Source: Dioscorea cayenensis subsp. rotundata | Taxonomy: Eukaryota; Streptophyta; Magnoliopsida; Dioscoreales; Dioscoreaceae | Assembly: GCF_009730915.1 (NCBI RefSeq) | Contig: NC_052489.1 | Coordinates: 4,863,622 to 4,927,621, forward strand | DNA length: 64,000 nt | Direction: 5' to 3' | Shown here: positions 1-64,000 of the stretch, piece by piece | Position numbering within the stretch: the first letter of the stretch is position 1 | How the letters are laid out: the number at the start of each line of letters is the position of its first letter | Notes under the pieces: generated by a model | Told to the model about the DNA's origin: nothing | The model's input: the letters and a program-made list of their open reading frames with translations, nothing else | The model's database searches: none | Program-made: the position numbers and the translations under genes

Positions 1-327
1 AGATAAAATTAACATCCTAAGCTCCCCACTAACAAGCATTCACAGTATTGAGAGCAAGGTCCACATTTATAAATAAGTAACCACTTTTTTTTTTTTTAAT
101 GTTCAATCCGATATCTACACGATCTCCTCTCATTTAATCATTAATGATTACCTCACTCTTTGCAATTGAAATAGATTGCCTTTATTATTTTTCACTTTTA
201 TATAATTATGTATATTTATAAAATTAATATATACCTCAAGTATATAATTGTCTATTTTTTTAATATTAACTAGTATAATTTTAAAAATGAAAAAAAATCT
301 AATAATGTCTAAAATCTACCATACCAC

Positions 328-375
<48 letters not shown>

Positions 376-459
376 CCACTGTGAAAAAGAAGGCTATCAT
401 GTAGTCAGAGCGAATCTCTCTTTGTACAAAGGCCTGTATATAGATTTGTTTAAAAGTAT
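1..459. other. AT-rich non-coding sequence with microsatellite
   Basis: I see no gene here. The stretch is AT-rich and contains a perfect (ATA)n/(AAT)n microsatellite at about 328-375. A short reading frame runs through the microsatellite, but it is only a poly-isoleucine artefact. Confidence 0.7.
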
Positions 460-773
460 TGTTACCCACACTACTTAGTACTTAAGCAGTAATATCTATT
501 ACTTAATGGTTTAGTAGTGTGTGGCATGTCTGTAATGGCACTAGTGCATGTCATGTCTGTAATAGTACTAGTGGTTTATCCTTTCATGGGTTCACAACTT
601 CTTTATAAAGCCCTGAATACCTCTTTGTAAGGGCATCATTTTGTAATCATTTGCATTTGTGAAATGCTATTAAGCTTTCTCTACTTCTTTCCATCTTCTC
701 TAGTCCTTTTAGCCTCCAACCCTGAACCCTCAACTCTTAGTTCATCGAACTTGAATAGCATCCCCCGCTTTCA
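460..773 (+). mobile_element. LTR of a retroelement (5' side)
   Basis: This segment starts TGTTACCC and ends TTTCA, directly before a primer-binding site. It has the parts of an LTR promoter: a TTTATAAAG TATA-like box near 602 and T-rich, CT-rich sequence toward the 3' end. The 3' edge is well placed by the primer site; the 5' edge is only the nearest plausible TG. No matching 3' LTR is seen in the window, so the element is truncated. An intergenic region of an endogenous pararetrovirus would look similar, because those also use tRNA-Met. Confidence 0.55.
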
Positions 774-785
774 TGGTATCAGAGC
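774..785 (+). promoter_or_regulatory. tRNA-Met primer-binding site
   Basis: The sequence TGGTATCAGAGC is complementary to the 3' end of plant initiator tRNA-Met, the usual primer of Copia LTR retrotransposons and of caulimovirids. It abuts the CA end of the preceding LTR, which fixes orientation as plus. Confidence 0.75.
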
Positions 786-1695
786 CATGTTCTGATTCTT
801 AACAGGTATATAGCTTAACCCTTTTTGTTAAGATTTATTTGTCTTTTCCGGGGTAGACACTTTATAGGGCCTCCTCTTTGGCTAGAAGATGAACTGTTTT
901 GAATGACTATTTCCGTCTTTGATTGGTTTTCTGAATTAAGATAGGCTGTCAACTAACTAAATTAATAGTTAGTTATTTGAAACCTGAGAAGTACCCGTTA
1001 TAGTACCCAAGAGGAGAAAGAAGGGGAAGAAGTGGTGTTCAAATAATAAAGCTAGCATTTAGAACCATTTTCAGATGGACTTGTTCTTAATTATAGATCC
1101 TAACCAAAATATAAGACATGAGTATTTATATTTCATCTCAACCAAAGAAGGATCCCGTAGTCTATTATTGGCAAGTTTCTTTTAAAATCTTCAGTTCTTC
1201 TTTAAGCTTTCTCTGAAAAAAAGTTTATTGATTATGATCTCTATATAGATGAATTATATAGCTTAATTTATAATAGTTAATTTAATCTGTATTATACATA
1301 TGTCAAAGAAGTAGACGTAATATGTAGAAATAGTTTACTTAATAGTATGTCACTTTATTATGAATTACGAGAAGTAATTTATTATTCAATTTATGAAGCA
1401 TAGGTTGAGAATATATTGTGTACCAAAGCGTAGCATGAGAATATATTTTGTAACAAGTATTAAAATTTGAAAATACATCATAGCACATGTAATAAAATAT
1501 ATGAGGAGTATAAGTTATAAAGATTATTCTATTAGCACATATTCAGTTCTTTAAATATATAGCAAGTTATCAAGGTGTATAGTTCACATAGAGGAACCAG
1601 TTTTTACATGAAAAGGGGAGACTTAGCATGGCCTAATCACTTCTTTCCTTCCGGAAAGGGAAGACATCTTCACCCTTCCTCAGAGAACAAGTACC
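786..1695. other. Leader-like non-coding stretch after the primer site
   Basis: No open coding sequence is recognisable. The stretch is AT-rich and ends in a short GC-richer segment (about 1615-1690) that includes a CTTTCCTTCCGGAAAGG near-palindrome just before the next open frame. It could be the degenerated leader or gag region of the retroelement. Confidence 0.4.
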
Positions 1696-2377
1696 ATGTT
1701 AGTTAATGAATATAGAAAAATTAGCATAAAAATAAATTTTATTTACAAAAAAATACTAATAGTGGAAAATCAATTAGCAAAAATAGAAACTACATTTGCA
1801 AATTTAGATTATATAAAAAATATCATGGAAAAAACTAAAGAAAATAATATGAATAGTGAAGTAAATGAATTATGTACTTACATGAAAAAATTAACTTTAG
1901 ATAAAGAAAATAAAATTAGAAAACCAGTTTCTCCTTATGCTTTTTGGACAAAAGAAGAATTAAATAAGCCGCCAGAATATATGATAAAATTCCCAAAAGA
2001 ATTTTTAAAAGAAATTAGAAAATGAAGTATTTACTTAATAAATTGTGAAAACCAAGTGCTTTAGCATGTTTAATTAATTTTGACTATTATAAAATAAGAA
2101 TAGAAAATTTTAATGAATATAGATTAGAAGATCAAATAAATGAACAACAATTAGCTTGGTTAGATGAAGCATGTAATTTTTTAAGAGTTAAGGAAAGTGC
2201 TAATAGAGATATAGAAAAACATTATGTAAATAATAATTTAAAAAGGTGGAAAAAAGAATTAGAATTAAAGTGGGTAAAATACAATCTATATATTGTTAAA
2301 ATGAGTGAGCAGCCTATTACAAAGGTGATAAAAATGTTAATAATATTAGGAGATTCTCAATATGGAATTTATCCTTA
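1696..2377 (+). pseudogene. Unidentified lysine/asparagine-rich coding remnant
   Basis: An open frame of 109 codons (1696-2025) is followed, after stops and a frame change, by a second coding-like stretch to about 2377. The predicted protein is very rich in Lys, Glu, Asn and Ile, has long charged helical segments, and does not match any family I recognise. It lies between a tRNA-Met-primed LTR-like region and a pararetroviral remnant on the other strand, so it may be part of a decayed retroelement or endogenous virus. That is inference from position only. The codon bias toward A/T third positions resembles the viral remnant next to it. Confidence 0.35.
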
Positions 2378-2527
2378 GGAAATAAAAAACCCATATAGAC
2401 TTTCGAAAATCTATTACCCCCCTCCAAAACAAATGGAAATGATAAGAGAAAAGAAAATCCGATTGATACTTGGAGAACAACTCTATAAACATAGAATAAT
2501 TGAATTTCAAAATAGATTATATGAACG

Positions 2528-3093
2528 TTACAATGAAATTGAAGTATGTAGCCTATGTGAGGAGAGTAAAATTATACTAGAACTAATTTTTGAAGGATTA
2601 TATTTTGCTTCTAAAGCTGCAATACCTTTACTTCCTAATATTTCACATACCTTTAAAATTGGTTTTAGAGTACACCTAATTCCACTATTATTAGCTACTT
2701 GTCGTATAAATGCTTTTGTAATGAGAATATTAGGTTTTATTAGTCATATTATATCCTTTTGATTTAATAGCAAATTTATATGTTTAAACAAAGTACTTAA
2801 GGATACTAGGAAATCTGGAGTAATATATACTAATTCTAAATTCTTATTCATATCTACTTCTATTAAAGCTATTAACCCGTCAGTTGTTTTATCAGAGTGT
2901 ATAGTATCCACTAAGCTTATTAATACCTTTGTCCTTAATCCTTTTATGTGCATATCTATAATTCTTATTAGTATTAATCCTAAATGAACTATAGTGTATC
3001 CTGCTTTTGTAAGTTTTACATATAATTCTTCAGAAATTAAGTCTAGTAAAATTTGACTCTCATCACATGGACGACATACTTCAAATAGAGGAA
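2528..3093 (-). pseudogene. Endogenous caulimovirid movement-protein remnant
   Basis: On the minus strand one frame runs from the edge of the adjacent LTR (about 3093) to a TAA at 2528-2530. A single in-frame TGA near 2745 breaks it. The conceptual product has the features of the 30K-superfamily movement domain of plant pararetroviruses: a hydrophobic His-Leu-Gly-Leu segment, then a block with an acidic residue before a conserved hydrophobic strand, then a Pro-Asp-Phe segment. Flanking capsid, protease and reverse-transcriptase parts are not visible, so only a fragment of an old integrated copy is left. The frame is cut by an LTR insertion on its upstream side. Family assignment rests on pattern recognition and was not tested by a search. 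Confidence 0.6.
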
Positions 3094-3096
3094 TCT

Positions 3097-3131
3097 ACTC
3101 AACACCCGGAGGTAGAAGTGCGGGGAGTAGA
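3097..3131 (-). mobile_element. 3' end of LTR copy A, cut off by the hAT insertion
   Basis: These 35 bases read on the minus strand as CTACTCC, CACCTCCGGGTGTTGAGT-like sequence, matching the end of LTR copies B (9607-9636) and C. The rest of the same LTR resumes at 8965 on the other side of the hAT element. Confidence 0.7.
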
Positions 3132-4337
3132 TAGGGATGGCCACGGGGAGGGGCGGGGCGGGGCGGGGGCGGGGGGAGTCCCTCCCCACTCACTCCCCCA
3201 TCCCAGGTTGGGATTCCCTGTCCCCGCCCCGGTTAGGAAATTGGGGATGGGGACGTCCCCACTCCTTGCCCAGTGGGGTCCCCACTCCCACCTTAACAAT
3301 TCTTTTTTTTTAAAAAAATCAATAACTAATGCATAATATAAAACAATCAACCTAGATGCTTGGAGTCATTAATAACTTCATCCAAGATAATGCACTTACA
3401 AAGTCATAATGCTCAGCCGAAAGATTACAAAAAACTCCACACAACATACAAATAACACCTTAACTTCAACCAATAATACAAAAATACAAGGTAACAACTC
3501 CAACATTAGGTCTTTAAGCAACAAGTTAATAACTCCAACACCATAACTCCAACTATCCAACAACATAACTCCAACATTCAAAAGTAGTACAGTATTTCCC
3601 AAGAGGCCATGAATAATAAAAGCTTAGAATTTATCAAACTCTTGCTTTTCCTTTGAAATCAACATCTACAAACAGAGTTAAGAAAAAAATCATAATAGAA
3701 TTTTGAATCAAATATATAATACCATTTAAATCATATTTTGAATCAAATTGTAAAGTTTCAACATGAAGAAGAATATAAATAAAACATTCAAAGCATATAA
3801 CATATTACAAGTAGAAAAAAAATCTTTCTATTCGGAAAAACACCATCATTCATTCATTCTCAAAAATAAAACAATAAATGAGCTATATAATAAAGAGTCT
3901 TCCAACTATAAGAGTGATGCCATCTTTTATTTTAGAAAAGAAAAGTTATTAGGTAGCATATCACTCTTCTATCAATCAAATAACATTTGATAACTTGGTC
4001 CACTTCCATCCTTATTAACATCAACAACCTGAAATATAAATCAATTAAATAAATTTGTATAAGTTTCACTTAAGTTATGAACTTTTTTATGCTAAGAATT
4101 TTGATAAATACAATATTTAGAGGCTTACCTCTTCATCTACATCTATGTCATCAGTCATTGTGTAACATTGAGAGCGAGTCGTGGAAATGGAATCTAAAGC
4201 ATCAATTATTAATTAGATCAACTACTATAAATTGTAATTTGAAAAGTAAAGTTGATTATAAAAGTATGTAATAGATATATGCATATAATATATATATATA
4301 TATATTCTATTATCATACCTTTTGTAGGAGCAAATAT

Positions 4338-6626
4338 CTAATTTTGTGCACACATTAATGCTTCAGCTGTGTTGGGATGCAATCTACTGCGATGTGGGCT
4401 TATAAATCTCCCACTTGTACTGAAAGCTGTCTCTAAAGCTTCTATTGATACTGAAATTGCCAAAATATCTCTCGCAATTAATTGCAATGTAGGATATTTA
4501 AGAGCCAACTTCCACCAACTTAGAATATCCAAATAATTTTTTCTTGGCATCAACCGCTTTTCCAAATAATGGTCTGATTTAGTGTACACACTCCCAATTT
4601 CAGACCCAGAAGAAGCAACATATAAATCAAAATCGCACATACAACCTGACCCACCATCATGACTTAATGGTACTTGTGTAAGATTATTTGTTGATGACCC
4701 GGCCATTGAAACACCTTGTTCACCAATCTTAAATTTTGATGAATATTCAGCAACTAAATCATAACTTTGAACTTTAGCAACTTCCATCTTTCCCATTTCA
4801 TCACCATAGAACAATGGGAAATAATATTCCAAAAATTTGATCTTATATCTAGGATCTAATATAGTTTTCACACACATGATACCATGAACTTGAGCCCAAT
4901 ATTTATCAAATTTTTCTTCCATTTTTGATGCCAAAAGTTGAATGCAAGGTTGCCCACAATTAACCAAATGCATCAATTCCATCTTAATCTCACATATCTT
5001 GGGAAAAAAGAGATTGGCAGTGGCGTATTTAGTCCAGGAAAATATCTCAGTGATATCATGAATATTTTCAATGTACCACAAATTTGTGTAGTGATTTCCC
5101 ATTCTTCATCTAATGGGAGACACTTATAAAGGGGTTCCCTTTGTTTCAAACTTTTAAAAACATCTTTGTAACAAATGACAACATCAAGCATTAAATAAGT
5201 GGAATTCCACCTAGTTTTACAATCCAAAATCAATTTCTTAGTGCAAGAGATTTTCAATTGGCATGCTGTTTCTTCAAACTTTTCATTTCTTTTTGGTGTA
5301 ACTCCAAAATGCAACACTATCACGAACTTTTTTAATAGTTTCAAAGATAATCTCTAAACCATCTTTGATAATTAAATTTAGAATATGCGCATAATACCGA
5401 ACATGCAATAACTTTCCATCAATCCAAACTATGTTACTTGACAATTTGTTCAAAATTAAATTCACCATCGAGTCATTTGTTGAACAATTGTCTAATGTCA
5501 ATGCAGATAACTTGTGATCAAGATTCTAATCTATTAAACAATTTGTGATCACATCACATAGTATATCAGCAGTATATGGGCATGGTACATAAATGAACCG
5601 AATCACATAAAGAATGAAATAACATTAAAGATATATACAAAAAGCTAAACTAGTTCAACACTTGTCAATCAAATAACTCATTACATAAATAAAATTTTCT
5701 TCTATTATTATGTTAAAAAATGATAACAACTTTTGAGGGAAGAAATTCATTCCATAAATAAAAACATATATGAAATTTCAAGTGTTAAAGTTATAGCAAA
5801 TTGAGTATAAACATAATATCATTTATAATTTTATATGTAAGAATACCGAAAAATTATAGTTAAATAAATAAAAGCAATACCTAATAATCCGACTTTGCAA
5901 GCTCCAATTAGCATTAATGAAATGTGTTGTGATTACCATGAATCTTTTTTTTTATTATTGCTTGAATTGTCCACATGTCCGTTGTAATTGCAACTTTACT
6001 CCCATTATTTTCAAGCAATTTCATTGTTTTCTCTTTTTCTTGCTCATATATTTTTAAATATATCTCTTCTTATCGTATGTAGGCCAATTTTTTTAAATAA
6101 TGGTTGAATAACCCCAGCAAGCTTTTGAAACTATTCATGCTCAACCATTGATAAACGATACTCATGTACAATAATCATTGATGCTAACTCTTTTCTTGCA
6201 ACATCTTCATCAAATGTGTATGTCCCAATTGAAGCCTTGCCTTTATTATCTAGTTTATGCCTCAAAATGCTTTGCTTTATATCTCTAGTTTTTCTCAATG
6301 GGCATGATGCAAAATGATCATGTAAATGTTCCGTCCCATTTTTTGTATCCCCTCCAAGTTTTTTTTTTTACAATTATTACATATTGCCTTTCATTTATCA
6401 TCTATTTTTTTTCTCTTATAATGGTTCCATACAGCTGATTTAGACGAGTCTTCGTGACCAATTTCAATTCTCCACTTTCATTCATCGGCAATATTTGACT
6501 TGATCCAACCAGTATTGTTGATTCAAGGTGTATTCTAGATTGTTCACAACTTTGTTGTTCCATGGATTGTCCACAACTTTGAAGAGGTGAAATAGGTAAA
6601 ATCTCTTCATTAGAACCCTCATCCAT
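4338..6626 (-). pseudogene. hAT transposase pseudogene (BED zinc finger, RNase H fold, hAT dimerisation domain)
   Basis: Reading on the minus strand from 6626, the order of domains is that of Ac-type plant hAT transposases. First comes an N-terminal region ending in a BED-type zinc finger (Cys-x2-Cys near 6370, then a His..Cys pair near 6310). The core contains TLDNCSTNDSMVN, then AHILNLIIKDGL near 5370, then KTRWNSTYLML near 5210. The C-terminal dimerisation domain (LDILSWWKLALKYPTLQLIA, then SAFSTSGR-like residues) ends at a stop at 4338. Frames break between 5900 and 6200, near 5500, near 5290 and near 5000, so no full protein can be made. The conserved Cys before AHILNLI is replaced by Tyr. 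Confidence 0.88.
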
Positions 6627-7239
6627 GTTGTCACTTGTTCACCTACAATGATTCCATTATTATATATTCGTGAGCAAACTAATAGATCATAACTTGAACA
6701 TTAAAAAAATAAAATAAAAATAAAAACATCACTACTTGACATAAGTTACAAAAGCTTATGTTTCATGAACATAACCCCTCAATATTATAAGAAGACCATG
6801 AATCATGCATATTAGAACAAATGAGTTAAGGATAATATAAACCAACCATTATCTGGTAATAACTGGCTCATTCTTTCATGCTACTAATTAATTACATGAC
6901 TTATTATTATTAGGCTTTTCACTGAACACATCACTCTCAATATATTTTGTCAAAGCTTATCGTTGGACACATCACTCTCAATCCATCAAACACCTTTGAG
7001 AAAAAATAAAATAAAATAAAATAAATTTTGGACTTTGAGAGGTTGATTTTTTTATTAATGTGTGCCTATATGAAGAAATTGGGAAATGGATTAGGTGGAA
7101 AACTCAACTGCAATAGTTTAATTATTCAATTTAATATTTTGATTTTGGTTGGTTGGTTGGAGGATTGAATATATGAGTTTAATTATTCAATTTGTTAAAG
7201 ATGGATGAGAAGAAAAAGTAGTAATAATAGTAGTATTAG

Positions 7240-7416
7240 TAGGGATGGCAACGGGTAGGGTATGGGTAAGGTATGCCAAACCCTTACCCATACCTATAAC
7301 CCGTACCCTTATCTTATACCCTTAAGGGTAAAAAAAATCATACCCTTACCCGCAGGGTACGGGTATACCCGTAGGGTACCCGCTTACCCGTTGTTCAAAT
7401 TATTGAATTAAATTTA

Positions 7417-7462
<46 letters not shown>

Positions 7463-8294
7463 TATACATTACAATACAATTTTTAAAAACATGTCCATAA
7501 ATTCAAAATTACAAGTTGGTATATATTTGTTTATCTTAAATTATATAATTATATAAAAATGGTGTCTATTTAGGACTCAATGGTAACTCTATCTTTTTTT
7601 TTGTTTATGTTTAATTATCTTGGTTTTTGTTTTAAATGTTTTCATATATCTACTATTTATATTTTATATAGCTTCAAATTTTATAAATGTCTAGTGAGAA
7701 TTTGAATATAAAAAATATTATAAGTAATTCTCATAAGTTATATCCAATTGATTTTTTATTAGTATCTTATTTTTCATGATGTTCTTATAATTTATAGAAT
7801 AAATTATTATAACATTATTTTTTTTATTTGTTTTATAATGTTTATTTTTATAACATTATTTTTTTATTTGTTTTATAATGTTTATTTTTTAATTTAATTA
7901 TGATTTTTAATATGTATCCAAAATTCAATTTTGATAGTATTATACTTTATCAAATAAATATAATAAGAGAAAATTTGAAGTATTATTTTCAAATTAATTA
8001 CCATGAAAATAGATCTTGGGTAAATTGTGGGTAAATGTTTAGTTTAATAAAACATTATATATATATATATATATATGAGGGTAAAGGTAGGGGTATGGGT
8101 TTTACATGTACCCTCTTCAACGGGTAAGGGTAAGGGTATGGGTAGGGTAGGGGCATACCTTTACCCGATCCGTACCCGCTCAAAAAATAAAGAGTAATAC
8201 CCTTACCTGTTCCAGTACCCTATCAAAGAGGGTATAACCCTCTTTGACCGGGTATGGATACGGGTATATCCGTCTGGTAGGGTACAAATTGCTA
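7240..8294. mobile_element. Nested non-autonomous hAT-like element with GGGTA-rich ends
   Basis: The left end reads TAGGGATGGCAACGGGTAGG and is followed by many GGGTA/TACCC runs to about 7392. Similar runs fill 8078-8294, and the far end on the opposite strand reads TAGCAATTTGTACCC. The middle is AT-rich and has no coding sequence; it includes an (ATA)n run at 7419-7460. The start matches the TIR of the surrounding hAT, which suggests a small deletion derivative that jumped into it. I could not find a matching 8-bp duplication, so the exact right edge is uncertain. Confidence 0.5.
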
Positions 8295-8964
8295 GATCTT
8301 GTAAAACTAAACCAATCCATCACCCAATTCTTCATTTCAATTCAACCATTAAATTGAATAAAATAAATAAATAAATCGACACACTCTTATTTATCATCAT
8401 CATCATGGTTGACAAAAAAAAAGGGTGATCACTATTTTTGTGGCTTTACAGCTCTATTAACAGAGTCATTAAATTATATCCCATTGAAAGGGGACCATCA
8501 AATCATGCCATAAAACTAACAACGTTTTTAATAAAATAAAAAAAATAAAAGACACACCAGTTAGTGATCTAGCCCCGAAATCAACAATGTTTGGAGAAGA
8601 GAGAGGAGATCCGATGGAAAAGATGGAGATCGACGGTTCAATGGAAGATGGAGGCGGTGGAAATCAGTTGTCCAGATTTCGGTGGAGCTCGATGGAGGCA
8701 GGAGGTGGTGGAGAAAATTAGGGTTCTGATTTTTTTTTTTAACCCTTAGATTATATTAAAATCATAGATGAATTTTTTTTATTTTAACCCTTATATTATA
8801 TATATAAATATATATATTATTTGTATATATATATATATATTTCGGGGCGGGTAACCCGCGGGGCGTGGAGATCATTCCTTGGCCCCGCCTCGCTACAGGG
8901 ACCGGGGAATTATTTTCCCCGTCACCACGGGGGACGGGGAATTCCCGCCCCATGTCCATCCCTA

Positions 8965-9278
8965 GGATTAGATGCACTCATCACCAGAGGTGATGAGTAT
9001 TAAGCAAATGAAGGAGGATAGGAGGGAGAAACACACCACACAAATAAAAGAAAATATAAATATCTACATATTTATAGAGGAAGGAGAAGAAGGAGAAGAA
9101 GATAAAGAAGCTCAGAAGAAAATTTTATTAGAAACTTGACTGGACTCAGCCTCTTTTGAGTTGTTCATATTACAACACTAAGAAGTCTTATATAGACTTT
9201 GAGAAGATCAAGGCCATGGGCTAAAGACCTCTCAAGCCCATGGTCTTACAGACCTAACCCATGGTCTTCCGAAGACCA
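8965..9278 (-). mobile_element. LTR copy A (5' part), minus strand
   Basis: Read on the minus strand from 9278, this matches LTR copies B and C over its length: a TGGTCTTCGG start, a GACCATGG block, a GTCTATATAAGACT TATA-like promoter and an AATAAAATT polyadenylation-like signal. The hAT transposon interrupts it at 8965, and its last 35 bases lie at 3097-3131. Its start faces that of copy B with only about 31 bases between, so the two form a head-to-head inverted repeat. Confidence 0.75.
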
Positions 9279-9309
9279 GGATAAAAAAAAATAGCAAGTC
9301 TTTTGACCC

Positions 9310-10304
9310 TGGTCTTCGGTAGACCATGTGTTAGGTCTGTAAGACCGTGGGCTTGAGAGGTCTTTAGCCCAAGGTCTTGATCTTCTTGGAGTCTATATAA
9401 TACTCCTTAGTGTTGTAATATGAACAACTCGAAAGAGGCCTGATTTTAATAAAATTCTCTTTTGAGCTTCTTCTTCTTCCTTCTCCTCCTTCATCTGTAA
9501 ATATGTTGATATTTATATTTGTTTTTATTTGTGTGGTGTGTTTCTCCCTCTTCTCCGCCTTCCTTCACTTAACACTCATCACCCCCAGTAATGGTGCATC
9601 TACTCCCAATACTCCCACCTCCGAGTGTTGAGTGCATACCCCTTATATTGGTATCAGAGACACTGTTCCGATCCATGTTCTGACGTCTCTGCGAAGCCTG
9701 AAGCTCGCAGGTCTCGTTCAATCATCTCCAAGCCTCGGTAGGGAAGCCATCTATTCTGAGTTAACACTCCTAAGGAGCCAAGACCTCGTGGAGAAGATGA
9801 TTTATAGGAAGGAGACATGAAGCCATGTACCCTTGTGTGGTGCCGTGTCAAGTCATGTCGTACTCTATTCTTTTTTTGTCTTTTTAGGGTGGTAAAGTTG
9901 TAATTTTTAAAAAATGTATGCTTTTGCTTTTTCAAAGTGGAAGTACTGTATACTTTTGCTTCAAAAAGTAAATAGTGAGTTTTTTTACCTTGGTATGTGG
10001 TAGACTATGAGTTAGGTCTGTAAGACCATGGCCTTGAGAGGTCGTTAGCGCATGATCTTGGTCTTCTTGGAGTCTATATAAGACTGTTGTAATATAAACA
10101 ACTCGGAAGAGGCTGAGTCCGGCCAAGTTTTTAATAAAATTTTCTTATGAGTTTCTTCTTCTTCCTTCTTCTCCTTCCTCTATAAATATGTAGATATTTA
10201 TATTTACATTTATTTGTGCGGTGTGCTTCTCCCTCTTCTCTATCTTCTTTCACTTACCACTCCTCAACTCCGCTGATGTGTGCATCCTTTGAGTGTTGAG
10301 TGCA
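9310..10304 (+). mobile_element. TRIM-like miniature LTR retroelement (LTR copies B and C)
   Basis: Two directly repeated LTRs (about 9310-9636 and 9991-10304) enclose only about 350 bases. The internal part starts with a tRNA-Met primer-binding site TGGTATCAGAGA at 9649-9660 and holds no gag or pol. Both LTRs carry a TATA-like GTCTATATAA (near 9391 and 10071) and an AATAAAATT signal, and both end GTGTTGAGTGCA. Size and layout match terminal-repeat retrotransposons in miniature. An internally deleted larger element is the alternative. I did not find a clear target duplication. Confidence 0.65.
9649..9660 (+). promoter_or_regulatory. tRNA-Met primer-binding site of the TRIM-like element
   Basis: TGGTATCAGAGA lies about 12 bases after the probable CA end of the left LTR and matches the complement of the initiator tRNA-Met 3' end except at the last position. 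Confidence 0.65.
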
Positions 10305-10344
<40 letters not shown>

Positions 10345-10795
10345 TTAAGAAAAGTAAGAGCATATCCTTTGAACTCTTTCAAAAAAGAAATATATATATA
10401 TATATACCTTTAAATCCAACTAAAATAAATATTGAATGAAAAACTGCCTCCATTTTATCCATCACTAGCACCTCTCTTGTGCCTGTGCACTCCGAGCACA
10501 ATGGAGAAGAGCTTAGCCCCATTGTGTATATGTTGGTGCATTAGTAGTTGGTGCTGCCCTGCTATTGCCGACAAGTACACTCAACATTTTATTAAAACTT
10601 TAGAACACCAAGTTCAAATTTGATTGGAGAATAAAAATAAAAACAAAAATAAGAAAAAAAATATAAAAAAATCATTAAAAAAAACATTAGAAAGAGTTTT
10701 TTTTTTTTTTGTAATTGTATATATAATTATATTAAAAAAATACATTTAGTTCACCAAACTTCAAACTATGCAGTCACATAAATCATTGTTGATTA
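10305..10795. other. Non-coding stretch with (TAT)n microsatellite
   Basis: A (TTA)n repeat runs from 10305 to about 10342 directly at the end of LTR copy C. The rest is AT-rich with several homopolymer tracts. I see no gene. Confidence 0.6.
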
Positions 10796-11064
10796 CTCCC
10801 TCCATTTTTGTTTACTTGTTAATTTTACCTTATAAAAAGTTGGTTAAAATTAGTTGGTAACATAAAATTTATAAAAATTATATTAACTTTCCAATATTAG
10901 CCTTATTTAAAATATAATTTAAAAAATGAATTTGAGAATATAATTTATTGGAAGTTGTAGAAGTACGGATAAATTTAAAAAAAATAATATTTAATATTAC
11001 ACAAAATTTTTAAATGGACAAATAAAATAAAACTCTAATAAATAAAAAAGAAACGGAGGAGGAG
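10796..11064. mobile_element. Stowaway-type MITE (Tc1/Mariner)
   Basis: The left end reads CTCCCTCCATTTTTGTTTAC and the right end, on the other strand, CTCCTCCTCCGTTTCTTTTT. Both ends are flanked by TA (10794-10795 and 11065-11066). Length (269 bp), AT-rich interior, CTCCCTCC-type ends and TA duplication are those of plant Stowaway MITEs. It has no coding capacity. Confidence 0.75.
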
Positions 11065-11066
11065 TA

Positions 11067-11531
11067 TAAATGAAAAAGTTTATGATGGTTTGTTGTGAAA
11101 TTTCAATATTAACTAAATCAATCTTAGTTAAAGATTCGCCAACTCGAATTGAACAGAATTCATCAGAAAAATAAAATAAAACTAAACTAAAAAAATATTT
11201 TGATTCAATTTGGGTTTTAATAATTTGAAATGAGAATATTAATCTTTACACAAAAAAAAAACGTTAATAAATAAATCATATATTTTCGATGGAATGCTAA
11301 GCGATAATTATGCTGAATATTTTAATAAAATAAAAAATCTCATATTTTTTATTTAATTTTTAAATTTTTATTTTGAAAATGATTTGTTTAAATTTTTTTT
11401 TTTCATTTTACTATTTCTTTACATAGATATATAAAATACCAGGTACACTAATAAATCAAAGTCATCTGCATAAAATTATATATTTTTCCTCATTTTATAT
11501 TTTAAATTCATTTTTTATAATATATATATAA
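11067..11531. other. AT-rich non-coding sequence
   Basis: Nothing beyond AT-rich DNA and short homopolymers is visible between the MITE and the MULE target duplication. Confidence 0.6.
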
Positions 11532-12184
11532 TATATCTTTGGGAAAATTACTGTTTACCCTCGTGAATTTCAAAAATTCCCAAACAACCCATCCAATTTT
11601 GGCAAACCCCGGACAACCCTTCCGTTATTGTTCAACTTCCCTTTTACCCATACAGTTCACTTGAAATGCGACCATGTTACAAAATTCCATTTTTGCCCTT
11701 GAAAATGGCGAGAAAAAATGGCCACTCACATCATGTCCAACCTTTATACATACAATTTTGCATTTTTTTGTTGCCTTTTGTCAAACAAAGTTCAGAAGGC
11801 TCATCATATCTTCTTCTTCTTCTTTTTCTTATTCTCCTCATTTGCCTTGTTATATTTGAATTCTATCGGTTTCTTGATAAGATGAGAATTTCTTCGATTC
11901 GAGGGCTATTGTTCACGGCGCTGACTTCTTGGGAATTGGTGTTAGCTTAGCTGAGATACGTGAGCGATTGGGTCTTGATGTTCCCCGTGTCAGGGTGAAG
12001 TTTATCACACCCAATGGATATAAAACGGTTTGTCCAATAGAAAACGAGGTTGACTTCCAACGGATGTGCCATTGTCGATCTTGTCTAGATAGACGCTGTG
12101 CCATTGTCGAATCCTACTGAAAATGAGTTTTTGTCGTTGTAAGATTCTTCTCTTTTATGTTTATCTAGTTGTATAAGTTGATTA

Positions 12185-12355
12185 CTGTTTAACGTCGCCT
12201 GCCTTTGTTTAAATACATTATTTTATATTTAACAATTGTCTTCTTCGTTTAATTTATTTGTCAGTATTTAACTATTTACATTACCGTTTAGCATTGTAAT
12301 GTATCATTTAAACATTTTATGTCTCTGCTTAAAATATTTTCTTTTCCGTTTAAAC
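12185..12355 (+). repeat. 20-nt GTTTAA array in the first intron of the deleted MULE unit
   Basis: GTTTAA or a one-base variant starts at 12187, 12207, 12227, 12247, 12266, 12286, 12306, 12327 and 12348. The array fills the interval between a GTAAGA donor (near 12138) and a TTGCCAG acceptor (near 12370). The bases between motif cores are not conserved. Confidence 0.85.
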
Positions 12356-12667
12356 TGAAGTGTTGCCAGGTGGCCAATGGAAAATTTATGGTATCCCGTG
12401 CACAAGAATTAATGACGGCATTAAATTTTTTCTCGTTAATGAGAAAAGCTAGGTCCCCCGTGTGTTTTCCTTTTTTTTCTCGGATTTAAAGCGTCAACTG
12501 GCTTACGGACTTCACACCATAAATGAGAAAGAAGACCACTTCCCCTGAACACCCCCTCCTCCTCGTCCTCTACTTCTTCTCGGATGAGTTTCATCTTCAT
12601 GTGTCCAGTATATTCGTTTAAAGGATGTGTCATGATGATCTTCTTCTGGAGAATCAATCACACAACA

Positions 12668-13135
12668 AGTTAAACTTTCTTTTCCTATTCAAGTCAGAAA
12701 GCCCGCCTAATTGCCTGAATGCGGAGGATGACGGGAAAGTAATTAAGCGGAATTTTGACTTAATCAGGACAAGAAAGTTTTTATGCATTGCTTGATTACA
12801 GAGGATTCTCCGGAGAGGGTGACCATGACACCTACTTTAAAACAAAATTGATATTTATCACTTGAGAATTGTTCTCATCGTTTAAAATATTTTCCTTAGT
12901 GTGCAAATATTATTGTCTGTGTTTAACTCATAGGATCTTCGCTTCATTCAGACCACAAGTTAAACTATCTATTCTTGACCAGGTCGAAATGCCCGCGTAA
13001 TTGCCTTAATGTGTGGATTCTCCAGCGGAGGAGAACGGGCATTTTGACTTGGTCAAGAAAAGAAAGTTTAACTATCTTTTTACTTATTGCTTAATTGCGG
13101 AGGATTCTCCAGAGGAGGATAACCATGACACATCG
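12668..13135. repeat. Tandemly duplicated small hairpin segment
   Basis: Two hairpins about 290 bp apart are related to each other. The better one has 38-base arms at 12958-12995 and 13036-13073 (AGTTAAACTATCTATTC on the left, AAAGTTTAACT closing the right) around a 40-base loop. The first spans about 12668-12783. Each is followed by the same GAGGATTCTCC, then ACCATGACAC. No coding sequence is present. Confidence 0.7.
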
Positions 13136-13535
13136 ATTATATTCAAACTGTTTAACTACCTTATTTAACTGTTCGTGTTCTACGTTGTACAGGTTCAAGT
13201 TGATGCACATGTTATGCAACCGCCGTGAGCATTCGAAGGTACAGATACTTGTTGAGGAAAGCTAAAATCTTAATAGACGAACTAGGATAGACTCGTAAGT
13301 GTCCGATGTCCATGAAGACAATGTAAATGTTGTGGATGTTGTAAATGTTGTAAATATTTTATTTGAAATGAAACAAATGTATCTGAGTGTGAACTTTTGA
13401 TATTTAATCAGAGACCATTGTAAATGTTTAAATATTTTAAATGAAACAAACTGATTTGAGTGTCAACTTTTGATATTTAAATATTTTTAGAAACAAAAAA
13501 GGGCATTGTAAACAAATAAAATGTTAAACAAAATC

Positions 13536-14155
13536 GCTTTACTACTTAAACAGTGATAACGGTGTTTAAACAAAAAATAAATATGTTTAAACAGTGACAA
13601 CGGTTTAAACAAAAAAATAAATATGTTTAAACGATATACAAATTATTTAAACAGTGAACCGATAGTTTAAAGAATATATATATATCATTGTTTAAACGTA
13701 AAAAAGTTGACGTTTAAACAGAGACCCATGCGGTACCCAAGAGGATTGATGGAATGTTTGTAACACAATGTTTCGGAAAAATATCCATCTTCAACACGAT
13801 GTCGCAGAAAGCATTCAATTTAAACAATCACATATATTTTAAAACAGTTAAATCAAAATATTTAAACGGTTTACATATTGGTTTAAACGACATAATGTTA
13901 GTAACAACATTCAATTTAAACAGTGAACAAGCAAGTTGCTCAAGTGTTCTTTTCATGGAGGCTCTGTCAATGAACACAATGTCAGTAACAACATTCAATT
14001 TAAACAATAACATATATTATTAAATAATCAAATGATAATATTTAAACGGTTTACATATTTGTTTAAACTATATAAAAAGGTTTTAAATAGTTAACCAATA
14101 TGTTAAACACTGAATCATATTTGTTAAACATTAAAGATTGATATTTAAACAGAGA
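13536..14155 (-). repeat. 20-nt TTAAAC (antisense GTTTAA) arrays in the deleted MULE unit
   Basis: TTAAAC recurs about every 18-22 nt between 13536 and 13730, then again in 13815-13930 and 13995-14155. On the minus strand, the sense strand of the Ulp1-type gene whose remnants lie here, it reads GTTTAA. It is the same family as the arrays at 12185, 14998 and 22473. Confidence 0.75.
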
Positions 14156-14570
14156 GAGTCATGATAAGTGGAGTACTTTCCTTCGAGGGATGACATGTTG
14201 GCTTCTATCGTCCCTTGCTTACTTCCCGCCACTTCTTGCTTGCAATCGACCAGTCGCTTGCTAGGACTTCACACTGCAGCATCTTCCTTACAAGCGAAGA
14301 AAAACTTTGAGACAATGGTGGAAAGCGGCAATGGTGGAAAGCAACAATGGTGGAAAACGAAGAAGAACTACGAGCTAAGGAGCCAGTAATGATTGTCTCT
14401 AGGGATTAACACTTGTTGGTCACTTAAAGTGGGTCCATGTAGTGAAATACCTTTTTTGCCCTTTAAAATGGTGGAAAAATATCGCCCAATCACATCATGT
14501 CTGACTTTATGCATACAGTTGTGTACTTTTTTGTGAAACACATTTTAGAAGGCTCTTTATATCATCTATT

Positions 14571-14621
14571 TCTTCATCTTCTTCTTCTTCTTCTTCTTCT
14601 TCTTCTTCTTCTTCTTCTTCT
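14571..14621 (+). repeat. (CTT)n microsatellite
   Basis: An uninterrupted CTT/TTC run lies just upstream of the PB1-like exon of the transposase. The duplicated unit has a shorter run near 11812-11824, so the repeat expanded after duplication. Confidence 0.8.
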
Positions 14622-14997
14622 CATTTGGTTTGTTCGATTTGAGTTCAGTAGTTATATTATGGATAGTTTTTGTGGTATTGCTAGATACAACGGTGAGGGA
14701 AGAGTGCTAATGTTCACGGCGCTAACTTCTTGGGAGTCGATGATAGCTGAGATATGTGAGTGATAGGGTCTCGATGTTTCCCGTGTGAGGGTGAAGTTTA
14801 TCACACCCGATGGGTATAAAATGGCTTGTCCAATAGAAAACGATGTCGACTTCTAGCGGATGTGTCACGTTCACTTGATCTTCAAATGCTCTGTAGTCGA
14901 CCTTGTTATGGAGAAAGACGATGTGGCATTGTCGAATCCTACTGAAAATGAGTTTTTCTCGTTGTAAGATTATTCTCTTTTATATTTATCTAGTTGT

Positions 14998-15162
14998 ATA
15001 AGTTCATTACGGTTTAACTTTGATAGGCTCTGTTTAAATATATTCTGTTTGCATTTAAATTTTATCTTCATCGTGTAACTATTTGACTTAACGTTTAAAT
15101 TATGATTTTATTATTTAAGCACATTATGTCTCTGTTTAACTTATGGATGGTTTCGTTTAAAC
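14998..15162 (+). repeat. 20-nt GTTTAA array filling transposase intron 1
   Basis: The motif or a close variant starts at 15012, 15032, 15053, 15073, 15093, 15113, 15134 and 15155, a spacing of 20-21 nt. The array occupies nearly all of the 213-nt intron between GTAAGA (14964) and GACAG (15176). Confidence 0.88.
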
Positions 15163-15320
15163 TGAAGTGTTGACAGGAATTCGGATTTTGCAAGCTTCCC
15201 AGTCAACCCAATGGCGAACCTGACGGTGTGGGATGCCATCTTTCCTCGTTAGATCATTCTGAAGTGTTGTCGTTGGATATCGGACAACATTTTGAAGGCG
15301 TTGAACATTTCAGGGATGCA

Positions 15321-17079
15321 TGACACGTCCGAATATGCGTGTAAACCGCAAGTGCACGGGTGTCAAAGTGATAAAATACCCGGTGAGTCCGGTAGTCGAA
15401 TCCACAGAAAACAGGGCTACTAGTACTAACCTCTTCTTTGCCTTCTAGCCTAATGATAAATGGAAAGGTGTGGTGATCTAATGTGTGAAGAAATGAATAC
15501 CGGAGACGAATATGTAAGGGTGAAATGGAGGGAGAATCTCAATCAATAAAATTGAGGTACCCGGGTAATGCTTCCCCTAGGATCTAACATGAAGTTCAAG
15601 ATTCGCTAAATGCTTCTAAGCCGAGTCTAATAAGTCGAGGTAATCCAAAAACAACCGGCCCTTGCCTCCAAGCCAAAGGTACTAGTCCCTTACAAGGTCC
15701 CGGTGGAGAAATCGCTCAATCTCAACACCTCACACCCCATATGACCGCAATACGCTCTAGAGACACCTAAGAGTGAAACTGATTCCTAAAGATAGATCCA
15801 ACCCTAATTCCCGGCGAAGGATCCCTAACCCCATACAAGGTCCTGGCGGAGAAATCTCTCAATCTCACGCCTCACACCAAATATGGTTGCATAGAGTCTA
15901 GGGAATACGAAGATAGGAAACACTCAGTCGGAAGGGAAAGGGGACACTCTACTATCTCATGACTCACCTTCTCAACCCTCTTTAACCTTGAAGTTCTAAC
16001 TCTAATGGAGACCTCTCTCTCATCAAAGTAACAAATCATGCATATACAATCAACCACAAGGATCAATAAATCATGCAAGCAATGGGAACACAAGATTAAA
16101 AACTCAAATCAACTCGGATTAACTAGAAACATAATGCAAATCAATACAAAAGAATAGATCCTATGGTTCACATGCCCAAGTACCTACTAGGGTTTAGCCC
16201 TCCATGGGGCAAGTTACAAGACAATGATTAATACAATCAAAAATAACAAAAACCATAGAGAAAACCCCCTTGAATTCGTGATGATTGGCCTTGGTGGGTA
16301 GTTCAACGTCTTCAAGGATTCCTCTCCGAAGCTAGATCGCTAGTGGCTTCTCAAGTTCTATGACGGCGAAGAAAACTATTAAAGTTGGTGAAGAACACCC
16401 TCCAAATCGGCAAAGACCTCCTCTCCAAACCCTAGCCGTCTCACCCCTCAAGAGCCGGGCAAAAGATGAGAAAGACTAGGGCAAAACAGCTATTTATAGG
16501 CCTTAGACTGCGCCTGTCACATGCCTCCACGCGCCCATGTGGATTTTCCATGCGCCCGCGTGGGCTGCAGGAATTTCCACACGGTCGCGTAGAATTTCCA
16601 CGAGGGCGCGTAAACAGTAATTCTGCTACAGTATTAGCTGCAGTACTCTCCATAATCACGGTCCAAACACTCTTCTCTTGAGGCCACATGGTCGGGCACA
16701 TGTCCATGTGGTAGACAATAAGACTTTTTTTCATCGACGTATCTTTGAGAGGTCTTGCAATCTTCACAAAGAGAAGGAACATGAAGATGTGGCTGCCTTT
16801 GTGCCCTTCCAACTAGTGAATTGACTTGAATCTTCTTGGAAGTTGGCACACATCTCCACGTTCATGAACTCCTCTCGTGTCTTGGTCCTTGAATTGAACA
16901 AGAACTCCCAACATTGTGCCTTTATAGCTTATCTTTGCTTCCTTTTTACTCTTCAAGGTATTCACAACCTATATGCATAAAAGAACACCAAATACACAAT
17001 ATGAGACATAAACCATATTAAAATGATGCTCAATGCATGTAAAACATATATAGAAATATGTCTACTCAAGCACTTATCA
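15321..17079 (-). mobile_element. Solo LTR inserted in the transposase exon
   Basis: On the minus strand it begins TGATAAGTGCTTGAGTAGAC (from 17079) and ends GTGTCA (15321). The 5-bp flanks are ATGCA (15316-15320) and ACGCA (17080-17084), one mismatch. Joining the flanks restores the transposase order FRDA then RNFAI-type residues, so it is an insertion. No primer site or internal region adjoins it, hence a solo LTR of about 1.76 kb. The stretch near 15345-15410 (CCGCAAGTGCACGGG, then CCGGTAGTCGAATCCACAG) resembles the LTR ends of a widespread Gypsy-like plant family. That identification is from memory of the motif only. Confidence 0.78.
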
Positions 17080-18271
17080 ACGCACTTCGAAATTTTGCAA
17101 TCAAACAGAATTTCGACTTCAAATTCATAAAGAAGGAGAAACACCGAGTGACTGTGGAATGCGCTGCCGTTGGTTGTCAATGACGCCTTTATGCATCAAA
17201 AGAATATAATAAAAATACTTTCAGAATAAAGACAATGAACCCGTCACACACTTGCGGTGGTGGAGTGGGATCTGCCTCACACCCAAAAGCGTCCAAAAAA
17301 TGGGTAAGCGCACGGGTAATTCAGAAACTCAAAGAGCGGCCCTTGTACAAAGCCATCGACATTTAGAAGGACATGTTGTATGAACATGGTGTCCACATTC
17401 TATACAAGCAGGCTTGGTTAGGAAAAAAGCATGCCCGGGTGGTGTTCGATGGCAGCGATATCTCTAGTTATGATTTGTTGCTTTGGTACGTGGATAAGGT
17501 GGTTGAGACAAACCTCGGCAGCATTGCGATTGTGGAAAGAGACGGTGAGCGGTTTAAACGTGGATTCTTTTCTTTCAGAGCGTGTATTTTCGGATTCAAG
17601 AAGGCTTGCAGGCCGCTGTTGTTTATCGATGGTACCCACCTGCTTAGAAAGTATCGGAGTACTGTACTGGGTGCTACAGGCTAAGATGGAAACAATAGTT
17701 TCTTCCACGTCGCCTTCGGTATTGTCAACAACGAGACCGATGCCAATTGGACTTAGTTCATATCCAAGTTAGGTGATGCTTTATACGAGAAAGGAGATTA
17801 TCATGTGATAATTACATTCGTCTTGGACAGGTCCAACGGCCTTGTGAAAGCTATTGCGAGAGTCTTCCCTTCTTCCCCACATGCATACTGTCTTCGACAC
17901 TTGGAGGCCAATTTCATGAAAGCCAACGTCAGACTAGGGAAGGCATTGAGAGAGGAGTGCTGGTCTATATACTTTCATATTGCGTGGACATCTACGGGTA
18001 AAGATTTTGATGATACCGTGAATGAACTTCAGGCCACATCCGATTAATAAATCAGATATGGCACATTGGTCGAATTATCTATTCAGAGGCAAGCGTTGGG
18101 GTGAGATGTATTCAAATGTCACCGAGTTGTTCAATGCTTGGATTAAAAAAGCTCGGCATTTGCCGGTAACGAAGATGGTCTACTCCATAAGGTATTTGAA
18201 TATTCATTTTCACTTAAGAATTCGTATTATCCTTTAAAATAGTTTATAAATATTCAAATATCTTTTTCTGT

Positions 18272-18358
18272 GTTTAACCATCTACATCATTGTTTAATTT
18301 ATCATAATACTGTTTAATAAAGTGTGTTTATGTTTAACTATCAATGTCTTCGCTTAAC
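18272..18358 (+). repeat. 20-nt GTTTAA array in transposase intron 2
   Basis: The motif starts at 18272, 18292, 18312, 18332 and (as GCTTAA) 18352, a spacing of exactly 20 nt. It lies inside the intron bounded by GTATTT at 18192 and TACAG at 18392. Confidence 0.9.
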
Positions 18359-18984
18359 CTTGTCTGAGATTTGTGTTGTACGCGCTGTACAGGTTCAAGT
18401 TGATGTGCATGTTATGCAATCGCTGTGAGCAAGCAAACAAATGGGAGACCTACTTGTGCCCGGACATACATTCTAAGGTGGAGATACTTATTGAAGATAG
18501 CCGAAATCTTCGTGTTGGTCATTATGTTGATTATCGTTATGAAGTGATTAACCAATGCAGCTACTCTGTAGATCTTGCCATCAGAATATGCTCATGTCGC
18601 AGGTGGCAAGTTTATGGTATCCCGTGCAAACACGCTTGCGCTGTAATAATGCAGACAGACACCGACGTTTATCGATTTATTAGTAGCTACTTCACCGTCG
18701 ACAATTACAAACTGGCGTATAAGGAAGCTATATTCCCCATACCCGACGATGACAAGCCTACGGACAGAAATCGTGAATTGCGTCTGCCACCGCCTGTGAC
18801 GAGAAGGCAACTTGGGAGTCCTAGGTGAAAAAGGATCGAGTCACAAGCCTATGAGGTCCGCAAGTTACGTTGTAGCCGCTGCCACGGCTCCGGTCACAAT
18901 CGCAGATTTTGCAATGAAACTGTCGCCGACTAGCCATTGTAAAACAGCTGATTTTTAAAAAGAAACAAACTTAATTGTGTGCCA

Positions 18985-19280
18985 ACTTTTCATTTTTAAA
19001 CAGAGAAACCTTATTCTTACAGTTAACACATGTATTTAAATAGAGACATTGTTATTTTAAACGGTAAATAGTTATTTTCATAAATGACTAGTTCTCTTAA
19101 ACTGTAACATGGATATTTAAACAATGAAACTTAAAATTAAACAATGAAAGTGCAAGCTAAACATAGATACATGTAAATAAATATAGATACATGTAAATAT
19201 AGATACATGTAAATTTATATTGACAAAATTTGTCATGTTCTTTGAAAACAATGAATTGAATTTAAACTAGTTTACATTTG
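18985..19280 (-). repeat. TTAAAC repeats between the convergent MULE genes
   Basis: Loosely phased TTAAAC/TTTAAA motifs fill the spacer between the end of the transposase and the end of the Ulp1-type gene. A short ATAGATACATGTAAAT tandem lies at about 19160-19215. Motif orientation is that of the Ulp1-side gene. Confidence 0.65.
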
Positions 19281-20061
19281 AAACTAACACAGCGTATTCT
19301 ATGAACCCGCTTTCAAACACTCACCTTTGGCAGTGATGCCGGCTGCCCTCCCCTCCTTATGTACGCGGGAAACATACTTTAATCGCAGATAAGGGACGTC
19401 CGTCTGCAGTAGCCGTAGCTTCTCATCTGCAAGTAACTGCTCGATAAACCGCATCACATAGACGGCGCAGTCGACACTTCTTTGTTTTTGTCGTGGGGTT
19501 TCAGTGTCGTGAACAAGTGGGTACTTTGCGGTCGCTGATTCGCCGAACTCCATGTCGATACAAAGGTCGAATAGGTTCCGCTGTGGAGGTATACAAGTTG
19601 ATATTAGAATACCAGTTATTTACCAAACACTATTACTCAAACACAAATTATTAAACCACTTACCATTTCTAGCGCGTCTTTATCGTATTCCTTGCTTTGG
19701 CATGAAGAATAATGCATGTATTCTTGTTTGTCATTATCAAGGATGACGACATGGAAGTGGTCATTCATAATTATCGGGAGGATGACAATTTCAACATCAT
19801 GCAAGTTGCGCCCAGCATCTCCGACATAGCCATAGTGGTATCATGTGCGTCTTCCTGCATTGACATAAACAGTGCCAGTGGTCGTGTGATGGAGGTGCAC
19901 TTCTTATAACGATATGGCACTATCCTCAGCAAATTTTGGATTATACATGCGAAAGCGTCCATCACATCGTCTGCGACCATCTTCTTCCCCTCAAGCAGAT
20001 CGAATAGCCTGGACCGTGTTGTGCTGACAGAGTCATTCTTCCACACGACAGTGCTGTGGTT

Positions 20062-20215
20062 AAACGGTAACAGAGATACGTAAACAATATTGTAAATATT
20101 TAATTGATACATCAACCGTTTAAATTCTATTTGGAATATTTAAACGTTAAATATAAAACTTAAAGGGTAACATGTAATAGTTTAAACAATACCATAAAAA
20201 CTTCAAACTTACTTG
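20062..20215 (-). repeat. 20-nt repeat array in an intron of the Ulp1-type gene
   Basis: TTAAAC, TAAAC or TTAAA variants occur about every 20-21 nt from 20062 to 20215; on the gene's sense strand they read GTTTAA. Confidence 0.78.
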
Positions 20216-21474
20216 TCCATAGGGTAGTTGAGAAAGATCCTTATCAACTCATGTTCGTACTTGTTGAGGCGCTATTGCCTAACGTATTTTTTCTTCTTCG
20301 GAAGAAAGACTTTCCGAACTTCTTCTAATTTTTGACTGGTATTGATCTTCTCTCTCGTCGCCATTTCGGCGACATTCCCTTGACCCTCGTCAACAGCTGT
20401 TTTGGGATCATCATGCGGCACTATTGTTGCCTGTTGTCGGTGTTTAGCACCAGCATCATCTTCCTTCGATGCGGGCATGACGGCAAGATTAAGCGGAGAT
20501 ATATCCTTACATGCTTCTTGTTGTTGTGCGATTGTGTCTGCCTTCGATGCGGCACTGTCGGCCGTTAGTTCCACCGTGACTATGATTTCGTTGACAATAG
20601 AGTCAACGACCTTCTCAATCGTGGCCACGACAACAGCATCAATGGGAGACAGAATGTTAGCTAGTTCTTGTTCTTCAGGGATTGTATCCATCTTTGATGT
20701 CGCACTGTCAGCCGCCCGTTCCACTGGGTTCATGATTTCGTTAACAACAGAGTCATTGATCTTATCAACCGCGGCAATGACAACATCATATGCGATCTCC
20801 TCCACCGTGACGGCTATGTCATCAACGGTAACACCATTAGCCACCGATGGTGCTGCTATTATTTTATCATCAACTGGCGGTGGAGACGGAGGCATTATTG
20901 TTTTCCTCTTTTTCGCAAGCCTCTTTGAATGAGGCTATTTTCGAATGGCCTCCCCGATGATGTCGTCGTCGTCGGATTCTGACGCTGCGTCCGTCCCGGG
21001 TGCTTCATTTGTTCGGAGGGACGGCGTAGTCGATTGTGACCAATCTTCCAATGCCTTAACCCGAGCGACAAGCCGAGGAAACTCGATCATTAATATCTGG
21101 CAAGCCTACAGAAGAGTTGTAGTGACATCCTCGCCTAGTGCCGTCGGGGGCGCTACCATGGTCGGGGGGCTGCCACGATCGGGGGGACTGTCGATGTCGT
21201 CATCGGTGGGGGTGTTACAATCTGGCGGGGTAATGGAGGGCTTCTCCGGCGTCGAGGAATGCGTGAGCGTTTTGGGCTGGAAGTAGGAGAACGGCATCGA
21301 GCGTGCACAGAAGTGGTTGTCTTCTCATCTTGTCTTCGAACAAGTGGTTTCAAAGCAATAGCATCCAACCAACGGTTGGCCCGAACAAATATATCTTCAT
21401 CAAGATTCCCCGGAACCAACTCAGGAAACTAACATGTGTAAACCAAACAATTTAGAGAAATCATTCAGTTTAAA

Positions 21475-21600
21475 CAATAAAAACTATAGTTACACATTGA
21501 ACTTATATATTTAAACATTGAAGAATACTTTTTAAACGGTAAATGAATAAAGTTAAACGGTAAATAATATGTTTAAACATTAACGTCTACTGTTAAACAC
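21475..21600 (-). repeat. 20-nt repeat array in an intron of the Ulp1-type gene
   Basis: TTAAAC cores occur at about 20-21-nt spacing. On the minus strand the intron starts GTGTTTAACAG (near 21603) and ends ACATGTTAG (near 21430), so the array is the intron itself. Confidence 0.82.
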
Positions 21601-22472
21601 ATTGTTCATGATTTATTATCTCTTTTCCTTCGAGATATGACAAACTGGTTTCTATCGTCGCTTGCTTCCGGTAAGTATTTTCACCGTAGCACAGCATCCT
21701 TGGGATCTTGCAGAAACGGACTTTCTTTCCGGTTCCAGTCAGCTCATAAAACCAGATGTTAAGCGCGACAGTGCAACTCTTGATATACCCTGTGTTGGTC
21801 TTCTTCCCCGCGCATCTAGCTTGCACTCGAACGGTTGCTTGTGGAATGTCCTCCATAAGCCACTTGTGCGTCGCCTGCGCCATGCGTATCGCCCATGCCA
21901 GGTAGATCATCGACATAATCAACGATCCAGTTAGGAACCGAGCAGGAGGTATTTGGGAAGAGGATAGTATCCATGAGGTACACCATTAGTAGTTTCACAA
22001 AATTTTCTTCTTCTCCCCTCTGTCCAACGAGTTGCTGAAGAGTGCTCCTGATGGAGTCTCTGTGTCTCTCGTAGGTTTTGGATAAATACCTCTCTTTGAA
22101 AGCTGAGCGTGTTTTCTTCTTCTGAAACACGACTGCGTCTCCATCGCAACGCAGACCAAGAACGAAGGCCACATCTTCAGGCTTGAAAGTCAGCATGCTT
22201 TCCCCGATCATGAATTTATTGGTGCGGCTATCGTACCTTTGCAACAAAGAATTAAGAAGGGGCCACTCTTGGAATACAGCTTCCAACTCAGTAAATGTTG
22301 CAAACGGTGTCCTTCGGATGATCTCCCAGTATCGAGGGATCATGTGAACTTTCAATTCAGCCATGGTTTCCACTGCCGATATTAAGTAGCATCGCCCATT
22401 AACTAGATTAACCGCTATAATCACAAGCCTGCGATAATAACAACACATTCAGTCAGCCGTATTCACAAATTG

Positions 22473-22625
22473 TTAAGCGGAAATATAAGTTGTTAAACGG
22501 TAAACTCTCAATTTTTAAACAGTGATATCACTTGTTAAACAGAGACCTATATTATTAAATAGGGATGCCAATATTTAAACGGAGATGACAAAACTTAAAC
22601 TGTAAAAGCTCATTCTTTAAACGGA
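22473..22625 (-). repeat. 20-nt repeat array upstream in the Ulp1-type gene
   Basis: TTAAAC or a one-base variant starts at 22473, 22493, 22515, 22535, 22555, 22575, 22595 and 22617. The first exon with the conserved domain begins after a TCGCAG acceptor on the minus strand near 22430, so the array is likely a 5' intron. Confidence 0.88.
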
Positions 22626-23316
22626 GACCTCATTTGTACAACTGCAACCATATCAATTGAAAGGGGAAATGTACATTATAAACATTACACAAATCGCAAC
22701 AATCGAAAAACTATTTTGATCGTGTACACAGACGAAAATGTAAAACAAAACAAAACCCTAGCCAAGAAATCTCCCTGCAGACTAACAAAACCCCAACCGA
22801 TAAATCCCCCTGCAGGCTTCAATGTCTTCTAATAAAAACAAAATCACAAAACAAAACCGAAAAATATTTCTTTGTAACAGAATAGTTAACATAAAACCAT
22901 AATCAATATCTTAGATTGCAAACTGATAAAATGCCGAATACTTGCGCGGGACTTCTTCTTCGAGACACCAGTGGAAAGAGAAAAAGTTTGAATTTTTACT
23001 AAAGATGTGCCTGAAAAAATGGTGGAGACGCGAGTTGAGAGAAGACAAGCAAACGACTCAAATGGGTCGTAGCCCTAAGGAACCCCCCACCCACTTCCTC
23101 TCATACCGCAGAAATAGCTGCAGCCACGACTTCTCATGCAAGGGCATTTTCGTCCATAAAATTTAAAAATCACTCCATTAACCACCGTTACATACTTTGG
23201 GGGTTTCAAAATCATGGAGTGTAAAAGGAAGGGGGTTTTGTGGATTGCAAAATTAGGGGTTTTTTTGGTAATATGGTAAACTTAGGGGTTTTTTTGGTAA
23301 TTTTCACTATATCTTT

Positions 23317-23668
23317 TTACTAAAAAATAATTAAATTTTGCAACCATATTTTGCATGTTTCTACCAAATATACTAAAAAGGAATAAATATAAAAGTTATT
23401 AAATAATGAGAGAAAACAGAAATAATTAAAAAGTGGTCCACAATGTCCGGGGGTGTGTGCCTGGCTTTCATCCGACCGTACTAATGACTGTTTTTATGAG
23501 TTCTTATTTTGCATATACACCCCTTAAATTATTTGTTTTTTTCCATTTTGGTAGTTTCTATATTTACATTTTACCCCTTAAGGTGAGGAAGTTTTTTTAT
23601 GGGGTGTAAATATAAAATTCTATTCATGCTAATTGAAAATAATGCAAGTATGCTATATGGTGAATTGA
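23317..23668. other. AT-rich spacer between two transposons
   Basis: No gene or repeat structure is visible between the MULE and the foldback element. Confidence 0.6.
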
Positions 23669-23677
23669 CCATTTTAC

Positions 23678-24837
23678 GGCTTTTTTTTTTTTAAATAATG
23701 TAATTTTTTTATTTAATTACAAAAATAGGTTTTTTTTAAAATTATTTACAGAATTAGGTAAATGAGATCATTGATCCCGTTTTCAACTTTATACTTTTTT
23801 TTAAAATATTTGTCTTTTTTGAAAAACGGGATCATTGATCCCGTTTTCCATTTTTTATTATTTATTATTTTTTAAAATTTTTATATAAATTTTTATTTTA
23901 TCTTTTTAAATGTCTTTAATTATATATATATTTTTTAATTATTGATTTTTTTTTGCACTTTAACATCTCATTTCTTTTGTTATTATTTAAATAATTTATT
24001 TGTGTCTTTATATGAAATATATCCCAAAATATGGTTCATTTAAAGTGATTACCACTTTTACGGGATTTCACAGAAGCTGAAAGATATTGTTGGAGATTAG
24101 CATACCTAGCTACTTTATACAAGTTTATGTGCCGTGCATGTAACAAAGACATGAACCCTACTGTATCGTGTATTAAAATATACCTACTTCCCATTTTACC
24201 TAAACTTGTAAATAATTTAAAATATACCTATTTTTTTAATTAAATAAAAAATTACATTATTTTTTTAAAAAAAGAAAGCCACCTGCGAAATAACACATTT
24301 ATATGTTTGAAATTCTATACCATGACCATAATTGGAGTGATATCATTGATCCATTAATATTCTTCATGTCTTTGTTACATGCACGGCGCATAAACTTGTA
24401 TAAGGTAGCTAGGTATACTGATCCCCAAATATATCTTCCAGCTTTTGTGAAATCATGTAAAAGTGGCACTCACTTCAAATGAACCCTGTTTTGGGACATA
24501 TTTTGCATCAAGACACAAATAAATTATTTAAATAATAATAAAAAAGTGAGGGATTAAAGTGCATAATTAAAAAAATTGTAATTAAAGATATTTAAAAAGT
24601 TAAAATAAAATTTTATATAAAATTTAAAAATAATAATAAATAATAAAAAAATTGGACAACGGGATCAATGATCCCGTTTTCAGTACAAAATGCCTGAAAG
24701 CGGGATCATTGATCCCGTTTTCCAAAAAGACAAGAAAACGGGATCAATGATCCCGTTTTACCTAATTCCGTTAATATTTAAAAAAAACCTATTTTTGTAA
24801 TTAAATAAAAAGTGCATTATTTAAAAAAAAAAAAGCC
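23678..24837. mobile_element. Long foldback (MULE-like) element
   Basis: Perfect 9-bp direct repeats CCATTTTAC flank it (23669-23677 and 24838-24846). The element starts GGCTTTTTT and ends AAAAAAGCC. Its arms (about 23678-24165 and 24375-24837) are inverted copies of each other, with indels, around a loop of about 210 bases. Each arm carries palindromes of the form ACGGGATCATTGATCCCGT: near 23825 in the left arm (with a degenerate one near 23769), and near 24659, 24702 and 24736 in the right arm. No protein is encoded. The 9-bp duplication points to mobilisation by a Mutator transposase. Confidence 0.85.
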
Positions 24838-24846
24838 CCATTTTAC

Positions 24847-25060
24847 TCTTTATAAATATTTTTTTTTGGGAAGACAATTGCATTTTAATAGATTAACATG
24901 CTGTTAGAGATATAAATAAGGAGGACTAAAACCCTTAATTATAGATTAAGAGCTATACATATTCCAAAATTTATTTAATTTATTAATATGACAATTAAAC
25001 TAATCTCATCTCTCACAAAGTTTAATTTATTCCGACCATTGTAAATAACTTTTGAGAAAG
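24847..25060. other. AT-rich spacer
   Basis: Nothing recognisable is present. Confidence 0.5.
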
Positions 25061-25230
25061 GCGACAAAGACCGTAGCCGGGGACGCTGACGTGTGGGGAG
25101 CAAAAAGCTCAACGTCGACGACGCGTGCCTCACCTGCGTGAGGGCATGAGGGTTTGATCCCGGGTCCTCTCCGAAACGAACACCTTACGCAAGGGACCCC
25201 ATGCCAATTGACCCAAAGGCCGTTGGCATA
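25061..25230 (-). mobile_element. tRNA-derived SINE-like repeat
   Basis: Read on the minus strand it has an A-box-like TGGGTCAATTGG (near 25215-25203) and, about 45 bases on, a B-box-like GATCAAACC (25159-25151). It shares GTTCGTTTCGGAGAG and GCTCCCCACACGT with the sequence at 54284-54370. Internal RNA polymerase III boxes plus dispersed copies suggest a SINE. The family is not identified. Confidence 0.55.
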
Positions 25231-26324
25231 TAACTTTATTTTTAAACCCCCCTAAAAGTTATATATATATATATATATAAGGTTACGTAAAACATTTTAA
25301 AAATCTAAAAATGAATGTATAAAGAAACAATCCATCTTCCCAAAGCTCAGTTTTTCCCAATAAAATCAACCTTTTTGGAAAATCTACTTTTTTTTTTTAA
25401 AGATCAATGAGACACTAACTCTGTTAGTGCAATGAGGAAAAAAATAAAAATATCCTCTGCTACTCCGCACAATTACACATATTAAGTGTCCACTTCTATG
25501 AGCTGTCCATGTCCCAAATTACTTAACTCACATGCTAATTTAAATGTTAATTTTTAAATTTAACATTTTCAATTTATTTACCTATATTGTTTTCTATCAC
25601 TATTATCTTAAATGCACAAACTTCATAAATGATGAGAGAAATAGGTAAAAAGTGAAAGATAAACTAAATATTTAATTCTTACTATATTTACTCTTTTTAA
25701 AACAACAATAGATTGACATTTATAACAACTGAGATTGACATTTATAACATAATAGAAAAAATAAATATAAATCATTAATGTTGACATGAAAAAAAAAAAG
25801 TAAAATTGGAATTATCTAAGTAAATTGTCAGGGATTAAAAAGTAATTTTCTATCAAAATAATTAATGTTGTCAAAAATAACATCTGCTTAAGAATTCTCC
25901 TAACCATGCCAAAACTCTTCTTTTTATATTTCAACAACATGGAATCCCACTCAAAATCTTCAAACTAGCTCCATTTAAGTAATAAAAACTATATAATTTT
26001 TTATGCATATATACCCCTACAAAACCTCATATATCCAAGAGAAACTTCTTCATTATAAAAGATATTTTTAAAAAAAATTAAAAAAATAACAAAAATCAAT
26101 CTGGAGTCAATCTTTAAATTGATAAAAATAATTTTCATATATATATATATATATATATATATTCTTTTTCAAAGTTTTGACAACTTAAATCCAAAGGTCA
26201 TATCCTGAAATCCAACCGTTCAACATCAATACCTCATCAAATCAGAACCGTTAGATCAAAACAATCCTTTTTAAGAAATTGACTTAATTTTGCAATTCCA
26301 TTTCATCATCCTTCCTTTTCCACA

Positions 26325-26359
<35 letters not shown>

Positions 26360-26587
26360 GCGTATTCGCTTCGTTTTGGATTTTTTTTTTTTCGATTTTT
26401 CTCGGAATAAATCCATAATTTTTTGGTTTTCGATCTGGAAATAGAGGTTTAGATCTCGTTGGCGGGTCTAATTGGAGTTCTTGGTTGAAAGTCAGAGTTT
26501 TTGGGTGGATTTTGGGGGTGAAATCATGGTATTTGGCAGTAGATTTGACGAGGATGAGCATTGGTGATTTGGTGGTCGATTTGAGGG
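25231..26587 (+). promoter_or_regulatory. Upstream and 5' leader region of the formin gene
   Basis: The stretch is AT-rich with (TA)n runs near 25261 and 26139. A (CT)n tract at 26328-26357, about 230 bases before the ATG, is placed like the CT/GA-rich leaders bound by plant BPC proteins. No separate gene is seen. Confidence 0.45.
26328..26357 (+). repeat. (CT)n microsatellite in the formin leader
   Basis: This is an uninterrupted run of about 15 CT units. On the other strand it is (GA)n, the type of sequence recognised by plant GAGA-binding factors. Confidence 0.8.
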
Positions 26588-29500
26588 ATGATGGGTTTGA
26601 AGAGATGGGGGTTTGTTGTGTTTTGTTTGATTTTTGTTTCGGTTCTGATGCCGAGGGGCTTTAGAGGGAGGCAGCGGACGGGGGAGCTGTTGCTGGGCCT
26701 TGGGGTTTCTTCTCAGGAGGTAGATGAGGACACGGTAAGCGGAATTCCAGCTCTGTTGCTTCTATGGTTCAAATTTGTGGGCTTTGTGGTAGTTCTTGTT
26801 ACGAATAGCAAGGTTTTGGGTTGATGAATTCTATGGATCGATGGAGAGATTAGAATGTCGGGTTTTATCGATTGATTGTTTTAGCTGATGAAATGGTGCT
26901 TTTTTTTTTTTGTACTTCATTTTATTTTTGGTTACTATGTACGAATTTTGAATTTTTCTTCTTTCCTAGCTACAAGATCATGGGGGGAAAAAGGTCCTTT
27001 GATGAAAATTAGGACATTTAGTATGCATTCTACTATGATAAAATGTAGAAAAAGTTTGTCTTTTTCCATTGGTGCTGTGAACAATAGTTTTAACTAACAC
27101 TTTAAATCCTCTGAAATGATGCTACTTGTATTTTTTGATTATTTTGTAAAATACTGTCATTGCTTATAATTTTTTTTTTTTTGTGACAAATAGTCTATGT
27201 GGGAAGGTTATTACATTGATGCCCACTTGATCGAACCAGAGGTCTAGTGATGATAGTCAGAAGATACTTGTTTCCTGTAGTTTTACCTTTGTGGTAAACT
27301 AATAAACAATGAAATTTCAAAGTTCAAAAGTTTTATGGGATGCGGTAGAATATGGGCATGAATAAGGGAAACCTGAAATTTCCTACTCCTATAATTATGG
27401 TAGAAACATACATTATGTTTTACGGTTGCATGCCAAACTAGTCAAATAGACCTTATAATGTTTTTTCAGATAATTACCTGCACCCCGTGCACTCTCTGAG
27501 GAGGGAATAAAAGGTGCTTATGTAGATTAATCTCCAGATATAGTAAGACCATCTGTGGTCCACTGACTGCATGATGATTTAGCAGTCAATGCTTCAAAGT
27601 TTGGTTCAAGGTTTTGATGGTGTCCACTAATTCTACATACTTTGTCCTGGTTCTGTTGTTATGAGAAGAGGCATCTGAATAATGAGCGTGGAAGATAAAT
27701 TATCTCATGACTCATAACCATGACTTTTTACTACAGCAGGAAGATAATTTTGGATTTTTTTTCATATTTTGGCTGGATAGAGAAGAAACCAAGGATTTCT
27801 ACATCACACTATATGGAATATTAGTGCTCATTTGGCATTTTAAAGGCAAACATGCTTAATGCAACATTGTCGCATACATGGTTCCTTTGAATTGGGTCTG
27901 TATGGCCTTATTATTTGATGGGTTTATAGTTATTCAAAGGCAGCTGTCTTTTTGTTTGTCTGATATTGGATTGGAGTTGTATAATTGAAGTGAATATTTT
28001 ATTGCTAAACTTGCTTTCTTGCCCATCACAATAAATATAGAATGTAAAATTTTAAATATAGACTTGAAGCAAAAATGTATATAAATCCATGCAGGGGATT
28101 ATCATGCATATAAGTATTTAACTTATGAATATGCATATAACCATATAAAACCCATTCTTGAAACTAAAGAATCTGAAACCTCATAGTAGAGTTAGACATC
28201 AACTATGATGCCTATATATTCAACCCTAGGTGACTTGCTTTTGTTGTTTTTTTTTTTTTCCTTTTTTGGGTATGGTCATGCATGCTTTTGTCTTGTTTAT
28301 GTGTTTCTTCAGGCAATACGTGATATAAATTTTGACACCAGGACTCGTACTTTGATTCATTTCAGATGTAATTTCCTGTTGATTGCAAATTGGTCTTAGG
28401 GATGAAGATTATTATTTTATCACACACAAGCTCTTCAAAATTTTCACATTTGAGAACTTCTTTCCTCTACATGGAAACTGTGCCAACAATTGGGTTTTTG
28501 AAATGATGTCAACTCTTATGGCTTGAAGGAGTTGTAAACACATACTTATTGTGTTGTTCTTGTAGTTTTTTAGCAGAATGCTTACTTTGAGATTTCAACC
28601 AAGATTATTTAGTTTACTATGAAAATATTTCGACTCACTCCTCTGGCAATTCTCTCCCATGTTTATTGATCTTTCTGGCTATACTTCACAATTATCTTTT
28701 TGTTACTACCGGTAGCCACTTAAGCATGTCCATTGTTTTCTAAATGAACTGACAATTGTAGTATTCCGGAATTTGATAGACATTCTTAATTGTTTACTGC
28801 AAGTCATGATTATTGCTGCTATGCTTCCAATGTGCACATACTATGCCCAACTGGCCATTGCATAATAGGAAAGAGACCTGTTCCCGTGTGTTTACTCAAT
28901 GTTTTCTATCACTTGGTAATGAAAACAGCAAGTTTGAAATGATAAGTTTCAGATTATTTCGTGTTTGCTATTCTTCATATCTCGGTTTGATTATAGTTAT
29001 CACTTCTAAATGTGGCTTTATATATTTGGCGGCCCATATTTATCATAAACTATGCCATTTGGCAAACCAACAGTAATGCACCCATTCAGATATTAAATAT
29101 AAACTAATGGAGGGTTGCAAACCAGTATGTTGTTCTTTTTATCAATAATTTTCTTGATGACTCTTATGAATACAGGTGGGAAGGATGTGGAGAAATTGTG
29201 GGCTAGATCCTCTGAACATAAATAATGTCATGAAAGGTCAATACCTTTCTATCCTAAGGGACATTAATAGTGATTCTGCTGAAACCAATCTTAAACTAAG
29301 ATCTCTTATGAAAGTTGGTATGCAAGAGGCTGACACTTTTATCGAGTGTATGAGAAAGCAAGACCTCCAATTTCATGCATCTGAACAGGATGATAATTCA
29401 AGGAACATGTTTGTTGATTATCAGGAGTCAAGACATGGTTGGGATCCTGCTGCTAGAAGGCATCTGGCCAGTCAACCTTTCCAAGTCATGGCCCCTCATC

Positions 29501-32500
29501 CAGCGCTATCTCCATCTCCATCTCCATCATCTTTAGCTCCAGGCCCATCCCCAGATCTTGCCTCAGTTTCATCCCCAAGTCCTGCGGTCTACTCACCTAC
29601 CCCAGCACCAGCATTTGATATGCCATCAGAAAGGCCTCCAACTCATGATGATCGATCCCCTGCCCCAACTCCTCTAGGCAAATCAAATTCTCACAGTGAA
29701 AACCTAAATAGTGCTCCAGTTGCGCCACCTAATTCACAAAGCAATTCTAATAAAACAATCATCATTGCTGTGACCGTGACAGCAGTGGGGACATCAATTT
29801 TTACTGCACTTCTATTTTGTTGCTATATTAGATGTTGCAGAAAGGATTCTAGTTCAGGAGCTTCCCATAGAGATGACAGACCCCTTTTGGCTTTGAGCTT
29901 AAGTGATTTCTCAGGTATGACTATGGTCTTGTTTTTAACTGTGTAGAAGTAAAATCTTGCATCATGGTGTTTCTTTAATATATTGTTTCATCTCTTAGGT
30001 TCTTCTCAAAAGTCCTATGGTTTTGGTGGTTCAATAAATGGTAATAAATTGGGGCCTTTATCTTTCAAGACGAGCTCGAACCAAAGTGGTCGTATATTAT
30101 CCTTCAATGGTAGCTTGGGGGAAAACCCAGCGCCAGGAGTAGTCTTGGGTATTTCAGAGTCTGAACCTGGCCCTCCTAATGCCCTGATTGATTCTGCTGC
30201 ACCAAAACCACCACTACCTCCCCCCGCGCCTCCAGTCCAGAATGCTACTCCACCTCCTGTTCCTGCACCTCCAGTGCCCCCTCCGAAACCTGGGCCTCGG
30301 CCTCCTCCTCCACCAAAGAATGCCATTCCTCGTCCGCCACCTAAAAGTTCAATTCCTTCAAGAGCTAAGCGTCCCGCACCTCCTGGACCAAACCACTCTG
30401 GAGATGCTACTTCCAGTCAACAATCTTATGATGATGATGCCAGTGGCTCTAAGACGAAGTTGAAGCCATTCTTTTGGGAAAAGGTCCTTGCCAATCCTGA
30501 TGATTCTATGGTGTGGCATCAAATTAAAGCGGGTTCATTCCAGTAAGGCACTTCACACCATTTAATAATGTTATATAATGTTGTATACAATTCTTTATTT
30601 TTTTGATAATGGATGCACTGAAAAAGCATAAAATTGCAGGTTTAATGAGGAAATGATAGAATCACTCTTTGGTTATAATTCTGCTGATAAAAGCAAGAAT
30701 GGGGGCAATCAAGTGTTAAAAAAGATCAATCCTGCTCATCAATACATTCAGCTTCTTGAGCCCAAGAAGTCACAAAATTTGGCAATTTCACTCAAGGCAA
30801 TGGGTGTGAAGGTTGAAGAAGTTTCTGAGGCACTAATGGAAGGTAAGCTTTTATATGATTTTGTGCATTAAACGCTTCTCCCCCCATGAAAGTTAGGAAA
30901 GAAGTATGTTAGTATGCAATATCTTTGATTTTGTTGAGTTGAAAAGCGCTCTCTTCTATGTTATTTGAGCTTTGCTACCTGCTTCACTCATATTCAGTAT
31001 TTAATCATGTTTTTCCTAAAAAATCTCTCTCATGATGATTCATCCCCACTCTTGGAGTAGCATGGGTGGGTTGCCAGTTGGCTCTCTCTTTGTTTAATTA
31101 TTTTCTTTGTCCATCTTGCTATGAAAAGAATGGCATACATGATGCATTGCTTTAACTTGGTTTCCATTATCTTCTGTCAAGCAGGGAATGAACTTCCTTC
31201 AGAGCTACTTCAGATATTGTTAAGAATGGCACCCACTGATGATGAAGAATTCAAACTGAGGGTATATACTGGTGATGTTACCTTGCTTGGCCCTGCAGAA
31301 CAGTTCCTCAAGGTCTTGGTGGATATTCCATTTGCTTTTAAAAGGATGGATGCCTTATCATTCATGGCTTCTTTCTCAGAGGATACCTCGACCTTAAAGG
31401 ATGCTTTTGAAAGTTTAGAGGCAAGTCTCTATATCCAACATTTTGAATTTTTTTCTCATATGATATGCTGTCACACCTACAAAAATGGCAACAAGTTACC
31501 AAGAAGAAACCAAAACAATAAGATGTCGGTCCACCTTATTTGCTTAACAACAATATAAATCATGCTCCACCTTTTCTCTTTTCTTGAGAGAGAAGATGAT
31601 CTTTAGGGATAATATTATTCTTCATCAGTCTTTTTTTTTTCCGTTTTTATCATTCATATTGACTAAATTGTTTCAATTTTTTTTTTCTCTATTATAATTA
31701 ACAATGTAATATTTGATAAGTGTTATTGTGCAAAGGAGCTCAAGCTCTTCCCTTCATGGATATTTATTTTGCTTGTTAAACACTGGAGTAATGCAATGAT
31801 TAAAAAAGCAGTATCCAAAGAGCTGTAAGATAATTGATGCGTACTTGGATAAAAACTAAAGGAGCCATTACCATTGACCTTTCAATATGTTCAAGAATTA
31901 TGTAAAACAGTCAAATTGTAACTGATGTTCATTTTATAAATTTCATATTTTCCTACATATTTCAAACCCTATAGATTTCAATGAATATTAATCTAAGTTG
32001 TTGTTGTCCTTTAGCTTCTGAACCATCATGCAGTTCTCTAAAAGTCAAAATCAATCGTTTGTTGCTATTGTCTGATATAGACTTTGAACTTTTTGTTATC
32101 AACCAGGGACAAAAAGACACACACATATATCTGATATGAATGTTTAGCACTATCTGGTGTTTTAGGATTAGCTGATATCAATTTAATGGATGTCAAATCC
32201 ACTAAAAATTTCTTTCCCTCAAGTCAAGTATTAAATTTTAGCTTGCTTTTGCCTGGGGCAATGGACATGATGTTAAATTCAGCATGTGTCAGTTGTTATC
32301 TGTCTTATTATTCTCTTCTTTTCTGTGCGCACCTCAAAAGAATGCTTTGTTTTCTTATCTGTCTTACTATCTCTCATGAGAATAAATATAAATCTTCTGT
32401 TTCAGGTAGCGTGCAAAGAACTAAGAAGTAGCCGTTTGTTTCGCAAGTTGTTAGAAGCTGTTCTTAAAACTGGGAATCGTATGAATGTTGGCACCTTTCG

Positions 32501-33257
32501 TGGAGGGGCAGATGCATTCAAACTTGATACACTTTTGAAGTTGTCAGATGTTAAAGGCACAGATGGGAAGACGACACTATTGCACTTCGTTGTTCAAGAA
32601 ATTATTCGATCTGAAGGGGTCCGTGCTGCACGTATGGCTAGTGAGCAAGGGAGCATCTCTAGTTTGACCACTTCTAGCTTGGGTTCCTTTGATTTAACTG
32701 AAGATCCTCCCCAAGAAAATGGAGACTATTATCAAACCTTAGGCCTTAAGGTTGTTTCTGTTTTAAGCACTGAACTTGAGAATGTCAAAAAGGCAGCAAC
32801 TTTGGATTCTGATGTCTTGACAAGTACAGCGGCAAACCTTGGCCATAGATTGGTAAAGGCAAAGGAGTTCTTGAACACAGATATGAAGAGTTTGGAGGAG
32901 CAAAGCGGTTTTCATCGTTCTCTCAAGTCTTTTGTAGAACATGCTGAAACTGATATTGTGTTTTTACTGGAAGAAGAGAAGAGAATTAGATCATTGGTAA
33001 AAAGTACCACAGATTATTTTCATGGAAATGCTGGAAAGGATGAAGGCTTGCGACTGTTTGTTATTGTTCGAGATTTTCTTGGGATGGTAGATAAGGCGTG
33101 CAAAGAAGTGAAAGAGTCATCGAATAAGATACAGAAACAACCAAAAACCAAGGGAGATCCAGCAATAACATCTCTAAAAGACCACAGGCAGCGTCTTTTC
33201 CCAGCGATTAGGGATCGTCGAGTGGATAGTTCAAGTTCTTCTGATGAAGATTCATAG
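26588..33257 (+). CDS. Class I formin-like protein (actin nucleator), six exons
   Basis: Formins nucleate and elongate actin filaments; plant class I members span the plasma membrane. Exons by splice sites and frame are 26588-26734, 29176-29914, 29999-30542, 30640-30842, 31185-31420 and 32406-33257, giving 906 residues. Visible in order: a signal peptide (1 to about 25), a short extracellular part with VDEDT at the first exon junction, a Pro/Ser-rich region (about 154-210), a transmembrane segment (about 243-266) followed by Cys/Arg, a proline-rich FH1 region (about 365-426), and an FH2 domain (about 449-870) starting LKPFFWEKV and holding GNRMNVGTFRGGADAFKLD. Intron 5 uses a GC donor. The start is the upper of two adjacent ATGs. 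All frames join without a stop, so the gene appears intact. Which Arabidopsis FH is orthologous is not decided. Confidence 0.93.
31421..32405 (+). other. GC-AG intron of the formin gene
   Basis: Exon 5 ends TTTAGAG and is followed by GCAAGT; the next exon begins after TTTCAG at 32405. Joining here gives ESLE then VACKELR in phase 0, as the FH2 family needs. No GT donor nearby gives an open frame. AG|GCAAGT is the standard form of plant GC donors. Confidence 0.88.
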
Positions 33258-35770
33258 CCTTTGTCTTAGAGGTATGTTTTCATTGTTTGCTTGGAAGATG
33301 ATATTGATTTGGTTTTCTATATCCATTTTAATTGAAAAAATTGTAGTCGCAAGTTTTACTGCCTTCCTACCATTTATTCTTATACTGCTGTAGGATGTTA
33401 TTGTTAAAGGTCTTGTTAGCAGTCGTCAAAAACCCACTTTTTTTTTTTTTGGTGCTTCTAGAAAACCGCAAACCCTAGTTATTTGTCACCATTTCTCATA
33501 AGTCTCTAAAACCGGTTATGTTTGATTTTTGACACATTAAAGGTATTTTGTGTTATTTCACCTGGTGATTAGGTGTACATGTGTCTTGTGATAAATAGCA
33601 ACTTTCTGGGCTCAGATAGACTGATAGACAATCAGATCTATTTTTAGTATACATGTGAAATATATATATATATATCAAAAAATATGAAATACATTAGGTT
33701 TTAATCGACACCATAGACTTAAAAGACTTCCTTGTTTTCCATTGATCGACTAATGTAGTGTGTAGCAAGACAATTAAACCTCTCATGATGTTTATCTGTC
33801 ATGTTTTCAGGTAGCCTAATCTAGCATCACGGACAACTTGCGAATCACTTCTTTTTAACCAGAGATGATATCACATGGAATCTCCGAAATTTCTTCCATA
33901 ATTCTTTGATTGATGAACTTGGAACTGACCAATATCTAGTTAAGATTGAGGAATAATGCAAAGATGGGAGGATAAAGTTGGAAAAAACAAGGTATTGTCC
34001 ATTTGCCGCCTAGGTACAACTTGATAAATTACTGGTACTAAACTGTTAGCTGTTAGATCTGTTCTTTGATTTTGTACAGGTACCAAGGTAAGGACTTCAT
34101 TGTGTATTAGAAACAAAACTGCTCCTTTTTATTGATTTCAGTTAGGGAAAATAGAAAAGAAATTTGTAGGTGATGATTTTTTTATTTCTGATATTGGTTT
34201 TACATTCATCCAACAGAAAAAAGGACTGCTGAGAATATCTGTAATGGCTTCTTGTCTGTTAAGTATATTATCAGCAGTTCAAAATTTCATATTAAAAGGC
34301 AAAATCCATCATCAAGATATGCTTGTTCAAGTTAATGTGGGTTTATCATTGATTGCATTTTGTTAAAGTTTTGATTGCAGATAATTTCAAGGGCCAGTTC
34401 AGGTATATTGTTGGTTTTCTATGAAAAAATGTGCAAAGATATATTAATTCTTGCAAACATGTGAAAATAAGAAAAGAAAATATAAATAGTATCTGCAAAA
34501 TTTTGAAGCATAAATTAAGAATTTTGTTTTGTTATAGGTTCTTTATCTGAATTTGGATCATTTTATTTCCTGGATGTTGTTGCTTCACAAAACTATAAAG
34601 ATTTTCAGGGATGTTTATGCTTGAATCCAAATCAGAGCAACCACCAATAAAATGATGACCATTTAGTGAAGTAGTAAAAATACTTTAATTTGGACATTTT
34701 TTTTTTTTCTTCTTTCACAATATTTTTTTGGTTTGTATGTGTGTGTGTGTATATATATATATCCCTGTAAAAATCCAAAATTGCAAATACATACATACCA
34801 CGCTATTATTGGGGCATCCAATTTTCAACTCCACAATATGTATACACCTTAAATTCAGTGAAACTGCAAGTAAAAGCAACATGACAAATTCAGTAAAACT
34901 GCAAGTAAAAGCAACATGAAATCTGAGAGGAAGCTTGCAAAGTTCTAATAATGCATGTAATTGGAATAACATGTTAGTTCAAAATCTGCTGTTTGTTTTA
35001 ATTGTATTTGAAAAATTCAAATTAGTTACAATTACTTTATAATGGAATTTGGAACTACGTTCATAGTTCATTTTCCATGAGTTAAAATTCAAAGCACAGA
35101 ATTCATAAACATTAATTAATTATTAAATATTAATTTATTAACATATGTGCAAATACTTAATTTGCAAACGCCTGGAATATTTAATATAATTATTTATTAG
35201 ACATTTGTAAAATTTTAATGAAACGTAATCATACATAAAAATAATTAAATAAATACTTAATTATTTTTTTAATAATTAACGTAATCTAATGCCGTATTTT
35301 ATACTTAATAAAACTTAATAATTATCTAGAGTAAAGGTAACTTCAACCAATGTACTTCTAAATACTTAAACCAAACATAAATTTTTCAAATCCAAATTTA
35401 CAAATCTCTCCAACTAAACACTAAAATTTGTAATCCGCTACTCCAAATATATCCAACCAAACACTAGATTTAACTTTTTTGAATGTTTAAATACAAATAT
35501 TTATAACTATACTGAAATTAAAAATTTATTATATTTACAACTGCATCTAACCAAACACCCGGTAAAACAAGTTAAATAACTTAATAGCAAAATCAAGCAA
35601 GATGCTAAGAAGAGATATTTTATTGTAATTCAAAGAATGAGCTGATAGGCACAGCCCAGCAACGTACAAAGAATCAGTGATTCAGAGTGTGAAAATGCAG
35701 ATGATCATCAGTTCTTACAGTAATAATCAAAATTTGTCTGAACAAATCCTTTAACTTGACATATTTACAA
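33258..35770. other. Formin 3' untranslated region and intergenic DNA
   Basis: A possible 3'-UTR intron runs from GGTATG (33272) to TTTTCAG (33810), 14 bases after the stop. The remainder is AT-rich with (TA)n and (TG)n runs (33660, 34736-34762). Around 34820-34915 a 27-base segment (AAATTCAGT-AAACTGCAAG type) occurs twice in tandem. No gene is seen. Confidence 0.5.
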
Positions 35771-37897
35771 TCACCAGTAATCCCCACAGGAGCATCTTCC
35801 CTGTTTAAAATGGTGAAATCGGCTCGCATCTCTCACGGCGATTTCCCTCTTGGTGATCACTGTTATTAGTTTGATCGCTCTGTGGCAATCACCACAGATT
35901 CGATGCCCCTGCACCAGTTGCAAGGGAGTAGAATCAGGAGTGCTGATGAGCCCATAAGCAATTGCTAACTTCTCACTGTGGGAATTCGACATCCTTTGTT
36001 CATGTTGTCCAACATCAGGAAGAAGAGGCTTTCCTTCAGGAACATAACCTTGTTCAACTATCTTGTTCATCAGAACGTCTAATTTCTCATATATTTTGGT
36101 GCTTTTGGGATGAGTTTTATCTCCAAATGTGAATCTATGAGGTTGTTTTTTCACCTCAATCCAAGTGCAAGCAGGAAGTAATCGTAAACCTTTCTTCTTC
36201 AAGCCTTCCAATACTTTAGCAGCATCGGCTGCTCTGCCGCAACTATTGTATATATTTAGAAGTACTATGTAATTGCTTAGTTTCTCAGGCTCCATTCCGA
36301 ATAGTTTTTCCGCTGCAAATTTGCCGAGCTCCAAGTTTTTGTGAAACCTGCAAGCGGTAAGCAAGGCGGCCCACATGTTCGTCGTAGGACTGAAAGGTGC
36401 ATCCTTTATTAGACTCAAAGCTTCATCCAAAAGCCCTTCTCTACCCAACAACTCAATCATACAAGCATAATGCATTGCCCGTGGCTTCATCTTTGGATCC
36501 CGGAACATTGACTCAAAAACCTCGATCCCTTTATCTAGAAATCCCGAATAACTGCATGCAGTCAAAACAGCAAGGAAAGTCACATGATTTGGAGCCATCC
36601 CTTCCTTGATCATCCTCTCAAACATCTTAATAGCCTCCTTGCCCATGCCATTGTTTGCATACCCACCAATCAGTGCATTCCAAGAGATCACATTCTTGCG
36701 AGACATCATGTCGAAAACATGCCTGGCATCATCCATCCTACCCCATTTGCAATAAAAATCAACCAGAGCTGTACTAGCAACTACATCCAATCCAAAACCA
36801 TTCCGAATTAATCCTGCATGAGCTTGCTTCGCATGTTCCAACGACCCTAACCGAGCACAAATTCGAACTACAATTGAGTAAGTGAACTGATCCATACTCA
36901 CCCTGGAATTCCGCATCTCATAATACAATTCAAGAGCTTTCTCACTATACCCATGAAGCGCATACCCGGCAATAATAGTATTCCATCCAACAACAGTCTT
37001 GTCCGGCATCTCTTCAAAAACCCATTGAGCTTCTCTGATGCTTCCGCACTTGCTATACATATCGATCAAAGCACAAGACACATAAATTTGTTCGTATAAA
37101 CCCAATTTAGCAACACAAGCATGCAACTGACTACCGACGAAAACCTCACCCAAACCGGCACACGCTCTAATGACAGTAGCAAACATCCGTGGCGCAGCCT
37201 CTGGCATCTCCTCCCACATCACCAGGAACAGCTCAAGCGCCTCATCATAAGATCCCAACTCCACAAGACCACAAATGATTGTATTCCAGGAAACAACATT
37301 CCTCTCAGGCATTTCATCAAACACCCTTCGCGCATCAACCATCATGCCACACTTCACATACATGAGAAGCAATCTATTCCTCATATACAAATCGAAGGTG
37401 AACCCAGCGTCGATCATGTGCCGAACGACCGATTTGACGCCATGAACGGACCTCAAGCCAATGCAAGCAGTCACAAGGGAATCGTAGGTGCTGGCGCGGA
37501 CGCCACCATAACCTCCTCGCAGCTGCAATACCTCAAACAGTTCTAGCGCTTCATCGTAGCGCTTGAAAAACACCAACTTTTCTATCTGGGCACAGATGCT
37601 ATGGAAAGCCGAGGGCTTTTTTGCAGACTGTTGTTCATCATCGCCATCCACCTCCTGCTCCTCCTCCTCCTCAGCTTCGTCGTCGTCTCGGAGATCTGGA
37701 ACGGGGGTGGTGATTGTTCTGGAATTCAGCTGGGGCTTGCGGATCAGAGATTTCCCTCCTGAGGAACAGCTGCAAACGCTCAAAGATCGAAGCTTTCTGG
37801 GGTGGAAGAAGGAGATGGTGGAAACGGAAAAGAGGGGGAAGAAGGGGAGGGAGATGGTGGAAAGGGGGGTGTAGGAGAGGGAGGGATGGAGATCCAT
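35771..37897 (-). CDS. DYW-class PPR protein, organellar RNA editing type
   Basis: This is an intact intronless frame of 708 codons. The N-terminus (1 to about 60) is Ser/Phe-rich without acidic residues, as in plastid transit peptides, and is followed by an unusual Asp/Glu run (about 71-87). A long PLS-type pentatricopeptide array follows, with repeated Trp-Asn-x-Ile/Leu-Ile-x-Gly motifs. The C-terminus is an E/E+ region and a complete DYW cytidine-deaminase-like domain: HSE at 640-642, CGDCH at 668-672, CSC at 702-704, ending DYW. The HxE and both Cys pairs needed for zinc binding are present. From memory it looks most like Arabidopsis At5g50390 (EMB3141), especially from PRAMHYACMIELLGRE to the end; a search is needed to confirm orthology. 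The editing target cannot be read from the sequence. Confidence 0.92.
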   Translation of the reverse strand: MDLHPSLSYTPLSTISLPFFPLFSVSTISFFHPRKLRSLSVCSCSSGGKSLIRKPQLNSRTITTPVPDLRDDDEAEEEEEQEVDGDDEQQSAKKPSAFHSICAQIEKLVFFKRYDEALELFEVLQLRGGYGGVRASTYDSLVTACIGLRSVHGVKSVVRHMIDAGFTFDLYMRNRLLLMYVKCGMMVDARRVFDEMPERNVVSWNTIICGLVELGSYDEALELFLVMWEEMPEAAPRMFATVIRACAGLGEVFVGSQLHACVAKLGLYEQIYVSCALIDMYSKCGSIREAQWVFEEMPDKTVVGWNTIIAGYALHGYSEKALELYYEMRNSRVSMDQFTYSIVVRICARLGSLEHAKQAHAGLIRNGFGLDVVASTALVDFYCKWGRMDDARHVFDMMSRKNVISWNALIGGYANNGMGKEAIKMFERMIKEGMAPNHVTFLAVLTACSYSGFLDKGIEVFESMFRDPKMKPRAMHYACMIELLGREGLLDEALSLIKDAPFSPTTNMWAALLTACRFHKNLELGKFAAEKLFGMEPEKLSNYIVLLNIYNSCGRAADAAKVLEGLKKKGLRLLPACTWIEVKKQPHRFTFGDKTHPKSTKIYEKLDVLMNKIVEQGYVPEGKPLLPDVGQHEQRMSNSHSEKLAIAYGLISTPDSTPLQLVQGHRICGDCHRAIKLITVITKREIAVRDASRFHHFKQGRCSCGDYW

Positions 37898-38259
37898 TGG
37901 AGATGGTGAGAAGAGGGCATTGGATAGAGAAAGGGGGGGTTTGGTGAGCGAACGAAGAGGAAGAAGAAGAGGAGGAGCATCGAGAGATCCGCCGAAGGCT
38001 TGACAACGTGCGGGTTTTCCAGATCTTGGCGGGTTCTTTGAATCGATAATCTCACAGCGCTGCCTTTTGACTTCCGTTTGAGAAACGTGGCTTTCTCTTA
38101 TTGGTCTATGGGTTTTAAAATTTTAATTTCGATTACATAAAAAATAACTTTTTATTTTTTTTTAAATTTTTTTTTTTATGAAAATATGTTATTTTGGTAA
38201 ATCAGCTTTCTTTTTTCCATAAAAATAATTAAAAATCAACCTTACAATTTTATCATCAA
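37898..38259 (-). promoter_or_regulatory. Short upstream region of the PPR gene
   Basis: Only about 370 bases separate the PPR start from the second MULE. The part near the gene is GC- and CT-rich on the gene strand, the rest AT-rich. No TATA box stands out. Confidence 0.45.
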
Positions 38260-38268
38260 TTAATTTTA

Positions 38269-38587
38269 GATAAAAATCTCATGTAGGTCCATGTAAATAA
38301 GTCACGTTGCCCTTTTAGTCCTTCTATTACGATTTGTCCTCATAAAAGTCCCTCTATTTTCTAATTGGGCAATGTCAGACATTGGGTTTTCCATTGGTTG
38401 TGCTGACGTGGCTTTCTTTATCATTAGAATATTATTCAAATAATCTAACTAAGCCACGTGGGACACTTAACTAACTAACACACAAACTTAGCTTATCGGA
38501 TCCGAATCCAACCCAGATCCGATAAGTATAAGTCCCCATTGCCTTTCTTCTTCACCAGGTAAACCTAATCCCCATTTCCTCTTCACC
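38269..38587 (+). repeat. Left terminal inverted repeat of the second MULE
   Basis: It matches the right end in inverted orientation over its whole length, ending at TTCCTCTTCACC. Both ends carry GCTTATCGGAT-type sequence and the CCACGTGG motif, possible transposase or host factor sites. Confidence 0.9.
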
Positions 38588-39984
38588 TTGTCCGCCTCCC
38601 CTCGACTCCACCTCGATAACCCAACCACGAGTGAAATCCAATCGCCGACCACCACAAAAAGTCAACACCGTCCTTCGTCATCCACAGTGGCTCCTCCATT
38701 GCTAACACAGTCGTCCTTTATCTCCGGTAAAATCCTCAAATTGAGGCTCCTCCATTACTCATCTACTAGCCGGCCACCATAGAGAAACATGATTCATGAT
38801 TCTCCATCTACTTTATAGTTTTTAATCCATTTATTTTGTACTAGTTGAAATTTGTATTATTGATCAAATAGATGTATGTAATTGGAAATGGCTTATTTAT
38901 CTTTAGAAGCTCACTCTAGTTTTTATATTTGTATTCCATTTGATGTTCTGATTACAAAATTTTCAGCAGAATGTTCTGATTAACAAATTAGCACTGAAAA
39001 TATGAAAATTACCAAATGTTCATCAATAAGAATTCATTATCTTTAAACCCACTGCTTTCAACTGAGCAAAATAAGTTTTGATTTCACTGAAAATATGAAA
39101 ATTACAAAATTAGCATATGATCTTTTACAATTAGTTGCACAAAATCAGTATTAAAGTATGATCACAACAAAATCTGATTTCACAATTAACATATTGATTT
39201 CCATTATCCACTGACCATATGAAGTTTCCAAAAAATGTAAACCAACAAATATATATATATATATATATCACATACTACAAACATCTAGAAATATTTAGTT
39301 AATTTTTTTTTTTTTTTTTTTTTTTTTGCTTCAGAATTCAGTAAATTTTTCCCCACTACAACATTTGTGATGCTTTGTTGAGTTGAGAATTCTGGACCTT
39401 CTCCTACTACAATACTATGTTGACTTGTTTGTTCTCCATTTTCCCCTATTTAGTTAGTTGATTGGCCATACTATTCCTTTTTCCCTGTCCATTGCATACA
39501 ACAAAGAATACTTGTTAAATTAAAAAATGTGAAGCCAATGCAAATAGAAAAGGGATCAAATTAAAAAAAAACTCATAATTAGTTAACTTGCAGTGATGAA
39601 TGAATCATAACAGGGAACTTCCCTTCCAATAATTATTCCACCAGCTTGTGCACCCTTCAACATGTAAAGAAATATCTTATGAACAATGAATTGAGTTATC
39701 TGTTATGAACACTGAATTGAGTTGTTTGCTACCCTTAATATCTTGACTGGACCGCGACTAGTAGTAGGTGGTTTTTTTTTTTACTTTGGATGCAACAACA
39801 TTTGATGTTCCTGTAAAAACATGTACATCTTGGCAAGTTACCTAGCCTCTAGAAGAAACATCAGTATTCTCTGTTGTTGGAGTTGATTCATGTTGAGGAA
39901 AGTAGGAAAGTCACTGTTAACCTACAATAAACACATTTTTTATATATGCTAACCAATGAAGAAAATACAAAGATAGTAAAAATA
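38588..39984. other. Internal non-coding part of the second MULE
   Basis: The stretch is AT-rich with a long poly-T tract (39302-39327) and a (TA)n run near 39250. No coding sequence is recognised; it is the 3' flank of the transposase gene. Confidence 0.5.
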
Positions 39985-42652
39985 AATCTCACAAATTTTG
40001 AAGCTCTTTTTGGACAACTCATCATGTTGTGGCCTTCAACATGACAGACGCTGCCCTTGAATACTCTGCCTTCTCTAAATAGTCTTGCGCTGCCCTTACT
40101 CTTACATTCCAATGGCTCCTTCTTTCTCTTTTTTGCAGGTTGACTAGGCATCCTTTGCACCATTGGAGGCAGCAGGGGCCCCTTTTCACTTGCTAGCCAG
40201 AATAACCTGCCTTTCACTGGATTGACAACAAACTGGTATGCCTTCAGGTATGTTGCTTTCTTGAACCATTCAAACACATATTCGAGGGGATCTACTCCAG
40301 CAAAGGCAAGTGCAGCCATGGCATGCTGACAAGAGATACCTGTTTTATCCCATTTCTCACAGGAAAGCATATGATCTGCTAGCTTAATAACATATGATTC
40401 TCTGACATGCAACAATAAATTGTCCCAATACATGTCATGACTTGAACTCTCAATTCCATTCAACATTCCATTTGCCAGCCTTCTTTCTTTCTTTTTCAAT
40501 TTTGGCAACTATATTAGGCCCACAATCACACTTCCACTTCCTAATATAATCTCTCTTGATAACTATACTTGTCATAACATATTGCCTAATATCCTCTAAC
40601 ATGGCAATAATTGGTTTACTTTTAGCATTAAGTATCACTCCATCAAAGGTCTCACACATGTTATTATCTATTACTTCACACTTGACTACATCATTAAAAG
40701 TAGCTTGACACCATCCTATGATGGGCCATTTTTCAAGCAATTCATCCACAACAACTTCACCACTTTGCAATTTTCTCATATGATCTAATAGTCTCTGCAT
40801 TTTAGGTTGGTTGTTACACCTGACCACTTTCCAAAACTGAATTTGAAGGTCCTTATCCTAGTTTTTTTTCCTCATATGGCATAAATATGCCTTGCACACA
40901 TCCTGTGCTCGATCAAGGGCAAAAGCTCATTAACTGCATGAATTAAGCCTTGTAATTGAGACAACAGTTAATTTAGAATGATTCATTATTGGAAATGGAA
41001 AAATAAAATGAGATGATTAGCTTAATAACTTTTGCATATCACTCATAAGTACCCATCCAGGTCCTTCACCAATGCCAAGATCAATCTTCAACTGCCTTAT
41101 AAACCATGTATAGGTTTAAGTAGTTTTTTTTGTACAATTGCCCATGCAATTGGGAACATCTAATTATTTCCATCTCTACCCACAGCTACCAGAAGTTGTC
41201 CTTTCAATAGACCTTTTAAGAAGTAACCATCCACCCCAATTATACTCCTACAACCTCCAATGAATCTTTCTTTAGTAGCTGTCAAACAAATGCAGATCTT
41301 TTGGAAAATAGGTAGACTTTCTTAATCAGTATTTCAGATGCAACAAGCACTGTACTTCCTAGATTTGTTGCCTTTAATTCCAATGCATACCTATTGATGT
41401 CCTTGAAATCCTCTCTGAATTGTTCTTCCATCTTCTTTATGACTAACCCCTTATCATTTCTGTACATCTTCTTCGTCACGAATACCCCCATTTCTTTCCT
41501 CACCATTGCCCTCAAATGCCTGGGCTTAATAAAAGGCATGGTAGTAAGTTTCTCCCCAAATCTCTTGGCAATCACTTGGGCTGTCACCCTTCGATTCTTT
41601 GAGGTTCCAAGGAGGCATGAGTAACTTGATTGCTTCACGACAAATATTTTCTTCCCACTGCACCATGAGCATAGGATTAGCCACTTGCATCCTTTTGCAG
41701 CACAACATGCTCAGACTCTTAAAGCATCATTCTTAATAAACTTAAATTCAAACCCATGCCTTGTAGAGAACTCAACAAGTTTAGCCTTGAACATTTTCAA
41801 ATCCTTAAACCTAAGATCCAAGGAGAAATCATCCAAATGAACATTAGGATCATTAAATTTCATGCTTGACCTGTGACGTTTTGCATCATTAGCAGTCGAG
41901 TCATCGCTTGTATCCTCATAGGAACCAGGATCTGATGAATCCATATATTCACTTTGATAACCAGTTACTTTATCATTCTGCATTCTAGCAACTCTCACAG
42001 TGATATCTTCATCCACAACATAATGTTATCCCTTTTATCTCCATTTACTACATCAATTCCAACCAGATTTTCATCATCTTCCTTTTGCATATTCTTCTTT
42101 AGCTGTATATATTTCTGGACCTTCTCCCTTGCCTCCTTTATTTCCTCATCAATGTTCGTGTTGTCTTCCATGAATGGTACATCCACAAGTCTATCTTCAT
42201 CATCATTGCTTGATTCATTGGCACTGACATCCAAATCATCCTCAGCAACTGACATCCAAATCATCCTCAGCAACATCCAAATCCACACTGACGTTCAAAT
42301 TATCCTCAGCAACAATCAAATCCACATCTTGTTCAATATTAATCTTTCCCATAAGTCCATCCTCAGATCTACTAGAGTTAGGTAGTAAACATGTTGGTAA
42401 TGACTTATCATGGATGATGCCATTTGTCTCAACATAAACATTTGTCGTGCCTTCTTTCCTTATCAGTTTAGCTAAACCTAGAATGCTGATGTCATCATTG
42501 ATGCTTTTTACTACTCCCTTGTCATCCACATAGGAAAATGCCATTATCTTCTCAATATCATAACCCAATTTCTTGATATCACCTAGTAAATCCCAGTGAC
42601 AAATCTTATCTGGCCGGGTCAACCTCAAAGTAGTTTTTCCTCCCACCATCAT
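39985..42652 (-). pseudogene. MuDR-type transposase pseudogene of the second MULE
   Basis: On the minus strand it starts at 42652 with a PB1-like domain (about 42652-42420), then an acidic linker, then the Mu DNA-binding type region (FKAKLVEFSTRHGFEFKFIK near 41790-41730). A block near 41620-41490 (RRVTAQVIAKRFGEKL) is the segment before the catalytic core. The core itself (near 41280-40850) is frameshifted, but GVDGYFLKG and IGVDG-like pieces remain. Near 40370-40310 lies the SWIM finger (SCEKWDKTGISCQHAMAAL), followed by the C-terminal knuckle (CHVEGHNMMSCPK near 40030). Several stops and frame changes show it is dead. Confidence 0.85.
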
Positions 42653-42660
42653 ATTTAATC

Positions 42661-43533
42661 TTACCTCTTCTTACCCCAAGGACCCTCCATGGTAGTAATT
42701 AACAATGTGCACCTGACCGCTAGACATTCTATAATCAAAATGAAGCAATTATGAGTTCCTCAATTGTATACACAAGTAATTGCTTCTAATCAGTCATACA
42801 TTAATTCTATACACAATGCTAAGTTCACCATAATTATTTAATGGAAGTTTCACAACCATTGAAAATAATTCATGTAACACTTGTTCTTTGAAGAAAGTAA
42901 TTCTAGAAGAATCATTTATTATTCTATACACAAGAACCATTTTTTATTCTATATACCATAATCATTTATTATCTTTCCTTACAATCTTTACTTACAATTA
43001 TGCTCTCACTCACTCTAAAATGATCTCTTTGGGAACCTACTTTGTTGTTGGGACCATGAAGTACTAAATATTAATCAAGAAGCCTAAATGCAGGATAATT
43101 TGGAATAGAAGGACTTTGGTGGTCCTGTCACTCTAGACAAAATCTCAACACATGGCAGAGTAGGTGTATGTTTGTGTAGTGGGCCTTACATTAATAACAT
43201 CCATGACTAAACGGACATTCTATCCACTAGCTCGGTAAAAGTTCAACTCCAACTTTTTATACATTTGCCCTAAATCCTCACATGCGTATGGTTCTCTCCA
43301 TTTTGTGATTGTCAATATGAGAAATAAATTATGAAATGTACAGTTACGAAAAACCAAAATTGAATAAAAACAAACCCCCGTTTCCCATTGTATATGTTGT
43401 GAATACCTTCACAGATCTCTTGCTTTGTTGTTGTGGACTGTGATTGTCGAAGTACCTCAATGTTGATGATGTCATCCTCTCAATCATGGTGGTGAAGCTC
43501 AAGGAAGGTAGGCCCTCTCAATTGCTGGATTTC
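42661..43533. other. 5' flank of the transposase inside the second MULE
   Basis: No coding sequence is recognised; the stretch is AT-rich and leads into the right inverted repeat. Confidence 0.5.
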
Positions 43534-43868
43534 GGTGAAGAGGAAATGGGCATTAGGTTTACCTGGTGAAGAAGAAAGGTAATAGGGACTTATGCTTATC
43601 TGATGCGGGTTGGATCCGAATCCGATAAGCTAAGTTTGTGTGTTAGTTAGTTAAGTGTCCCACGTGGCTTAGTTAGATTATTTTAATAAAATTCTAATGA
43701 TAAAGAAAGCCACGTCAGCACAACCCGATGGAAAACCCAACATCTGTTAAGGTCTAGACTGACATTGCCCAATTGAAAAAATAGAGGGACTTTCTAAGGA
43801 CACATCATAATAGAGGGACTAAAGGGGCAACCTGACCTACTTACAGGGACCTAACTGAGATTTTTACC
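43534..43868 (-). repeat. Right terminal inverted repeat of the second MULE
   Basis: This is the inverted counterpart of 38269-38587. It carries small insertions relative to the left copy, such as near 43745-43760. Confidence 0.9.
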
Positions 43869-44240
43869 TTAATTTTACTTTTACTGGGGGTGAAGCAATT
43901 GTATACTCAATCTCCAAAGTTTTAAGACTTTTCTCTCCTAATCTATTGTTTGTGTTATCTAGTTTAAGAGAAACAATCGCATGTTTAATCATTTATTGTT
44001 CTTGCTCACCTCTATTTTGGCAAAAATCATTTATATGTGTTTTTTGTGAGTGTGTGCAGCTCTAAAGATGAAAAGAATCAAGATGGATGACTCTATGAGT
44101 ATAGTTAGGCTTTGCTTGGGGTGAAGGGTTGGGGAGGGTTTTGGAGGTAAGGGTTATTTGAACCCTTGCTTGGGGTGAGGGGTTGGGGGTATAGTAAAAG
44201 TTTAGGAGATAAATGGGGAGTTGAAAACACCCCATTTTAC

Positions 44241-46496
44241 CTCCACTTCTCAACCCTCCAAATTGGAGGGTTGAGAAGAGTTCATATTTTTCAGAGACAA
44301 AAATGCCCTTAATAGAATAATGTAATTACCTAACATCTTATTTTATTACAAAGTTGGAATGAAAGGTAAAAAAACCAAACCCTAGTAAAACCTTAAGAAC
44401 TTTATCTCCTCCTCCCATCTCCGGTGATCCACCGGCAGCTTTCGTCGGAGATCCGTCAAACCTCCGGTGAGCAATTTTTCCTATGTTTCATTGTTCATAT
44501 ATTTGTTTTTCTCTTCATTGATGAATCTCCTCTTGTCTTTTCTTTTTTATGGTTTGGTTTCTAGTTTGGTCTTGAAGCATCAAATCTAGTATTTGGAGTG
44601 ACAATTTCAGCTGCAAATCAAGTTATTTTCATTTTTAGGTATTAATCTCTGGATTTTATTTTTGAATGTCAATGCAGAGAGGCAAAAAATCAGTCAAACC
44701 TTGAGAGAATTTATCCTCTTCTATTTTGTGAGTGTTTCTTCATCAATGTACATGGATTCAAGGTTATGATGCATTCTATTTCGGCCACCTCAATCTTAGA
44801 GCTGGCTTATAGTATACTTGTTTTAAACTCTGGCTATTCAGTTTTCAGCACGAATCACCAGCTAGAGTCATTGAGTGACAATTTCTTCTGTTTTCTTTTT
44901 CTTTGAATGATTAGTTTGGTCTACATGCATGCAAACTAGAGCTTAATATTTAACTTCATTTTGTTAATTTAGATGTTTTATTTGCTGTGTTTGGATTGAG
45001 GAAAAATGGAGGAATTTCTTGTTTATATTGTATCCATTTCTACTCTTTGTTGTTGTTCTATATTTAAAAATTTTAATAGCAATGAGATTGATATGAAAAA
45101 GTTCATGATTTGAAGACGTCTAACCATTGTGTTTGCCTAATAACTTTTTTGTTGATGTTATGTAGGTCTCTCAAATTTGGTTTTTCACTGTGTTGAATCA
45201 TTGACATCAGTGTCAGGTGAGTGAGAGGAATAATATGTCTACAATACTTGGCATTCCAAAACTCCATCTCTAAATTAATCATACATTGTATGGTATTTGA
45301 TTTCCTATGTTTTCTCTGTAGTCTGTACAATGTTTGATTCTTTGGATTGTCACCTTTAACACTGACACAATCATGTGGGTATAAAATGAGAGTATGCTTC
45401 ACTTCTATGGTGCTGTAGATGAGAAGTGTCTATCCTTATGATGTCTTGTTAAACAATCCTGTTTGTCATCCAAAAATGTTGGTAGTTTTCTGTTTCCCAG
45501 TTTGATATTATGTGGACAAGAATTTAAGAGGAATTCAAAGTTCAAACTTATTGATTTTTATTTAAACTATGCCCTTATCTGTGTTATTTTGTTGTTCACT
45601 AATCTATGAAAGCACTATGTACAGTATGATAACCCAGAGGAGCTACTGTTAGAATTTTTTTTTCCTGAGAGCTTGGTTTGTTTATGCAATGGAAATGCAG
45701 ACCACCCTTTTTTTTTGGAGAGTTTGGTTTGTTTCCATTTGCTGAACTAAAATTGGGTGTTTTTAAACTTATCTTACAAATATATGAACTATATTTTCTA
45801 TTCTTCAGCAATGAAAAAGGAAAAGAAAAATGGAGAGGATTTGAACAGAGGATAGTTGATGAGGAAAAGTTGGATTGAATACATCGTATTTACAAGATTT
45901 GAAGAACTTAGAAGAGGTTTATGACATTGTTAGCAAGACTGGAACAATGGAGATACCTACAAATTCAAGTTGTGGACTAATAGAGATAAATATGCCACAT
46001 CAGACAAAGTAGTATGGGCATACCCTGAGCTAGTCTTTGTTTAATAGGATAATGTCTGCCATTAATTGAATATTTGTGCCCATATGGTTGGTTTCACATC
46101 AACTCATCTAGCTTTTCTCTTGGACTGATAATTAGTATATAATATCCAAATATTACAATATACTATCCAGACACAATTAAATTAATAATTCAAAGTTGTT
46201 TGATGGTATATATAATTGTGAAATTACATATATATTCCTATTCAAAGTTGTTTTTAATATGTTTGGTTTTATATTATCTTAATATGTTTTTAAGATATTA
46301 TTTAATTATTTTGATTTTTTTTTTATTATTTATAGTTTAGATTTTATGTTCTATTAGGATATATATATTATTTTGATTTTTGTTTTGATTGTTTGTTGTT
46401 TAGATTGTATTACTAACATGAGTTTTATTTTTATATCACCAAACATATTTCATTCAACAATTTTCACATTTTGATAAGAAATTATTTATATTTAGA
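44241..46496. other. Long 5' non-coding part of the PIF/Harbinger element
   Basis: No frame of note is present. A GC-richer segment with CTCCGG repeats at about 44400-44470 is followed by AT-rich sequence; together they may be the element promoter and a leader intron. Confidence 0.45.
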
Positions 46497-47896
46497 TGGC
46501 CGATGAAAAAGAACGGTTGGGTAAAATTCTTTTGACACAAGTTTTATTGACCAATCCTTTTTTGCAATTGCAATAAACACATCATTTAGCGGCAACTCAA
46601 TTCGTTATCAGTGTAATTGCTTGCATTATGAGTATCGTGAATGAACTTAAACAAGGTACTACTCAAATAACTCATGAAATACGGCTTCATGGCGACCAAG
46701 CAAGGAATGAATTAATGTCGCATTTACTTTCGAGTAATTTGTGCCATAACATGATAAGAATGAACCCTGCAGCTTTCTTAGGACTATGTGATGTGTTAGT
46801 TAGAGATGGTGGCCTTAGACCAACTATGCAAGTATCTGTCGAGGAACAAGTTGCAAAGACACTGTACTTGTTAGGTCACAATGTATCACATCGTGAACTA
46901 TCTTCTTTTTTTCCGTCGTTCCCATGAGACGATCTTTCGTCATTTCCATAATGTTTTACAAGCTATCATGGAGTTAGAGGGTAAATTCCTAATACAACCA
47001 GATGGCTCTCAAACCCCTTCCGAAATTCTCAACAGCAATAGATTCTACCCATACTTCAAAGTAACCATGTGTCCATTGAATTACAACTTTAATTCAACTA
47101 TGTCTATAGGTAATATGAAATATATATTTTTTTTATCAGGATTGCATTGGTGCTATTGATGGAACACATCCGTGTAAAAGTCTCTAGTGCAGAAGCCCGT
47201 AGGTATCGTGGAAGGAAAGAATACTCGACACAAAATATGTTGTCCGATTGCATATTTGATTTAAAATTTACATATGTGTTACCTGGGTGGGAAGGCATAG
47301 CATCTGATTCAAGGATTATGAAAAATGCATTAATTAGGGTGGTTTCACTTAAGATTCCAGAAGGTACTCATCAAAAAGTTAAAATATAATATTGTGACCA
47401 ATATACCTATATATGAGAAATTAATAACAATTTTTTTTTATCTTTGGAAAATTATTATCTTGTCGATGCGGGATTCATGTTGAGAGGTGGGCTTATTACA
47501 CCATATATAGGAGAGTGGTATCACTTGAAAGAATATTCAAAAAATCCACCATGAAATGCACGTGAATTATTTAATCTCTGCCATGCGTCCTTACGAAATG
47601 CTATTGATTGGGCATTTGGTGTCCTTAAAAAGTGTTTTCCTATAGTAGGAAACTCGACGGACCCCCATTATGGATTGGAAACACAAAAGGAGATTCTTTT
47701 TGCATGTTGCATTTTGCATAATTATTTAATGGGTGTAGAACCGGATGATGCAATACTTGCACAAGTTGATAGTGAACTTGAAGATGAGTCACATGAAGAA
47801 CATCACCGTAGTGGAGAAAATAATGAGGAAACTACCGAAGGAGAAATTGTTAGAGATGTTATAGCGGCCGAAATGTGGGTTAATTATGTTGAATGA
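46497..47896 (+). pseudogene. PIF/Harbinger transposase pseudogene (DDE_Tnp_4 type)
   Basis: The frame can be followed from MADEKERLGK at 46497 through the helix-turn-helix part (AKTLYLLGHNVSHRELS, then RSHETIFRHFHNVLQ) to the catalytic DCIGAIDGTH block after a short intron (47061-47139). It continues with YRGRKEYSTQNML, YLVDAGFMLRGGLITPY and the C-terminal NAIDWAFGVLKKCFPIV, then LFACCILHNYL, ending at 47896. Lesions seen are a stop near 46574, a frameshift near 46910, a frameshift just after GAIDGTH, a second intron whose AG acceptor appears lost near 47443, and a TGA in place of Trp near 47552. It cannot make a full transposase. Confidence 0.88.
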
Positions 47897-48138
47897 GTTG
47901 AATGGCTAGTGTGAATGGTTTTGTATTTTCTATTTACTTTGTAATTAATTAGACAAAGACCGTGATTGATGTTGGAGTATATTTATATTTATTAGCTCAT
48001 GCATGGTTTTTTTTAGTCTTCCTCCTTATAATTTCTTTCATTAAAATTCATGTTTTGATTTTGATATATTACATGTGCTTAATAGTGGTTTTTTTATTGT
48101 CATTGTTAACAAAGTTTGTTGTTGATGTAGTTTGCAAT

Positions 48139-49091
48139 ATGTCAAAGAGAAAAATGAACGATAGCAATGCCACATTGACATGGACTTCTATTATGGATGA
48201 TGCTTTGATCGAGGCGTACTTGCATCAACATACAGTAGGGAATAGAGTCGGAGGAACGTTCACTACGCATGCATTGGACAACATAATTACTGAGTTGAAG
48301 AGTAAATTTCTAGATAAGCTAATAGACAAGGAAAAAGCTCAAAACCGCATGAAAAATATAAAAAAAAAAAATTTACCCGATGCTATGACATTTTTAAGAA
48401 TGGAATGAGTGGATTCGCATGGAATCTAACTACAAAAACATGGAATGCTGAACTTAAAGTGTGACATTTAATTGATGTTAGTTTCCTTTGTTAATGTAAT
48501 ACAATATAAAATATATGTTTGTGAGCCATTAAGCTATTAATATTGTGTTCATGAATAGGTTAAACCGGAAGCTGCTGAGTGGATGAACAAAAATGTTAAA
48601 ATTATGAGAAGTTGGTTCAGCTATATGGGAAAGATATAGCTACTGGGCAACAGGCCGAAACTACTTGGGAGATGAGACGAAGAAGAGTTCGAGTTGAACA
48701 AAACACAATAGATGACATTGACTTCATGGTTAACCAAAACATGACAAACTTGGAAAATGTGAGTGAAAATGAAAATGTTGAACTAAATCACAATGGGGTT
48801 GAAAATGCAACGTCACCAATGCATACAAATCAACAATCTCGCTTTGAATCACCTAGTACTTCTAGGTCCAAGAAAGTAAGTGGATTTGATATTAATGAGA
48901 ATCTACACAAGTTGTTTGTATCAGTTGATAACATGGCTAATGCTATCATTCAATCAACAAATGCAATGATCGAAGCATCTCACATGGCGAATGACTCAAC
49001 AAAAAATGTTATAAGGGAATGTTTTGCGAACCCAAAGCCAATTCAAGAGTATGATGTGTGGGGCATACTTACGGATTTAGAATTTGTATAA
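48139..49091 (+). pseudogene. PIF/Harbinger ORF1, Myb/SANT-like protein, frameshifted
   Basis: The start MSKRKMNDSNATLTWTSIMD leads into a Myb/SANT-like trihelix (L10-interacting Myb type). This DNA-binding partner is needed with the transposase for Harbinger movement. An 11-A run near 48360-48371 shifts the frame, and the conserved DIFKNGMSGFAWN continues in another frame. A second frame change lies near 48600, and the C-terminal part then runs open to 49091. An intron probably lies at about 48459-48558. Confidence 0.8.
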
Positions 49092-49346
49092 CCTTTTTTG
49101 ACTGATGCTTATATGTTAGTAATTAGAGATCCCAAGGTGTTGGAAGGTTTCATTAAATGTCCGAATGAGCATCGTATGAACTTATTGTTGAGGTTGATGG
49201 GCCATGGTGGAGAACCACATGTTTAAAGTGGGAGGTTAGCATCTTTTTCCTCTCTAACATTGAATCATTTTTAATACACTTACTTAAATCATGACAACCA
49301 TTTTGTTGTTTTTGTAGGAGGATTTGATGGATGCATATTGACTAAC

Positions 49347-49745
49347 TTGATGAAACAATGTGTATCTTGCTTGAACTTGATGAAACAATGTGTATCTTGC
49401 TTGAACTTGGTAAAACATTGTGCACCTTGCTCTAAATTGATGAACTCTTTTTGTATTTTGTTTTAACTTGATGAAATATTATGTACCTTGCTTTAAGTTG
49501 ATGGAACTGTGTATTTTGTTTCGTTGTCATAAAACATTATGCACTTTGAATATTTTGATAAAACAATGTGTAATATGTTTTGTGGTGACAAAACATTATG
49601 TACTCTAAATATTTGGATGAACCAATGTTTAATTTGTTTTGTTGTGATAAAATATTGTATGGTTTGAATATTTCGATGTAACAATATGTGTTTTGTTTTA
49701 TTGTAATAAAACATTGTGTGTATGTGTATTTTGATTTATTCCGAT
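49347..49745 (+). repeat. Degenerate 30-bp minisatellite
   Basis: About 13 units of 26-31 bp resemble TTGATGAAACAATGTGTATC followed by TTGCTTGAAC. The first two are identical and later ones diverge progressively. It lies in the right non-coding part of the PIF/Harbinger element. Confidence 0.82.
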
Positions 49746-50103
49746 TTAACAATAAATTATGTTTTTTCTTAAAAATTATTATTTTTAATTAAACAATTAT
49801 TATTTTTTATTATTGAGTTTATATCTCAAAGGTATCCTATTTTGGTAATATTATTTTATGTTTATTATTTTAGGATAACAAATATTGGAAGCACAAGACA
49901 TATGATATCAAGGATATTTTGGTAATATTAGTACCAACCCTTACTTTCCTTTACCTCCCATCCAAACACAAAAAGTTAAATAACCTTCCTTTACTTTACT
50001 CTTGCCCCAAGCATGATATAAGTTCAACATTTACCTTCCCTTCCTTTACCTTACCTTACCTTACTTTATGAACTCCCCCAAACTCCATCCAAGCAAGGCT
50101 TTA

Positions 50104-50604
50104 GACACAACCATGAATTCTTGGGGCCCAAAGCAAGAGAGGAGCAAGGCATAAAAGAAGCATCATCTTCTTTAGCGCTAAACTAATCAATTTGTCTACT
50201 ATAGTGTTTTTTTTTTTTTTGAGAAAAAATCTTATTTTCAGGCACTCAATCTGTGTCATGGTTATATCTTTTATGAATGTCCTTATTTATTTCTTTATTA
50301 ATTTTTTGTCTACTTTAATCATTAGTGGAGTTATGGTTTATCCATCTTTCAAAAATTGTTTGAATCGAAAAAAAATTGCTTATATAATTCAAGAAATTTT
50401 CAGAAATTTCATAATGTTCAGGGACCATATGACTAATAAAAGGAGGCTTTTCGATCGGTGTTTCTTTTGAGGGGATGTTTTGAAAATTAACTTTTCTAGG
50501 GACTTTGTGGAAATTTTACCAAAATCTTAAATCTCCAAGCAAAAACCCCAGTTTTGGAGTTCCTCCGCCACGCTCTCCATTTCCGCCGCCTTCGCAGCGT
50601 CGCC
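50104..50604 (+). promoter_or_regulatory. Upstream region of the bL28m gene
   Basis: About 500 bases separate the PIF/Harbinger end from the start codon. The distal part is AT-rich; the last 60 bases are CT/GC-rich, as in many plant ribosomal-protein leaders. No clear TATA box is seen. Confidence 0.45.
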
Positions 50605-53205
50605 ATGGCGTTCAGATCGCGAGAGCTCTACAAGAAGATCGCGAGGAAGGTCGGGGAGGGATCGGTGCCGAAGGAGGTCATGGAATCTGTGAAGAAATGC
50701 TTGCCCAACAACAAGCTCATCATGGGGCGTGCCAAGCGCGGCATCTACGCCGGCCGCCATATTCAGTTCGGCAACAAGGTCAGCGAGGACGGTGGAAACA
50801 AGTAATCCTTCCCTTGTTCATCTCTTCGTGTCTTGTTTTATCATTTATTTGTTGAATGAGCAAGAGATTTAGGTTTTGGATGATGGATCAGTGGAATATG
50901 TTGTGAAAATTTGAGAGAAATGCGTTGTTTTTCAGTGGATTAAGATTATGCTTTTGGATTGAACTATAAGAAGATGAATTTTTTGTAAAAAAAAAAAAAA
51001 CATAAGTTTGATGTTGAACATATAATGTTTGGATTGAAGAAAGTGGGGCTCTTGAGTGAAAGCCTAATTTGATTGGTGTTTTATTTGTCTGATTTCATCC
51101 GGAGCTGTTGCAGCATTAGAGAACACTAGATGATAGTTTTTGAAATTTTTTTGCTTGAATATGCATCAAAGTGTGAAAAAAATATGAGCATAATGTAGCA
51201 TCCCCATTCGAAGCTGAAATTTCAACCGACAATTAGGGTTTTTTAACCATCACCTAGATAATCTTCAGTTGCCCTCCTTACGCTGAGTAGGGTTTATCAA
51301 ATTTTCATGTTCCTTATTCAGGAAAAAGGAATTTTATTTTTAGATTTATGACAAGGAGGATTTTCAATGTTGAGCCAGGGTATCTTGAGTGGCATTTCCC
51401 CAGTTCATAATGTGGAAATCATTTGGAGAGGGTCAAGAGGAACAGAAGCTAAATTTGGGCATAAGTGATTTGCATCCAAGATAGAATTCCTTGATAAGTT
51501 AGGTAAGCTAAAGCTTTGTGTTCTGTTTGGTTTTTTTAACTTTATACGTCTAATAAAATCATTGTGGTTACAATTTTGATATATGACCACTGAAAAAAGA
51601 AATCTTTTTGAAGAAAAAGTTGACGAACATGATATGTGAATTTTCATACATAGGTGTGCCATTTATTAGTTTTAAATTTAGGTCATCCATGTGCTATGCT
51701 TATTTGTTGCATTGATTATGGTTTAATCAAAGAAGTAGGATTCACATATCTCATGCCATTTTCCTAGCTGTGTGCTGTTTGTCTGGTTACTATAAGTACA
51801 TTGTATTAATCTTGGCACTGCCATCATTGTCTGAGGCTTAGTTTTTATCCTCAGTGCTTGCTTCTTCTTTTTCCCCCTATCTCCCATCCTTTTTGGTGGT
51901 CGTATTTTAATTCATAAATATGGATGCAAGATAGATATACCTTGACTAGATTTAGGTATGTAAAATTCCTCTCCTGAGATGATGAGCACAGTGTCAGTTA
52001 TAAGCATCTTACTTGAGAGCGGATTTTTTTAGAAGTGGAGGGAATACTAGTCATTCCATTGTCATATGTGAAAATTCTTTAGTTGATCTAAATTTGAAGA
52101 AAAAAGTTGGATGTCAGCATGGCAAGTGAAATGCAAGATGTTGGGGATCATATCCCTAATGTTGAATGGCAATAGACAGTGATATCCTTCTAACATAACA
52201 GATGAAAAAATTGAACCAGTAGATGCACAATTAACATCCATACCTAACCTAAGTTCTTTAGTGGATTACATGCTTTAATATAAAGTTTATGTCCTTTATC
52301 AGATGACAAATTAGCACACAATGTCCTCCATATCATATTAAGATCCTGATTGGACTACATGCTTCATGCAGTGATCAGTCTTTTCAAGTTCTTATCTGCA
52401 TCCATCAATACTGAAACACAAATTTCGGCCCATTATTCGTCAAATGTCTATATCAAAACCTCGAATATTCCAATAAATCATGGAAGTTCATTCTTTGTGG
52501 TGCCGTCTTATTTCCGTTGGCCATTATGTTCCTTAAACTTTGGCCTTGTTTTTGCTGTTAAAATGTTACATTAGAATGGCATCTATCAGCACATGTCCTT
52601 TGATTCATTCTTATGTTGCTGGTTTCGTTAGACATCTCATTGTGAGTTTCCTGTCTCTGATCAAGGCTGGATTGGATGACCATATTGTTGTCGATTATTA
52701 TTATTATCATCACTCATGGACAACTATAATGTGATTTTAATTGTACACTTGTTTCTGCTAAAGGTCTAGAAGAACATGGAAACCAAATGTGCAGGAGAAG
52801 CGCCTTTTCAGTTACATCCATGACAGGCACATCCGAGTCAAGGTGACAACTCATGCTCTCAGGTGCATCGACAAAGCTGGTGGGATAGACGAGTATCTAC
52901 TAAATACACCATATGACAAGATGGATACTGAAATGGGCTTATTCTGGAAGGCCAAGATCGAAAAGATGTACGATGAACTCGGAAAAATGGACGTCTGCTT
53001 CTTCTCTCCCGAAGAGGAGGCTAAGATCACAAAAGGGTTTGAAGAGCTAAAGCTTGCCAAGAAGGAAGCTCGAAGGGAAGCCAGAAGAGCTTCAGCGAAA
53101 CAGAAACAAACAGAAAGAGAGAATGCCGAAGCTGAACAGACATCGGAAGCGAAACAAATTGAGGAAGGAACTGCAGACGGCAACATAGAAAAGCCGGAGT
53201 CTTGA
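50605..53205 (+). CDS. Mitochondrial large-subunit ribosomal protein bL28m
   Basis: Two exons, 50605-50801 and 52764-53205, join in frame across a 1,962-base intron (GTAATC donor, CTAAAG acceptor) to give 212 residues. The bL28 core is clear: GRAKRGIYAGRHIQFGNKVS in exon 1, then SRRTWKPNVQEKRLFSYI at the junction and KVTTHALRCIDKAGGIDEYL. The plant mitochondrial form carries the long C-terminal extension seen here, ending in a Lys/Glu/Arg-rich coiled coil. It is a structural protein of the mitochondrial ribosome. The ATG at 50605 was chosen because it starts MAFRSRELYKK, the usual N-terminus; upstream in-frame codons lack an ATG. No lesion is visible. Confidence 0.92.
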
Positions 53206-54031
53206 TCAGAATTGCGATCTCCTCTGATTTATACTTAATCAATTAGGTGCCGAAAATGTACTTCAAGTGATGCAGCAAATGGTTAAATTTTTTTCACAAA
53301 TAATCTCCTGTCACTTGAGAACTTGTTCAAATATGATCTTTAAGCAGTGGTGTTTATTTACATTTCTAGTCCTGTAATGCTTGCTATAAACAAAGAAACT
53401 ATGTTGAGCAGGGGTATTTGATGGTCTTTTTGCATGAAATTCAGAGAAATGAGTCCCTTTCTGTTCTCTGAATTATATTTGAAAACTCATTTTCTTCTCT
53501 ATGAAAACAAATGATGTTCTTTTCATGCAAGGACTAAAAAATATTCTTGAAGGGATATAATTTTAAATAAATACATTTACACACATCACACATATAAATT
53601 TAAAAATATGGATTAAAAAAAATAAAAACATTTGGTGTGATGTAAAAGTTTGGCAATAAAATATATCACAAGATTAAGATTATGATAACAGTGATTACTG
53701 ATTATGGTTGACAAGAAGCTTGACTCATCCTTGATTAATAGTATTATTATATATACTAAAGGAATACTTATACTCCAAGCTTATATAATTATTATATATT
53801 AACATTCAATTAATAATAAACCCATTACTTAATAAAAAGCTACAAGCATCTTTCATTTGTGGGCCATGTCCACCCTTTAATGTCCTTTGGTTTTTTTTGT
53901 AATGCTTATCCACAACTACCCTTTGAAAACCCATCACTTATCTCTGCCAAGTGCCAACCAACAAACCCACCTCTCATACTCTCTCTATATATATTATTAA
54001 TTATATATATATATATATGATTAAGTGATTG

Positions 54032-54062
<31 letters not shown>

Positions 54063-54063
54063 G
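53206..54063 (+). promoter_or_regulatory. bL28m 3' region and CXXS1 promoter with TATA and (GA)n
   Basis: AT-rich DNA separates the genes. A TATATATA element lies at about 53984-53992 and again at 54003-54018. A (GA)n tract at 54032-54059 ends four bases before the CXXS1 start codon. Confidence 0.55.
54032..54059 (+). repeat. (GA)n microsatellite in the CXXS1 leader
   Basis: Fourteen GA units end four bases before the ATG. This is a potential GAGA-factor (BPC) site and a length-variable leader. Confidence 0.85.
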
Positions 54064-57000
54064 ATGGAAGCAGAAGAAGAAGGTGGGGTGAGTTCAAAGG
54101 TGTTGAAGGTGGATTCAGAGGAAGCATGGGATTCCTTCATCACCCAAGCAAATACCCAAGGAATTCCAGTGAGCTTCTTTACTACTTCTTCTTCTTTTGT
54201 TTTGTTATTTTTTTAAAAAAAAAATTAAGTATTTTTATAAATTATAAAAATAAAAATAGTTGAAAAAAAATTAATTAGGGCGTTCGTTTCGGAGAGAACC
54301 CGAGATCGAACCTCATGTCATACGCAAAGTGAGAGCACGTAGATTGGTGTTGAGTTTTGCTCCCCACACGTACATGTCTCTGAGTTCTAGTGTTTGTTAT
54401 CTTTTTAAAAAAAAAATTAATTAGAAAAACTTAATAATCAGCCTGTTACTAAAGGATTTTGGCCCAGTGGTACATAATCCCCTTCGCTGATGATGAGTTT
54501 TGCTCCTCCGTATCACGGAGGTGAGGGTATGCCATGATTGAGTACTTAAATAATAATAATAATAATAATAGTAATAATTAGCTAGTCACTAACATAAATT
54601 TTTTTTTCAATAATGACATTTTATTATTATTTGTTTAAATATGAAACTTATTCTCTGTAACTGATCTGAAATTTACACACATTCCCATAATTTAGAACAA
54701 CCAATAAAAAAGTGCCGCTTGATAAATAGATTAACTTGGTTTGATTTCAACCATTTTATAAATTATTTATTTAATATAATAGAAAAAGCAGTATTTAGTT
54801 AATTAATTTTTTTTACATTAAATACCTGAATATATGTGACTTGAGAATTTATGTAAATTGATTAATATGTAATGTTTAATTTTTATATTTTATTATGTTA
54901 TAGTTTATTAATTTTGAAATATATGATATGAACGGTTATCCTTTTCTTGATTTTTTCCCCTAATTACTCCTTTGAAGTAACTCATTCAAGGAAATGACTA
55001 TACCAATTTTTTTCATATCCATGTGATTATTGATTTATGATGTGATTTTAGTGTAAGAGAATCATGGCTTATTAATTGCATGATATTTATGGTTTTGCTT
55101 GTCTTTAATGAGTAAGAAAACATTTAATGAAGAAGATTTTTTTTTTATTAAATGTGATTTGAGAAAATTAGTTTCAATTTTCAAGTGGTCTGATATTAAT
55201 GCTATTAATTAATTAATTATATGTTTTTTTTTGGTGAGGTATTTGTCCACTTCACAGCTGCATGGTGTGTTCCATCCATTGCCATGAATGCCTTCTTTGA
55301 AGAATTGGCTATCAAGTACCAAAACATCATCATGTTTCTCTTGGTAGATGTTGATGATGTTAAGGTACCTCTTTTTTTTTTTTATCCCTTATATCTCTTT
55401 TTGTTTAAATTTTTTTTAACACTTTATCTTCTTTTTATTATTTATTAATTTATTTGGAATCTTATAGTATATATGAAGTAGTGAAGTTGCAATCCTTCAT
55501 ATCATTTGTTCTTTGGTAGATACATATATTACATGTATGTGTTTGCTTCTCTTGTTAGAATTGGTGGGAAATTTTTTATAATCAATGCTTATATTGATGG
55601 GAATATAATTGACTTAAATCTTAATTATTATAAGTTTTGATTCGTTGATATTAAGGTAGATTTAATTATTCTGATTAGTAATGAGAATAATTATACCTAT
55701 TCCATTAGTATTCCAATTGTTAGAGAGTGTTTAGTCCATAATTTACAAGATGTCTTCAATAATTAGATTTTTCGGAAGTTAATTTTCAAGAATTTAGTTC
55801 TTAAGAATATTAAAACATCTTTGTAGATAGTTTAGTTCAAAAATTGATATGCATTTTACTTTTGATATGTTTGGAATATACAAAATTCACTTTGGATGAA
55901 AATATAATCAATTAATAACAATAAATTGTAAATCTATAATTTTATATTAATAATATATAATACTTCCTATGATAGATTTAGTACTAATTAAAGGAGAATG
56001 AAAAAGGTTATTTATAATTAACTACTGAAAGGAAAATGAAAAACTTAGGAAGTGTTGAGATGTATCAAAGATGATGATAATAAAGTGCTTGTTAAGTTTG
56101 ATGAGATTAAGCAGTGAGGGAGAAAATATTTTTGTAGTTGTTCAATGAGAATCATGAGTGTAAGATGGTGTTAGGAAGTCAATAACACTAAGAATAGGAA
56201 TAGAATCAAGTATTTAAAGGAATATTGGAAAAAAAAAAAATTAAAGATGCACTTAGACAAAATGAAAGCAAAGAAAGGTGCAAAGTCATGATGGCATCTT
56301 AATAAAAGCTTTTGGAAGTCTTTTCGGAGATGAAGGGATATCCTGGTTGATCTAAACTATTTAATAGGATATTATAATCTGGGAAATACTGAACGTAAAA
56401 ATTTATATATATTTTAGTTCTAATTTATGAGTTTAAAGGTGACATTGAATGTAATATATATATATATGTTCTAATTTATGGGTGTAAAGGTGACATTCAA
56501 TGTTTCAGTGCGAGAGAATTATTTAAATTGTCTGGACATATTCTGAGATGACTAGTGAATGCCCTCATGAAAATGATGGAACTGCTTCATGTAAAGAGTT
56601 GTAATTTGTAAAAAAAGTAGAAGTAAATCTAAAAGATGTTTAATAGAAACTTTACTTAATAAGATATTTGCTGTTAGTTTATCTAGTTATTTGGTTTTTG
56701 ATAAAATAACAAGGAAAGGAAAAGATTTATGTAGCTAACCTTGCATAATTGGGACTAATGGTTATTGTTGTTGATGATGATGATTATATTAAGCTAATCT
56801 TTATATTACATTCTTGTTTTATATGATTAGACTTAGATCTTTTTCATTTTTGCTTTTTTATATTTTCATCAACTCTCTGTTTCCTGTATGAAATATTTAT
56901 TTTTAATATCTCTTTAATACAATTGTGTTTATTTGTTTATTTATTTATATTAATATATATATATATATAGAGAGTTGCTAAGAAGATGGAGGTGAAGGCC

Positions 57001-57108
57001 ATGCCCACATTTGTGTTGATAAAAGATGGGAAAGTAGTTGATAGGATGGTTGGAGCCAACCCTGAAGAGATTAACAAGAGGATTGCATGCCTTTCTTCAA
57101 CCCCTTAA
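54064..57108 (+). CDS. CXXS1: Mono-cysteine thioredoxin-like protein CXXS1
   Basis: Three exons (54064-54168, 55239-55364, 56971-57108) join in phase 0 to a 122-residue thioredoxin fold. The active site reads WCVPS (residues 44-48) where ordinary h-type thioredoxins have WCGPC, so the resolving Cys is replaced by Ser. Plant CXXS proteins with this form act as disulfide isomerase/exchange proteins and not as thioredoxin reductase-linked reductants. The cis-Pro loop (AMPTF) and the FLLVDVDDV strand are intact, and one further Cys lies near the C-terminus (IACLSS). No transit peptide is visible, so it is probably cytosolic. The (GA)n tract sits directly before the start codon. Intron 1 holds SINE-like repeats. 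Confidence 0.93.
54279..54545 (+). mobile_element. tRNA-derived SINE-like repeats in CXXS1 intron 1
   Basis: The first part (54279-54400) shares CGTTCGTTTCGGAGAG and GCTCCCCACACGT with the minus-strand repeat at 25061-25230 and has a B-box-like GATCGAACC (54304-54312). The second part has an A-box-like TGGCCCAGTGG (54460-54470) and TGCTCC, then GAGGGTATGCC. They look like two truncated, related SINE copies in one intron. Confidence 0.5.
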
Positions 57109-57883
57109 TCAACTCAATTCTGAATAAAAACTTTATTATTATTATTATTATTATTACATGAACTCTTTTTGTCCAGGAAAAACTTTATATGGTAATTATA
57201 TAGTGTTAATAGTGTTTGTTTTTTTTTAAATGTATATATATGACTACCAATATATAAGCAATTTGAGCTATGTTTTAAATTTCAAGCTCATGAAATCGGT
57301 TCGAGTTTGGTAAGTGTAAAACTAAATTTGAGCTGAGCTTGATTCGATAGCTTGAAATATATAAATATAATATATTTATAATTGTATAATATTATCCCAT
57401 AATATATCATTATAACAAAAATATCATATAATGTGCTAAGTACTCCTAAATATATATATTTGATTTTAATTTTAAGCTAAATCAAGTTAAGCTAAACATT
57501 ATATAAAAATTCATATTGAGATTCAAAATCCTAAAAGTTTGCAATAAGGCATTTTTAGATCTAACATAAAACTAAAATAATCCCAAAATTAGTGGATTGT
57601 GTTGGAACACAAATCCAAACAAAACCCACTCATTACTTTGTACTTTCACATGCACTTTTGTGCATTCCTCTCCTTTATAAAATAAGTTGATGGGTACAAT
57701 ATTTTATGATTTTATCCATTAATTTATTTAATTATTAATTTATTTATTTTGACAACATCTTAAATCCACCTCCGGCCAGTCATATATATAGTAAGAATTC
57801 AGTACATGTTAGATGTCAACCTCAATCTTCCGCATAAAATTAATAATATTATCACTCTGAAGATACTTGATTATTCCCTTCAT
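57109..57883. other. CXXS1 3' region, AT-rich
   Basis: A (TTA)n run lies at about 57133-57155. No gene is seen before the assembly gap. Confidence 0.6.
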
Positions 57884-58883
57884 NNNNNNNNNNNNNNNNN
57901 NNNNNNNNNNNNNNNNNNNNNNNNNNNNNNNNNNNNNNNNNNNNNNNNNNNNNNNNNNNNNNNNNNNNNNNNNNNNNNNNNNNNNNNNNNNNNNNNNNNN
58001 NNNNNNNNNNNNNNNNNNNNNNNNNNNNNNNNNNNNNNNNNNNNNNNNNNNNNNNNNNNNNNNNNNNNNNNNNNNNNNNNNNNNNNNNNNNNNNNNNNNN
58101 NNNNNNNNNNNNNNNNNNNNNNNNNNNNNNNNNNNNNNNNNNNNNNNNNNNNNNNNNNNNNNNNNNNNNNNNNNNNNNNNNNNNNNNNNNNNNNNNNNNN
58201 NNNNNNNNNNNNNNNNNNNNNNNNNNNNNNNNNNNNNNNNNNNNNNNNNNNNNNNNNNNNNNNNNNNNNNNNNNNNNNNNNNNNNNNNNNNNNNNNNNNN
58301 NNNNNNNNNNNNNNNNNNNNNNNNNNNNNNNNNNNNNNNNNNNNNNNNNNNNNNNNNNNNNNNNNNNNNNNNNNNNNNNNNNNNNNNNNNNNNNNNNNNN
58401 NNNNNNNNNNNNNNNNNNNNNNNNNNNNNNNNNNNNNNNNNNNNNNNNNNNNNNNNNNNNNNNNNNNNNNNNNNNNNNNNNNNNNNNNNNNNNNNNNNNN
58501 NNNNNNNNNNNNNNNNNNNNNNNNNNNNNNNNNNNNNNNNNNNNNNNNNNNNNNNNNNNNNNNNNNNNNNNNNNNNNNNNNNNNNNNNNNNNNNNNNNNN
58601 NNNNNNNNNNNNNNNNNNNNNNNNNNNNNNNNNNNNNNNNNNNNNNNNNNNNNNNNNNNNNNNNNNNNNNNNNNNNNNNNNNNNNNNNNNNNNNNNNNNN
58701 NNNNNNNNNNNNNNNNNNNNNNNNNNNNNNNNNNNNNNNNNNNNNNNNNNNNNNNNNNNNNNNNNNNNNNNNNNNNNNNNNNNNNNNNNNNNNNNNNNNN
58801 NNNNNNNNNNNNNNNNNNNNNNNNNNNNNNNNNNNNNNNNNNNNNNNNNNNNNNNNNNNNNNNNNNNNNNNNNNNNNNNNNNN
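57884..58883. other. Assembly gap of 1,000 Ns
   Basis: Exactly 1,000 undetermined bases, so probably a fixed-size placeholder. The true distance between its flanks is unknown. Confidence 0.99.
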
Positions 58884-59219
58884 ACGTTTAAATGTTTATT
58901 ATCATTTTATCTTTGTGAGTGTAAAATGAGTATTTTTTAATTAAAAACTAATAAATCATGGATTCAAACCTCATGCTACTGTGATCAGGAAGCATAAAAT
59001 ATCAACTCTCGAACTGTAGGGTTGTTAAATGAAAAATGTTTTTATATAATTTATATTTGTACCAATACATTTAATGCTTTACATTTCAAATCAAATAATT
59101 AAAGTTTTACTGTAATTATTACATTAAAATTAGTCAAAATAATTGTTAATTTTCATAGTTTTGAATAAATATTATAGAAAATTTTCTTATTTGAATAAAT
59201 ATAATAGAAATATTGTTGT

Positions 59220-62200
59220 CATGAGGAATGGCGAATCTCCACAGAAGGACCTGCAGGCGTGTCCGGTGGTGAGAGGCGATGAGAGCGATGGGGTTAGTCG
59301 AGAGTGGAAGTTGGTGGTGTTCCTCGGGGTGTCTTGATGGCCGACCTCTTGGTACAGTCTCGGGGTTGAGAAAACATTTACGCAAGTGGTATTCGTCGTC
59401 TTGAGAGGCAAGGTGTGAAGCGGGGGCTCGTTGAGGATGGGGAGGTTGCTGGGGCAGAGGTGGAGGGCAGAAGCTAGCAGGCTCCCAAAGCGGCCACAAC
59501 TCTCATGAAAGCCACGTGTGGACGTTGTTTCGAACCTCGCTGAGCGGGTACAGTGTCACCGCAGTGTGGTGCCTCCGGTGTGCTGGGGTAGCAACAGTCA
59601 CTGGCGGCGGTCTGCAGTCGGCAGGCGCGGCCCGGTATTAGCGGCGCACGTTCGGTCAGCGTATGTCGGAGGGTTCTTGAGCCATGAGGTGCGGTGGGTG
59701 ACCAGGATGGAAAGGACGGTGAAAGGATTATGTCGGGAGAAATTAAGTGGTGAGGACCGTTACTGACTGGTAGAGTTTCGTATGTTGCCGCTCACGCTAG
59801 AGATTCTTTGCATCTCGGGAGGACTTCTTGAAGGTGGCAATCTTATCTATTGTTCGGGGCCATGTGTGACACTAGTATCTTAAGTTACTCCGTCGCTCAT
59901 TAACATTAGTCTTGCCTGCCTTCCCCATAGCATACATTGAGCGAATGTAACTTCATTATCCACGTTGGAGTAGGGGATGAGTGAAGGGAGGTGTGTGAGC
60001 GGGTACCTTCAAGGTTGCTACAAAGGATGGACCTGTGAAACGAATTCAGCTCCATAGTCGGTAATTTCTGGGTCTGGTGAGCCTCGGGAGGCTGTGGTTG
60101 CACTTGTGGAATCTTCCGGCCCATATGGGTGGTCGTGGAATGCTTAATTAGGTGGAGAGTGCTCCGACCAGCAGAGGACACAGTGGCTGTCAAATGCGAC
60201 ACAAACTCATACAAAATTTCCTTCGGTGATGGGAGGCGTCGTCTTTGGAGTTTGCCAATGGAGGTGGAAGTGCATGCAGGTGTCACGTAAGTATCTTGTC
60301 ATCATCACGTGGACGTGGAGTGATTCTGTGTTTAGTCGAGGTGGGTAGATATATGCTATGGTCGAGTTGGGAGGTGACATACAGTGATTCGCGGTGGTTT
60401 CCAATAGGGAGGTGATGGAGGAAGTGAAGGATAAGGACATGCTAATCGCCAACCTTATGCGGCGTCTCTCTTTTATCTTGAGCCGAGGCGGGTAACTATC
60501 GTGATCGCCCGAAGATAATGGTTGATCTTTGCTCCATGCAATAGAGGCAGTGGTCTTAGGTTGAGCCCTGGCTCCAGCGTTGGTGGGATGGATTGGATTT
60601 AAGGCAAGGTCTGGTGTTTCCACAAACCGTTGGAGAAGACCCGATGGTTTTAAGGCTCGGTCTCCGGTGTAACAACGGAATGATTACAACGAAGGGGTGG
60701 CTCGGTGCGATCATAAAGATTTGGCGTGCCGGCAATTTCTTGTCAGGAGTCTGATTAATACGGAGAAAATCCTCTCTCTCGAAATATGGTTTCGTGTGAG
60801 CAGCGTTAAGTGGCGGGGCTCCTCGTGGAAGCGACAAAGCGTCATATTGATATTGGCGAGGCGATTTAGCGATTTGGAAAGGGTGAGTGGAAACTGTGAT
60901 GGGGTTCGGGCTCGCTTGTGGATTTTGTGGACCTATACTCATTTGTGATGTAGAAGGGACAAAGGGGTTGAGCCCTAACCTGAAAGTAATTTGGGCCTTG
61001 GTGGGCCGGTCACAATCACGGACTATGGCTTCAGGTCCATCTCTGGGCCCGATTGCATGTTTGGAGAAGGTTGATCTCTATTCCATAGATGATGAATTGG
61101 CTCTCTCGCACTTAGGTGTGCATGCAGGTGGTGGCCCCCAATTCATCGGTCCTTCCTCATGGGGGCCCATTAAGATCACCTTCGACCATGGTGATTGCCA
61201 CACGGGGTTATGGTGAGTGTTGCTGGGTTTGGTAGCACGTGTGAGATTGAGTCAATAGGAGTGATACTCAGTTGCATGAAATGTCTTTGAGGAGGATGTC
61301 GTTGAGTAGTGGAAGTTTGTCCTCTGAAGTTGTTCTTTGAATCGGACAGATTTCAGGTTCTGATTTGAGAAGAAGTTGGAAGGCTCTCTTAGCAGATGAC
61401 ACAATTTCCACCTCGAGACCAACCTCCTCATGGGACTACGGAGAAGTCTGGGGGCTAAGAAACCTTCTTCAAGATTCAATGAGACCTTGAGTTGTCGGGC
61501 CTCGGTCTCTCATCAAGAAGAAAATTTTCGCAGTGCCGTGAGTATAGTAACAATTCTTTTGATGTTCGTTAGTCGATAAACAAATTTCTAATTATTAACA
61601 TGGCATTCATTTGGTGTATTTGCTCTGATTGTATTGCCATGTTGGGTTTTGATGGGCATCCATTGCACTTACGATTTTTGAGAAAGGCGAGTTCCTCCTC
61701 CCGAGGACCGCATAATCTAAGTGTTGTTAGTGTATTACTGCGGGTGGAATGTTAGGGGCAGGAGGCAGCCAAAATATTTTTCTAGTAAAGTTTTTGAATT
61801 TACATTTTCTTGATATTTGTTGTTTTAGAGTCTAAATTGGAGGTGATCTCTAATCTCATGTGGCATGAAATTAGGGATGTCGATTAGATCATTTTGCTTC
61901 GTTCCGGTGAAGGGCTGCGGGTGGTATCATTATAGGTTTGGAATGGTGTTCTAGGCGGGGCCATGTTGAGAAGTTAGGGATTTTAAAAACCTTTATGATT
62001 TTTCTCCTCAAAGTGGATTGAATTTAGTTAGTATTTGTACGATGTCTGTTAATTGAGATGTAAAACCTTGATTAGGAATTTGAGAAAGTTAATTTGCTTG
62101 GGTTACCTTGGCTATTAATATTGATTTTAACGCAATTTTCTGAGATGGTAAATTATCTGGGGCTCCATGTTTGTAGGCTCGGGAGCTGATGCAAGGAATC

Positions 62201-62870
62201 CTGGTTATGAGACAGCCTCCTACGTGAGCCAAAAGATTTACATGGACTATTAGTGACCCGGACCCAATTTGGGTGGGTTGGACATTTTTTAGTTAATAAT
62301 TGGATTTGAATTCCCAAACTTTGCCAGAAGAGTTTGCCACCTAGAGTGGAGTTACGATCATGTGGCACTAGTGGAGTTGGTCGTCATGTCTTCCAGACCC
62401 TTCGCTTTGAGGCTGGTGTGAGTCTTTGGTTGATAGTTTGAGGACTTGACTGATTAATTTGTGGAGGAGTTGGATCTAAGAGTCAAATGGGAATTTGGTC
62501 ATGGCCTAAAGCTTTAATGTCATGGAGCGTGTCCGAATAGCGGGTAAGTTCAACTTTGGATTTGGTCAGTGGTGGACACTTACGGATGAATTAGAAAGAT
62601 TTGACATTAAAAGGAGTCGATCGTGTTGGTTCAAGGCAGCAATAGGAACATATTTTCTTGATGGAGATCATTCATAAGCAAGAGGAGATTCTTGGAAACC
62701 AGAGAATCTCGATTGCGATGCATTTGAGCATGGTGATGGCTATAATGTTCCAACTCCTCAATACCCTTTAAATTGAGCCTATACGGACATATTTTTACCA
62801 ACATTACGGATCTTGAATCTGCGGAGGATGTCGAATTTGGGGTTAAGTAGCGTCGCACGGTGTGTTCTCA
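59220..62870 (+). mobile_element. Decayed LINE (L1-type), 3' part missing
   Basis: This block is GC-richer than its surroundings and has no long frame. From about 61720 broken frames match the plant L1 ORF2 endonuclease order: YCGWNVRGR near 61740, FTWT near 62240, a LD-x-FLVNNW segment near 62280-62300, PKLCQKSLPPR near 62315-62345, LRFEAG near 62400, and a WFKAGNRNIF-type block near 62630 that precedes the reverse transcriptase in such elements. The reverse transcriptase itself is absent. 59220-61700 may be the 5' UTR and ORF1, but I cannot show domains there. LINEs usually lose the 5' end, so loss of the 3' end is odd. Confidence 0.6.
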
Positions 62871-63264
62871 GCTTCACAGATGTGTGATTTGAGTGGTGAG
62901 AAAGCTATTATGTGAAAGTTGAATAATTCAATATAGTAGCAAACTAAGTTATGATGTTTTTCACTTTATATAATGTATACAATCAAAGTTTTCAGGCACC
63001 AAAATCAAGTAGAGCTCAAGGAATTTCATTGAATAAAAATTACCTACTAAAAGAACAATAGAATGGTACATCTAAAATAAGCTACATCTGAAATAAGGAA
63101 CAGTAAATCAGGAAGAAAAAAAAAAAGTATATCACAAACTGATGAGAAAACCAAAACAAAAAGTACAGGAATGCCCCGACATTCATTTAACATGTTAAGT
63201 GCATACAACATAAAAGAAATAGAGTTTGCCACAATGATAAGGATTACACAAACAAAAGCAGTAC
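62871..63264 (-). other. AT-rich sequence after the last myosin exon
   Basis: By position this is the start of the intron following the GTACTG donor at 63264. No further myosin exon is found here. Confidence 0.5.
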
Positions 63265-64000
63265 CTTCACTCATATTGATTTCCACATGGTCTTCATTGT
63301 CAATTACAGTGAAAGCAATGTTACCCAACCATAGAACAGCTGCAAGCATTGCAAATGCCTTCTCTTGGTCTTCCTTACTAATTTTAACAATATCTAAGGC
63401 TTCCTAGATAGAGACAAAAGACAATGGACAAATAACACAATGCAATGATTTCAAAGGGGCACTACTATATATATATATATAGAAAGATATTCAAAAGGAT
63501 GATGAAAGGATGGAATAAGAACCATTCAGCTTACCATCAATTTATGAAATCTTTTAGCATCATCAACACCATCAATGGTCAAACAATCATTCTGTTTGAG
63601 ATACTCATACTCATAGGGAGGTTTTAGATTCAACTGTTCTGCAAATTAGGTTAAGAAATTTTGAATTAGTGCACGATTTGCAGCAATTGTCATAAGTTGA
63701 TCTATAAAAATGAAAGTCATCTGACGAGCCATAATATCTTACGGTCATGCTATCATCAAAAACCAATGGACGAAGTTCACAGTATGCAACATTCACAAAA
63801 ATTTAATAATAAATAAAAATATAGATTGGTTTTTTACAAAAGATAATTAACACTGTTGTCATTGTTATTTTTAGCAGAGCAACTGATGATAAAAATGGGT
63901 ATTCAGTATTTGAAGAAGCTACCTTTCACCTCTTTAAAAGTAAGCTCACCTTTCAGAAGGGGAGGAGCCCCTGCACAAAGTTGATAGAAAACATGAAATG
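63265..64000 (-). pseudogene. Class VIII-like myosin motor, partial; downstream exons not found
   Basis: Three minus-strand exons are visible. The first (63950 to beyond the window) reads HVFYQLCAGAPPLLK. The second (63535-63638) reads QLNLKPPYEYEYLKQNDCLT, then IDGVDDAKRFHKLM. The third (63265-63403) reads EALDIVKISKEDQEKAFAML, then AAVLWLGNIAFTV. Splice sites are canonical and phases agree, and the order matches the motor domain of plant class VIII myosins, actin-based motors of the cell cortex and plasmodesmata. The 5' exons lie beyond 64000. The rest of the motor, neck and tail should lie below 63265 but no trace is seen before the intact CXXS1 gene, apart from the gap. Either the gene is truncated or the assembly is broken here. 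Confidence 0.82.

Follow-up and report, generated by a model that had tools for sequence, protein, structure and literature searches.

VANC-type anti-silencing is known from Arabidopsis and eudicots. PMC5735166 describes VANDAL21 (Hiun) with VANC21 and VANDAL6 with VANC6 as MULEs whose DUF1985 proteins remove silencing and bind to short motifs located within introns, between genes and in terminal non-coding DNA, VANC21 binding terminal regions too. In the same account the targets form tandem repeats, some of which were gained or lost from one copy to another, coding probes are bound much less than non-coding ones, the proteins have variable regions with tandem peptides, and the motifs are YAGTATTAY and AGTTGTCC/AGTTGTAC (PMC5735166). 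The KAONASHI (KI/KIU) elements and ULP1-MULEs of Arabidopsis, grapevine, melon and rice are non-TIR MULEs with Ulp1 in reverse orientation to mudrA (PMC2528002) and, since they are found in rice, ULP1-MULEs exist in monocots. KIU-carrying VANDALs are described in a review as recognising motifs in the non-coding DNA of their own kind (PMC13317346), while the MULE-Monocots group 47 (Mob DNA 2019), which we liken by its description, consists of monocot MULEs with SWIM or CCHC and, in most, PMD that is antisense at times (PMC6446971). Phased motif arrays are not mentioned in the accessible portions of PMC2528002 and PMC13317346, nor are motif arrays in that of PMC6446971, and a literature search for GTTTAA returned nothing apparently relevant among the matches listed.

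Our analysis suggests that a monocot MULE, from yam, has a comparable equipment in the form of GTTTAA arrays with a 20-nt phase that are putative protein-binding sites. The element is an 11.8-kb insertion (11541-23307) in the window, the whole 64,000-nucleotide stretch of Dioscorea cayenensis subsp. rotundata DNA analysed, and is flanked by an identical 9-bp target-site duplication (TATATCTTT; 11532..11540 and 23308..23316), a 9-mer with three occurrences on the plus strand of the window. Its ends, placed from the sequence and the duplication, are GGGAAAATTAC...GTAATTTTCAC, a short, degenerate and weak TIR with only ~10 bp of similarity, and there is no long TIR. An earlier sequence-only reading rightly saw a MULE but took it for a single element, whereas it consists of two diverged copies joined together, a decayed derivative (copy A) and a main copy (copy B). 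Both genes of the present copy are broken, and in copy A the genes are mostly deleted and the arrays persist. The MURA transposase with its MULE domain and the 9-bp duplication place the insertion in the MULE superfamily, and the lack of a long TIR together with an Ulp1 domain antisense to mudrA (Peptidase_C48 on the minus strand, transposase on the plus strand) is that of KI-MULEs and ULP1-MULEs. A minus-strand gene with a PMD/DUF1985-like domain and an Ulp1 protease, opposite a MURA transposase, is the gene layout of KI-MULE/VANDAL elements, and because this layout makes common descent with those systems at least as likely, the suggestion that the yam element represents an independent system is doubtful.

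The transposase gene (plus strand) has an intron 1 (14964..15176; GTAAG...ACAG) with an array of eight units (15012-15160) and an intron 2 (18192..18392) with one of five (18272-18357), the splice sites of both being read by eye. In copies A and B alike, the final array unit in intron 1 is ~20 nt away from the acceptor. Exon 2 contains an LTR-like insertion (15340..17085, placed by reading the sequence), downstream of which are an exon for DBD_Tnp_Mut and MULE with stops and frame breaks (17098..18190) and a 3' exon (18393..18933, stop at 18931-18933) with SWIM and a zinc-knuckle-like CSRCHGSGHNRRFC that was spotted by eye and has no Pfam match. The joined transposase pieces match Pfam MULE at 63.8 bits and DBD_Tnp_Mut at 41 bits, and the nearest named transposase matches are proteins of Dioscorea, a monocot.

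Gene 2, on the minus strand, comprises Ulp1 (Peptidase_C48) exons (19299..20051) detected by Pfam both in joined pieces (34.5 bits) and in one unjoined frame (19302-19619, 23.9 bits; cut-off 20.7), an intron (20052..20209) with five units of which two are exact (20120-20208), a variable linker exon (20210..21429), a further intron (21430..21660) with seven units (21470-21598), and an N-terminal, PMD/DUF1985-like exon with a frame break inside (21690..22431). The linker contains an internal tandem peptide repeat (20515-20639 / 20665-20789), similar to the tandem peptides described for VANDAL21 and VANDAL6 (PMC5735166). The window protein scores 30.4 bits against DUF1985, below the cut-off of 35.1, and 34.8 against PMD, just under the cut-off of 34.9; all three relatives (P0033-P0035) are likewise below the DUF1985 cut-off (29.2-33.1 bits), and two of them (P0033 and P0034) pass that for PMD. 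The VANCs shown in PMC5735166 combine DUF1985 with DUF287, whereas the yam element combines a PMD/DUF1985-like domain with Ulp1, and no DUF287 was found in the searched pieces of this broken gene (Pfam, E up to 0.1). The whole gene 2 protein had no match at 1e-3 among 7,992 candidates scored, none of seven matches to solved structures was convincing (E of 1 or worse), and when P0033 was modelled with AlphaFold alongside two relatives, no usable fold resulted (mean pLDDT 34.7).

The GTTTAA core had been reported to recur every 20-21 nt in at least six separate non-coding blocks, and we find that eight share core and phase. Each start listed at that time holds the core with at most one mismatch (exact in 4/5 at 18272-18352, 5/8 at 15012-15155 and, on the minus strand, 6/8 at 22473-22617). 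The arrays do lie in introns as described, but not in introns only, since others are found between the convergent genes in the sense of gene 2 (18996..19267, minus strand, from the core search and shuffle test), 5' of the gene 2 ATG, possibly in a 5' intron (22473..22622, minus strand, eight units), and in copy A, both in intron 1 (12187..12353, plus strand, nine units) and in minus sense within 13524..14150 (13524-13714, 13820-13883 and 14000-14145, partly as duplicated ~100-bp blocks). The period itself was borne out, with a mean spacing in the seven main arrays of 20.44 nt (SD 0.69, 43 spacings), or nearly two turns of the double helix. Sasaki 2022 reportedly treats the sequence of the motif, its density and its helical periodicity as determinants, with an origin in eudicots. 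Among 66 core positions within the yam element (11541-23307, both orientations merged), 28 pair distances fall at 20-22, 25 at 40-42 and 21 at 60-63 nt, and one each at 18 and 25, while the 44 core positions in the window outside the element include only one pair at 20-22.

The comparison with shuffled sequence that had been proposed was made block by block. With 400 dinucleotide shuffles per block and cores of at most one mismatch, pairs at lag 19-22 were above chance in 8 of 10 non-coding blocks, none of the shuffles matching the observed value in seven blocks and 3/400 in the intergenic block; 12371-13171 and a small intron near 19.6 kb had no such pairs. None of the six exon blocks was phased (4,280 nt, one exact core), and exons are free of arrays; the core, said to be lacking from exons, occurs there once, at 17552. 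Like VANDAL21 and VANDAL6 (PMC5735166), the yam element repeats a short motif within introns and between genes, with 8/10 non-coding against 0/6 exon blocks phased here; it differs from these two in its monocot host and in termini that lack arrays. Three terminal or 5' blocks were unphased in the shuffle test, which revealed no arrays either at the ends of the element or 5' of the transposase gene, and the LTR-like insert was also unphased (108/400 shuffles reach the observed value). A 6-mer scan of the whole window, omitting low-complexity words and listing, for each place, just the highest-ranking word inside 60 nt, located chains of at least four at four places, all within the element and led by words overlapping the GTTTAA core. 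The phased arrays are real, and chance is very unlikely to account for them.

The motif extends beyond GTTTAA to approximately TYWNYGTTTAA, the preferred bases in all three unit sets being T (position -5), W (-3) and Y (-1), joined in two of the sets by Y at -4, and in nine non-coding blocks this extended form occurs 36 times in sense and once in antisense. The core, said to be always on the sense strand, is mostly so in these blocks (41 sense-only, 13 palindromic as GTTTAAAC), with four antisense-only exceptions. The spacers were described as unconserved, which is true in part: they are near-shuffled in 3/7 arrays, where the cores are 84-93% alike (82-95% across all seven), a similarity that partly reflects the choice of units because one mismatch to the core was allowed in finding them, but the favoured bases at -5, -3 and -1 are conserved, and in 4/7 arrays the spacers resemble one another more than shuffled sequences do. 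Between copies A and B the cores agree at 45/48 and the spacers at 60/100 positions, with core conservation not significantly above that of exon 1 (p 0.32), and a unit of the intron 1 array was gained or lost (nine in A versus eight in B), as happens between copies of VANDAL21 and VANDAL6 (PMC5735166).

We propose that these arrays are probably the binding sites of a VANC-like protein encoded by a monocot MULE. Each array would offer many docking sites to the PMD/DUF1985-Ulp1 protein that the element itself encodes. Because the ~TYWNYGTTTAA units sit two helical turns apart, this protein would be lined up on one DNA face and bind cooperatively, and we infer that, once bound, it may clear DNA methylation and repressive marks off the element and likewise off its relatives and deletion derivatives. 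In favour of this VANC-like reading we count the phase and word specificity, the extended directional motif, the A-B comparison, the antisense gene 2 domains, the likeness to the VANC literature, the linker peptide repeat, and the P0004 array and P0033 pair described below; against it we count the sub-cut-off DUF1985 and PMD scores, the absence of DUF287 from the pieces searched, of a convincing structure match or fold model and of terminal arrays, the broken genes, and the p value of 0.32. The earlier suggestion of a VANC-like protein-binding array with its own motif is partly supported, the kind of system by the architecture, the confinement of arrays to non-coding DNA and the cores kept while spacers drift between A and B, and the GTTTAA core does differ from the VANDAL21 and VANDAL6 motifs.

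Related proteins offer a further comparison. Back-translation of P0004 (61% identical), which gives compatible codons and not actual DNA, is consistent with an array of like design but a different core, GTGTATAAT, in what appears to be the same intron (intron 1). The 9-mer recurs there at gaps of 20, 22, 18, 20 and 22, though the six sites count as fewer independent ones, since the stretch is about two copies of one 60-nt block. GTGTATAAT has no match in the window. The read-through of P0033, back-translated with the same restriction to compatible codons, allows two GTTTAA 20 nt apart, but of 36 other proteins used as a control 13 are compatible with GTTTAA chains two or three units long, in every case with 21-nt steps, and the P0033 pair alone is weak support. 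Loci of the relatives were not found in viral_contigs or genome_contigs.

It is unlikely that the arrays are internal sites for another protein, be it the element's MURA transposase or some host factor such as a chromatin or silencing protein. The transposase carries a MuDR DNA-binding domain, but the expected place of action of a MULE transposase is at the element ends, and the termini are without phased cores, while a host factor does not readily explain the different core in P0004. A role in RNA, in which sense-strand GUUUAA repeats in introns and 3' regions affect splicing or RNA-protein binding, would fit the strong sense-strand bias and the ~20 nt between the last intron 1 unit and the acceptor in A and B, yet appears quite improbable given the spacing close to two DNA turns, the persistence of arrays in copy A with its genes mostly deleted, and the array between genes (18996-19262). 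We regard it as highly improbable that slippage expanded a tandem repeat neutrally, its core not being under selection: the unit gain or loss between A and B, the few stretches called tandem repeats of 20-21 or 40 nt, and the similar spacers of four arrays speak for this, but the near-shuffled spacers of the other three, the A-B agreement of cores over spacers, and one core and phase common to eight separate blocks speak against it. Phased A-tract bending or nucleosome positioning seems unlikely for a core that contains a TpA step and retains its G in 57/68 units. We also rejected the idea that whole arrays were recently duplicated in tandem, as just some stretches are called as repeats, and the idea that AT-rich sequence or introns generally show such phasing here, on the whole-window 6-mer scan, formin gene included.

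Extending the VANC-like reading to monocot MULEs at large is a step that we take with slightly less than even confidence: VANC-like anti-silencing may exist there with the two-turn spacing itself conserved and the core exchangeable between relatives (GTTTAA here, GTGTATAAT in P0004), and since the core word would be exchangeable between related elements, protein and core would co-evolve with the multimer geometry fixed along one DNA face, and derivatives such as copy A would keep their arrays and ride along. If true, sequence-specific transposon anti-silencing would extend beyond the eudicots in which it has been described, and related elements with like phase and different cores would provide a direct test of target change with the binding geometry kept, a change that bears on sequence-specific epigenome editing.

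The phased arrays lie in a Mutator-like element (11541-23307) that is flanked by a 9-bp duplication, TATATCTTT, and whose ends, as read from the sequence, share only short similarity (GGGAAAATTAC vs GTGAAAATTAC). A broken MURA transposase gene on the plus strand has MuDR DNA-binding, MULE and SWIM domains and contains an LTR-like insertion, placed by reading at ~15340-17085; at its end is a zinc-knuckle-like stretch, CSRCHGSGHNRRFC, identified by eye, for which a Pfam search gave no match. Convergent with it on the minus strand is gene 2, in which a PMD/DUF1985-like N-terminal part is followed by a variable linker and then by a Ulp1 protease domain, the last also detected from a single unjoined frame. 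The element has the features of both a MULE and a ULP1-MULE. The linker includes a tandem peptide repeat of ~41 residues (20515-20639 and 20665-20789, 75% DNA identity) resembling the tandem peptides reported for VANC variable regions. At a likely splice donor of gene 2 (21470-21660, minus) the window reads, by eye, EGKEI where its relatives P0033 and P0034 have EGKEV and EGEEV, and so the GT donor may have been lost in this copy.

The sequence-only reading held that GTTTAA recurs with a period near 20 nt in the non-coding DNA of the element and that exons lack the core; comparison with 400 shuffles of each block bore out the phasing and its absence from exons. Phasing was found in eight of ten non-coding blocks (seven at 0/400, one at 3/400; the other two were unphased), in none of six exon blocks, in none of three terminal or 5' blocks and not in the LTR-like insert. 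The 66 core positions in the element (orientations merged) show distances at 20-22, 40-42 and 60-63 nt, and the 44 in the remaining window include one pair at 20-22 nt. The seven main arrays comprise 50 units with 43 spacings of 19 to 22 nt (mean 20.44, SD 0.69, leaving out the shorter arrays at 13524-13714, 13820-13883 and 19097-19157). A scan for 6-mers at periods of ~15-59 nt, with low-complexity words excluded and only the leading word given per 60-nt neighbourhood, found chains of at least four in four places, every one within the element, led by TTAAAC (three) or TGTTTA (one), both of which overlap the core.

Elsewhere in the window, open frames at 39888-42670 (minus) resemble, by eye, a second, different MULE transposase, with no Pfam match in three frames searched and no phased word in the 6-mer scan. 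The C-terminal part of a hAT transposase (hAT-like_RNase-H, Dimer_Tnp_hAT) lies at 4338-5105 (minus), probable host genes at 29170-38122 are a formin, with its FH2 match in 32277-33257, and, at 35771-38122, a PPR protein of the DYW type, and there is a Ribosomal_L28 match at 52762-53205.

The motif extends beyond the core. In logos built from three sets of units (22, 24 and 22), GTTTAA is preceded in every set by T at -5, W at -3 and Y at -1, and by a Y at -4 that two sets show clearly and the other only weakly. Across nine non-coding blocks the form T-Y-W-N-Y-GTTTAA was counted 36 times in sense and once in antisense; the counts for the other 52 kb are 4 and 0, respectively. Summed over the sets, 62 of 68 units carry C or T at -1; a C there forms a CpG with the core G, and the pattern resembles what methylation-driven decay of CpG to TpG would leave.

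Self-comparison aligns 11657-12370 with 14420-15177 at 70% identity, and intron 2, the beginning of the SWIM exon, the DNA between the genes and one gene 2 intron have matches among further pieces of 12855-14220. We read 11541 to ~14400 as copy A, a derivative that has decayed and lost internal sequence and that is joined to the main copy, B; the element would thus hold a single internal comparison of diverged copies. Aligned cores are identical at 45/48 positions (6 columns gapped), a value inflated by choosing units with at most one mismatch, and spacers at 60/100 (14 gapped), compared with 209/238 for exon 1 and 107/139 for upstream non-coding DNA. Core identity exceeds that of spacers (Fisher p ~1e-5) but is not significantly above that of exon 1 (p 0.32); the unit count is 9 in A and 8 in B. 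The claim that spacers are unconserved stands in part, given this difference and a similarity near that of shuffled sequence within three of seven arrays, but in the other four it is above shuffled. Copy A also has a 190-bp repeat in 12616-13134 (12654-12831 and 12944-13131, 70%) overlapping inverted repeats (12617-12712 and 12741-12841; self-inverted 12958-13073), a possible hairpin and small-RNA source.

Beyond A vs B, copies were compared through protein read-through only. The transposase region gave 32 matches at E ≤1e-3, of which 29 are named as Dioscorea (classed in Liliopsida) and three have no organism, the best being 64-67% identical, which makes a yam or a close relative the probable host; the gene 2 N-terminal region gave five, including P0033 at 73% across the whole region. 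Some relatives seem to be unspliced calls running into introns. The transposase relative P0004 (61% identity) has an array-like stretch that, judged by eye, sits a short way ahead of exon 2, matching the position in the window. Its first 50 residues, back-translated and so codon-compatible rather than read from DNA, can accommodate GTGTATAAT at offsets of 0, 20, 42, 60, 80 and 102 nt and at no others, the shorter GTGTATA additionally at 40 and 100, and GTTTAA never. A six-unit chain of any 7-mer (steps of 19-22 nt) was found in one of 295 fifty-residue segments from 37 proteins, that of P0004, the other segments reaching three at most and 300 shuffles four at most. The stretch approximates two copies of a 60-nt block; one block has a 9-mer chain of at least three (steps of 18-22 nt), reached by 0/654 other segments and 1/1,000 shuffles, and the second alone also gives a chain of three. 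Read-through beyond the exon allows two GTTTAA 20 nt apart in P0033 and one in P0034, and we treat the P0033 pair as supporting only, since 13 of the 36 other proteins also have such chains, of two or three units at 21-nt steps.

In Arabidopsis, VANC21 binds a short motif that lies in introns and in intergenic and terminal non-coding DNA; its targets form fast-changing tandem repeats, and methylation is lost (PMC5735166; PMC10398659). KI-MULEs carry Ulp1 opposite to mudrA (PMC2528002), KIU-type VANCs act on motifs of their own kind according to a review (PMC13317346), and an anti-silencing role has been suggested for PMDs captured by MULEs (PMC5418596). Because the window element has this KI-MULE/VANC-type layout, with Ulp1 opposite mudrA, the arrays are probably docking sites for its own PMD/DUF1985-Ulp1 protein, molecules of which would stack along one DNA face at the two-turn spacing; an effect of the bound protein on the element would follow by analogy with VANC. 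We call the element VANC-like and do not class it as VANC, since the VANC domain match in gene 2 scores under the Pfam threshold, the gene 2 pieces searched with Pfam showed no DUF287, and binding is a prediction.

Among the literature matches listed, a small part of the total, we noticed no prior report of the GTTTAA motif or of Dioscorea arrays. The 2022 work of Sasaki on coevolution in eudicots reportedly describes a helical periodicity. If so, the phase is already known in Arabidopsis, and what would be new here is the probable monocot host, the motif and the change of core at a like phase between related elements.
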